Of a stretch of DNA of 64,000 nucleotides, positions 1-64,000 are shown piece after piece (within the stretch, counting starts at the first letter, position 1; every line of letters starts with the position of its first letter). Source of the DNA: Acorus gramineus. Its lineage: Eukaryota; Streptophyta; Magnoliopsida; Acorales; Acoraceae. The stretch lies in assembly GCA_030737835.1 (NCBI GenBank), contig JAUJYN010000025.1, positions 1,178,001-1,242,000 of the forward strand. The letters run 5' to 3'. Position numbers and translations under genes: made by a program. The notes beneath the pieces were generated by a model. That model saw only the letters and a list, made by a program, of their open reading frames with translations, was not told the origin of the DNA and ran no database searches.

Positions 1-780
1 ATATGCCCACAATGCATCATTTAATTTCAAGGACCAGTCTTTTCGAGTTGAATTTACTGTTTTCTCTAAAATTTGCTTAATTTGCCTATTGGACACCTCA
101 ACTTGACCACTAGTCTGGGGATGATAGGGTGTAGAAACTTTATGAGTGATAGAGTACCTCCTCATGAGACTCTCAAAAGAACGATTGCATAAATGAGTTC
201 CTCTATCACTTATAATGGCATGAGGGATTCCAAAATGAGAGAAAATATTTTCTTTAATAAATCTTATAACAACCTTGTTATCATTCGTTTTACATGGTAT
301 TGCTTCCACCCACTTAGAGACATAGTCGACTGCTAGAAGAATGTATAGATTTCCATATGAATTAGGAAAGGGTCCCATAAAATCAATGCCCCAAACATCA
401 AAAATTTCAATGATTAGAATAGGATTGAGTGGCATCATGTTTCTTTTTGTAATATTTTCCAATTGTTGGCATCTCTCACAACTTGCACAATATTCAGCTG
501 CATCCTTAAAAATGGTGGGCCAATAAAAACCACACTGCAAAATCTTAGCAGTAGTCTTTCTAGCACTAAAATGGCCACCACATGCCTGGTCATGACAAAA
601 TGACAGGACATTTCGACACTCAGAATTTGGAATACATCTCCTAATGATCTGATCAGGACAGTGTTTGAACAAGTAAGGATCATCCCAATAAAAGTGCTTG
701 ACTTTGGATAAAAATTGAAATCTATCTTGTTTGGACCAATGAGAAGGCATTTCGCCAGTAACAAGGTAGTTCACAATATC
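1..780 (-). pseudogene. Athila pol: integrase remnant
   Basis: Read on the minus strand, this is the integrase part of the Athila polyprotein, the enzyme that joins retrotransposon DNA to the chromosome. Near 540-650 the reading shows the N-terminal zinc-finger pattern: paired histidines in a HACGGHFS-like segment, then cysteines in a CASCERCQQ-like segment. Further on (about 240 down to 90) come the catalytic-core landmarks [10 protein letters not shown] and [13 protein letters not shown]. The order zinc finger then core is normal. The C-terminal domain would lie beyond base 1. The copy is a fossil and not expected to make working enzyme. Confidence 0.85.
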
Positions 781-2048
781 AGCAAACCAAGGTAATGTAG
801 ACACTTCCATTAACTGCTCATCAGGAAAAATTTCAGTCACAGGAAGGTCTTCAATAGGGTCTAGGGTCAACCGAGAGAGATGGTCAGCTACAACATTTTC
901 AGAGCCTTTCTTATCATGGATTTCTAAATCAAATTCTTGTAGCAATAGAATCCAACGGAGGAGACGGGCCTTAGCATCTTTCTTGGATAGAAGGTACCTA
1001 AGAGCCGCATGATCAGAATAGACATTGACCTTAGAACCTATCAAATATGATCGAAATTTCTCTAAGGCAAAGACTACAGCTAGGAATTCTTTCTCAGTGG
1101 TGGAATAGAGAAGTTGTGCACATCATTCAAAGTCCTACTGGCATAGGATATCACATGGGGGAGTTTATTAATTCGTTGACCCAAAACAACACATATAGCA
1201 TAGTCAGAAGCATCACACATGAGTTCAAAGGGTTGGGTCCAATCTAATGATAGGGGCTGAGGTTAACTCCCTTTTTAAGCTTTCAAAGGCTTGCATACAT
1301 TCATCATCAAACGCAAAGGGAATATCCTTAGTCAATAAATTGCTTAAGGGTCTAGCTTTTTACTAAAATCCTTAATGAATCTCCTATAAAAGCCTGCATG
1401 TCCCAAAAATGATCGAATTTCCTTAACAGTCCTTGGGGGAGGAAGATTAGTAATTAAATCAATCTTGGCCTTGTCTACCTCAATACCTTTATCTGAAACC
1501 ACATGACCCAAAACAATTCCCCTTTTCACCATAAAATTACATTTCTCCCAATTAGTACCAAATTTTTCTCCTTACACCTGATTAGTACAAGAGAGAGGTG
1601 GTGTAAACAAATCAGAAAATGTTGATCCGAATACTGAGAAATCATCCATGAATACCTCAAGGAAACGCTCTATCATATCAGAGAAAATGCTAATCATACA
1701 CCTTGAAAAGTCGGTGCATTGCATAACCCAAAGGGCATGCGATGGTAAGCGAATGTCCCAAAAAAACAGGTGAAGGTGGTCTTCTTTCCTGATCTCTGGA
1801 GCTATGGGAATTGATTATAACCAGAATAACCATCAAGGAAGCAGTAAAAAGCATGACCGGCCAACCTTTCAACATCTGATCTATGAATGGGAGTGGAAAA
1901 TGATCCTTCCTAGTGGCAGAATTTAATTTACGGTAATCAATGCATACACGCCACTTAGTCTGTACTCTAGTGGGAATTAATTCATTTTCATCATTCTTTA
2001 TCATTGTAATGCCAGATTTCTTAGGAACAACATGAATCGGGCTTACCT
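781..2048 (-). pseudogene. Athila pol: reverse transcriptase and RNase H remnant
   Basis: Minus-strand RT and RNase H of the Athila element. RT landmarks are WRVCIDYRKLNSATRKDHFP near 1950, the FMDDFSVFG-type catalytic segment near 1640, and GIVLGHVVSDKGIEVDKAKI followed by RSFLGHAGFYRRFIKDFSK at about 1500-1350. These wordings are typical of Athila. RNase H follows at about 1250-860, recognised by [11 protein letters not shown] and [11 protein letters not shown]. Together these domains copy element RNA into DNA and remove the RNA template. RT begins abruptly at 2048, where Tekay LTR T1 is inserted. The copy is broken by a handful of changes. Confidence 0.88.
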
Positions 2049-2400
2049 TGTCACGCCCCAGGGCGGCCGTCCCCGAGACGCGACAAGTATATTAATATCA
2101 GCAGTCTATACAGGAGATCAATAACATACTCTAAACAACATCAAAAATGACAACACAGACAACAATGAGGCTGACATAATACATACAAATAGCGGAAGCT
2201 CAAACGACTGAGTCTGTAATTCAAAGAAATATTACAGACCCGATACATAATCAACTGTCCTGTGAGAGCCAATATATACAACGACATCCAAATATAATAC
2301 AAACGTGTGCCCAAGCACGGAATACAATACATACAATCAAAAGGGGATGCTGATGGCCTCTCACTCGCAGAACGTGACGCTGCTCCGCTACTGCTGATGT

Positions 2401-5400
2401 TGTCACGCCCCAGGGCGGCCGTCCCCGGGACGCGGCAGGTGTATATATCATATCAGAGGCCTACACATGAGGTCAAACACATATACTCTAAACCACAGAT
2501 AAAAATGACAACACAGATATCAAACAAGGCTGACATAATATATACACAAAAAGCGGAAGCTAAAAAAGAGTCTGTAACCCAAAAAATGTACAGACTCGAT
2601 ACACAATCATACGTCCTGTGAGAGCCAATATACATGGAAACAACTGAATATATATACAGACACGTGCCAAGCACGGAAATAATATAAATACAGCCAAGGA
2701 GGGAAATGGATATAGCCTGTGGCACTCGCGGACGTAGCGCTGCTCCTCTACTGAAGGAATCCCTCGGAAAGCTCCAACTGCTGCTGGCTCCGGCTCTAGC
2801 TCAGTGTGACCACTGGGGAAAAAAATATGCGAGGGGTGAGCCACACACTCAGTGAACAGCACAACCCATGCATCACAGACTATATATACCATAATTCCAT
2901 TATTTATTCTCCAAGAAGACACAACAACATAATCCAGTGGTTCGTTCGTCGCCGAACCACACCACACTCACCCTCACCCATCAATGGGTGACATAGGCTA
3001 TTGGGACTGATAATCATCTATTCACAAATCCAGTAGGTCGCTCGCTCATCCACCACACCACCCTCACCCTCACCCCACCACGGGTGACATAGGATTTTGG
3101 GACTGACTAGGCTGTTGGTCACCCTTGGTCCACCGATAGTCTCTCTCTCCACTCCGTCCGCCGCTTGGTTGGTCACCACCCACAACTTCACAGTCGTCAC
3201 AAAAATCGGGAGGCGCCTACTGATGTGGGTCCTCCCGAGGACGGCCTTTCTAACGCTGGGGGTAGCCTCTACCGGATCCAACGCAGGGAAACAGACAGCC
3301 TATCCATACGCATATGATCCACTCACTCGGATCCGACATACATACCTCTCACTCAAAATGAATGAACTCTTCAGAGTTCCTCCCGGGCGCATATCCAAGA
3401 TGCGGGGAAATAAGTACAATCAAAAGCAAGCAATGAATATCATTGGGGGAAAGAAACTCGGGAGGGCGGGCGGAGTTCCCGATACAGGATACCCCCCCAA
3501 CCAAACAAGGAACACGGAGTACCCTAACTAACACCCCACCCACCGCCTCGCAAGGCCCCTCCCCTATAAATATCACTCACTATGCATGCTAATAATTATA
3601 CCATACAACATTACATATATATAATATTGACTAGAAACCTTGGGAGAGCAGAGCATGGTCCCGATACAGGACATCCCGACAACCAAACAAGGAACACGGA
3701 GTACCTAACACGGGTCTCACCGCTGTCCTCGCAAGGCTCCTCCCGATAATATTACCTAAGGCATGCGATTTAACATACACTAGCATTTAATTGAATAAAT
3801 AAACTAGTAGGACGACACGCATACACGTCGTTTCCTAACATGAAACAGGAGACATGGTGCATGGCATGGCATATACTCCTATCCTAAGGGTGCCCTAACA
3901 TGCAAAGTCTAGGGTAGCATGCATTCTATTATTTAATCATACAATACAAGATTACATATTATTGCAGGTTAATATACATCCACGGTGCCCCAGGAGAGGT
4001 CGGGTATACGCCAAGTGCGTATAACGCCTCTCTACTGGGTTGGATTGTCCCCACCCACAGTATCTGGGTCGTCGCGTCGCGCGCCCGCTAGATCTGATCT
4101 GATAGATATCAATATGGTGAGTTAAAATCCAATAATACTACAAAATACACAAGAACTTACATAAACCCACAACTAAACTCCTAACACTCGGGCAAACGTG
4201 CATACGACCCGCACGTACGCTAGCCCGAGCACCCCCGGCAACCACCCGCACGGCCGCCCCGCCGCCCGGTGCACCCGCCTGCCTCAGCGCGCGCGCCCCG
4301 CGCGCCTGCCGCACGCACGCGCAGCTCGCGCGCGCGCGCGCCACCGCGCGTCCAGCCAGCGCGCCCCCGTGCGCACTGCACGCACGCCCCAGCACACGCG
4401 CGCACTGGTCCCCAGCCAGCACCGCACTGGTCCCCAGCACGCACAGGCGCATGCCCAGGCGCCCTGCCCAGCACCCAGGCACAGTGCCCAGGCGCCCTGC
4501 CCGCGCGCGTGCACGCTCGCGCGCACGCCCGCGTGCGCCCGCGCGCACTCCCGCGCACACCCCCGCTCGCGCCAGCACCCGCGCGCACCCGCGCGCCCGC
4601 TCCGCGAACCCGCGCACCCGCGCGCACGCTCCCGCGCGCGACTGCGCGCCCGACTGCGCCTGCCAGCGCCCAGCTCCACCCGCGCGCACTCCCGCGCGCA
4701 CGTCCGCGCGCACGCGCGCGCGCGCCCCTGCCAGCTGCTGCGCCTGCTGCCTGTGCTGCTGCCTGTGCTGCTGCCAGTGCTGCTGCCACCAGCCACCCTG
4801 CCCGAGCACCTCCACCACCACTCCTCCGGCCACCAATGGCCTCCGACCACCTCCACAGCCCTCCGACGACCACCCACCGCCGCCAACCACCTCCCAACCC
4901 CAAATCCCACCTCCTAACATTCATCTAAGCATGAAAAAGAGAGGAAAGAGACTTACCAAGGGGAGGAAGCGAAGTCCGGTTGCTCTCCGCGCACCGAAAC
5001 CCTTCCCAACGGCCTTCTCACGCCCCGATCTACCTTGGCCTTCGAAACGGGCCAAATCAGAGGACAAAGAGGGGAGGTCGGGGAGGCTAGGATCGCCGGA
5101 AACGGGATTTGAAGACACCGGTGTGTAGATCGGGACCCGATCTACACTTCCCGTGCTTTGGGTTTTTAGTTTTGAGGGGTGTAGGGGGCTTGAAAGTGAG
5201 AAAAAGAGAGAGGGGAGAGAGAAAATCACTTTGGTAGGGATGATGAATAGTAACTCGGAAATTAGATTTCACTTATTTATAGTGTGCGACTTAAAAACCC
5301 GGATACGCCCCGGAACTGTGAAATTTCGGGAACGTTACCGGAATTCGATGAAATTTTTGTGAGAGGTCTAAAATGGCACCAGGACACCAAATATGCAGTT

Positions 5401-5544
5401 AGATTTCCAATCGGAGTCCTCTAACTCAGGACGATAGCTAACAGTCCAAAAATTAGCGGTACCGATCGAAAACCGAAAAAAAACGAAAAACTGCCAGAAT
5501 GCTCCAACGGTTACCAGCAGGTTAAAAGTGACACATATATAACA
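2401..5544 (-). mobile_element. T2: Tekay/Del solo LTR, subfamily A
   Basis: A 3144-bp unit with TG...CA ends, flanked by a perfect 5-bp duplication GATGT (2396-2400 and 5545-5549). It lies inside T1, whose sequence resumes in register at 5550. No internal element region is present, so it reads as a solo LTR left by LTR-LTR recombination. LTR sense is minus. A TATA-like CTATAAAT lies on the minus strand near 5275, with a GA-rich leader after it, and a GTAAGT-type donor lies at 4951-4956. A very CpG-dense island spans about 4195-4740. The 36-nt cassette seen in other copies is largely diverged here (about 4060-4115). Confidence 0.92.
4195..4740. repeat. CpG-dense GC-rich island within T2 LTR
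   Basis: This stretch is dominated by alternating GC, GCAC and GCGC runs with very frequent CpG, bordered by CTG/CAG-rich and CCACC-rich sequence to 4900. Similar islands occupy the same LTR position in T3 (about 7720-8310), T1 (9734-10110), T7 (18430-18900), T8 (33475-33648 and 36192-36470), T9 (34500-34920), T11 (42090-42830), T10 (44700-45360 and 48060-48720), T13 (59770-60480) and T14 (63450-63760). Scarcity of stop codons in such DNA creates long spurious reading frames in all six frames. The alternating purine-pyrimidine runs could adopt Z-DNA; this is inference. Confidence 0.85.
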
Positions 5545-5904
5545 GATGTGGCTCGGGGAGCTCCTCCTTCAGATCCGACTCAGATATAACTGGAGAAAAA
5601 AATATATGCTAGGGGTGAGCCACACGCTCAGTGAATAGCACAACCCATGCATCATAATTCATATTAACCTCAAATAATCATAGCCCCTAACACGGGAGCA
5701 ACTACACATTCTAGTGGGTCGTCTCATCGCCAACCCACCCCCCCCTCACCCTCACCCTTTCCGAGGGTGACATGGGCCTCTTGGGGCAGACTAGACCGCT
5801 TTCCACCCTTGGCCCCACCGGGTAGCCTCTCCCACCCTCGTAGCCTCCACCTGGTATACTCCAACGATCAGCACAGTCCGACGCATCGGAGGCACCTACA
5901 GATG

Positions 5905-8900
5905 TGTCACGCCCCAGGGCGGCCGTCCCCGGGACGCGGCAAGTGTATATATAATATCAGTATCTACACAGGAGGTCAATAATATATCATACACAAACAA
6001 CCAGAATGACACACAGACAACAAAGAGGCTGACATGATATATACACCAAATGCGGAAGCAAAAGACTGAATCTGTAAATAAACATACTACAGACTCGATA
6101 CTCAATCATCTGTCCTGTGAGAGCCAATATACACCAATACAACTGAATATACACAGACGCGTGCCAAGCACGGAAATAAAATACATACAGCCAAGAAGGG
6201 ATGCTGATAGCCTCTGGCACTCGCGGAACGTAGCGCTGCTCCGCTAGTGAAGGAATCCCTCGGAAAGCTCCAACTGCTGCTCCGGCTCTAGCTCAGGCTC
6301 AGTGGCAACTGGGGAAAAACATATGCGAGGGGTGAGCCACACGCTCAGTGAACAGCACAACCCATGCATCACAGACAATATTGACCACTATCCAGATCTT
6401 AATAGTCCACAATCTCTTATTAACAACCACTAAATGGTCACAAATACTCAAACTAGTGGGTCGCTCAATCGCCAACCCACTACACCCTCACCCTCACCCT
6501 TCAATGGGTGACATAGGATTTTGGGACTGATAATCATCCAATCACACTCCAGTGGGTCGCTCATCGCCAACCCACTACACCCTCACCCTCACCCTACCAC
6601 GGGTGACATAGGATTTTGGGACTGACTAGGCTGTTGGTCACCCTTGGTCCACCGATAGTCTCTCCTCCACTCCGTAGGCCGCTTGGCTATCACCCACAAC
6701 TTCAGCACAGTCCGTCACAAATATCGGGAGGCGCCTACTGATGGGAACCCTTGGAAGGGACGGCCTTTCTAACGCTGGGGCAGCCTCTACCGGATCCAAC
6801 GAAGGGGACAGAACAGCCTATCCATACGCATATGATCCACTCGGATCTGCCGACAACGCATCTCTACAACTCTAATGTCCTGAATTCCTCAGAATTCCTC
6901 CAAGGCGCATAACCAATATGCGGGGAACATACACAATAATTAGCAAGGGTGGAATATCATTGGGGGAAAGAAACTTGGGAGGGCAGCGTGAGTTCCCGAT
7001 ATAGGACACCCCGACAACCAACAAGGAACACGGAGTACCCTAGCCCGGGTCTCACCGCTGTCCTCGCAAGGCCCCTCCCCTATAATATTCACTAAATATG
7101 CTAATAATCATATAATTTGGTATAACATTTCTTATAATATTATTGGGACAAGAAACCTTGGGAGGGCAGCATGAGTTCCCGATACAGGACACCCTGACAA
7201 CCAAACAAGGAACACGGAGTACCCTAACCCGGGTCTCAGTGTTGACCTCGCAAGGCTCCTCCCTATAATATTATCTAAGGCATGCAATTTATCATACACT
7301 AGCATTTAATTAAATAAATAAACTAGTATGACACATGCATAGGCTAAGGCTTCCTAGCATGAGAACAGGGGGAAATGATGCATGGCTCATACACATATCC
7401 TAAGGGTGCAAGTCCCTAACATACAAAGTCTAGGGTAGCATGCATTCTACAATTTAAAATCATGCTCGCATGAAATACACTTTACAACAGGTTAATATAG
7501 ATCCATGGTGCCCCAGGAGAGGTCGGTATATGCCCAAATGCGTATAACGCCTCTCTACTGGGTTGGATTGTCCCACTCACCGGAGATCGGGTCGTCGCGT
7601 GACCGTCCGTCAAGATCTGCAAGACAGACATTTCTACGGTGAGTTAAAACCAACAAAAAACTCAAAATACACAATTAAATACCCAAAACCCACAAACAAA
7701 CACCCAACACTCGGGCAAACGTGCATACGACCCGCACGCACGCTAGCCCGAGCACCCCGGCTCACTCCTGCACCCCCGGCAACCACCCGCACGACCACCC
7801 GCGATCGGGTGCACCGCCGCTCCTCAGCCCGCGCACCCAGGCGCACCGCCGGCTTCTGCCCGCACGCCCGGACCCGCAGCCGAGCCGCCCGGGTGCACCG
7901 TGCGCCCACTGCGCCCCAGCGCAGCAGCCCGCGCGTAACCCGCACGCCCCGCGCTGGCCCGCGAGCAACCCGCACGCCCCGCGCGCAGCGTCTCGCCCCG
8001 CGCGCACCACTGATGCCTCTCCGCGCCCCACGCGCACTCGCCTCGCTCCGCGCGCACCAGCCGCTCGCACAACTCCTCCCGGGTGCACCCACGCGCAGCA
8101 CGCCCAGCGCCCGCACGCCCAGCACACCCGCGCGCCCAGCACCCGCACGCCCAGCACGCCCAGCACGCACGCCCTGCACGCCCGCGCACGCACGCCCAGC
8201 ACGCACGCCCTGCTGGCCACCAGCTCCCCCCGAGCGCACGCCCGCGCGCACACCCACGCGCGCCCAGCCTGCTGCGCTGCTGTGCTGCTGCCGGTGCTGC
8301 TTGCTGCCCGAGACCACCTCCCACCATACCCGAGCACCTCTACCACCACCCACCGACCTCCGACCACCACCCCAGCCCTCCGACGGCCACCCACAGCCGC
8401 CGACCTCCACCCAACCCCAAAACCCCCCCCCCCCCTCAAGCATCTAAACATGAAAAAAAGGGAAAGAAGGCTTACCGAGAGGAGGAAAGGATGTCCGGTA
8501 GCTCTTCGCGTACCGAAACTCCTCTCCAAGGGCTTCCACCACCGAGGTCAACTCCCACCTCCGAAATGGCTCCGATCAGAGGAGAAGAAAGGGTGGATGA
8601 AGGGGCTAGGTTGGTCGAAATCGGGATTTGAAGGCACCGGGGTGTAGACCCGATCTACACTTCTTGTGCTTTAGGTTTTTGGGTTTGAGGGGTCTAAGGG
8701 CTTCAAAAGGGAGAAAAATGAGAGAGAGGAGAGGGAAACTTTGGTAGGGATGATGAATAATGCATCTCACTTTTTAGATCTCATATATATATAGTAAGTG
8801 ACTTAAAAACCCGGATACGCCCCGGAACTGTGAAATTTCAGAAACGTTGCCGGAATTCGATGAAATTTTCGTGAGAGGCCTAAAATGGCACCAGGACACC

Positions 8901-9056
8901 AAATATGTAGTTAGATTTCCAATCGGAGTCCTCTAACTTAGGACGATAGCTAACAGTCCAAAAATTAGCGGTTCCGATCGAAAACCAAAAAAAAATGAAA
9001 AACTGCCAGAACGCTCTAACGGTTACCAGCAGGTTAAAAGTGACACATATATAACA
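5905..9056 (-). mobile_element. T3: Tekay/Del solo LTR, subfamily A
   Basis: A 3152-bp unit with TGTCACGCCCC at its left end and ATATATAACA at its right, flanked by a perfect 5-bp duplication AGATG (5900-5904 and 9057-9061). It is inserted in T1, only a few hundred bases from T2's site. LTR sense is minus. It shows a TATA-like run near 8781-8795, a GTAAG donor at 8471-8475, a GC-rich island, an acceptor and a 36-nt cassette at 7581-7616 followed by GTGAGTGG, and a second acceptor (CCCCAG) near 6309-6315. No internal region is present, so it is a solo LTR. The exact target duplication suggests a recent insertion. Confidence 0.92.
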
Positions 9057-11015
9057 AGATGGGAGCCCTCTGTCAGGCCAGCTAACGCCGGGAAGTTCCT
9101 ACCTCGGATCCCAACCAATAAGGAGAAGACAGCCTAGTCACGCGGATATGATCCTCTTGGATCCATCGACACCGATTGTAACTCTACTAATGTCATGAAT
9201 TCTCAAGAATTCCTCCAGGGCGCATAACTAAGATGCGGGGAGACATATATTATAACAACGAGGTTATAATATTCTCTAAGGCATGCTCACATTTGATTTA
9301 ATTAAATTAAACTAGGTGGGAACATGCACAGATCGGGGCAAGGTGTCTAGGCATGCCTAGGCCTCTAACATGATAAAAGGGTGCATATCCCTAGCATACA
9401 AATCTAAGGTGGCATGGATACATCATATTAATCAATATAAGGGTGCATATCCCTAGCATGCAAGTCTAGGTGGCATGGATACAACATAATATTTGTGCAA
9501 AGCATAGTTTACATTTAATACTAGCTAATATGCAACTATGGTGCCCCAGGGGAGGGCAATGCACGCCTACGTGCATCGAACGCCTCCCTACTGAGTTGGA
9601 TTGTCCCACTCACCAACACCCGGGTCGTCGCGTGACTGCCAGTCAAGATCTGCAAGACATGGGTAATCAAAATGGTCAGTAATTACACAAATACATAGGA
9701 AATACGCTAGAAATACCCAACACTCGGACAAGCATGCATACGGGCCCGCACGCACGCGAGTCCGAGTGCCCCGAAATCCTCCCGCACCCACGGGCAGCCA
9801 TGCGCACGGCCACCCGCACGTGCACGCACGGGTGCGCACGCACGCACACACGCCCGCGCCCCGGGCGCAGTGGCGCGCCCCAGCCCGCGCACCCAAACGC
9901 GCTGCTGCGTCCCTGCCCGAGCGCCCAGACACGTTGCCGCTCGCGCGCGCCCGCGCGCACCGCGCGTCCAGCCTTGCGACTACCCACGCGTACTGCGCCC
10001 CTGCGCAGCACCTAGCGGGCCCACCAGCGCACCTGTCTACGCGCGCCAGTGCCTGCCTGCGCGCGCAGACCCGCGCGCACGCGCGCGGATGACCCCGCAC
10101 GCGCGCCCGAGCCCTTCCCACCACCTTCCTCAGCCCTCCCACACCCCTAACACACATGCATACCATGCATACTCCATAACACACCCTAACATGCATCTAA
10201 ACAAGAAAATAGGGAGGAGAAGGACTCACCCAAGAGAGGAAAGGAAGGGAGGGAAAATCGGGTGCTCTTCGCGCACCGAAACGCCACCAACAAGACCACC
10301 ACACCTCAGCCCCTTCTCAGCCCAAGAATGGCTGAAAACAGAGGATAAAGGAAGCCATGAGAGGAGGTCAACAAAGGGGAAATCCAAAAACAAACCATGG
10401 AAAGGTAGATCGGAACCCTACCTTTCTTTTCTTCTTCTAGGGCTTCCTATTTCAAGCTCTTCTACTAGCTCAAATGGGGGATTTAAAGAGAGGGGATGTG
10501 AGGGTTTGTGAGTGAGAGAGATAGAGAGAGATGGGGAAGAAGGACTATTGGTGGACGCCTAAGTGAACTCACCCACACACACACTCACACACACTTAGGG
10601 TTTTTAGTCATTTGTGAGCTTTGACCTTGGGTCAACTCATCCACACAAACAAACAAAAACTTTTGACCAAGTCAAGGGTCAAACTTGACTTGGTCAAAGT
10701 CCTCTTTGACTTGGTCAAAGTCCTCTTTGACTTGGTCAAGTCTCCCAATGACTTTTCGCTTGGTCAAAACCCGGATACGATTCAGAACTGCGAAATTCTG
10801 AACGTTACTGGAATTCGATGAAATTTTCGTGAGTGGCTTGAAATGGCACCAGGACACATAATGTGCAGTTAGATTTTCAATCGGAGTTCTCAAGCTCATG
10901 ATGATAGCCAAAAGTCTGAAATTTTAGCGGTTCCGATCAAAAAAAAGAAAAAGTTAAAAAACTGTCAGAATGCTCCAATGGTGACCTGAAGGCTAAAAGT
11001 GACACATATATAACA

Positions 11016-11463
11016 TACCCATTTACTATCAGAAATGGGATAAATGATCCCAAGTGTTGATAGAATTTGCAGGTAGGGCATACAACCACTTTTTAGCATT
11101 ATCTTTGAGGGAGAAGTTGATTAACCTCAACCGGATGGAATCATCAGTTAGCTGTTGAAGTTTTAGTGTGGAACAAACTTCCTCAAATTCCCTAATAAAA
11201 AGATATGGATCTTCAGATCCATCAAATTTTGGAAGCATATTAATCATCCCAGGCTTGATCTCAAAGTTGTTAGCATTGGTTGTTGGTAACACAATGCATG
11301 AGGGTTGCGTAGTTCTAGATGGATACATGTAATCCTTCAAGGTCTTTGGAATAGCAGCTCCTGTGTTATCCATAGTGATGGTTGGTTCAGATGAAATCAC
11401 GGGATAATCAAGTGTATCAATACGAATCAATCGGTTTTTAGAATCCCTAGACCAAATGCTCAT
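11016..11463 (-). pseudogene. Athila gag remnant
   Basis: Minus-strand remnant of the Athila capsid-type (gag) protein, which packages element RNA. The reading starts at an ATG at 11463. It contains LKDYMYPSRTTQPSCIVLP, then MLPKFDGSEDPYLFIREFEE and LRLINFSLKDNAKKWLYALP, the order and wording usual for retrotransposon gag of the Athila group. Only this N-terminal and middle part remains. It ends at the T1 insertion, and the downstream zinc-knuckle and protease parts are not found in the window. A fossil. Confidence 0.85.
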
Positions 11464-12317
11464 AAATCAAAATACCCCAAATCATAGACATATTTCAACA
11501 ATCAACAAATTAGGATTTATCTTGTTAAGTGAGGGAAGATGATTTTTAAGAGATCTAGTTCTTGAGGATGTTCCTCCCTAAATGGACAGCTCCTAACTGT
11601 TCCAAGATAAACCTCAAGTTTACCAGTTTATGATCAACCACCCAACAACCAGGAAAGTGTAAAGGATTAGTGGGGGGTCTTCCACACTTTCGCGTGTTCC
11701 TCAATTAAGTAACCACGTCCTTTAAGGTAGAAACCTTATGAAATCACTTTCCTAGACATCATTAAATGGTTAATTGCTCACTGGAGTATCTCTTGGCGTC
11801 TCTTGTCTTATTGAGCTCAAAAACCTAGGGCCAAGTCTAATTCATTTTAATTTAATTAGGCTCATGGGTTTGACAAATGCTCAAGATGATGATTTGTGGG
11901 CCAAGGAAGGGTGATGAAATCCCCACCTTATGTTATATGGAACAACCCTTAGATGGATTAGTTAATGTATGCTAATTGAAAAATGCACACACGAAAATCC
12001 CGATCAACCCCAAAAATAACCCACTTGCAGAAGATTCGTGGGTGAATGAAATACTCACAACTCACACACAGTGAGGGAAGAATTAAATCCACTTTTTTAG
12101 CCGTGATGAAATGGTTCACCTTATGGGGTTGCCTTTGAACACTTTTGGATGCTCGTTTAGAGAAAGAATGGTCTAAGCCTTACACCATTCCTTGTTGTGT
12201 TCTTGTAGGTTCTAGATATCCTACAAAACATAAAGAGAGAAAAAAAAATCAGCAAAAACAAAGAGAAAGAAACTAATCCGAAAGATAAATCAATATCAAA
12301 TTTAATTTGAAACAATT
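11464..12317 (-). other. Athila 5' untranslated leader
   Basis: AT-rich sequence lying in element order between the primer-binding site and gag. No domain or convincing reading frame is visible. Its position fits the long untranslated leader usual for Athila elements. Confidence 0.65.
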
Positions 12318-12334
12318 CCCCGGCAACGGCGCCA
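12318..12334 (-). promoter_or_regulatory. Primer-binding site (tRNA-Asp type)
   Basis: On the minus strand the 17 bases read TGGCGCCGTTGCCGGGG, complementary to the 3' end of plant tRNA-Asp. The site sits six bases from the LTR edge at 12341. This is the standard place for priming minus-strand DNA synthesis, and tRNA-Asp-type sites are usual for the Athila lineage. Confidence 0.9.
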
Positions 12335-12340
12335 AAAACT

Positions 12341-13900
12341 TGATTGAATATTTAAGTTGTTATTAATTACCGCAAGTGCACGGATCGTTACAGAAGTATA
12401 GATCTAGCAAATACGGGTCGAACCCACAGAGAATTGTTCAAATCAGATTATTAATCAATTTAACTAATCGAACTAGAAAGAAAGATTGATGAAGTTTTTT
12501 TTTATTATTATTAATATTAAAAAGAGAATATTAATATGAAAAGATAACTAGGGTTTTAGAATCCACCATGCAATACCAATTTAGGGATTATATTCAAATA
12601 TGAAACTCCACCATATAACTCAATCAATATTGACGTTAATCAAATACCAATCGGAAAATAAATATTTAAAATCATATTAATTATTTCATAAAATCAGATT
12701 TGAAATCAAAACAATCATCTCAATATTCACATATTAGGAAGAGAATAAGATATCAAATAGTTAACCAAGCATACCCTATCAAACCCTAAACAAGAGATCC
12801 TTGAAGATGATTCTATTAAAAACCTTGATTTATGAAAACCCAATAGAATGATCTATCTCCCTTCCCTTTATAAAATCTACCAACTCAATATTCAACATGT
12901 TAAGAAGAGCATAAAATATCATAGAACTCAATCAAAGCATATTTTATCAAATCAAATACAAGAGATTTTTGAAGAAGGTAATAAGAAATTCAAAAGGTTT
13001 CAAAAGAGAATTGAAGGAGAGATTGATACGCAATAAAGCAAACAATATGGAGAATTCAAATCTAAATATAAAATCCTAAACTAGCATTGCATGGTTTCAT
13101 CTTCAACCCTAGTTGAAGATTTAGCTACTAGAAGACATGATCAAATAAAAGAAAAGAAAAATAAAAGACATCATATTATTAAAAAATTCTTGAAAATAAA
13201 AACACAAAATTAATATTAAAATTCAGATCTAATAGAATACAAGAATCAAAATATATGAGATGAAAAGAAAAACAAAAACAAAGCAAAACTCTTGAATCCT
13301 TCTTCTCCTTTAATTGTCTTTGTGCCTCCCCCTTTTCTATTCACATGTGCTCCTTTTATAGTCTCCAGCTCTTGAATCTCAACCATTTATTTGCAATATA
13401 ATGGATGGTTAAGATTTGGTAGTTAAGATTGGCCTCAACCTTCCTCATATGAAGTTTAGATTTAATTCCCGTCATTGATTTTCTGCAGAATCTTCAGATG
13501 GCTTTTTGACCCGTAATAAGATGGAATTACGAAATCTTCATGAAATAGTGATTTGTAGATCTTGAAATTATCTTTCCAACGCCATATCATGAGAATAAAT
13601 CAGATACTTGAGGCAAAAGTTATGATCAAAACAGTGGGACGGGATTTTGAAGAATATATTTGATTGGATTGATTTTTATTCAATCTTAACCAAATCTTTT
13701 TCCATAAGGATCTTCTAGAAACTCTTGATTCTCCTTCACATCTTTAACTGATTTGTAGCATATCTTGTATTGATAATCATCATTTAAGTCAATTACCTGC
13801 AATAACACATGAATTCTTAATATTAGTTATTATTATACATAAAATAAGGATATAGAAACTTAGATTAAGGGGTTTTAATGTATAATTAATATGCTTCTCA
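12341..13900 (-). mobile_element. Athila 5' LTR
   Basis: An AT-rich LTR of about 1.56 kb, oriented minus. The edge next to the primer site begins TGATTGAATATT on the plus strand. The outer edge is placed at 13900 (ATGCTTCTCA) because T4 sequence resumes cleanly at AGAGCC in the next base, giving TG...CA ends in element sense. An alternative outer edge at 13807 (CAATAACA) cannot be excluded. It contains the segment ACCGCAAGTGCACGGATCG and TCGAACCCACAGAGAA near 12370-12440, familiar from Athila-like LTR/leader junctions. The partner LTR lies off the left edge, so age cannot be judged here. Confidence 0.75.
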
Positions 13901-16198
13901 AGAGCCATGTCTAATCCAAATAAAATACATCATGTGCAACACGCATGATTAACAAATACATGACTCTAGGACTGTTGACAGCCTCGCACTCGTCAACCGC
14001 AAGACGGAACGCTCCACGCACACAAAACCATGCCATAGGGAAGCTCCAGCTCTACACCCAACATTGCCCCTGAAGAGAAAAAGTACGCGAGGGGTGAGCT
14101 ACAAACTCAGTGAGTGGCTAAAAACCAAACACCATCACAACAATTCAATACTAAGGCAATTTCCTTTCAAGGAAAACATGAGTAGAAACCCAAAAGATAA
14201 CAAGGTCACGCGACGACGCGACCCAAACCTCGCCCTCACTCCCCGAAGGGAGGCTTTTGGGACACTCGGTGTTATGCCTGTGTCATTTGGAGCCATTTCG
14301 CTTAAGCCTTGGTCACTTCTGGGTCATTCAGGGCCTTTTTAATTTTTCGATCGGAGCCGCTAAAATTTTGGCTTTTAGCCACCTGCGGGAGTTAGAGTAC
14401 TCTGATTGGAAATCTGACTGCATATTATGGGTCCTGGTACCATTTGGTATTGCCCACAGAAATTTCATCGAGTTCTGGTTACGTTTTAGAAAATTTTGCA
14501 GTTCTGAATCGTATCCGGGTTTTGACCTATTTGAAGTGTCAAAGGGTGACTTTGACCAAGTCAAGTGGACTTGGACCAAGTCAAAGAATACCATTGACTA
14601 GGTCAATGGGTTTTGTTTTCTAGTTTGGTTGGGTTGACTCAAAGTCAATCCCCACCCACCCCCTTTTTCTCAAATAAATGCTAAGTGTGTGAGTGTGTGA
14701 GTGTGCTTGAGGTGGGCGTCCCCTTCATTTCCCTCTCCCTCTCACTCTCTCCTTCACTCCCTGGTTTTCTTTGTTTTTTTGGGTTAAATAAAAGAAGAAC
14801 AAGAAGGAGAAGAAGAAACATTAAAAGGAAAAGAGAAAGGTATGTGTGTGCAAGCTTTGGGTGTTGTAGTTGTTGTTGTTGTTTCTCTTCTCATTAGCTC
14901 CTTCTCATGCCTCCCCCCCCCTGTTTTCAGCCAAGGAAGGCTGGTGGAGTGGCTGATGAGGTGGTGGTAGTGGTGGTGGTGGTAGAGGTGGTCGTGGGTG
15001 TGTCGAGAACCCCGCATCTCCCCATTTCCCTTCCCCTGTTTTGGTAAGGCAGCACACTGTCTTTTAAAGATCTCAGTGAATCTAGTATTTAGAGGCATAT
15101 TTGTAGGATTATGTCTTCTTATGATTTGATCAGCTATGTGTCTAGATGTTATATATGAAATTTGGGGTCATTATGATATCTGTGGTGTAAGTTAGAACCA
15201 GTTTTGCATGACCTGTCCAGATTCACGCAGGAATTGACCTGCTTCGGGAAATGATTTGTTTCGGGCTTGTAGAGGCAAGTCTTCATGAATTATGAGCCCA
15301 TCATATCATAGAATGTGCATGATTTATTTCATAATTTTTGGAAGTGTATTGGGTGCTGTGAAGACCAATTAGTAGGGCTGGTTGCAGCAGGTTTAGCAGT
15401 TTTGCTTGGTTGAGTGTCAAGGAGTTGGTTGCATGTGTCTTGGGTGATAATATGGAAGTATCAGGGGTTAGGGTTTTCATGAAGTAAGCTTATATGTGTG
15501 ATAGGAGGTTCCATAATTTAATTATGGATCATTGGTTGTGTTTTGCAGATCTCGTAGACCGGACGCGCGGCGATCCGGGTATCGGTGAGTGGTTCGATCC
15601 AATCCCCCCCCCCCTCTCAGGATGCGCTCGACGCGCGTAGTCGCGCGTCGCGCATCGATGGGGCCCCCTAGCTATACTACTTGTGTAGATAAGTAGTGTC
15701 ACGCCCCAGGGCGGCCGTCCCCGAGACGTGGCAATAATAAAATATCAGCTATCAATACCTGAGGTCAATAAAGACTCCAACAACAACACACAAGGTGGCA
15801 AAGCAAGGATAATGATAACTGACTGAAAAGCGGAAGCATAATATATAAACAATGTCTGTAAACCAAAAACATTATTACAGACTCGAATACACAATCACTG
15901 TCCTGTGAGAGCCAAGTCTAGACCAAAGAAAAATACAACATGTGCCACATGCACGATTTACAATACATACAATGACTCTAGGACTGCTGACAGCCTCGCA
16001 CTCGCCACCCGTTGGAAGAACGCTCCACGCCCATAAGACCACGCCACAGGAAAGCTCCAGCTCCACGCCCAACACTGCCCCTGAAAAGAAACAGTATGCG
16101 AGGGGTGAGCTACAAGCTCAGTGAGTGGCTGGAAACCAATCACCATACAATAGTTCAATACATAAACAATTCCCTTTCAAGGTAAACATGGGTGTAAA

Positions 16199-19100
16199 TG
16201 TCACGCCCCAGGCGTCCCCGAGACGTGGCAATCATAAAATGTAATATCAGTTATCAATACACGAGGTCAATAAGGAAACCAACAACAATACACAAGGCAG
16301 CAGAGCAAGGTAATGATAACTGACTGAAAAGCGGAAGCATAATATATAACAATGTCCGTAAATCAAAAACATTATTACAGACCCGAATACACAATCAATG
16401 TCCTGTGGAAGCCAAGTCTAGACCAAAGAAAATACAACCTGTGCCACATGCACGATTTACAAAGCATAAAAGACTCTAGGAATGCTGACAGCCTCGCACT
16501 CGCCACCCGCCGGAAGAACGCTCCACGCCCATAAGACCACGCCACAGGAAAGCTCCAGCTCCACGCCCAACACTGCCCCTGAAAAGAAACAGTATGCGAG
16601 GGGTGAGCTACAAGCTCAGTGAGTGGCTGGAAACCAATCACCATCTACAGGTCAATACATAAATCAGCTCCCTTTTTCAAGGAAAAACATGGGTAGAAAC
16701 CCAATGATCACTGGGTCATGCGGCGGCGCGACCAACCTCACCCCCACCCTCACTCCCGAAAGGAGTCTTTTGGGACTTATGGGGAGAGACCATACCGTCG
16801 GTCGAAGAGACCCGGATTTACTGGTCAAGAGCCCATGCCGTCGGTCGAAGAGACCCGGACTTACTGGTCTACTCAACACTACTGGATCATCTACATCTAG
16901 ATAATTGCCCATCGATGTCCTTCAACATCCATCACAAGACCGGACCCAACATCTATGGGAACGGTCGAACAACGAATGGGTCACGATGGACGCGTCTTCG
17001 CCTCATCCACACCCTCACTCCTGGAAGGAGACATCTTGGGACTTTGGGAGAGACTTAGACTGCTCTACACCCCTGGTCCACCGGTAGCCTCTCCCTGGCC
17101 TGTAAAGTCGGGGAGTTCCTACATCGGATCCAACGAAGGGGAGAACGATTCCACGCTCGCGACATCATTCGTTAACCCTCTTCCGGGCAGCCTCTACCTG
17201 GCCACACACTCAGTGAATGGCACCAACTATACATCACAAATCATATCAACCTCAAATCAATCATAGCCTCTAAGTGGCAATGACTACACAATCCAATGGG
17301 TCGCTATATCGCCGACCCACCACACCCTCACCCTCACCCTCACAGGGTAACATGGGCTTTTGGGACTGACTAGGCTGTTAATCACCCTTGGTCCACCAAT
17401 AGTCTCTCCTCCACTCCGTAGGCCGCCTGGTCCGCTCCCACAATTCAGCACAGTCCGAACCCAAATCAGGAGGTGCCTATTGATGGGAGCCCTCTGTCAG
17501 GAAGGCCTGTCTAACGCTGGGGCAGTCTCTATACGGATCCAACGAAGGGAACAGAAACAGCCTACCCACACGGATACGATCCACTTGGATCCGTCGACAC
17601 TGATCTCAACTCTACAAATGACATGAATTCTTCAGAATTCCTCCAGGGCGCATAACTAAGATGCGGGGAAGCATATATTATAATATTCTCGGGAAAAGAA
17701 ACCTTGGGAGGGCACCCTGAGGTCCCGATATAGGATATCCCGACAACCAAACAAGGAACACGGAGTACCCTAGCCCGGGTCTCAATGTTGACCTCGCAAG
17801 GCCTCTCATAACATTTTCTAAGGCATGCTAATAATCATATAATCACATCGCTAATAACAATATAATCCCACAATCCCATCTTGATTTAAACAAATTAAAC
17901 TAAATGGGAACATGCATAGGTCGAGGCTTTCCTAGCATGAAAACATAGTGACAGGATGCATTGGCCTTTACACATATAGGGTCTAGGGTGGCATGTATGT
18001 TAGGGCAAGTATCCCTAACATACAGGGTCTAGGGTGGCATGGATACTACATAATGATCATGCATACATAGATCAAGGCCTTTAAGTACAGGGCATGGTGT
18101 CCAGGCATGTACAGGCCTCTATACATGATGTATGGGTGCATATTCCTAACATGCAAGTCTAGAGTGGCATGCATAGCATCATATTGATCATATAAGGGTG
18201 CATGCATAGCTTCTACATATAATAGCTAGGGGACCCCATCGATGCGCGACGCGCGTCTACGCGGGTCGAGCGCATCCCTAGAGAAGGGGGGGGGGATTGG
18301 AATCAAACCACTCACCTTACGACCCGGGACCTCGCGCATCCCATCCGACGAGATCTGCAAGGTAGGGGCATCCAACTGGTGAGAAACAACACAATTTATA
18401 CATAGAAATGCCTAGAAATACCCAAAACTCGGATAAGCATGCATACGGGCTAGCACGCATGCGAGCACGCGCGTACGCACTCGAGTCCGAGTTCCCCGAC
18501 ACCTACCCGAACCACCGGGAAGCCACACGCATGGCCCCCCCACGCGCACGCACGAATGCGCACGCACGCACGCACCCCAGCACTATTGGCGCACTGCCGC
18601 GCACCTGCCCGCTCACCCAGACACGCTGCCGCACGCACGCGCACTCTCGCGCGCGCCCGCACGCACTGCGCGTCCAGCCCAGCGCGCCCCCGCGCAGCAC
18701 CCCGCGCACACCCCAGCACGCGCGTGCGCACTGGTCCCCAGCTCCGCGCCTAGGCGCATGCCCAGGCGCCCTACCCGCGCGCGCGCACTCCTGCGCGCAC
18801 CCCCGCTCGCACCTGCACCCGCGCGCACCCGCACGTGACTACGCGCCCGACTGCGCCATCCAGCACCCGCCTGCGCACGCACGCGCGCAGACCGCGCCCA
18901 GCGCGCACCCAAGCCATCCTAACCCCTTTTTCACCCTTCCCAACCCCTCACACACACCCTAACCCAACTACCAAGCATGCATGACCTCCCAACCAACCCC
19001 TTAAGCCAAGAAAACCAAGAAAAGAAGGGGAGGAGCTCACCTTGGAAGGGGAACGAAAGGGGGAGGTTCGGGGGCCCTTCGCGCACCGAAACGCCGCCAC

Positions 19101-19852
19101 CGGGACCACCACCACCTCTCCTCGGCCTCCTCAGCCCTCCATGGCAGAAAAACAGGGGGGGGGGGGACATGCAAAGGGAGCTTGAGAGAGAGGGGAACAA
19201 ACACAACACACAACACTTGAACAAACCCTCATGCACAAGCACCACCTCCTTCACCATCTCTCTTAGGCAAAAACACAAACACATGGGGGGCTTTGTGTGG
19301 GAGGGAGAGGGACCAGAAATGCAGGTCGACGATGTGAGTGAGAGGGGAAGAGAGAGAGATGAGATATTTATCAAAATATCTAAAGGGGGAATGACCTAGT
19401 CGCCCTTCGACTAGAAATTCTGTGCAAGCTTCACTGGAACAGCCATAACTTCCCCGATACAGCTCCGAATTGCTTGATTCCAAGACTGATGGAAAGATAA
19501 GAAGCTTATCTACAACTTTCATGTTTATGACAAGATCAAATAATCTATCCAGCTATTCCGAAATTAGAGCTAAACATCAAGCAGGGCTGCTGCCAGAATT
19601 TTCATCCTCGGGGTATACTTGGAAAAATACCCATAACTTTTACTACAGGAATCCAGTTGATCTAATTCCACTTATGTACGAAAGCTAACTCAAAACTGGA
19701 CATCTCATAGTAAAATCATATTTAAACCTCTTCATCTTGGATTTTAACAAAATCAAACCCAAATACCAAATTAGAAATACATAACTTCAAAGAAAAAACA
19801 TTATGTAGCCCAAATTTTCAAACAGAGCGCTCCAAGTGACACAGGCACAACA
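16199..19852 (-). mobile_element. T7: Tekay/Del solo LTR, subfamily B (mosaic)
   Basis: A 3654-bp unit with TGTCACGCCCCAGG at 16199 and GACACAGGCACAACA ending at 19852. Flanks GTAAA (16194-16198) and GGAAA (19853-19857) form a 4-of-5 duplication. Its outer portions match subfamily B, but about 17200-18200 resembles subfamily A (the CACCCTCACCCTCACCC motif and neighbouring text), so it looks like a recombinant LTR. LTR sense is minus: GTGAG donor near 19035, GC-rich island 18430-18900, acceptor and 39-nt cassette at 18316-18354. Confidence 0.87.
16791..16871. repeat. Short tandem duplication in subfamily-B LTR
   Basis: Two copies of a segment built on ACCATACCGTCGGTCGAAGAG followed by ACCCGGATTTACTGG. 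The same segment is present three times in T8 (31751-31891) and at least twice in T5 (about 25340-25500, reverse strand), so copy number varies between LTRs. Confidence 0.7.
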
Positions 19853-21247
19853 GGAAACCCATGGATAACTGGGTCACGCGGCGGCGCGACCAACCTCACC
19901 CTCACCCTCACTCCCGAAGGGAGACTCTTGGGACTTTTGGGGAGAGACCATACCGTTGGTCGAGGAGACCCAGGATTACTGGTCTACGCAACACTACTGG
20001 ATCATCTACATTGAGATAACTGCCCAACGATGTCTTTGAACATCGATACGAGACCGGACCCAACAACTATGGGAACAGATGAACAACGAATGGGTCACGA
20101 GGCGACGTGTCTTCACCTCATCCTCACCCTCACTCCTGAAGGGAGACTCTTGGGACTTTTGGAAGAGACTTAGACTGCTCTACACCCTTGGTCCACCGGT
20201 AGCCCTTTCCCCCGCGTAGCCTCTACCTGGTATACTCCCACGATCAGTACCTTCCGAACGCATCGGTGGTACCTACGGATGAGAGCCCTCTGTCAGGACA
20301 GCTTTCCCAATGCCGGGGAGTTCCTACTGTACTCCCACACGGTTGCGTCGCTCGGACACAGGGGGGGTGACACTCCCCAACTACCGGCTTAACAATCCGA
20401 TAAGATAATGAATTCTCCTGAATTCCAAACGAGTGCATCGCTCGGATGCACGGGGCGATTACATCGCTAGCGCTCTAACTAATAAGGTACAACCCGACAG
20501 CGGGTCATACCCACGCCTATTTCAGATAGCCTGATTAGTTTTAACATGCACATATATTTTATAGGAGAATTTAATCTTAGTTATGTGCATGAACCATATG
20601 CACAATCATCTAATAATTATAGGGACACTCCCTAACATGGATTACATCATAATAATTCATACAACATGCATACATGGTCATTAATCACATAAACGTACAA
20701 AATATACTCTAACATCCGTTGGATATCGCCAACTTAAAAGAAAGGGGCAAGCGCGATCTCGCGCACTAACAGGTGCATGCCAATATTCCAAACAAACCTG
20801 AGTCGAGTAGGAAATCGCATCTACTTACTCAGTTCGTTCAGAGGGAGAGGGCGGGGGAGATCATCATCTCATGAAGCTGGTCATAGCTTTGCCCCATTAG
20901 CATGGGCGCAACAACTACACCACGCCCTCGAGTCTTATCGCAAGGGAATATTAGGCAGGTGCCCGTTATTAACCCAGACTTAATCATGTTCAATATTCCA
21001 ATTAATATGGTGGGAATAGTATTACAATACTACCTAAGGCATGCCATATTCTATACATCCATACACATTATCAAAAATACATGCCCATACTAGAGGGGCT
21101 CATGCAACACAATCATTCATACATGAATATAATACATGTATATAAGCCTAGCATGCAAGATATATACATATTACAACTTATGCATGGCCATACAACTTAT
21201 CTACACAAGTAGTATAGCTAGGGGGCCCCATCGATGCGCGACGCGCG

Positions 21248-22313
21248 TGTAGACACACAAAAAAAAAAAAAAAAAAAAAAAAAAGGGCTTGGCCAAAACG
21301 GGCCTGTTGGGCCGGCCCACTAAGCCCTGCCAGGGCAGGGCCCAAATTTGGCCCTGCCTTGGCAGGAACGGCCCTGCCTAGGCAGGGACCAGTTCGGCCC
21401 TGCCAAGGCAGGGCCAAATTAAAAAAAAAAAAAGAATTAGTCAAAATTAATTAAAATCAAATCAATAAATAAATAAAGAAAAAGTCAACAAATTTTTTTT
21501 TCCTAACTACCCACACCCCCTAAAACTACCCATTACCTTTTATAACCACCCCTCCCTTCCTCTATAAATAGGAGGGAGGGGGGGAGAGAAAAAAAAAAGA
21601 AAGGGAAGGGAGGAAGAAAGGCAAGGAAAAAAAAGGCCTAAGGGAGAGAAGGAAGAAAGCAAAAGCAAGAAGAAGAAGAAGAAGAAGAAGAAGGGTGGGG
21701 AAAAATCCAAGGGAGAGATATACAAACTCTCCCTCGATTCCACCTTCTTCTTGAAGAATCCACCAAAAGAAGAAGAAGTCAAGAAAGCCAAAGAAGAAGA
21801 AAAAGAAAAGTGTGGAGAAAATCCGAAAGAGAGAAATACTAACTCTCCCTCGATTCCACCTTCTTCTTAAAGAAAAGTGTGGAGAAAATCCAAGGGAGAG
21901 AAATACTAACTCTCCCTCGATTCCACCTTCTTCTTGAAGAATATCTTCACTTTGTTCACGAAGGAGAAAGTCCAGAGAAGGGAAGATCAAGAAAAAGCGG
22001 CTTCAAATCAAATCACAAGTTCAAAAAATCCAAGAAGGGTGAAGAACAAAGCACCGCTGATCCTAAACAACAAGGCTCAAACTCAAAAGGCCCGAAGGAT
22101 CACGCACCGCAAGACTCTTCATCTTCCTTTTAAATTTTCACAAACTTGTAAAAATCTCTGAAGTTGTAATTCTCGAGACACTCTTCAAAGGAGATCGAGG
22201 ATCAGAGGATTAAAAGATCGAGTTGTACCCACGTCACCCTTTTTATGTATTGATTTGCTCTCCGAGCATATCATCATCTTTAAAATTTGTAAGGGACATT
22301 TTTGTTCGCTACA
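21248..22313 (+). mobile_element. Unclassified solo LTR (1.07 kb) inside T6
   Basis: A 1066-bp unit whose ends are TGTAGACACACAAAA and TTTTTGTTCGCTACA, i.e. TGTAG...CTACA inverted termini. It is flanked by a perfect 5-bp duplication GCGCG (21243-21247 and 22314-22318), and T6 resumes in register afterwards. It is unrelated to the Tekay LTRs. Features in order are an A-run, inverted GCCCTGCC/GGCAGGGC words (21312-21418), a TATA box CTATAAATA at 21562-21570, a GA/GAA-rich leader, and three near-copies of a segment containing CTCTCCCTCGATTCCACC (about 21711-21950). An 84-residue frame (21879-22130) shows no recognised domain. The structure suits a Ty3/gypsy LTR; lineage is not assigned. Confidence 0.8.
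21312..21418. repeat. Inverted GCCCTGCC / GGCAGGGC word cluster
   Basis: Within about 100 bp, GCCCTGCC and its complement GGCAGGGC alternate four times, as GCCCTGCCAGGGCAGGGC, GCCCTGCCTTGGCAGG, GCCCTGCCTAGGCAGGG and GCCCTGCCAAGGCAGGGC. Each pair is a near-perfect palindrome. They lie upstream of the TATA box of the enclosing LTR, so they may be promoter elements or hairpins. Confidence 0.8.
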
Positions 22314-22542
22314 GCGCGTCTACGTGCGTCGAGCGCATCCCAAGAGGGGGGGATTGGATCAAACCACTCACCTAACGAGCGCACGGCTCACGAAACGCAA
22401 GAGGGCGAAAACAATTGAATCCAAAGCATGATACCAATCCGCCAAGAATCATCCAATCCCGAAATTGACCAATGGTTTGGGTTGGGCTATAACAAGGTGC
22501 TCGATACCCCGAAACACACCTCGAACGGGTCCGAATACTGCA

Positions 22543-22875
22543 AGCACGCCCCCGAGCACTGCGTGCACGCGGCCCACGCACTCCGCACGCATCGGTGAAT
22601 GCCCAGCACGCCCTCGAGCACTCCGTGCACGCTGCCCACGCACTCCGCATGCATCGGACAACGCCAAGCACGCCCTCGAGCACCTCGTGCACGCTGCCCA
22701 CGCACTCCGCATGCATCGGACAACGCCAAGCACGTCCTCGAGCACCTCGTGCACGCTGCCCACGCACCCCGCATGCATCGGACAACGCCAAGCACGCCCT
22801 CGAGCACTCCGTGCACGCTTCCCACGCGCTCCGCACACATGCGGGAATGCTAAGCATGCACTCGAGCACCCGATG
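22543..22875. repeat. 62-bp tandem array (five units plus partial)
   Basis: Unit starts at 22543, 22605, 22667, 22729, 22791 and 22853 are spaced exactly 62 bp. The unit is built on AGCACGCCCTCGAGCAC, GTGCACGCTGCCCACGC and CCGCATGCATCGGACAACG. Because 62 is not a multiple of three and the unit has no stops, several frames stay open and produce repetitive spurious proteins. The array lies in T6 at the place where other Tekay LTRs have an unordered GC-rich island. Confidence 0.95.
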
Positions 22876-25800
22876 TGCCAACCCTACGCCCCTTTTTGCC
22901 TATGAACACAAGTTCAAGTGATGCATGAGGAACCTCATTTGAAAGAAGAGGAGAAAATGCATACAAGGTTCACTCACACATACTCACAAACGGGTGGCGT
23001 ACACATATACACAACACATAACACATGAACATGGGCTTCTCTCCCTCATCCTCTTCAATTCCATGCATGCACAACAACAACACAAGGCTAGGGAGCTTCC
23101 ACTCCTCCCCATCAGCTGCAAAAGACGTGGCTGAACCCAACACGGGGAGCGGGAGGTCCATATGCGGCTCCGGCACGCCCACACACCACCGCTCCACCTT
23201 TATCACCATCGACGCCCTGAACCTCCCTTCAAACAACAAACATACCAAGACATCCGAAGAGGGGACTTCAACACCACCTCCACTTTATCTTCTTCATTTT
23301 TCATAGACGGAGGGCTGGTCGGGAGTGTTAGGCGAGAGTGACAATCGGGCTATTAAATAGCCAAAAGAGGGATTCAATGACAAAATCGCCCCTGACCAGA
23401 AATTTCTGGACAGGCTTCACTCGAACAGTCATAACTTCCTCAATATAGCTCCGAATTGCACAATTCAAAGTCCCCTGGAAATCCAAGAAGATTATCTACA
23501 CCTTTCATGTTTATGCCAAGATCAAATAATCCCTCCAGCTATTCCGAAATGAGGGCTAAACATTGAACAGGGCTGCTGCCAGAATTTTTCATCCCTGAGG
23601 TATACTTGGAAAAATACCCATAACTTTTACTACATGAATCCAGTTGATCCAATTCCACTTTTGTATGAAAGCTAACTCAAAACTGAGCATCTCATGATTA
23701 AATCATATTTAAACCTCTTCATCTTGGATTTTAACAAAATTAAATCCAAAAACCAAATCGGAAATGCATAACTTCTAGGAGACAATTATGTAGCCAAATT
23801 TTCAATCAGAGCTTTCCAACTCCTATAAGTGGCTAAAACCCAAAATTTTAGCGACTCCGATAAAAAAATAAGGCTCCAAATGACACAGGCATAACACTAG
23901 GCTTTATATACATGTATTTTATTCATGTATGAATGATTGTGTTGCAAGTATGGGCATGTATTTTTGAAATGTGTATGTATGTATAGAATATGGCATGCCT
24001 TAGGTAGTATTGTAATACTACTCCCACCATATTAATTGGAATATCGAACATGATTAAGTCTGGGTTAATAACGGGCACCTGCCTAATATTCCCTTGCGAT
24101 AAGACTCGAGGGCGTGGTGTAGCTGTTGCGCCCATGCTAATGGGGCAAAGCTATGACCAGCTTTATGAGATGATGATCTCTCCCGCCCTCTCCCTCTGAA
24201 CGAACTGAGTAAGTAGATGCGATTTCCTACTCGACTCAGGTTCGTTTGGAATATTGGCATGCACCTGTTAGTGCGCGAGATCGCGCTTGACCCTTTCTTT
24301 TAAGTTGGCGATATCCAACGCATGTTAGAGTATATTTTCTATGTTTATGTGATTAATGACCATGTATGCATGTTGTATGATTTATTATGATGTAAATCCA
24401 TGTTAGGGAGTGTCCCTACAATTATTAGATGATTGTGCATATGGTTCATGCACATAGCTAGATATAAAATTCTCCTGGATATATTTATATGCGCATGTTA
24501 AAAACTGATAGGCCTAGCTGGAATAGGCGTGGGTATGACCCGCTGTCGGGTTGTACCTTATTAGTTAGAGCGCTAGCGATGTAATCGCCCCGTGCATTCG
24601 AGCGATGCACTCGTTTGGAATTCAGGAGAATTCATTATCTTATCGGATTGTTAAGCCGGTAGTTGGGGCGTGACACCCCCCTGTGTCCGAGCGACGCAAC
24701 CGTGTGGGAGTACAATAGTGTTCGCTATCATCGATATGTGATTATCGAGTGTAGTGTTTTTCCATTGGGTTCGCTTTGCGAACATGGAATGTTTACTCCC
24801 AATGTCGTCTAGTTGAAGAGGCCCGGGTTGTAGCTGTCCTGATAGAGGGCTCCCATCCGTAGGTACCACCGATGCGTTCAGGAGCGTACTGATCGTGGGA
24901 GTGTACCAGGTAGAGGCTACCTGGGAGAGGGCTAACAAATGATATTGCGAGCGTGGAATCGTTCTCCCCTTCGTTGGATCCGATGTAGGAACTCCCCGGC
25001 GTTGGAAAAGCTGTCCTGACAGAGGGCTCCCATCCGTAGGTACCACTGATGCGTTCGGAAGCGTACTGATCGTGGGAGTATACCAGGTAGAGGCTACGTG
25101 GGGAAAGGGCTACCGGTGGACCAAGGGTGTAGAGCAGTCTAAGTCTCTTCCAAAAGTCCCAAGAGTCTCCCTCCGGGAGTGGGTGAGGATGAGGTGAAGA
25201 CACGTCGCCTCGTGACCCATTCGTTGTTCGTCCGTTCCCATAGTTGTTGGGTCCGGTCTCGTATCGATGTTCAAAGACATCGTTGGGCAGTTATCTCGAT
25301 GTAGATGATCCAGTAGTGTTGCGTAGACCAGTAATCCCGAGTCTCCTCGACCAACGGTATGGTCTCTCCCCAAAAGTCCCAAGAGTCTCCCTCCGGGAGT
25401 GAGGGTGAGGGTGAGGTTGGTGATCTAGTAATGTTGTGTGGACCAGTAATCTCGGGTCTCCTCGACCAACGGTATGGTCTCTCCCCAAAAGTCCCAAGAG
25501 TCTCCCTCCGGGGGTGAGGGTGAGGGTGAGGTTGGTCGCGCCGCCGCGTGACCCTGTTAAACATGGGTTTCCACCCATGTTTACCTTGAAAGGGAATTGT
25601 TTATGTATTGAACTATTGTATGGTGATTGGTTTCCAGCCACTCACTGAGCTTGTAGCTCACCCCTCGCATACTGTTTCTTTTCAGGGGCAGTGTTGGGCG
25701 TAGAGCTGGAGCTTTCCTGTGGCGTGGTCTTATGGGCGTGGAGCGTTCTTCCGGCGGGTGGCGAGTGCGAGGCTGTCAGCAGTCCTAGAGTCATTGTATG

Positions 25801-28800
25801 TATTGTAAGTCGTGCATGTGGCACAGGTTGTATTTTCTTTGGTCTAGACTTGGCTCTCACAGGACAGTGATTGTGTATTCGAGTCTGTAATAATGTTTTT
25901 GGTTTACAGACATTGTTTATATATTATGCTTCCGCTTTTCAGTCAGTTATCATTATCCTTGCTTTGCCACTTGTGTGTTGTTGTTGGAGTCTTTATTGAC
26001 CTCAGGTATTGATAGCTGATATTTTATTATTGCCACGTCTCGGGGACGGCCGCCCTGGGGCGTGACACTCAGGGAGGAACAACTATTAACCATAACACAT
26101 GGTGTTACTAGTTAACAAGATACAACGAGTCAATCCGCTACGAGGTAGAGATATACTTCTATACCTCAAGCGTTAGGAGCTGCGTACCCAGAGTATACTC
26201 GATGGGTATAAGAGTCACGTGACGACGTGACTTCAACTTACCCTCACTCCTAAGGGTGACATGGGACTGTTGGGAGAATCCTTTTTCTCTACACCCTTCG
26301 TCATCCGGTAGCCCTCTCCCGAGTAGCCTCTACCTGGTATACTCCCATGATCAGTACATCTGTCGAACGCATCGGTAGTACCTACAAGTGGGAGCCCTCT
26401 GTCAGGACAGCTTCAACGTCGGGCAGCTTCAACGCAGATCCGATGAAGGGGAGAATGATTCCACGGTCACAATATCGTCCGGTAGCCCTCTTTCGCGTAG
26501 CCTCTACCTATCGGCCTTCCATGATCGGTACATCCGCTAGATGGGTACAACAGTACGCATCAATAGCACAGACAAGTGGTGGCACTACACAGGACAACTT
26601 CGACACTGGGTAGCCTTGGTGCACGACGATATTGGGATGAAGACTTCACGTTCGCAATGCGAACCCTATGGAAAATCAACTATCCTAGGTAATCCCATAC
26701 CGATGCTATCGAAATACGCTTGAACTCCCATAGAGATGCGTTGCTCAGACGCAGGGAGTCACCTCTGCTCTCGCACAGAGATAAGCCCTAAGGCATAGCC
26801 CAACAGGCAGTTCATACACTCGCCTAACCTAGGTAGGCCTAGCTTAATACCATAACTACCGGCTTAACAGAACCGATATGTCATTGAATTTTCCTGAATT
26901 CCATTCAAGTGCATCTATCGGATGCAGGGTGGTGAATATATCCCTCGCGCTCTAACTAATGAGGTAAAACCCGACAACGTGTCGTACCCACGCCTATTTC
27001 AAATAGGCCTAAATAGTTTTCACATGCGTGATAACATATGATTAATTAAAGGGTACTCCCTAACATGAATATACATCATAGACAATAAATCATGCAACAC
27101 ACATACAAGGCGTGGCCTAACTACACATGCATATGAGGCACATTAATCATATAAGCACACAAGGTATAACTTAAGCATGCGTTGGATATCACCAACTTAA
27201 AAGGGAAGGGTTAAGCGCGATCTCGCGCACCAACCGGTGCATGCCGATAATCCCAAGCGTATCTGAATCAAGTAGGAACCACAACTACTTACTCAGTTTC
27301 CGCACAGAGGGAGGGCAAGAGAGAGGGAAAGTCTCATCCTCTTTGGAAGCTAGTCAAAGCTTTGCCCCAACAAGATGGGCGCAACAACCATACCACGTCC
27401 TCCACTCTTATGACCAGAGAATGTTAAATATGCACCCGGTTATTAACCAAGGGTTTAATCATGCTAGATATCACTAACATAGGGAGGTAGTACTGTAAAC
27501 AAGGACTATCTAAGGCATGCATATTCTATACATTCATATAAACACACATCACACATGCCCATACATGAAGGGCGCATGCAAACATAATAATTCACACATG
27601 AATATGATACATAGGCAAGTATATGGTAGAATAGGGGGGTTCTACACAATATACGAGCTATACTAACCTAGCATGCAAATATGTAGCATATTATGGGTTA
27701 GACATGACCATACTACTTATCTAAATAAGTAGTATAGTCAGGGTGCCCAACGGATGGATGTGCGACGCACGATTACGTGCATCCAACGCTTCCCGAAGGG
27801 TTGGATCGAACCACTCACCTAACGACCCATTTATCGTGAGTTCCGCCAACTAAAGCTGCAAAACACAACCAATGATGCTCAATTAAAATATGGAACCTCC
27901 TGACACACATATAAGTCTACTTCATGAAGACCCTAACTCTTGATAGTTTCCACAACATGCATAACAACTCCTTGACACAAATAGAGCAAACTGCTAAACC
28001 TGCTGCAACCAGCCCTACTATTTGATCTCCACAACACCAAATACACATCCAAAAATTATGAAAAAAATCATACACATTCTATAACATGCTGGGATCATAA
28101 TCCATGAAGACATTATAACCTACCTTTGCGTCTACAAGCTCTATATAAATTATTTCCAGAAGCAGGTCAATTCCCACGTGAATCTGGACAGGCCATGCAA
28201 AACAGGTTCTAACTTACAACATAGATATCATGATGACCCCAAATTTCATATATACTATCTAGACACATGAAGGAACATATCACATGATGACACAATCCAA
28301 AAAATATGCCTTTAAATACTAGTTTCACATGTATCTTTACAAGACAGAGATCTACCTTACCAAAAGAGGGGGAGGGAAATGGGGAGATGCGGGTTCTCGA
28401 CACACCCACGACCACCTCAACCACCACCACCACTACCACCACCTCATCAGCATCTCCTCAAGCCCTTCTTGGCTGAAAACAGGGGTGTAAAGGGGGCATC
28501 AGAGGGAGATAGAGAGAAGAGAAACAACAACAACAACAACAATAACAACACACACACTCACCCTTTTCACACTCTCTCTTGTGCTTCTGCTTCTTCTTTT
28601 CCTTCTTTAACAACACACACACACACACAAAAAGAAAACAGAGAGGGAGAGGGAGAGGGAGAGATGAGAGTGAGAGAGAGAGAGAGGGAGAGGGAGAGAT
28701 GAGAGTGAGAGAGTGAGGGATTTTCTCACTTTGGGGGGGGTGATGAGAAGGAAAGAAAAGGGGGTGAACTTAAGCCTATTCTCACCCTCTAACACTCAAA

Positions 28801-29092
28801 AATAACCAAAGGTTGCTTAACCCTTAAGCAAGGGGGGGTGAGGTTACCAAAGGTCACCATATTCACCAAAATATCTAACACTATTCAACCAACCAAACCA
28901 GGAACTCTATATTTTTCAAAATGTTACCGGAATTCGATGAAATTTTTATGGGTAGTACAAAACGGTACCAAGACCCATAATATACAGTTAGATTTTCAAT
29001 CAGAGTACTCCAACTCCCACAGGTAGCTAAAAACCAAAATTTTAGCGACTCCGATCGAAAAATATAAGGCTCCAAATGACACAGGCATAACA

Positions 29093-29940
29093 GTTGGTGA
29101 CTAAAATCTTCCAACGTCAGATCGGTAAGACTGTTGAAGTCTACATCAACGATATGATGGTCAAAAGCGAGCGCCGAGTTGACCACTTGGCCTACTTGGA
29201 AGAAGTCTTCGCTGTGTTGCGTAAGTACCGCCTCAAACTAAACGCGACGAAATGCTCCTTCGGAGTCACCTCGGGTAAGTTTTTGGGGTACCAGATGACG
29301 CAGCGAGGAATTGAAGCCAATCCTGACAAAATCAAGGCGATATTTGAGATGGAGCCTCCACGAAACAAAAAGGAGGTGCAGAAACTAGCAAGGAGGTTGG
29401 CCGCTCTCAATCGATTCATCTCTAGAGCCACTGATTGATGCCAGCCATTCTTTTAGTTGTTGAGGAAGGCTCAGAGATTCGAATGGATGCCAGAGTGTCA
29501 GAAGGCATTTGAAGAAATCAAAAAGTACCTCAGCACGCCGCCACTTCTGGTATGTCCTTCCCTAGGAGATATTTTGCTCCTCTACATTGCAACCTCCGAG
29601 CATGCTGTCAGCTCCGCGCTATTGAAGGACATCGACCGGGGGCAAAGGGCAATCTACTACGCGAGTAAGGCGCTCAGCGGGTGGAAACCAGGTATTCCAG
29701 CATCGAGAAGCTTGCGTTTGCCTTGCTCGTTTCCCCCTGAAAACTGCGTCATTACTTTCATGCCCATACAATCCATGTCATCACCAACTCGTCTCTCAAA
29801 GCTGTATTGCGAAATGCGGATGTTGCAGGACGGTTGCTCAAATGGGCGGTGGAGCGTTCAGCTTTTGATATCCACTATCAGCCCAAAAACGTAATCAAGG
29901 GGCAGGTCATCGCAGACATCATCGCTGACCTTACACCTGC
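29093..29940 (+). pseudogene. Tat pol: RT thumb/connection and RNase H remnant
   Basis: This region resumes in mid-RT right after the T4 end. Landmarks are GKTVEVYINDMMVKSERRVD (catalytic DD pair), RKYRLKLNATKCSFGVTSGK, RGIEANPDKIKAI and ARRLAALNRFISRATD, all typical Tat wording. From 29457, LRKAQRFEWMPECQKAFEEI and LLLYIATSEHAVSSALL mark the start of the ordinary RNase H. The RT and RNase H copy element RNA to DNA. The catalytic segment is visible, but the copy is disabled. Confidence 0.87.
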
Positions 29941-29949
29941 CTAGCAGTA

Positions 29950-30420
29950 GGTCTGTGCTATCTCTTACTACAGACCAGTTTCTTGGACACTCCATGTTGA
30001 TGGGGCGTCCAACCGAAAAGGGTCGGGAGCTGATCTTGCGCAATGAAGATGGATTTCTGTTTGAACATGCGATCAAGCTGGGATTCAAAACTTCTAACAA
30101 CGAATCCGAATATGAGGCACTCATCACGGGCTTGGAATTCACCGTAGATCTCGCCATCCACAAACTGGGATCCACAGCGATTTTCAGCTCATTGTATATC
30201 AAAGCACCAGAGAATATCAGACAAAGGATGATCGTATGGCGGCTTATCAAGGCTACACACGTACTTTGCTCGAACAAATCGGTGAGTGGGAAATCCACGC
30301 AATCGATCACGAGCAAAATACTCAAGCTGATGCTCTAGCAAATCTGGCGAGTGCGCTAGAAGGGGACCTTCCCAGGAGATTCAGGTCGAGTTCTTGGGGG
30401 AGCCTTATTTTTTTGGGGGA
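29950..30420 (+). pseudogene. Tat pol: second (archaeal-type) RNase H remnant
   Basis: After the ordinary RNase H comes the additional RNase H domain known from Tat elements. It is recognised by the HVDGASN-like start near 29993, then ILRNEDGFLFEHAIKLGF and NNESEYEALITGLEF. Near 30300 the reading ends in HEQNTQADALANLASA, the usual C-terminal signature. The second domain is thought to replace or assist the first in removing template RNA. Domain order (RT, RNase H, archaeal-type RNase H, integrase) is normal for the lineage. Confidence 0.85.
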
Positions 30421-30439
30421 GTTCTTGGACAAACCTGTC

Positions 30440-31171
30440 CACCTCTAACAGGTTATGACAGTGGAGTCGACAACCCGGGAGCCGACTTGGATGGACCCCA
30501 TCCTATCTTACCTGAAAGACGACTTCCTCCCAGCAGACAAAGAAGAAGCCAGGAAAATCAAGAGCCGATCCGCTCGGTTCTTGAACTCTGATCAGGGCAT
30601 ACTATACAAGCAAAGCTTTCAAGGCCCTCTCCTCAGGTGTGTTAATCCCGAGGAAGCTAAAGAAGTGTTGGAAGAAATGCATTTGGAAGTATGCGGGAGC
30701 CATACGGCCTCAAGGTCCCTGGCAAGATGGCATATTGACAATCGGGTATTTCTGGCCAACCCTTGCGAAAGACTGACTCGACCTGGTGAGGAAATGCGAC
30801 AAGTGTCAGCGATTCGGTCCCGTGATTCACCGACCAGCTGGGGATTTGAATACACTGTTAAGTCCTTGGCTGTTCGCCCAATGGGGGTTTGATATAGTCG
30901 GACCCATGCCCTTGGCGCCTTCTCAGAAGCGATTCCTCCTGGTCGCCACTGACTATTTCACCAAATGGGTGGAGGCTGTGGCCCTGGCTAGAATCCGCGA
31001 TATCAAAGTGCGAAGTTTCCTTTGGAAGGAGATCGTGTCTCGGTTCGGAGTGCCGAACACCATAATCTCCAACAACGGAACACAATTCGATAATGCCACC
31101 ATGAGAGAGTTCTGCGAGGAGTTGGGCATAAAGCACCTTTTCTCCTCTCCACGCTACCCCCAAGGAAACGG
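30440..31171 (+). pseudogene. Tat pol: integrase remnant, N-terminal and core
   Basis: Integrase zinc-finger and catalytic-core portion. The HHCC-type finger is seen near 30690-30810, ending in MRKCDKCQRFG. The core shows WPFAQWGFDIVGP-like text near 30870, YFTKWVEAVALARI near 30960, FGVPNTIISNNGTQFDN near 31050 and FSSPRYPQGNG at the right edge. T8 interrupts the gene between NG and QAE. Integrase joins element DNA to the genome. The remainder continues at 37442. Confidence 0.87.
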
Positions 31172-31750
31172 TCACGCCCCAGGCGTCCCCGAGACGTGGC
31201 AAAATTAATATAATATCAGCTATCAATACCTGAGGTCAATAAAGACACCAACAACAATACACAAGGCGGCAAAGCAAGATAATGATAATTGACTGAAAAG
31301 CGGAAGCATAATATATAAACAATGTCTGTAAATCAAAAACATTATTACAGACTCGAATACACAATCACTGTCCTGTGAGAGCCAAGTCTAGACCAAAGAA
31401 AATACAACCTGTGCCACATGCACGATTTACAAAGCATAAAATGACTCTAGGAATGCTGACAGCCTCGCACTCGCCACCCACCGGCAGAACGCTCCATGCC
31501 CATAAGACCACGCCACAGGAAAGCTCCAGCTCCACGCCCAACACTGCCCTGAAAAGAAACAGTATGCGAGGGGTGAGCTACAAGCTCAGTGAGTGGCTGG
31601 AAACCAATCACCATACTACAGTTCAATACATAATCAATTCCCTTTTTCAAGGAAAAACATGGGTGGAAACCCATGGATAACTGGGTCACGCGGCGGCGTG
31701 ACCAACCTTACCCCCACCCTCAGTCCCGGAGGGAGTCTTTTGGGACTTAT

Positions 31751-31891
31751 GGGGAGAGACCATACCGTCGGTCGAAGAGACTCGGATTTACTAGTATGGG
31801 GGAGAGACCATACCGTCGGTCGAAGAGACCCGGATTTACTGGTCTGGGGAGAGACCATACCGTCGGTCGAAGAGACCCAGATTTACTGGTC
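31751..31891. repeat. 48-bp tandem triplication in T8
   Basis: Three successive copies of a segment beginning GGGGAGAGACCATACCGTCG, starting at about 31751, 31799 and 31846. T7 has two copies of the related segment. Confidence 0.85.
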
Positions 31892-33648
31892 TACTCAACA
31901 CTACTGGATCATCTATATCTAGATAATTTCTCAAACGATGCCTTTAAACATCGATACAAGACCGGACCCAACAACTATGGGAACGATCGAACAACGAACG
32001 GGTCACGCGGCGATGTGTCTTCACCTCATCCTTACCCTCACTCCAGGAGGGAGACTATTGGGACTTTTGAAAGAGGCTTAGACTGCTCTACACCCTTGGT
32101 CCACCGGTAGCCTCTCCTGCGTAGCCTCTACCTGGTATACTCCCACTATTAGTACTCTTCCGAACGTGTCGGTGGTACCTACGGATGGGAGCCCTCTGTC
32201 AGGACAGATGTAATCGCCGGGAAGTCCCTACTCGGATCCAACGAAGGGGAGAACCATTCCCACGCCCACAACATCATTCGTTAACCCTCTCTCGGGTAGT
32301 ATCTACAACCCGATCTCCTCAACTCACCGCTCTACACCCTTGGTCCGCCAGTAGCCTCTACCTGGTATACTCCCACGATCAGTACTCTTCCGAATGCATC
32401 GGTGGTACCTACGGATGGGAGCCCTCTGTCAGGACAGCTAAACCAGAGAAGTTCCCACATCGGATCCAACGAAGGGGAGAACGATCCCATGTTCGCAAAG
32501 CGAACCCAATGGAAAACAACTACTCTCGATACTCACTTATCGAGATATCAAAACACAGGCATAACAACAATCAACACACTCATATTAACCTTAAAGTAGT
32601 CATAGTCCCTATACAGGAGTAACTACACAAGTTAGAGGGTCGTAACATCGCCGACCCACCCCACGCTCACCCTTTAGGGGTGTCATGGGCCTTTTGGGAC
32701 AGACTAGACCGCTCTCCACCCCTGGTCCACCTGGTAGCCTCTCCCACACTCTGTAGCCTCTACCTGGTATACTCCCACGATCATCACTGTCCGACGCATC
32801 AGAGGTACCTACAGATGCGAGCCCTCTGTCAGGTCAGATTTCCAACGCTGGGGAGTCCCTACATCGGATCCAACCAAAAGAAGAAGACAGCCTACTCGCA
32901 CGTATACGATCTTCTTGGATCCATCGACAACGATTTCTAACACTACTAATGTCATGAATTCTCAAGAATTCTTCCAGGGCACATAACTAAGATGCGGGAA
33001 GACATATATTATAACAACGAGGTTATAATATTCTCTAAGGCATGCTCATAACAATATGCATTCACATTTGATTTAAATAAATTAAACTAAATGGGCAACA
33101 TGGGTAGATAGGGGCTTTCCAATCAAGGGACATGGTGTCTAGGCATGTATGGGCCTCTATACATGATATATGAGTGCATATCCCTAGCATACAAGGTCTA
33201 ATATGGCATGGTTTCATCATATTATAACATGCATTAACATCGTTTCTACATATTTTAGCTAGGGGGCCCCATCGATGCGCGACGCGCGTCTATGCGGGTC
33301 GAGCGCATCCCTAGAGAGGGGGGGGGGGAGATTGGAATCGAACCACTCACCTTACAACCCGGGACCTCGCGCATCCCATCCGACAAGATCTGCAAGGTAG
33401 GGGCATCCAATTCGGTGAGTAACAACACAATTTACACATAGAAATCATTAGAAATACCCAATACTCGGACAAGCATGCATACGGACTCGCACGCATGCGA
33501 GCACGCACGTACGCACGCGAGTCCGAGTGCCCCGACACCTACCCGAACCCTTGGGCAGCCACACGCATGGCCCCCCGCACGTGCACGCACGAATGCGCAT
33601 GCACGCACGCACCACAGCACCCCTGGCGCACTGCCGCGCCCCTGCCCG

Positions 33649-36191
33649 TGTTATATATGTGTCACTTTTAGCCTTCTGGTCACCATTGGGACATTTCTGG
33701 CAGTTTTTCAACTTTTTCTTTTTCGATCGGAACCGCTAAAATTTTGAACTTTTAGCTATCATCCTGAGCTTGAGAACTCCAATTGAAAATCTAACTGCAC
33801 ATTACGTGTCCTGGTGCCATTTCAAGCCACTCACGAAAATTTCATCGAATTCCGGTAACGTTTCAGAATTTTGCAGTTCTGAATCGTATCCGGGTTTTGA
33901 CCAAGTGGAAAGTCATGGGGAGACTTGACCAAGTCAAGTTTGACCATTGACTTGGTCAAAGCATTTTGTTTGTTTGTGTGGTTAGGTTGACCCAAAGTCA
34001 ATCTCACCAAAAACCTAAAAAGCCCTAAGTGTGTGAGTGTGTGTGTGTGTGTGTGCAACCTTGGACGCCCACTTCTTCTCTTCTCTTCTCTTCCTCTCTC
34101 TCACACACAAAAAGATCCCTCTCTCCCTCTTGTTATTTCTTTCCATTAGAGCTAGTAGAAGAGGTTGAAATGGAAAGCCATTGAAGAAGAAAAGATTGGT
34201 AGGGGTAAGATCTACCTTTCCATGGTTTTGTTTTTTATTTCCCCTTTGTTGACCTCCTCTCATGGTCTCCCTTCTCCCCTGTTTTCAGCCCTCTTTAAGC
34301 CTTGTTAGAGGCTGAGGTGGTGGTGGTCTTGGTGGCGGCGATTCGGTGCGCGAAGAGCACCCGAGTTCCCTCCCTTTCCTTTCCTCTCTTTGGGTAAGTC
34401 ATTCTCCTCCCCTAGCTAGGTTAGATGCTTGTAAAGGGTGTGTGTTTGGGTATGCATGCTTGCATGGGTGTTAGGGGGGTGAGGGTGGGCTGAGGAGGGG
34501 GTGGGAAGGGCTCGGGAAGCGAGTCTGCGCGCGCAAGCAGGCGCTGGCACGCGCAGACGGGCGCGCTGGCAAGTGCGCGCGCGTACGCGCAGACGCGCGG
34601 AGTGCTGTGCGGGGGCGCAGTGCGCGCGGGCGTGCGCACGGAGTGCTGCGCAGGGGCGCAGTACGCGGGGTACGCGCAGGGCTGGACACGCGGTGCACGC
34701 GGACGCGCGCGAGCATGCGCGCGCGCGCGGCAGCGTGTCTGGGCGCGCGGGCTGGGGCGCGGCAGCGCGTCTGGGAGCGCGGGCTGGGGCGCGGCAGTGT
34801 GCCCGGGGCGCAGGGGCGCGTGCGTGCAGGCGCCTTCGTGCGTGCGCGTGCGGGTGGCCGTGCGTATGGCTGCTCGTGGGTTCGGGAGGGTGTCGGGGCA
34901 CTCGGACTCGCGTGCTGCTAGCGTGCGTGCGGGCCCGTATGCATGCTTGTCCGAGTATTGGGTATTTGTAGTGTATTTCTTAGGTATTTGTGTAGTTTAC
35001 TCACCATATTGAATGCCCTGTCGTGCAGATCTTGACGGATGGTCACGCGACGACCCGGGATTCGGTGAGTGGGACAATCCAATTTAGTAGGGAGGCGTTC
35101 GATGCACGTAGGTGTGCATTGCCCTCCCCTGGGGCACCATAATTATATATTAACATGTAATAAATGTAAAGCTATGCATGCATGATTGATATGATGTATT
35201 CATGCCACCTTAGACTTTGTATGCAAGGGATATGCACCCTTATATCATGTATAGCGGCCTATGCATGTTTAGTCATCTTGTCCTTTAATTGGTAAACCCC
35301 GACTATGCATGTTCCCATCTAGTTTAATTTAATTAAATCAAAATGTGAGCATATAGTTACAAGCATGCCTTAGAGAATATTATAACATGTAATAATTGTA
35401 AAGCTATGCATGCATGATTCATATGATATATCCGCTGGGAGCGCGTCTGGGAGCGTTAGCTGGCCTGACAGAGGGCTCCCATCTGTAGGTACCTCTGATG
35501 CGTCGGACTGTGGTGATCGTGGGAGTATACCAGGTGGAGGCTACGAGGGTGGGAGAGGCTACCGGGTGGACCAGGGGTGGAGAGCGGTCTAGTATGCCCC
35601 CAAGAGGCCCATGTCACCCCCCCCCCCCCCGAAAAGGGTAAGGGTGAGGGGGGAGGTGGGTTGGCGATAAAACGACCCATTAGAATGTGTTGTTGCTCCC
35701 GTGTTAGGGGCTATAATTATATAAGGTTAATATGAATTGTGATGCATGGGTTGTGCTATTCACTGAGCGTGTGGCTCACCCCTCGCATATATTTTTCTCC
35801 AGTTATCTCTGAGTCGGATCTGAAGGAGGAGCTCCCCGAGGCACATCAGCAGTAGCGGAGCAGCGTCATGTTCTGCAAGTGAGAGGCCATCAGCATCCCC
35901 TTCTTGATTGTATGTATTGTATTCCGTGCTTGGGCACATACTTGTATTTGGATGTCGTTGTATATGTTGGCTCTCACAGGACAGTTGATTATGTATCGGG
36001 TCTGTAATATGTCTTTGAATTACAGACTCAGTCGTTTGAGCTTCTGCTATTTGTATATATTATGTCAGCTACCTTATTGTCCATGTTGTCATTTTTGGTG
36101 TCGTTTAGAGTATGTTATTGATATCCTGTATAGACTGCTGATATTATATATACTTGCCACGTCTCGGGGACAGCCGCCCTAGGGCGTGACA
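33649..36191 (+). mobile_element. T9: Tekay/Del solo LTR, subfamily A, reverse
   Basis: A 2543-bp unit in plus sense, TGTTATATATGTGTCAC at 33649 to CTAGGGCGTGACA at 36191. It is flanked by a perfect duplication GCCCG (33644-33648 and 36192-36196) inside the GC-rich island of T8. In sense order it has a (GT)n run at about 34030-34055, donor GTAAGT at 34394, GC-rich island 34500-34920, acceptor CGTGCAG at 35022-35028, 36-nt cassette at 35029-35064, GTGAGTGG, and second acceptor TTTTTCTCCAG ending at 35802. The sequence at about 35430 jumps ahead relative to other copies, so part of the middle is missing. Confidence 0.92.
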
Positions 36192-36908
36192 GCCCGCGCG
36201 CACCGCGCGTCCAGCCCAGCGTGTACCTGCGCGCACTCCCCAGCACGCGCACGCACGCGCGCGCGCGCACTGGGCCCCCAGCCCCGTGCCCATGCGCACG
36301 CCCAGGCGCACTGCCCCACGCGCACTAGCGCGCACCCCCGTGCGCACTCCCGCTCACACCAGCACCCGCGCGCCCACTCCGCGCGCACGCGCCCGCGCGC
36401 GTCTGCGCGCCCGCCAGCACCTGCCAGCGCCTGCCTGCGCACGCACGCGCGCAGACAACCCCCAACGCGTGCCCACTCTTCCCTAACCCCTTTTTAACCC
36501 TTCCCAACCCCTCACACACACTCTAACCCTTCTACCTAGCATGCATGACCTCCCTAACCATCCCAACAGCCCTTAAGCCATGAAAAACCAAGAAAAGAAG
36601 GGGGAGAGCTCACCTTTGGAGGGGCAATGAAAGGGGGAGACTCGGGGGCCCTCAATGCACCCGCGACCGCCTCTACCACCACCACCTCTTCGGCCTCTCC
36701 TCAGCCCTTCTTGGCTGCAAATCAGGGGGGGAAAGATCATGAAAAGGGAACTTGAGAGAGAGGAGATCAACAACAACAATGCATGAACAAACCCTCACCA
36801 ACACTTCCTCCTCCACCCTCTCCTTCTCTTTTAGGCATTAAATCAAACACTTGGGGTGCTTGAGAGAGAGGAAGAGAGAGAGCTAAAATGAGCTAGGCGT
36901 GGAAGTGA

Positions 36909-36912
<4 letters not shown>

Positions 36913-36944
<32 letters not shown>

Positions 36945-36945
36945 A
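36913..36945. repeat. (GA)n microsatellite
   Basis: A perfect run of GA dinucleotides of about 33 bp in the GA-rich leader part of T8. Confidence 0.9.
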
Positions 36946-37441
36946 TTTGTTGCACACAAATATCTAAAAGAGGGGTGGAAATGACCTAGTCATCCTTTGA
37001 CTAGAAATTCTGCGCATGCTTCACTAGAACAGCCATAACTTCCTCGTTATAGCTCCGAATTGCACAATTCCAATTCCGTTGGAAAGCTAAGAAGATTACC
37101 TACAATTTTCATGTTCATGCCAAATCAAATAAGCCATTCAGCTATTCCGAAATTAGAGCTAAACATAGAACAGGGCTGCTGCCAGAATTTCCATCCCCGG
37201 GGTATACTTGGAAAAATACCCATAACTTTTACTACAAGAATCCAGTTGATCTAATTCCACTTTTGTACTAAACCTAACTCAAAACTGGACATCTCATTAT
37301 AAAATCATATTTAAACCTCTTCATCTTGGATTTTAACAAAATCAAATCCAAATACCACATTGGAAATACATAACTTCGAGGAAAAAAAAATTATGTAGCC
37401 AAAACTTCAATCAGAGCGCTCCAAATGACACAGGCACAACA

Positions 37442-37997
37442 CGGTCAGGCAGAGATCACCAATCGTACCATCCTTGACGGGATCAAGAAGCGGCTCGATG
37501 CGGCCAAAGGCAACTGGGTGGACAAGCTTCCTTTGGTGTTGTGGGCATACCGTACCACAGCACGAAGGGCCACAGTTTAGACTCCATTGTTTTTAGCTTT
37601 TGGCGTCGAGGATGTGATTCCCATAGAGCTCGGGATCCTGACATTTCAGATCAAGAACTTTGAGCCACAGGTCAGTGAAGAAGTTCTCGCATCTGACCTG
37701 CACCTGAGGGACGAGCGAAGGGAAGCAGCTTCCATCAGGATGGCAAACTACCGGAACCAGATCGCATGAAGCTACAACAAGAGGGTTTCACGACGAAGCT
37801 TTTGAGTAGGAGACCTGGTCCTTCAAGAGGTATTCCCTGAATCCCAAAAAAGATCTGATGGTAAGCTCGGACCCAGTTGGGAGGGCCCGTACAAGGTCGT
37901 CGGACTAGGTCCCAAAGGAGCTTATTATCTGAAACGAATGAATGGAGAGGCACTCATAAGACCTCGCAATGTAATGCATTTGAAAAAGTATTACTTC
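37442..37997 (+). pseudogene. Tat pol: integrase remnant, core end and C-terminal domain
   Basis: Continuation of the Tat integrase right of T8. Visible are the [20 protein letters not shown] helix of the core and [18 protein letters not shown]. Then come DVIPIELGILTF and the C-terminal segment GDLVLQEVFPESQK, LGPSWEGPYKVVGLGPKGAY and LIRPRNVMHLKKYY, which is the usual end of Tat pol. The reading is broken in a few places. It ends at about 37997, just before the long untranslated spacer. Confidence 0.87.
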
Positions 37998-38687
37998 TGA
38001 AATAAAAGGATTTTTTGTTTGAAATATTTTATGTGAATGAGAACCCGTTCAAGGTCGCGCGTGAACTTTATTTTATGTAAAATAAAGCACTCCACGGGGG
38101 CCGCTAGTATAGCACTCCACGAAGGTCGCGCATTGATCCAGTTCAGGTCTATCGGATGAGCACTCTTTGTAAGAGGTCGTGCGTGGGATGCCCCATCCAT
38201 CGATAAACACTCGAGTAAAAGGTTTGCAAAAGTGAGACACATAGGTTACACTCAAACGATGAGGTCGTTAGGAGGTACAAGCTTCCCCCTATGCTCACAC
38301 GGTCGCATAGACCCCAAGTTCTACGACCAATCTTTGGAGGTCACTAGGAAAGGACGAGCAGAATTAGTTCATCAACTCAATTTTGAAAGGGTACTTCCCT
38401 CTCATCCTAAGCACTCCGTCTTCAAAACCCTCAAGAAGGAGCAGAAGGAACACGCAAGACGCCCTCACACAATGAGGACGGAAAGAGGGATAACCTTCCC
38501 TGCTATTCTAGGGGCCCCGACCCTACAGAGGTCGCAATGACGGGATAAGTCAAAGTTAGTACATCGAGTTGACACAAAAATCTATTATCACGACAATAAG
38601 CACCCCAAACATTCAGGTCATGTGAAAAACTAGTAGACGTGTAAAAGATAAGTCGTTTATGAAAACATTGTTTTATATACAAAATGT
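37998..38687. other. Tat 3' spacer, no gene seen
   Basis: Between the end of pol and the antisense ORF remnants lies about 690 bp without convincing coding potential. It contains short degenerate repeats around GCACTCCACG and AGGTCGCGCGT (38040-38150). Long non-coding spacers here are normal for Tat elements. Confidence 0.6.
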
Positions 38688-40240
38688 CTAGATTTGAGTC
38701 CCGTCATCAGGGCCAGAATCATGACCAGGAGGAGGATCGGCGGCAATATGAGGAGAGACGTTGCTGGATCTATCTTCATAACCTTGACGATATCCACAAT
38801 TGTAGTTCTTCTCACACAAGTCGTCAAAAGAATCCAAAAGTTCCTTCATTTGATCCCTCATAGTTCTGAAGGCTTCTGCTCGACTCTTCGATAGACCGTC
38901 CTTGAAAGCAACAACACAATCGGTTCGAAGCTCGTAGAGCTTGACTTGTTGCTCTTGCAACTCACACATCAAGGCATCGACTTGCTTTTCTGCGTTGTGC
39001 ACCCGCAAGGAAAAAGAAGCCTGATCAAAGGACTGGGAGAGCTTTAGCTCGAGGAGCTCTCTCACAAGCTCTTCAGCAGCAGACAAGTCCCGATGAGCAG
39101 AGGATTCGACGAGTTCTGCATCGAGGCGTGCTCGCTTCGCGATCACAATCTGTTCCTCAGCCGACTTCAGCTGTGCTTCCCTACGATGGGTGAGCACTTG
39201 GGTTGACCTCAGGAGATCTTCAGAGCTCATCGCATCAAGGCTTCGCTCATTGAGCACTTGCTAGATGACAGAATTCTGAAAAGCAAATGGTTAAAACCTT
39301 GAAGAAGAAATTTCAAAGACAGGGGTCGAACACTTACGTTGTAAAAACTCCAGCCAAGCCGGGTGAAAAGCGCTTCTGTCGTAGCCCGGCGAGCACAATT
39401 GAAGTCGCCCTCGAGGAGACAGCCCCTGAGCTGAGTACTGGCTAACTCTTTGCTGGCACGATCAGCAAGAGGACCTCCTGAATGGGAACCGGTCATGGCT
39501 GTAGAGGAAGGGGCCGAAGGGGTTTCCAAAGGTGCTGAATGCGGATCCCCAGCTTCCAAAGCAGCACCGGATGGAGCCACGAATATTGTGACGAAGGGTG
39601 CTTCCACCGCAGCCGAAGCAACTGGGGGCATCTCAGCAGAAGTTGAAGCAACTGGGGGCATCCCAGCAGGAGCTGAAGCCACAGGCGGCGCCGCCAGAGG
39701 AGAATTTATGTTGAAAGTACTCTCCAACACCTCGGGTGAGGGCACCTCCGACGGGGCAACAACCATAGGCAATGAGTGTCACGCCCCGGGCATCCCCGGG
39801 ACGCGGCCAGTGTATATATGATATCAGTCTAAACAGGAGTTCAATAACATACTCACACAATAGCTAAAATGACAACACAGACAACAAAAGCAGGGCTGAC
39901 ATGATATATACACCAAAAGCGAAAGCTAAAAGACTGAATATGTAATTCAAAGACATATTACAGACTCGATACATAATCAACTGTCCTGTGAGAGCCAATA
40001 TATATACAATGACATCCAAATACAATACAAACGCGTGCCCAAGCACGGAATATAATACATACAATCACAAGGGATGCTGATAGCCTCTGATACTCGCGGG
40101 ACGTGGCGCTACTCCGCTACTGATGAAGTCCCTCGGGGAGCTCTTCCTTCAGTTCCGACTTAGATGACTCTGGAGAAATAATTTTATGCGAGGGGTGAGC
40201 CACACGCTCAGTGAACAGCACAACCCATGCATCACAGATA

Positions 40241-43200
40241 TGTCACGCCCCGGGCGTCCCCGAGACGCGGCAAGTGTATATAAAATATCAGAATCTATAC
40301 AGGAGGTCAATAATATATCATACACAAGCAACCAGAATGACACACAGATAACAAAGGGGCTGACATGATATATACACCAAATGCGGAAGCAAAAGACTGA
40401 ATCTGTAAATAAGCATACTACAGACTCGATACTCAATCATCTGTCCTGTGAGAGCCAATATACACAAATACAACTGAATATATACAAACGCGTGCACAAG
40501 CACGGAAATAAAATACATACAGCCAATAAGGGATGCTGATAGCCTCTGGCACTCGCGGAATGTAGCGCTGCTTTGCTACTGAAGGAATCTCTCAGACGGC
40601 TCCAACTACTCCTCCGGCTCCGGCTCAGTGACAACTGGGGAAAACATATGCGAGGGGTGAGCCACACGCTCAGTGAACAGCACAACCCATGCATCACAGA
40701 CAATATTGACCACAATTCAATCTTTATAACCCACAATCTCTTATTAACAACCACAAAATGGTAACAAATACTCAAACCAGTGGGTCGGTCAATCGCCAAC
40801 CCACTACACCCTCACCCTCACCCTTCAATGGGTGACATAGGATTTTGGGACTGATAATCATCCAATCACAAACCAGCAGGTCGCTACTCGCCAACCCACT
40901 ACACCCTCACCCTCACCCTACCACGGGTGACATAGGATTTTGGGACTGACTAGGCTGTTGGTCACCCTTGGTCCACCGATAGTCTCTCCTCCACTCCGTA
41001 GGCCGCTTGGTCTACTCCCACATTCAGCACAGTCCGAAACCAAATCAGGAGGTGCCTACTGATGGGAGCCCTCACCCACAACTTCAGCACAGTCCGAAAC
41101 CAAAATCAGGAGGCGCCTACTGATGGGAACCCTTGAAAGGGACGGCCTTTCTAACGCTGGGGCAGCCTCTACCGGATCCAACGAAGGGGACAGAACAGCC
41201 TATCCATACGCACATGATCCACTCGGATCCGCCGACTACACACCTCAACAACTCTAATGTCCTGAATTCCTCAGAATTCCTCCAGGGCGAATAACCAAGA
41301 TGCGGGGAACATGCACAGCAATAGCAAGGGTGGAATATTACTGGGGGAAAGAAACTTGGGAGGGCAGCGTGAGTTCCCGATATAGGACACCCCGACAACC
41401 AAACAAGGAACACGGTGTACCCTAGCCCGGGTCTCACCGCTGTCCTCGCGAGGCCCCTCCCCTATAATATTCACTAAGATGCTAATAATCATACAAGGGG
41501 TATAACATTAATTATCAACTCGAGATATAATATTATTGGGACAAGGATCTTGGGAGGGCAGCATGAGGTCCCGATACAGGACATCCCGACAACCAAACAA
41601 GGAACACGGAGTACCCTAACCCGGGTCTCAATGTTGACCTCGCAAGGCCCCTCCCTATAATATTACTTAAGGCATGCATTTAACACACACTAGCATTTAA
41701 TTTAATAAATAAACTAGTAGGACACATGCATAGGCCAAGGCTTCCTAGCATGAGAACAGGGGGACAAGATGCATGGCTCATACACATATCCTAAGGGTGC
41801 AAGTCCCTAACATACAAGTCTAGGGTAGCATGCATTCTACACATAAATCATGCTCGCATGAAATACACTTTAGAACCGGTTAATATAAACCCATTGTGCC
41901 CCAGGAGAGGTCGGTATACGCCCAGATGCGCATAACGCCTCTCTACTGGGTTGGATTGTCCCACTCACCAGAAATCGGGTCGACGGGCGACCGTCTGTCG
42001 AGATCTGCAAGACAGGGTATCAACTGGTGAGTATAATCCACAAATACCCCCAAATACACAAAATACACAAAATCCCAAAATCAAACAAATCCCCAACACT
42101 CGGGCAAACGCGCATACGACCCGCACCCACGCTAGCCCGAGCACCCCGGCTCACTCCCGCACCCCCGGCAACCACCCGCACGGCCACCCGACCACCCGGG
42201 TGCACCGCCGTGCCTCAGCCCGCTCACCCAGCGTACCGCCGGCCCCTGCCAGCGTGCTTGGACCCCCAGCCGCACCACCCGGGGCACCGTGCGCCCACTG
42301 CGCCCTGCCGCAGCAGCCCGCGCACACCCCGCACCGGCCCGCCAGCACACTGCATGCCCCCCGCGCACAGCGCCTTGCCTCGAGCGCACCCCGCGCGCAC
42401 CTCCCCTGCCTCGCCCCCCCGCGCACTCCGCGCGCACAGCACTCCGCACCAGCCGCTCAACCAGCTCCTCGCACTAGCCGCTCGACCAGTTCTTCCCGGA
42501 TGCACCCGTGCGCACTGCGCCCCTGCACGCGCGCCCAGCACACCCGGCACGCCAGCAACCAGCACGCCCAGCGCTCCACCGTCTCCCGCGCGCGCACAGC
42601 GTGCCTGCGCCCCTGCGCAGCACTCCGCGCGCACCCTGCACGATGCCCTGCACGCACCTCCGCTCGGCCAGCACCCAGCACCGCCCAGCGCCCTGCACGC
42701 CCCTCGCCCGCACGTCCAGCACGCGCGCCCTGCTGGCCACCAGCTCCCCCCAAGCACACCCACGCGCGCACGCCCGCGCGCGTCCAGCCTGCTGCGCTGC
42801 CTGTGCTGCTGCCGGTGCTGCCCGAACCAGCAACCCCCATGCCCGAGCACCTCCACCACCCACCCAATGGCCTCCGACGGCCTCCGACCGCCCCCAACCA
42901 CCCCCGACAGCCTCCCACAGCCGCCGACCACCACCCAAACACAAAACCCCATCCTACCATACATCTAAGCCAAAAAGAAGAGGAAAAGGAGCTTACCAAG
43001 GGGAGGAAGAGGCGTCCGGTTGCTCTCCACGCACCGAAACGCTTCCCCAACGGTCTCTACCACCGGGATCTACTCCCACCTCCGATTTGGCTTGAATCTG
43101 AGGAGAAAAGGGGACGGATGGGAGGGCTAGGTTGGTCAAAATCGGGATTTGAAAGCACCGGGGACCCGATCTACACTTCTTATGCTTTAGGTTTTTGGGT

Positions 43201-43560
43201 TTGAGGGCTCTAAGGGGCTCAAATGGAAGAAAAGGAGAGAAGGGAGAGAGAGAGAGAGCTTTGGTAGGGATGATGAATAGTGCCAAATGAAATATTAGAT
43301 TTCATTTATATAGACGAATCACTTAAAATACCCGTATACGCCCCGGAACTGTGAAATTTTGGAAACGTTACCGGAATTCGATAAAATTTTCGTGAGAGGC
43401 CTAAAATGGCACCAGGACACCAAATATGCAGTTAGATTTTTAATCGGAGTCCTCTAACTCAGGACGATAGCTAAGGTACCGATCGAAAACCAAAAAAAAT
43501 GAAAAACTACCAAAACGCTCCAACGGTTACCAGCAGGCTAAAAGTGACACATATATAACA
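40241..43560 (-). mobile_element. T11: Tekay/Del solo LTR, subfamily A
   Basis: A 3320-bp unit, TGTCACGCCCCGGG to ATATATAACA, flanked by a perfect duplication AGATA (40236-40240 and 43561-43565), inside the 3' LTR of T10. LTR sense is minus: TATATAAAT box near 43300-43310, GTAAG donor at 42992-42996, GC-rich island 42090-42830, acceptor, and a 36-nt cassette at 41969-42004 followed by GTGAGTGG. Because T10 is itself young, T11 must be among the youngest insertions in the window. Confidence 0.93.
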
Positions 43561-43647
43561 AGATATATTAACCACAATTAATCAACAACTAGCCTCAAAG
43601 TGGCATAACAACATAAATCCAGTAGTTCGTACATCGCCGAACCACCA

Positions 43648-43850
43648 CACCCTCACCCTCACCCCTCAATAGGTGACATAGGATATTGGGACTGATAATC
43701 ATCCAAACACATCCATACACCCTCACCCTCACCCCTCAATAGGTGACATAGGATATTGGGACTGATAATCATCCATACACATCCATACACATCCATACAC
43801 CCTCACCCTCACCCCTCAACAGGTGACATAGGATATTGGGACTGACTAGG
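43648..43850. repeat. 70-80-bp tandem repeat with CACCCTCACCCTCACCC motif
   Basis: Three copies starting at about 43651, 43721 and 43801, each with CCTCACCCTCACCCCTCAA followed by AGGTGACATAGGATATTGGG. The same array recurs in the other T10 LTR (about 47015-47210) and T13 (about 58664-58870), and as two copies in T2 (2965-3110), T3 (6480-6630) and T11 (40800-40950). It lies in the intron-2-like interval of the LTR. Confidence 0.85.
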
Positions 43851-46279
43851 CTGTTAATCACCCTTGGTCCATCGATAGCCTCTCCTCCACACCGTAGCTT
43901 GCCTGGTCTACTCCCACATTCAGCACAGTCCGAGTCCAAGATCAGGAGGTGCCTACTGATAGGAGCCCTCTGTCAGGATAGCCTGTCTAACGCTGAGGAG
44001 TTCCTACACGGATCCAACGAAGGGAAGAGAAACAGCCTACCCACACGCATATGATCCACTCGGATCCGCTGACAACACATCTCTACAACTCTAGTGTCTT
44101 GAATTCATCAGAATTCCTCCAGGGCGCATAACCAAGATGCGGGGAACATGCATTAGTATAGACGGGAAAAGAAACCTTGGGAGGGCAACATGAGGTCCCG
44201 ATATAGGACATCCCGACAACCAAACAAGGAACACGGAGCACCCTAGCCCGGGTCTCAATGTTGACCTCGCAAGGCCCCTTAATATTCCCTAAGGCATGCA
44301 ATAATATTACCAGTTGCATTTAATTTAACAAATTAAACTAATAGGAGCATACAAAGGCCGAGGCTTTCCTAGCATGATAACAAGGTGGCAAGGTGCATGG
44401 CTCTTACACAACCTAAGGGTGCAAGTCCCTAACATACTCAGTCTAGGGTAGCATGCATACTACATATCAATCATGCTGCATGGATTACATATTAAACAGG
44501 TTAATATAAATCTATGGTGCCCCAGGGGGGGACGGTATACGCCCAAGTGCATATAGCGCCTCCCAACTGGGTTGGATTGTCCCACTCACCGAAAGTCGGG
44601 TCGTCGCGCGACCGTCCATCAAGATCTGCAAGACAGAGTATCAACTGGGTGAGTAAAATCCACAAGTACATAAAGAATACTCTAAAAATACACAACACTC
44701 GGGCAAACGTGCATACGGCCCGTACGTACGCGAGCCCGAGCACCCTGGCTCACTCCCAAACTCCCCGGGCAACCGCTCGCACGGCCACCCACCCTGGGCG
44801 CACAGCCGAGCCCCGGCCCGCGGGCACCGGCGCACTGCCGAGCCCAGCCTGCACTCCCGGACTCCCTGTCGAGTCACCCCGGGTGCACCGCGCGCTCGCT
44901 GCGCCCCAGCGCAGCCACCCGCGCTCACACCGGCACGGCCCGCGCCCCGCGCCTCGCCCCGCACGCATTCCGCAAGGACCACCGCTCGCCTCGCCGCGCG
45001 CGCACACCCCGCGCGCACCACCGCTCACCTCACCGCGCACCACCGCTCGCCTCGCCTCACCGCGCGCACACCCCGTGCCTGGCCTCTGCCCAGCGCTCCG
45101 TGCGCATGCTCCTGCACGGTGCTCAACGCCCAGCGCCCCAGCGCCCAGCACCCTCGCCCAGCACACCCAGCGCCCAACACAGCCAGCACGCCCAGCGCCC
45201 AGCACGCCCAGCACACCCAGAGCCTAGCACGCCCAGCACACCCAGCGCCCAACACAGCGCCTGTGCCACCCGAGCGCACGTCCACGCGCACGCGCGCGCG
45301 CGCCCTGCCACTGCACGCCTGCTGCGCCTGCTTGCTGCGCTGCCTGTGCTGCCTGCTGCCCGAGACTGCCAACCTCCCTGCCCGAGCTCCTCTACCACCA
45401 ACCACCGGCCACCAATGGCCTCCGACCGCCCCCAACCACCACCGACAGCCACCAGCCGCCCTCCACACTCAACCCCACCCTCCTACCATGCATCTAAACA
45501 TGAAAAAGAGGGAAAGAACCCTTACCCAGGGAACGGAGAGGAAAGGAAGGGAACCGGAGGATCTTCGTGCACCGAAACACCTCCCAACGGATCTCCACCA
45601 CCAAGACCTCCTCCTACCTCAAATGGGGCTGAAAACAGGGGAGAATAGAGGGGGTTAGAGGGGGCCAAACTTGTCGGAACTCGAATCCGAGAACACCGGG
45701 GGATAGATCGGGACCGGATCTAACCTTTCTATGTTTTGAGTTTTGAGTTCCAAGAACCCTAGGTGGCTCAAAAGCAAGAAAAGGAGAGAGGGGGAGAGAG
45801 AAAATGTGTTGGAGAAGATAATGAATAGTGGTGGGCAACCTTTTTAGATTCACTTAAATAGTCAAACCAACTTTAATTAGGGTTAACCTAGGTTTAAGTG
45901 AGGATTAAAGGCTTTAAGTGGGTTTTGACTTGGGTCAACCCAACCACACAAAAAAACAAAAAGGGTTGACCAAGTCATGGGCCCACTTTGACCGAGTCAA
46001 CTCTCCCAATGACTTCTCGCTCGGTCAAAACCCGGATACGCCCCGGAACTGTGAAATTTCAGAAACGTTACCGGAATTCGATGAAAATTTTGCGAGTAGC
46101 TTAGAATGGCAGCAGGACACATAATATGCAGTTAGATTTTTAATCGGAGCCCTCAATCTCAGGGTGATAGCTAAAAGCCTGAAATTTTAGCGGTTCCGAT
46201 CGAAAAACGAAAAAAACCCAAAAAACTGCCAGAATGTCCCAACGGTTACCAGAAGGTTAAAAGTGACACATATATAACA

Positions 46280-46292
46280 TTCTTCCCCCCTT
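46280..46292 (-). promoter_or_regulatory. Tekay polypurine tract
   Basis: On the minus strand AAGGGGGGAAGAA runs straight into TGTTATATATGTGTCAC, the first bases of the LTR. A purine run abutting the 3' LTR primes plus-strand DNA synthesis. This junction shows which strand is sense and that the TGTCACG...TATAACA units are LTRs. Confidence 0.9.
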
Positions 46293-46324
46293 AGGAAATT
46301 TTGTCCTCAAAATTATACAAAAAC

Positions 46325-46927
46325 ATCTAGGAAGGGAAGAGATGCGGATACGCGTCACGCAAGGCGTCCTCGAGCTCCCAAATGGCCTCGGCACCGGAAC
46401 GGTGCTGCCATCGCACCTTGACCAACTGGACGGTCTTGGTGCGGAGCCCTTTCTCACGGCGGTCCAGGATCTCAATCGGCTGCTCAACGAATGACAAGCC
46501 CGGCTCGAAGACGAGCGGCTCGAACGGGATGACGTGAGCAGGATCGTGGACATATCGCCTCAGCTGCGAGACATGGAAGATGTCATGGGCCCGAGCCAAC
46601 TGTGGGGGCAGAGCTATGCGATAGGCCACTTCCCCAACTCGCTCGAGGATGAGGAATGGCCCAATGAAACGCGGACCGAGCTTGCCCCGCACACCCAAAC
46701 GGAAGATGCCCTTCACCGGGGACACCTTCAAGAAGACATGGTCACCAACCTCGAAGGCGAGCTCACGGCGACGATGGTCGGCGTAGCACTCTGACGACTC
46801 TGAGCGACTCGGATACGCTCGCGGATCATCTTCACCATCTCTGAGGTCTAATGAACGATCTCCGGTCCCTCCAACTGGCGCTCTCCCACCTCGTCCCAAC
46901 ACAGGGGGGACCTGCAGCTGCGGCCAC
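46325..46927 (-). pseudogene. Tekay pol: integrase C-terminus and chromodomain remnant
   Basis: Minus-strand end of a chromovirus polyprotein. Landmarks are ELAFEVGDHVFLKVSP, then LGPRFIGPFLILERVGEVAY, ALPPQLARAHDIFHVSQLR and VRWQHRSGAEAIWELEDALR. The first three belong to the integrase C-terminal domain. The last is the chromodomain-type tail that ends Tekay/Del pol and is thought to steer integration toward particular chromatin. The catalytic core and everything upstream is absent. The polypurine tract follows about 40 bp downstream. This fragment ties the abundant long LTRs of the window to the Tekay/Del lineage. Confidence 0.9.
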
Positions 46928-49688
46928 AGATATATTAACCACAATTAATCAACAACTAGCCTCAAAGTGGCATAACAACATAAATCCAGTAGTTCGTACA
47001 TCACCGAACCACCACACCCTCACCCTCACCCCTCAAATAGGTGACATAGGATATTGGGACTGATAATCATCCAAACACATCCATACACCCTCACCCTCAC
47101 CCCTCAATAGGTGACATAGGATATTGGGACTGATAATCATCCATACACATCCATACACCCTCACCCTCACCCCTCAACAGGTGACATAGGATATTGGGAC
47201 TGACTAGGCTATTAATCATCCTTGGTCCACCGATAGCCTCTCCTCCACACCGTAGCTTGCCTGGTCTACTCCCACATTCAGCACAGTCCGAGTCCAAGAT
47301 CAGGAGGTGCCTACTGATGGGAGCCCTCTGTCAAGATAGCCTGTCTAACGCTGAGGAGTTCCTACATGGATCCGACGAAGGGCAGAGAAACAGCCTACCC
47401 ACACGCATATGATCCACTCGGATCCGCTTACAATACATCTCTACAACTCTAGTGTCTTGAATTCATCAGAATTCCTCCAGGGCGCATAACCAAGATGCGG
47501 GGAACATGCATTAGTATAGACGGGAAAAGAAACCTTGGGAGGGCATCATGAGGTCCCGATATAGGACATCCCGACAACCAAACAAGGAACACGGAGCACC
47601 CTAGCCCGGGTCTCAATGTTGACCTCGCAAGGCCCCTTAATATTCCCTAAGGCATGCAATAATATTACCAGTTGCATTTAATTTAACAAATTAAACTAAT
47701 AGGAGCATACAAAGGCCGAGGCTTTCCTAGCATGATAACAAGGTGGCAAGGTGCATGGCTCTTACACAACCTAAGGGTGCAAGTCCCTAACATACTCAGT
47801 CTAGGGTAACATGCATACTACATATCAATCATGCTGCATGGATTACATATTAAACAGGTTAATATTAATCTATGCTGCCCCAGGGGAGGACGGTATATGC
47901 CCAAGTGCATATAGCGCCTCCCAACTGGGTTGGATTGTCCCACTCACCGGAAGTCGGGTCATCGCGCGACCGTCCGTCAAGATCTGCAAGACAGGGTATC
48001 AACTTGGTGAGTAAAATCCACAAATTCTACAAAATACTCTAAAAATACCCAACACTCGGGCAAACGTGCACACGGCCCGTACGCACGCGACCCCGAGCAC
48101 CCCGGCTCACTCCCGAACTCCCCGGGCAGCCGCTCGCACGGCCACCCGCCCCGGGCGCACAGCCGAGCCCCGGCCCGGGCGCACCGACGCACTGCCGAGC
48201 CCAGCCTGCACGCCCGGACTCCCTGCCGGATCACCCCGGGTGCACCGCGAGCTCGCTGCGCCCCAGCGCAGCAACCCGCGCGCACACCCGCACGACCCGC
48301 GCCTCGCCCCGCACGCACTCCCACGCACCACCGCTCGCCTCGCCGCGCGCGCACACCCTGCGCGCACCACCGCTAGCCTCGCCGCGCACCCCGCGTGCAC
48401 CACCGCTAGCCTCGCCTCACCGCGAGCACACCCCGCGCCTGCACCTCTGCGCAGCGCTCCGCGTGCATGCTCCCGCACGGTGCCCAGTACCCAGCGCCCC
48501 AGCGCCCTCGCCCAGCACACCCAGCGCCCAACACAGCCAGCACGCCCAGCACCCAGCACGCCCAGCACCTAGCACGCCCAGCGCCCAACACACCCGCACC
48601 TGCGCCACCCGAGCGCACGCCCGCACGCTCGCCCTGCCACTGCAAGCCTGCTGCGCCTGCCTGCTGCGCTGCCTGTGCTGCCTGCTACCCGAGACTGCCA
48701 ACCTCCCTGCCCGAGCTCCTCTACCACCAACCACCGGCCACCAATGGCCTCCGACTGCCCCCAACCACCACCAACAGCCACCAGCCGCCCTCCACACTCA
48801 ACCCCACCCTCCTACCATGCATCTAAACATGAAAAAGAGGGAAAGAACCCTTACCCAAGGAACGGAGAGGAAAGGAAGGGAAACGGACGATCTTCGTGCA
48901 CCGAAACACCTCCCAACGGATCTCCACCACCAAGACCTCCTCCTACCTCAAATGGGGCTGAAAACAGGGGAGAATAGAGGGGGTTAGAGGGGGCCAAACT
49001 TGTCGGAACTCGAATCCGAGAACACCGGGGGATAGATCGGGACCGGATCTAACCTTTCTATGTTTTGAGTTTTGAGTTCCAAGAACCCTAGGTGGCTCAA
49101 AAGCAAGAAAAGGAGAGAGGGGGAGAGAGAAAATGTGTTGGAGAAGATAATGAATAGTGGTGGGCAACCTTTTTAGATTCACTTAAATAGTCAAACCAAC
49201 TTTAATTAGGGTTAACCTAGGTTTAAGTGAGGATTAAAGGCTTTAAGTGGGTTTTGACTTGGGTCAACCCAACCACACAAAAAAACAAAAAGGGTTGACC
49301 AAGTCATGGGCCCACTTTGACCGAGTCAACTCTCCCAATGACTTCTCGCTCGGTCAAAACCCGGATACGCCCCGGAACTGCGAAATTTTGGAAACGTTAC
49401 CGGAATTCGATGAAAATTTTGTGAGTAGCTTAGAATGGCACCAGGACACATAATATGCAGTTAGATTTTCAATCGGAGCCCTCAATCTCAGGGTGATAGC
49501 TAAAAGCCCGAAATTTTAGCGGTTCCGATCGAAAAACGAAAAAAACCTGAAAAACTGCCAGAATGTCCCAACGGTTACCAGAAGGTTAAAAGTGACACAT
49601 ATATAACAATGAGCCTGTTGCAGCAGCTGAAGTAACTCCACATAGGGGAGCTAAGAAAACCATGGCCGCTACCTCCTCGGCGAGGGAA

Positions 49689-51807
49689 TGTTATGCCGAT
49701 GTCATTTGGAGCCTTATTTTTTTTTCCATCGGAGTTGCTAAAATTTTAGCTTTTAGCCACCTACAGGAGTTGGAGTACCTTGATTGAAAATCTAACTGCA
49801 TATTATGGGTCCTGGTACCGTTTTGTACTACCCATAAAAATTTCATCGAGTTCTAGTAACGTTTTAGGAAATTATGTAGTTTCAAATCGTATCCGGGTTT
49901 TGGTCGATACTTGATTTTTAAAGGGTGACTTTGACCAAGTCAAATGAAGACTTTGACCAGTCAAGGATGATCTAAAAGTCAAGGGGTTTTGTTTGTTTCC
50001 TAGGTTGGGTTGACTTAGGTCAAAATCCACCAAACCCCTTTTTGTAAATTAATTACCTCTCTCTCTCTCTTTCTCTCCCTCTCTCTCTCCCCCCTTTGAG
50101 AAAAAGAAAGCCATCCGACCCTTTTTGTTTGCTCCCCTTTGTTGCTTTCTATCCATGTTAGGGAGTATCCCTATGATTAATTGATATGTGATCGTGCATA
50201 TGGTTCATGCACATAACTAAGATATAATTCTCCTATAAAATATTTGCGCATTTTAAAACTAATTAGGCCTATCTGAAATAGGCATGGGTACGACCCGCTA
50301 TCGGGATATACCTCATTAGTTAGTGCGCAAGCGATGTAATCGCCCTTGCATCCGTGTGATGCACTTGAATGGAATTCAGGAGAATTCATTTGTTGTATCG
50401 GTTTTGTTAAACCGGTAGCTTTGGCATTAAGTTAGGCCTACCCGTGCTAGGCGCGTATATGAACCGCCTGTTGGGTTATATGCCTTGGGCTTATTTCTGC
50501 GTGAGAGCAGAGGTAACCCCTCGCGTCTGAGCGATGCACTCGTGTGGGAGTCCAAGAACATTCGTTATAGTTGATATGTGATTATCGAGCGTAGCCCATA
50601 GGGTTCACTTTGCAAACGTGGGGTGCTTCCTCCCAACATCGTCGTGCGTCGAAACACCCCAGCGTTGAAGCTGTCCTTTTTGGGTGCCACCACTCGTAGG
50701 TGCTACCGATGCGTATCGAGGTACACATCTGGCTGATGTACCGATCGTGGAAGGCCGACAAGTAGAAGCTACGCGGGAGAGGGCTACCGGATGATTTTGT
50801 GAGCGTGGAATCGTTCTCCCCTTCTTCGGATCCGCGTTGAAGCTATCCGATGTTAAAGCTGTCCTGACAGGGGGCTCCCTCCTGTAGGTACTACCGATGC
50901 GTTCGGCAGATGTACTGATCATGGGAGTATACCAGGTAGAGGCTACTCGGGAGAGGGCTACCGGATGACGAAGGGTGTAGAACAAAAGGTTTTCTTCCAA
51001 CAGTCCTGTGTCACCCTTAGGGGTGAGGGTGAGGATGAGGTGAAGTCACGTCGTCACGTGACCTATTCGTTTTTGTCCATTCCCATAGTTGTTGGGTCCG
51101 GTTACGTAACGATGTTCAAAGACATCATTGGGCAGTTATCTCGATGTAGATGATCTAGTAGTGTTGTGTAGACCAGTAATTCTGCGTCTCTTCGACCAAC
51201 GGTATGGTCTCTCCCCAAAAGTCCCAAGTGTCTTCCTCCGGGAGTGAGGGTGAGAGTGAGGTTGGTCACGCTGCCGCGTGACCTTGTTATTAATTGGGTT
51301 TCCACCCATGTTTTCCTTGAAAGGAAATTGCTTTAATATTGAACTATTGAAAAGGTGATTGGTTTCCAACCACTCACTGAGCTTGTAGCTCACCCCTCGC
51401 ATACTGTTTCTTTTCAGGGGCAGTGTTGGGCGTGGAGCTGGAGTTTCCCTGTGGCAAGGTCTTTTGTGCGTGGAGCGTTCTTTCCGACGGGTGGCGAGTG
51501 CGAGGCTGTCAGCAGTCCTAGAGTCATTTTTATGTATTGTAAATCGTGCATGTGGCACAGGGTGTATTTTTTTTGGACTTGACTTGGCTCTCATAGGACA
51601 TTGAATGTGTATTCAATTCTGTAATGATATTTCTGGTTTACAGACTTATTGATATTTTTATGCTTCCTCTTTTCAGTTGAGTTATCAGTTATCATTGCTT
51701 TGCCAGCTTGTGTGTTATTTATTTGAGTCATTGTTGACCTCCTGTACTTGATAGCTGATACTTTATATATTGCTGTGTCTCGGGGACGGCCACCCTAGGG
51801 TGTGACA
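49689..51807 (+). mobile_element. T12: Tekay/Del solo LTR, subfamily B, reverse, shortened
   Basis: A 2119-bp unit in plus sense, TGTTATGCCGATGTCATTTGG to CTAGGGTGTGACA, flanked by GGGAA (49684-49688) and GGGAG (51808-51812), a 4-of-5 duplication. It lies in Tat antisense ORF 1, only about 75 bp from the right end of T10. Compared with T5 it lacks the middle: near 50155 the leader jumps to the CCATGTTAGGGAG segment, so the intron-1-like interval and the cassette are gone. The second acceptor TTTCTTTTCAG (ending 51417) and the CTCACCCCTCGCAT motif remain. Confidence 0.88.
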
Positions 51808-53481
51808 GGGAGGGCTCAATTTCTGGAGAAGAGGGAACCTCCACCGTCTCTGATACTCGAATGACTGGGGCACTTGGTGGGCATCCCTCTTCGTTGGAAG
51901 GCGTAGGAAGTTCGATGATAGCCACGCCGACAGCACTCGAAGGGAGATCACTCCCCACAGGGGATGCCTGGAAAACGTCCAGCAGGGCTTTGGCTCTGCC
52001 TTCGGAGTCCACCTCTTCAACCAATGAAGTCGGACGAGTAGCCTTGGTCCGCCGTTTCAAAGGAAGTGGCAGCCTAGGCCTCTTCTTCAAAGGCCAACTT
52101 GCCTTTGGAGGCAGCAGACCGTTCACCCACTTCTTTAGAAATGGCAGAGGGAGAAGCTTAAGAGAAGGTAGGAGATGCGTAGAATCTTGATGACAAGTCG
52201 GCAACCTTCGAAGCGGAACCAGAGGCCCTGACTGCGGGGAAGCTGAGGATCTTGCGAGAATCCTTATCCCCCATCTCTTGAGCCCTAACAATCTGATCAA
52301 ACTTGACCACTGATGGGTCTGGGGTCGTACGCTCTGAGTCATCTGCAACATATGAGATTCATCAGTGATGAGAGAAAAGGCAAATAAGGTATAGAAGTCC
52401 AATGATTTTATGCTCACACAATTTCGTCGGATGAAGACAACATGGCACCCCAGCCTCTCCACCCGGAATTGGACCAGAAAGCACCCAAGGACCACTCAGT
52501 TGCACAAGGCATTCATCCCTCCACCGCTGTCGGATGAAGGGAGTTTTTCCACTAGAGGGACCGCATCTGGTCTCGCCCAAAGATAGTAAGCGTGCTTCGA
52601 CTAGTGTGCTTCGACTTCCTCAAATCGTACAGGTGGTGGATGTCGTCCACCCCGAGTTGAAGCTGCAACTTGCGATTGATCGTGACAACGCACATCAGCA
52701 CCCTTAACAGATTAGGGGAGCATTGCACCGGGTGAAGCTTGAATCGGCGCATGAAGTCCCTCACCAGCTCGGGAAGAGGAAAAGAAAGGGAGCTCCTTAG
52801 ATCTGAGAAGGATACATGAAGAGCTTCTCAGAGCCGCTACCTTTAAGCTCATCTACGGTTTTGAAAGGAGTAGGTGTGATGATGATGGATTCAGGAATCG
52901 ACAGGGAGGACCTTAGTTTCTGAGCAATGTCTATCGACATGGTGGCGCGAGAAGGAATTTGAGAAGAGGCAAAGTTTGAAAACGAGCAGGGGATTTGATT
53001 TTTGAATTCTCTCTCCTCTTCTCGTCGGATGATGGAAACTTATAAAGCGGTCCTCCTTCAAAAAATTCCCGCAATCATGACTGAAGCACAAAAATCGATA
53101 TCATGGAAGATTTGCCACCGAAATCTTCTGCAGATATCGAGGGAAGCCGGCGAGAGAAACGAGGCGCAAGTTTCAATAAACGTGCGGCCTACGTGGTGAA
53201 TTTATTGTCACAAATTTTCCACGTGGCATGGAGAAGAGAGGAAATGATGAGAGAGCCTTTACGGACAGGTGGGCACGACCAGAGAAATCCTGTTCGTGAA
53301 CCTGGTTCGTGAATCCTGTTCGAGGATCCTGTTCGCGGATGATCGTGGATACGACAAGTTTTTGGGACTCTGTGATTCACAAATAGAATCGTACAGCGAG
53401 GAGAGGTAAAATACGATCAAGGTTGAGCAGTGAAAATAATTTTTTATTCATTGATTGGATAAAGGTTACAAAAAAAAAGGT

Positions 53482-54524
53482 TCAACCCTCTGCTCGGTCT
53501 TCTACTCGTCCCTTCCTACGAAGTCTCCTCTCCCTCACAGCTTGGTGCAGTCCAGGCAGTTCCTCGTTGCTCATCTCTCGAAAACCACGTGAGTGGTCAG
53601 CATAGCCCAAGCGGTAGCCACTGATGAAGCCTAGAAGGTGATCTTCTTCATCACCCTCACAAGCTTCGCCGAGGGACCGCAATTGGTGAGCTATGGAGAG
53701 GGAGGTGGCATGAACGGAGGCTTGCAAATTCCTTGAAGGACCACCAGGGGGAACGAGGACACTCTGAAGATGGACTTCGGGGATAGGAGTAGCATCTGCC
53801 CCAGCACCCAAGGACACGATCGGTCTGGATACTCCATCACCTGAGAGATGTCATCCATATTCACCTCCTCGACCTCCGGCTTGGGGGCATCCACCATTGG
53901 TCTCCGGGGGCAACACAAGTGGCGATGGGACAAATCCCAACCATCTGGCATCCAAGGACCCCGGACCTGAATCCGGCAACTCTCCCAATCGTGGATGTCA
54001 CCTTGAGCTATGCCAAGGACCAACTCTGGCCCTCTGCCCCAGCGAGAGATGTAGAAGGACGGGGACCACCTGGAGGATGAAGCCTTGACTTGATAGATCC
54101 ATTGGACCTTGGTCAGGCCCAGTTCAACTCCTGTCTTCTTCCCCAACGTGACCATGCACATCAAGACGCGGTATACGTTAGGGACGACCAAGATGGGATG
54201 GAGGCCAAAGAAATCAAGAAACTCTGCCACCAAGCGTGGTAGAGGAAGAGAAAGACCCCCATCTTTGAAATAGCTGGGATGGAGGAGAACGAAATCAAGA
54301 TAGAGGTTGGGGACCTCATCCTCGGCCAACTCGTCAATCACGAAGTCAGACGAGATGCCCAACTCTTTGTGGAGGGCTGCGGCAGTGGCAGTTTTCTCCA
54401 TGATAGTGGAGATATCCATGGAGTTTTCAAAAATCAGAAGGTACACGTGAGATGGGATGAGGAGCTCCTCCCTCTCGCACCCCTTAAATATCGTCGAAGC
54501 GACGCCTCGAGAAGACAGCCGCAC
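53482..54524 (-). pseudogene. Tat antisense ORF 2 remnant
   Basis: A second minus-strand coding remnant in the Tat spacer, about 1 kb, beginning near 54524. It has LSLPLPRLVAEFLDFFGLHP and VPNVYRVLMCMVTLGKKTGV, strongly recalling the 'putative gypsy type transposon' domain, then VQWIYQVKASSSRWSPSFYI. An acidic linker (DAPKPEVEEVNMDDISQVME) follows, and near 53650 EDHLLGFISGYRLGYADHSR. Its layout parallels antisense ORF 1, and both share a YxxGY(R/Q)xGY-like C-terminal segment, so the two probably arose by duplication. No enzymatic motif is evident and the function is unknown. The copy appears broken. Confidence 0.65.
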
Positions 54525-54789
54525 TTATTTCACTGCAAACATCGAGGGGTAACCAATGCCAATAAAATGGGTACTCACAAAATCCGAGGGGGTGCCGACG
54601 TTTGGATTTTCTAAACATCTTTTAGAGGCCGTGCGCCATTAAGATTGACATAGCAAATCAGGCGTCAAATCCTGGGCGGGTCAGAAAATCCCGAGAAGAT
54701 AGGCGACCAGATCTTTGACCCCCACGAAAGGTATGGAGACGAGGTGATTTCTCATGATCTCCTACTTTCTCGACAAGCCGAAAGAGCAG

Positions 54790-54802
54790 AAGAGGGGGCA
54801 TC
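54790..54802 (+). promoter_or_regulatory. Tat polypurine tract
   Basis: AAGAGGGGGCATC immediately precedes TGTGGAGG, the first bases of the 3' LTR. Purine-rich GGGGGCA-type tracts before the LTR are usual for Tat elements. Confidence 0.75.
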
Positions 54803-55779
54803 TGTGGAGGTAAAAATCCTCACCACGACAAGTGTCATACCAGGGATGACGTGTCACGTCAGGACGGATGTGGGCTTACAGTGGAACCCCCAAATCTGAG
54901 TTCTAATTCTTACTCATGGTGACTCTCCCGAATGTGCTGACACGACTAGATCCAGGGTCTAGTCGGACAGTCGGCCACCTCACAAAACGAGTAGTCTAAG
55001 GCACAACCAGACAGGAGGTCTGGTCGGTCGACCTTACTCCTTGAAAGCGAGTAGTCTAAGGCACAACCAGACACGAGGTCTGGTCGGTCGACCTTACTCC
55101 TCGCAAACGAGCAGTCTAAGGCACGACCAGACATGAGGTCTGGTCGGTCAACCTTACTCCTCGCAAACGAGCAGTCTAAGGCACAACCAGACATGAGGTC
55201 TGGTCGATCAACCTTACTCCTCGAAAGCGAGTAGTCTAAGACACAACCAGACATGAGGTCTGGTCGGTCAACCTTACTCCTCGCAGACATGCTATGAAAT
55301 GTACAAGCGAGTATATCAAGAGACCCCGAGCAGAATGAACAAACGGTCAGAAGACCACTAACACCTGTAACTGCCAAGGTGACATTTAAAGCCCATTACT
55401 AGAGAACGTGGGTAATCAAGGACCAACGTGGAGCGTAAATGCTGGGGAAGTTTCCCTGGAAAAAAGCTCACTAAACATTTAGTGGCAAGGCGGTTACAAA
55501 GTCAATTAAGGAACTACGTGTGACTTGATCCCCAAGGGGTACGTAGGCAATCTATAATAAGGTCGTGAGCTCAGCACTCTAAAGGCACAGTCAAGCATGG
55601 TCATACAGTTATTCACTGAGTCAAACATAGTCATTGAGAGCCATTTGTGAGTCATTGTGTGTTATTTCCTATACAGTCATTGAAAGAGTAGAGGAAGAGC
55701 TAAAAAGTTTATTTAGTTCGAGTTCATTTTCCTAAGAAATCTACAAATTTAACTGAAGGGGGAAAATATCCACCTCACA
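54803..55779 (+). mobile_element. Tat 3' LTR
   Basis: A 977-bp LTR starting TGTGGAGGTAAAAATCC and ending ATATCCACCTCACA, with imperfect inverted termini. Its U3 part carries a 60-bp tandem array (54979-55290). A TATA-like CTATAATAAG lies at about 55551, followed by a likely transcribed R/U5 part. The partner LTR is not in the window, so neither age nor target duplication can be judged. The five bases after it are ATTGT. Confidence 0.78.
54979..55290. repeat. 60-bp tandem array in Tat LTR U3
   Basis: Just over five units with an exact 60-bp period, built on GTCTGGTCGGTCGACCTTAC, TCCTCG and GAGTAGTCTAAGGCACAACC. The 60-bp period gives a 20-residue repeat in every frame, which explains the repetitive reading frame on the minus strand. 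Tandem repeats upstream of the TATA box are common LTR enhancer material. Confidence 0.95.
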
Positions 55780-58101
55780 ATTGTTAGACTAAATTTACAG
55801 GATTGGAGACTTACAGATAGACATATTTAAATTTGAATGACTAGAAGTCAATCACGATCTGTCTCTAACTCTTCTTCTTCTATCTTTTACTTCTCTGCAA
55901 TGAAGCCTGAAAGAAATAAAAGGGATAAAGAAAAAGATTTGACTTCTCCTTTTTAGCTTTTCTGGATTAAGGATTTCTGATGGGATCCAATCCTAATTTA
56001 TATGTTGAGAGAGAGACCAAATATCAGTAATGAGATCTTATTGGAATCACATCAATCATGGACTCCTCTCACTTAATCCCGAGACGTGGATAGTTATTGT
56101 AAGAGAATTGGAATCACAATCATATCATATATCCAATATTTCTCCATCGTGTGATCGTGTAAGCCACTTTAAGTGAGAGATTAGGATGAAAATGAAAATT
56201 TGTCTTACTCCGTAAAAAAATAGTCAAAGTAATAATAATCACAATAACCACTTTTTTGAAATAGTGGGATATTAATCCTTATCTTTAACAGTTCATCCAT
56301 ATCTCCAACTAAGGTAACTTCCTTGCATCACTTTTACTATAAATAGGGAGTTCAAAACCCTTTTTACATCATCAAGCAATCTTCAAATCCACTACTACAT
56401 TCACTTGATCATTCCACTTGAAAACTTTAGGGAGAGGGAGAGAGACAGCCTTAGTTGAGAGAGAAGGAAAACTCACTTTCCACCAAATTCCACTCTCCAT
56501 ATTCTAAACCTCTGGTTAACCTTTGTTTAGCCCTAGCCATGCCAAAATCAATTCCCTACTTAGTTTCTACCAAAATCTAGAAAACCAAAACCAGGTACCA
56601 GATGGCTAGTCCAAACCAGCCGTTGGACCTAAATGGTTAGTTTAAAGTAACTAACGCCCTTCCCACTTTTTCAGCAGCTCCTTTTCAACTTTTTATCAAG
56701 CATAAAGGATGTTTCGTTTTTACCTCTGTGTGCAGTTGGCCGTAGCTCATGGAGAAGAACCCACCCAATTTTCCATTGAGGCAATCAATAGTAACAGTAA
56801 CTTTTCCTGCTTTTTGATAAAGCAGGTGGCGATCACACCTAGACTCTGTCTTCCCGATGAGCTATCAGGCAATTCAGCAAAGACCTTCTGAGTGGTGATC
56901 TGGCCAGCTGCGTGGGGATCAAGATCCAGGCTTCCGGAAGAAACCCCCCGCCCTCCCCCCCACACACACAAATTCCATTACCAATTACACAATTGTCTTG
57001 TATAACTCTTTCCACGTGGAAGCATTTAAATAGGAGATGAATATAATGACCCCACAATGCTGTTACACTCAATCATTATTACAATACAAAATACAGTCTT
57101 TTATACATCATTAGAAATCCAATGAATCAGAAACATCATTAGACGAGCCATATACATTGTTAATTTAATTTTTTTTACATTTACTAAAATGAGTTTATTA
57201 ATGGAGTGATATATACAATTTTTATTCAATTTATAACGGAGCGATATACATTACTAGATGATGTTTACTGTTTTTTAAAAAATAAAAACATATGTGTATG
57301 TCTTTTGTATTATACAAAAGACTAGGTCTAACATTTTCCAAAACCAAATGAGACATGAACAAATGCAATTGATGGTTCTTAAACATGTTGGTTGTTCTTT
57401 TAGTCCTCTGATGGTCCAATTTCACTTGAAAGTGAGGAAATCTTTCAGGCGTTTGTGTAATTAGACGTAGGCTAGGCCTGTCAGTTGGTCCAGTCTAGAT
57501 CCGCATCCAATCTGGTCTCGATCTGATAAAAAATATAAAATATCTAATTTGAACTTGATCATCAAAATGGGTAGAGGTTGGATCCACGACGACCCTGTCC
57601 TATGGACCCTCTGGATCCCATATATAATTGTTTTATGCCAGCCCATCCTAATCTACCCAACCTAGACTACACAAGCCCAAGCTCATTGTATCCAATCATG
57701 ATATCATGTACCCAAAGTCCAATCAAACCCATTTCATTAACCCAACGAACGCCCTACCCAAGATATAAAAGTGAAAAAATAAAAACAAAACCTAGTATAA
57801 CCCACTCATCCATTGCCGCCTCCCCCAGTCACCCCTTCTCATTCTGTCTCTGTAGCAGACACCACACAATTTTATTTCTCTCGTGTTCTTTTTCTTCCTT
57901 ATATTGTTATTATTGTTCATTTTGTTTAGCGAAAAAAAAAACCATACGTGCTTATGTGAATGTGAGGATGGCATTGGCATTCGCAATGGCATAGCTGTTC
58001 TTTGGTTATGTGAATTGTGACTATGTGATTTTTTGTGGATAAACTGTGTTACAATCATTCCATCCTTGACATTTTGTTTATTTTGTATTTCGGACCAGGT
58101 C
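55780..58101. other. Unclassified flank, no gene recognised
   Basis: About 2.3 kb of mostly AT-rich sequence that does not match the repeat families of this window by eye. Items seen are a TATA box CTATAAATAG near 56338 with a plausible transcribed leader, a 60-residue frame at 56709-56891 without known motifs, and a pyrimidine-rich stretch at 57830-57930. A segment GGTCC..GATCCGCATCCAAT near 57490 is echoed by GGTCC..GGATCCAATC right of T13. It could be host intergenic DNA, the edge of a host gene or an old unrecognised element. Confidence 0.5.
56336..56350 (+). promoter_or_regulatory. Candidate TATA box
   Basis: TACTATAAATAGGGAG is a near-consensus plant TATA box. About 30 bp downstream the sequence becomes AC/TC-rich, as in a transcribed leader. 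No coding gene follows clearly, so this may be a host promoter or the promoter of an unrecognised LTR. Confidence 0.45.
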
Positions 58102-61100
58102 TGTCACGCCCCAGGGCCGGCCGTCCCCGGGACGCGGCAAGTGTATATATGATATCAGTAAACAGGAGTTCAATAACATACTCACACAACAGCTAAAACG
58201 ACAACCAGGACAACAAAAGCAGGGCTGACATAATATATACACCAATAGCGGAAGCTAAAAGACTGAATTTGTAATCCAAAAACATATTACAGACTCGATA
58301 CATAATCAACTGTCCTGTGAGAGCCAATATATACAAAGACATCCAAATACAATACAAACGCGTGCCCAAGCACGGAATATAATACATACAAACAAAAGGG
58401 ATGCTGATAGCCTCTGATACTCGCGGGACGTGGCGCTACTCCGCTACTGATGAAGTCCCTCGGGGAGCTCTTCCTCCAGATCCGACTCAGATGACACTGG
58501 AGAAAAATATTATGCGAGGGGTGAGCCACACGCTCAGTGAGCAGCACAACCCATGCATCACAGCTTATATTAACCACAACCAGATATTATTATCCACAAT
58601 CTCATTACTCAAGCCACAAAATGGCAACAACTAAACAATCCAGTGGGTCGCTACTGCCAACCCACTACACCCTCACCCTCACCCCTCAATAGGTGACAAA
58701 GGATATTGGGATGGGTCGCTATCGCCAACCCACTACACCCTCACCCTCACCCCTCAATAGGTGACAAAGGATATTGGGACTTACAAACCAGTGGGTCGCC
58801 ACATCGCTGACCCACCACACCCTCACCCTCACCCTCAACAGGGTGACCTAGGATATTGGGACTGACTAGGCTGATGGTCGCCCTTGGTCCACCGATAGTC
58901 TCTCCCCACTCCGTAGGCCGTTTGGCCACCCCCACATTCAGCACAGTCCGTCCCAAATCAGGAGGTGCCTACTGATGGGAGCCCCTGCACGGGACAGCCT
59001 TTCCAACGCCGGGGTAGTCTCTACACGGATCCAACGAAGGGAACAGAACAGCCTATCCATCGCATATGATCCACTCGGATCCGCAGACAACACATCCTAC
59101 CAACTCTAATGTCCTGAATTCCTCAGAATTCCTCCAGGGCGCATAACCAAGATGCGGAGAACATGTATAATACTAATTATTAACAAGGGATATAATATTA
59201 ATTTATAAGAAGAGTTATAATATTATTGGGACAAGAAACCTTGGGAGGGCAGCATGAGGTCCCGATACAGGACATCCCGACAACCAAACAAGGAACACGG
59301 AGCACCCTAGCCCGGGTTTCAATGTTGACTTCGCAAGGCCCCTCCCTATAATATTATCTAAGACATGCTAGCAATCCATTTAATAAATTAAACTAGTAGG
59401 ACGCATGCATAGGCCGAGGCTTAGTAGCATGAGAACAGGGTGACAGGATGCATGGCTCTTACACATATCCTAAGGGTGCAAGTCCCTAACATACAAAGTC
59501 TAGGGTAGCATGCATACTACATTTTATCATGATCGCATGAATTACACATTACAACAAGTTAATATAAATCCATGGTGCCCCAGGGGAGGACGGTACACGC
59601 CCAAGTGCGTATAACGCCTCCCTACTGGGTTGGATTGTCCCACTCACCGGTAGTCGGGTCATCGCACGACCGTCCGTCAGGATCTACAAGATAGGGTAAT
59701 CAAATCGGTGAGTAAACTACACAAATAAATCCAAAAATACATTAAAATACACAACACTCGGACAAGTGTACATACGGCCTGTACGCACGCGAGCCCGAAC
59801 ACTCCTACTCACTCCCGAACCCCCGGGCAGCCGTACGCACGGCCACCCGACCCAGGCGCACAGCCGCGCCTCAGCCTGCGCGCCCAGTCGCACGGCGGAG
59901 CCCAGCCCGCACGCCCGGACACCCCGCCGAGCCTCCCGGGTGCACCGCGCGCCCACTGCGCCCCAGCGCAGCAACCCGCGCGCACACCCGCACACCCTGC
60001 GCTCCATCGCCTCGCCCCGCGCGCACCCCGCGCGCACCGCCTGCTCGCATCAACTGCTCGACTAGCCCCGGGTGTACCCGCGCGCACTGCGCCCCAGCGC
60101 AGCGCCCCGCACGTGCACCCGCTCGCACTGCGCCCGCACACCTGCCCGCTCACACTCCCCGCTCGCACCGACTGCTCGCCCACGCGCCCCTGCGGAGCGC
60201 TCCGCGCGCACGCCTCGCGCTGCGCCCAGCGCGCCCGACCGCACGCGCCCAGCGAACCCGTCAGCACCCGCCCAGCGCGCCTGCCCGCAGCTCACCGGCC
60301 TGCGCCTGCCTGCTTGCACCTGACCGCCTGCGCTTGCCTACCTGCGCGCGCCGCTGCCCGCATGCTCCCGAACCGAGCTCCACCCCGCGCACGCCCGCGC
60401 GTCCTGCCACCTGCTCCGCCTTCTGCGCTGCCTGCTGCCTTCCTACCCGAGACAGCCAACCTGCCTACCCGAGTCACCCTTCCTGCCTGCCCGAGCCACT
60501 CCACCACCACCCACCGGCCACCAATGGCCTCCAACCACCACCAACAGCCACCAGCCCTCAAAACTACCCTCCTAACAAGCATCTAAGCAAGAAAAGGAAG
60601 GAAAGAGAGCTTACCCTAGGAAGGAAAGGAAGGAAGGAAAGACCGGGAGCTCTTCGTGCACCGAAACACCTCCCCAAAGCCCTCCACCACCAAGAACTCT
60701 TTCCACCCTCAAAGGGGCTGAAATCAGAGGAGAAAAGAGGGTGTTAGAGGGGGTCAAACTCGTCGGAACTCGAATCCGAAACCACCGGTAGATAGATCGG
60801 GATGAGATCTAACCTTTCTCTTCTTTGGGTTTTAGGTTTTGACCCCTTGAACTAGGTCAAATGGTGGTTTTAAAGAGAGGGAGAGAGAGAGAAATTTGGA
60901 GACGACGATGAATAGGGGGGGTTTTGTCTTGGTCGTGGGATTTCTTTATACCCACCCCCACCCCACACATTCTCACACCCCTAATTAGATTAGCCCTAAT
61001 TAGGTTTAGGGGGGGGGGGGGTTTAGGTGAGTCTTAAGTGGGTTTTGACTTGGGTCAACCCAACCACAAATAAAAACAAAAGGGGTTGACCAAGTCATGG

Positions 61101-61396
61101 GCCCACTTTGACCGAGTCAACTCTCCCAATGACTTCTCGCTCGGTCAAAACCCGGATACGCCCTGGAACTGTGAAATTCTGAAACGTACCGGAATTCGAT
61201 GAAATTTTCGTGAGTGGCTTGGAATGACACCAGGACACATAATATGCAGTTAGATTTTCAATTAGAGTTCTCAAACTCAGGACGATAGCTAACAGTCCAA
61301 GATTTTAGCGGTTCCGATCGAAAAACGAAAAAAAACAAAAAACTGCCAGAATGTCCCAACGGTGACCGGAAAGTTAAAAGTGACACATATATAACA
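58102..61396 (-). mobile_element. T13: Tekay/Del solo LTR, subfamily A, uninterrupted reference copy
   Basis: A 3295-bp unit, TGTCACGCCCCAGG to ATATATAACA, flanked by a perfect duplication AGGTC (58097-58101 and 61397-61401). No nested insertion, so it is the best copy for reading LTR layout. In LTR sense (minus) there is a U3 with GGTCAAAGT-type motifs, TATA-like GTATAAAG near 60948, a GA-rich leader and a GTAAG donor at 60610-60614. Then come a GC-rich island 59770-60480, an acceptor (TTGTAG), a 36-nt cassette 59648-59683 and GTGAGTGG. Last come the CACCCTCACC tandem array, the CTCACCCCTCGCAT motif, the second acceptor TTTTTCTCCAG at about 58497 and a 395-bp terminal part. Confidence 0.93.
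59648..59683 (-). other. 36-nt exon-like cassette in Tekay LTR (T13 copy)
   Basis: On the minus strand the cassette is preceded by TATCTTGTAG and followed by GTGAGTGG, matching 3' and 5' splice-site consensus. Equivalent cassettes are at 7581-7616, 9614-9649, 15549-15584, 35029-35064, 41969-42004, 44590-44625 and 47948-47983 (all 36 nt), 27819-27855 and 63859-63895 (37 nt), and 18316-18354 and 33351-33389 (39 nt). The shared core reads like GACGGACGGTCRCGCGACGA. That this is a spliced micro-exon is inference. Confidence 0.6.
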
Positions 61397-61401
61397 AGGT
61401 C

Positions 61402-62440
61402 CAACCCGGATCCAATCATCACAATATATATTAAATTATCGGGTGCCTCTAATTGCACCTCTCAGATTGGAGTGCACACCTCTAATAAACGGATAATATA
61501 TAAAAGATCAATTTATATTCGGATCATGTGTACACCCCATTATTTAAACACCCACTATTTTCTTTTACAAAAAAATCCTCTATATGTTGCACACCCTCTC
61601 TACAACCATAAAATTAACTCTTTTCCATGCACACAAGAGAACACACAGAGGAGGAGTAGTCGACTGATTGAAGCGGTGGAGGAAGAGGTATAGCTAGCAG
61701 CGTGGTGGTGTAGTGGCACACATGATGGATTTCGCGTACTCAATAAATTTGGCTAAAAAATCATCACAGCATGAATGCCCCAAAACATTTGGATTTGTAT
61801 TCCTCCATGTTTGTGTATGTTTAGGGTTGTTGGATGTTTATCTAGGGTTTGGAATGGTGAAAATTTGTAGGCTAGAGTTTGTTTCTATGGTCTTATATAC
61901 ACATTCACAATCTGGAACCTGTGCGACAACAGCAGTGTCGATATTCTGTATTTATGTCGACATTGCTTATGTCGTGGGGATCACAGAAGTAAACCCGTAG
62001 CATCTGGAACATGTGCAACAATATCAGTGTCGATATTCTGTATTCATGTCGACACCGCTTGTGTCGCGGGATCACAGAACTAAACCTGTAGCATTTGAAA
62101 CTTATGCGACAATAGCAGTGTTGATATTATATATATATGTTAACAATGCTTGTGTCGCGGGATCATAGAACTGACCCATAGCATCTAGAACCTGTGTGAC
62201 AAGAGCAATGTTGATATTGCCGCGAGGATCACAGAACTGAATCCGTAGCAACTAGAACCTGTGCACAAAAATAAATAAATCTCTTCATAACATAGTATAT
62301 AAAAGTGAAATTATCTTGACAATTTTAGTGTCGTTGCGGTTGTTTGAATATTTATTCAATTTTCTGGGATATCGTCGACAATATAAGTGTCGACGGATGT
62401 GATATACATTGACACTGGCAATGTCATTGCTAGCAGCAGG
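61402..62440. other. Unclassified flank with tandem array
   Basis: AT-rich sequence between T13 and T14, continuing the 55780-58101 flank. No gene is recognised. A 95-residue frame at 61713-62000 runs into the tandem array and has no known motif. GTCGACAATATAAGTGTCGAC-like words at 62370-62400 resemble the array units. Confidence 0.5.
61913..62270. repeat. 91-bp tandem array (about four units)
   Basis: Unit starts at 61913, 62004, 62095 and 62185, with a partial unit at 62252; unit lengths are 91, 91, 90 and 67 bp. Units share CTGGAACCTGTGCGACAA, CAGTGTCGATATTCTG, TGTCGACA and GGGATCACAGAACTAAAC. Divergence rises along the array, so it is not freshly amplified. Confidence 0.9.
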
Positions 62441-64000
62441 TGTTATGCCTGTGTCATTTGGAGCCTTATTTTTCGATCGGAGTCGCTAAAATTTTAGCTT
62501 TTAGCCACCTGTAGGAGTTGGAGCGCTCTGATTGAAAATTAAGTTACAAATTTTTCTCCTAGAAGTTATGTATTTCCGATTTGGTATTTGGATTTAATTT
62601 TGTTAAAATCCAAGATGAAGAGGTTTAAATATGATTTTATCATGAGATGCTCAGTTTTGAGTTAGGTTTGGTACAAAAGTGGAATTAGATCAACTGGATT
62701 CATGTAGTAAAAGTTATGGGTATTTTTCCAAGTATACCCCAGGGATGAAAAATTCTGGCAGCAGCCCTGTTCAATGTTTAGCTCACATTGCGGAATAGCT
62801 GGAGGGATTATTTGATCTTGGCATAAACATGAAAGTTGTAGATAATCTTCTTGGCTTTCCAGCGGACTTTGAATTGTGCAATTCGGAGCTATATTGAGGA
62901 AGTTATGGCTGTTCTAGTGAAGCATGTACAGAATTTCTAGTCAGTGACGAATTGGTCATTTGGATCCCTCTTTTGGCTATTTATTGGCCCAAAAAAATAT
63001 CTCTCTCTCTCTCTCTCCCACTGCCCACGTCTACCTCTCTTGCCTCTCTTTATCTCTTTCACACATTCCCCCCATGTGTTTGATGAAATGCCTAAGAGAA
63101 AAGATGTAGCAAGAAGAGGAGGTGCAACTGCAAGCAAGGTGAGTGTGTGTGCTAGTGTTGATTGTTCCTCCTCACTCTCCTCCTCCCATGGTGGATCCCC
63201 TTATTTTCTTTCCCTCCCTTTTGGTTCAGCCATGAAGAAGAGAAGCAAAGATGGAGGTGGTGGTAGAGGTGGTGGCGGTCGAGGTGGTCAAGGGTGCGCT
63301 TGGGAGCCCCTACAACTCCCCCTTCCCTAACCCTCTCTTTTGGTGAGTTTTCCCTCTTCTTTATTGGTTTTTATGCATGTTAGGGTGTTCGGGAGGGCAT
63401 GCATGTGAGGTGTTTTGAGTTGGGTGCTTGTAGGGGCAAGGGGGGTAGGTTGGGGAGTGCTGGGCACGCGCGCGGGTTTGTCTGTGCACGTGCGTGCGCA
63501 GACGCGCGCACAGAGGGGCGCAGGCGGGCGTAGGCGGGCGCTGGTAGCGTACGCAGTGCGCGCAGAGCTCGCAAGCGTGCGCGCGCGCGGGGTAGTGAGT
63601 CTGGGCGTGCGCCTAGGCATGCGGCAGGGTGCCAGTGCACGCGCGCTCGTGCGTGCGCATGCGTGCGCATGCTGGGGCATGTGTGGGGCTGCCCAGGGTC
63701 TCGGGTAGGTGTTGTGGCACTCGGGCATGCGTGCGTACGCACGTGGTCACATGCGTGCGAGGTCGTATGCGTGCATTTCTAAGTCTTTAGTAATTCTAGT
63801 GATTTCTAAGTGTTAAATTGTGATGTTACTCACCAAATTTGATGCCCTTACCTTGCAGATCTCGTCGGATGGGATGCGCGAGGTCCCGGGTAATGGTGAG
63901 TGGTTCGATCCAATCCCCCCCCCCTCTCGGGATGCGCTCGACACGCGTAGTCGCGCGTCGCGCATCGATGGGGCCCCCTAGCTATACTACTTGTGTAGAT
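62441..64000 (+). mobile_element. T14: Tekay/Del LTR, subfamily B, reverse, cut by window end
   Basis: Starts TGTTATGCCTGTGTCATTTGG at 62441 after GCAGG, in plus sense, and runs past the right edge. A (CT)n-rich leader begins at about 63000. The donor GTGAGT is at 63343, followed by a short GC-rich island (63450-63760), acceptor CCTTGCAG at 63851-63858, a 37-nt cassette 63859-63895 and GTGAGTGG. The last bases match T5 at 15640-15690, so roughly 2 kb of LTR should lie outside the window. Confidence 0.88.

Follow-up and report, generated by a model that had tools for sequence, protein, structure and literature searches.

A candidate split 5' leader with a micro-exon-like cassette in the LTRs of an abundant Ty3-type retrotransposon of Acorus gramineus

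Cassettes and their carrier LTRs

The window, i.e. the complete 64,000-nt stretch of Acorus gramineus DNA analysed here, contains long terminal repeats (LTRs) with a short interval bounded by splice-site-like motifs, hereafter referred to as the cassette. The focal copy, a type A cassette of 36 nt proposed to be a micro-exon, is found at 59648..59683 on the minus strand, its left border being the position at which exon and cassette are joined in type A fossils. It is embedded in an LTR on the same strand (58102..61396) that is 86% identical over its whole length to the LTR of the element L009, and as no primer-binding site follows downstream, we take it for a solo or a 3' LTR. In minus-strand order, the LTR comprises a TATAAA box (60945..60950) that presumably serves as promoter, the proposed exon 1 (60615..60920), intron 1 (59684..60614; 931 nt, GTAAGC...TTGTAG), the cassette, the octamer GTGAGTGG (59640..59647) as the proposed donor of an intron 2, and an acceptor-like site, TTTTCTCCAG (58497..58506). 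The start of exon 1, about 30 nt past the TATA box, is a predicted one, while its 3' end is the joint detected in the fossils, and the last 310 nt of exon 1 are free of ATG in the focal copy. The stretch homologous to intron 1 is exactly missing in another type A copy, L055, and the octamer is marked by constraint on its motif, from which its use as a donor is surmised; zero copies were found joined to TTTTCTCCAG.

The initial annotation listed twelve such intervals in the window, all of which are present with the borders, lengths and LTR sense given there. Besides the focal copy, these are the type A cassettes at 7581..7616, 41969..42004, 44590..44625 and 47948..47983 (all on the minus strand), an older variant of type A at 9614..9649 (minus) and 35029..35064 (plus), a type B cassette at 15549..15584 (plus), type C cassettes at 18316..18354 and 33351..33389 (both minus) and at 63859..63895 (plus), and at 27819..27855 (minus) a type D cassette with diverged content and a B-like upstream flank. 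Eight are 36 nt long, those at 27819 and 63859 have 37 nt and those at 18316 and 33351 have 39 nt; nine lie on the minus strand and three (15549, 35029 and 63859) on the plus strand. A thirteenth, decayed type A cassette, absent from that list, is located at approximately 4055..4093 on the minus strand. The pattern GCAG-N(35-40)-GTGAGTGG matches the window 12 times, compared to 0.05 matches expected from shuffled sequence. Eleven matches are listed intervals, the focal cassette being missed since it is preceded by GTAG, and the twelfth (53547-53596) is unrelated to the cassettes and chance-like. We also note two units arranged in tandem behind the B cassette region (15697-16198 and 16199-16700), each about 500 bp long and sharing 90% identity, with relatives at 25567-26069, 31171-31670 and 51298-51807.

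To place these LTRs in context, the genome assembly (398.6 Mb, 137 contigs) was searched, and the carrier is, in our assessment, a very abundant Ty3-type element: the type A cassette-and-donor pattern alone is detected at 8,697 places. The elements L009, L010, L011 and L012 have direct LTRs of 3.2-3.4 kb (TGTT...GACA), a primer-binding site, TTGGTATCAGAGC, 3' of the 5' LTR, which we take to be of the initiator tRNA-Met type, and a purine-rich tract preceding the 3' LTR, as is typical of LTR retrotransposons. Their internal region holds a gag open reading frame and is short, with remnants of pol. The gag frame of L009 matches Retrotrans_gag (59.6 bits), Ty3_capsid (32.4 bits, cut-off 29.1) and a zinc knuckle (21.6 bits), in agreement with a Ty3-type gag, and the pol remnants in the elements read include an RNase H piece at 29.1 bits, under the cut-off of 29.8. 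With a gag frame and little pol, L009-L012 therefore probably depend on other elements for their copying. Membership in the Tekay clade of chromoviruses, named in the initial annotation and defined by reverse transcriptase and integrase placement and a chromodomain, is accordingly treated as putative. The cassette is positioned approximately mid-LTR, in L009 at 1854-1889, about 1.3 kb past the TATAAAG box and about 1.6 kb ahead of the LTR end. Intron 1 of L009 (882-1853) is GC-rich (0.69), and A-type LTRs show long opposite-strand open frames rich in Ala, Pro and Arg, which are probably an effect of composition only.

Intron 1 and the left border

If spliced leader RNA is later reverse transcribed, DNA copies exactly without the intron are left in the genome, and such fossils were detected for two cassette types. 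In type A, a genome-wide pattern search allowing up to three mismatches identified the joint between exon 1 and cassette at 16 places, and the reversed pattern at 0; 14 of the 16 are convincing, with the expected GG ahead of the joint, and the two that lack it could be unspliced copies resembling the joint by chance. The corresponding B joint is found at 38 places, again with 0 for the reversed pattern, and carries the expected G in 36 of them, two matches being without the expected exon end. Intron-less copies are thus rare, as the 16 A places compare to 8,697 places with cassette and donor. The intron itself follows the GT-AG rule and spans 859-1140 nt (about 970) in 29 A copies, and about 520 nt in B.

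One A fossil place, L055, was read in detail, and there 286 nt of exon 1 continue directly into the cassette, the GTGAGTGG donor and intron 2, i.e. the missing stretch begins precisely with GTAAG and ends with CAG, and the right-hand donor is retained. The exon 1 side is 67-78% identical to A LTRs up to the donor, and from the cassette onward the identity is 89-94%. A further acceptor inside exon 1, suggested by CTGTTTTCAG and its variants in A, B and C, is unsupported, L055 being contiguous at this position. For type B, we employed a 113-nt probe that covers the joint and extends into intron 2, and all 40 scored matches (of 2,670 candidates) span the joint, with 90-98% identity over the probe between intron-less copies and their intron-bearing B relatives. 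In a search with a gapped pattern, which returned 189 places, the spacings below 35 nt among the 100 matches listed correspond to the exact joint (5) or are two bases off (2). At the latter two places (C6:23976696-23976717 and C53:2616737-2616758), the exon-like end is two bases farther from the cassette than in the exact joint, which could reflect insertions or a shifted splice site. Two intron-1-less B joints on the minus strand, C56:929665-929697 and C56:935326-935358, are separated by 5.66 kb, a spacing as expected for the two LTRs of one element derived from spliced RNA.

Intron-less copies of type A closely resemble intron-bearing A copies, and those of type B intron-bearing B copies, from which we infer at least two separate losses. 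Judged from these DNA sequences, intron 1 is almost certainly a real spliced intron, and the intron-1-less copies indicate that RNA of the element was spliced and then copied back into DNA. On such DNA evidence the element joins the spliced plant LTR retrotransposons, and the left border of the cassette appears to be used in splicing in A and B alike, as required for a plant micro-exon. Splicing had originally been deduced from the border motifs alone; for the left border this is now backed by the exact absence of a GT...AG stretch in two types, and for the right border there is a constrained donor motif and 0 spliced copies found.

Conservation and content of the cassette

In total, 75 copies of the cassette were collected, and LTRs of A, B and C, eight per subfamily, were aligned over 2.85 kb. 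The copies fall into at least four sequence types (A-D) instead of the two initially counted. Among the 75 copies, 53 are 36 nt long, 11 have 39 nt, seven have 37 nt and one has 35 nt; the remaining three are the decayed window copy (read as 40), an artefact of the border expression (L014, read as 45) and a copy with a mutated donor (L052). The description of the cassette as near-constant applies to its borders and not to its content, which is only about 60-70% alike across subfamilies and strongly diverged in D copies. Per-column identity between A, B and C averages 0.62 in the cassette, compared to about 0.36 over the upstream 200 nt and 0.47-0.56 on the downstream side, and 39 of 2743 36-nt windows not overlapping the cassette score as high. 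Within subfamilies, the proposed comparison with 200-nt flanks gave a mixed outcome, as the cassette exceeds both flanks in B (0.954; upstream 0.907, downstream 0.896) and C (0.936; 0.925 and 0.843), but not in A (0.880; 0.851 and 0.893). Conserved islands in the A/B/C alignment include the 3' portion of exon 1 as far as its donor, the cassette itself and about 100 nt past it, and the GC-rich stretch from exon 1 to the cassette is mostly poorly conserved.

The sharpest conservation resides at the right border, where the overlapping GGTGAGTG and GTGAGTGG represent the only near-invariant 8-mers in the entire 2.85 kb. An unaltered GTGAGTGG is present in 65 of 66 copies (A 38/39, B 13/13, C 14/14), a count that covers 39 of the 40 A copies and sets aside the D copies, among which L051 and L052 have changed octamers. 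Control 8-mers, chosen free of CpG and CHG sites to allow for slow mutation elsewhere, reach the same level of conservation in 0/266 cases in A, 3/575 in B and 0/312 in C, with the caveat that the context of the octamer in A and B does contain a CpG/CHG-type site.

The content of the cassette, in turn, appears exchangeable. D-type flanks hold either a B-like cassette (L021, L052 and L053) or one of 37 nt (L049, L050, L051 and the window copy at 27819), and a comparison of the two groups gave 84-96% identity for the 95 nt flanking the cassette on either side and 45-61% for the cassettes; L054, also of the 37-nt form, was left out of this comparison. The 37-nt cassette is distantly related to B and to C (p about 0.003 each, shuffles), while its relation to A is not clear (p 0.08), and no copy of this form with other flanks was encountered among the collected loci. 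With flanks alike and cassettes unlike yet distantly related, the content was therefore replaced by, or became, a long-diverged relative within kept borders; our guess for the mechanism is a switch of template from one RNA to another at these conserved borders. A coding micro-exon was rejected, since none of the reading frames stays open across the four types and lengths of 35, 36, 37 and 39 nt occur.

A proposed split leader and its alternatives

Combining the fossils with the constraint at the right border, we propose that the LTR carries a split 5' leader of the element RNA. Exon 1, about 310 nt following the TATA box in type A, would be joined across intron 1 to the 35-39 nt cassette as a micro-exon, which would end at a GTGAGT donor. 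From there, GTGAGTGG would splice past the remaining LTR and the primer-binding site to a gag-proximal acceptor, CTTAG followed by GTTGCTGA(T/C)ATG. The doubly spliced RNA would then represent a gag mRNA with a short leader, and RNA retaining intron 2 would serve as the genome for replication. Since the primer-binding site is retained when intron 1 alone is removed, such RNA can still replicate, and this would account for the fact that the only intron-less copies seen are those lacking intron 1. We regard this model as a whole as likely, and we consider it probable that the cassette is an exon spliced at both of its borders; whether the gag-proximal site is the acceptor for its donor is about evenly balanced. 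The transcription start, the use of the right-hand donor, its acceptor and a role in gag expression are putative.

The gag-proximal site is acceptor-like and located 9 nt ahead of the gag ATG in eight of nine aligned copies, with an extra A after CTTAG in L027 and L024. It is present in A, in one B copy, in one C copy and in L021, the B and C gag leaders each being represented by a single copy, and much of the preceding leader differs. A and the sole B copy alignable in this region have a conserved acceptor-like site towards the end of the LTR, which lacks its AG in L021. In L009, splicing would delete 44 ATGs (6 with intron 1 and 38 with intron 2), leaving none ahead of gag. An ATG-free leader is nevertheless rejected as a general rule and fits many A copies only: in 29 A copies the last 310 nt of exon 1 hold no ATG in 17, one in nine and two in three (no donor was found in seven further copies). 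B and C copies contain several, so the ATG-removal argument is limited to type A.

The alternative that survives best, although we regard it as unlikely, accepts intron 1 as real and leaves GTGAGTGG unused as a donor, so that the cassette would only be the beginning of a second, long leader exon. The octamer would then be kept for a different reason, for instance as a binding site for U1 or for a protein involved in RNA protection or export. This alternative agrees with the absence of right-border fossils in three genome pattern searches, in which the joint of the cassette to the LTR acceptor was found 0 times in A and 0 times in B and the joint to the gag acceptor 0 times in A, the type to which the latter search was confined. 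The 40 scored B copies likewise all retain the start of intron 2, and conservation remains raised for about 100 nt 3' of the right border, reaching 0.96 between B and C. However, the octamer, kept in all three subfamilies, matches what we take to be a strong plant donor consensus, and splicing to the gag-proximal acceptor deletes the primer-binding site, so that no DNA fossils of this joint would be expected in the first place. Splicing to the gag-proximal site is favoured over an unused donor, because the conserved CTTAG and GTTGCTGA(T/C)ATG directly adjoin the gag start. A type C copy, L042 (1760-2113), was considered as a spliced copy due to its primer-binding site about 350 nt past the cassette, and was rejected: most of the post-cassette LTR is deleted with cassette, donor and primer-binding site kept, i.e. 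the deletion is inside intron 2.

It is far less probable that the cassette is an RNA- or protein-binding element, or a folded or dimerising RNA, with splice-like borders of secondary importance. Its content is GC-rich and more alike across subfamilies than the upstream flank, in line with such a function. Nevertheless, the borders are more constrained than the content, D copies differ strongly in content with borders kept, and in the fossils the left border is where splicing has joined exon 1 to the cassette. The folded form of this idea finds no support, as 11 cassette variants fold no better than shuffled sequences (z -0.66 to 1.81) and share no hairpin. Least credible of all is that the intron-less copies are DNA deletions, or an ancestral state preceding a GC-rich insertion, for while a single fossil place (L055) was read in sequence and many B places share one exon-end variant and so may stem from few events, A and B both have the gap at the homologous position, starting with GTAAG and ending with CAG, and an ancestral state would not give intron-less copies this close to their own types (90-98% in B, 89-94% on the cassette side of L055).

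The split leader proposed here has a partial parallel outside plants. In the retroviruses HTLV and foamy viruses, a splice donor is situated in the R region, upstream of the primer-binding site, and the spliced RNA is without this site; host and lineage differ, and we know of no intron plus micro-exon upstream of the R-region donor in these viruses. Tentatively, and at somewhat less than even confidence, the two-intron LTR leader may be viewed as a retrovirus-like switch, in which the micro-exon donor splices past the primer-binding site to yield gag mRNA, partly spliced RNA replicates and founds intron-less lineages, and the micro-exon is a module exchanged between subfamilies with its borders as fixed joints.

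According to a 2025 review, plant LTR retrotransposons are generally without introns, Ogre and EVADE being notable exceptions (PMC12786077), and spliced elements named there and elsewhere are BARE1, EVADE, Ogre, CRR and Bagy2 (PMC3735527, PMC12786077, PMC6317226), to which Ty1/copia elements of sunflower are added (PMC7730604). The spliced-out part in BARE1, EVADE, Ogre and CRR is internal (PMC3735527, PMC12786077, PMC6317226). The barley Ty1/copia element BARE1 resembles the present case in providing an alternatively spliced RNA for gag, but its 104-nt intron is coding sequence near the start of the protease domain and not LTR (PMC3735527). Introns are likewise spliced from part of the transcripts in Ogre (Ty3/gypsy) and EVADE (Ty1/copia), where, unlike here, the intron is between two open reading frames (Ogre) or splicing removes part of the protease (EVADE), both in the internal region (PMC12786077, PMC6317226). 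RNA splicing in a plant Ty3 chromovirus is also described for maize CRM1, there as a back-spliced circular RNA of the proteinase-coding region and an adjacent intergenic stretch, in contrast to a leader micro-exon located in the LTR (PMC7010299). Barley Bagy2 (Ty3/gypsy) yields a spliced subgenomic RNA, which is an env RNA (PMC3735527), and a leader donor is possible in this element. None of the titles and abstract openings listed in our literature searches described an intron within a plant LTR, although this does not prove that no such case exists.

The authors of the BARE work argued that spliced RNA is not copied (PMC3735527). Set against this argument, the intron-less copies of A. gramineus naturally document the reverse transcription of spliced RNA. 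An intron wholly within the LTR is doubled with each insertion and persists in solo LTRs, and if the donor at the right border works, LTRs could splice into neighbouring host DNA.
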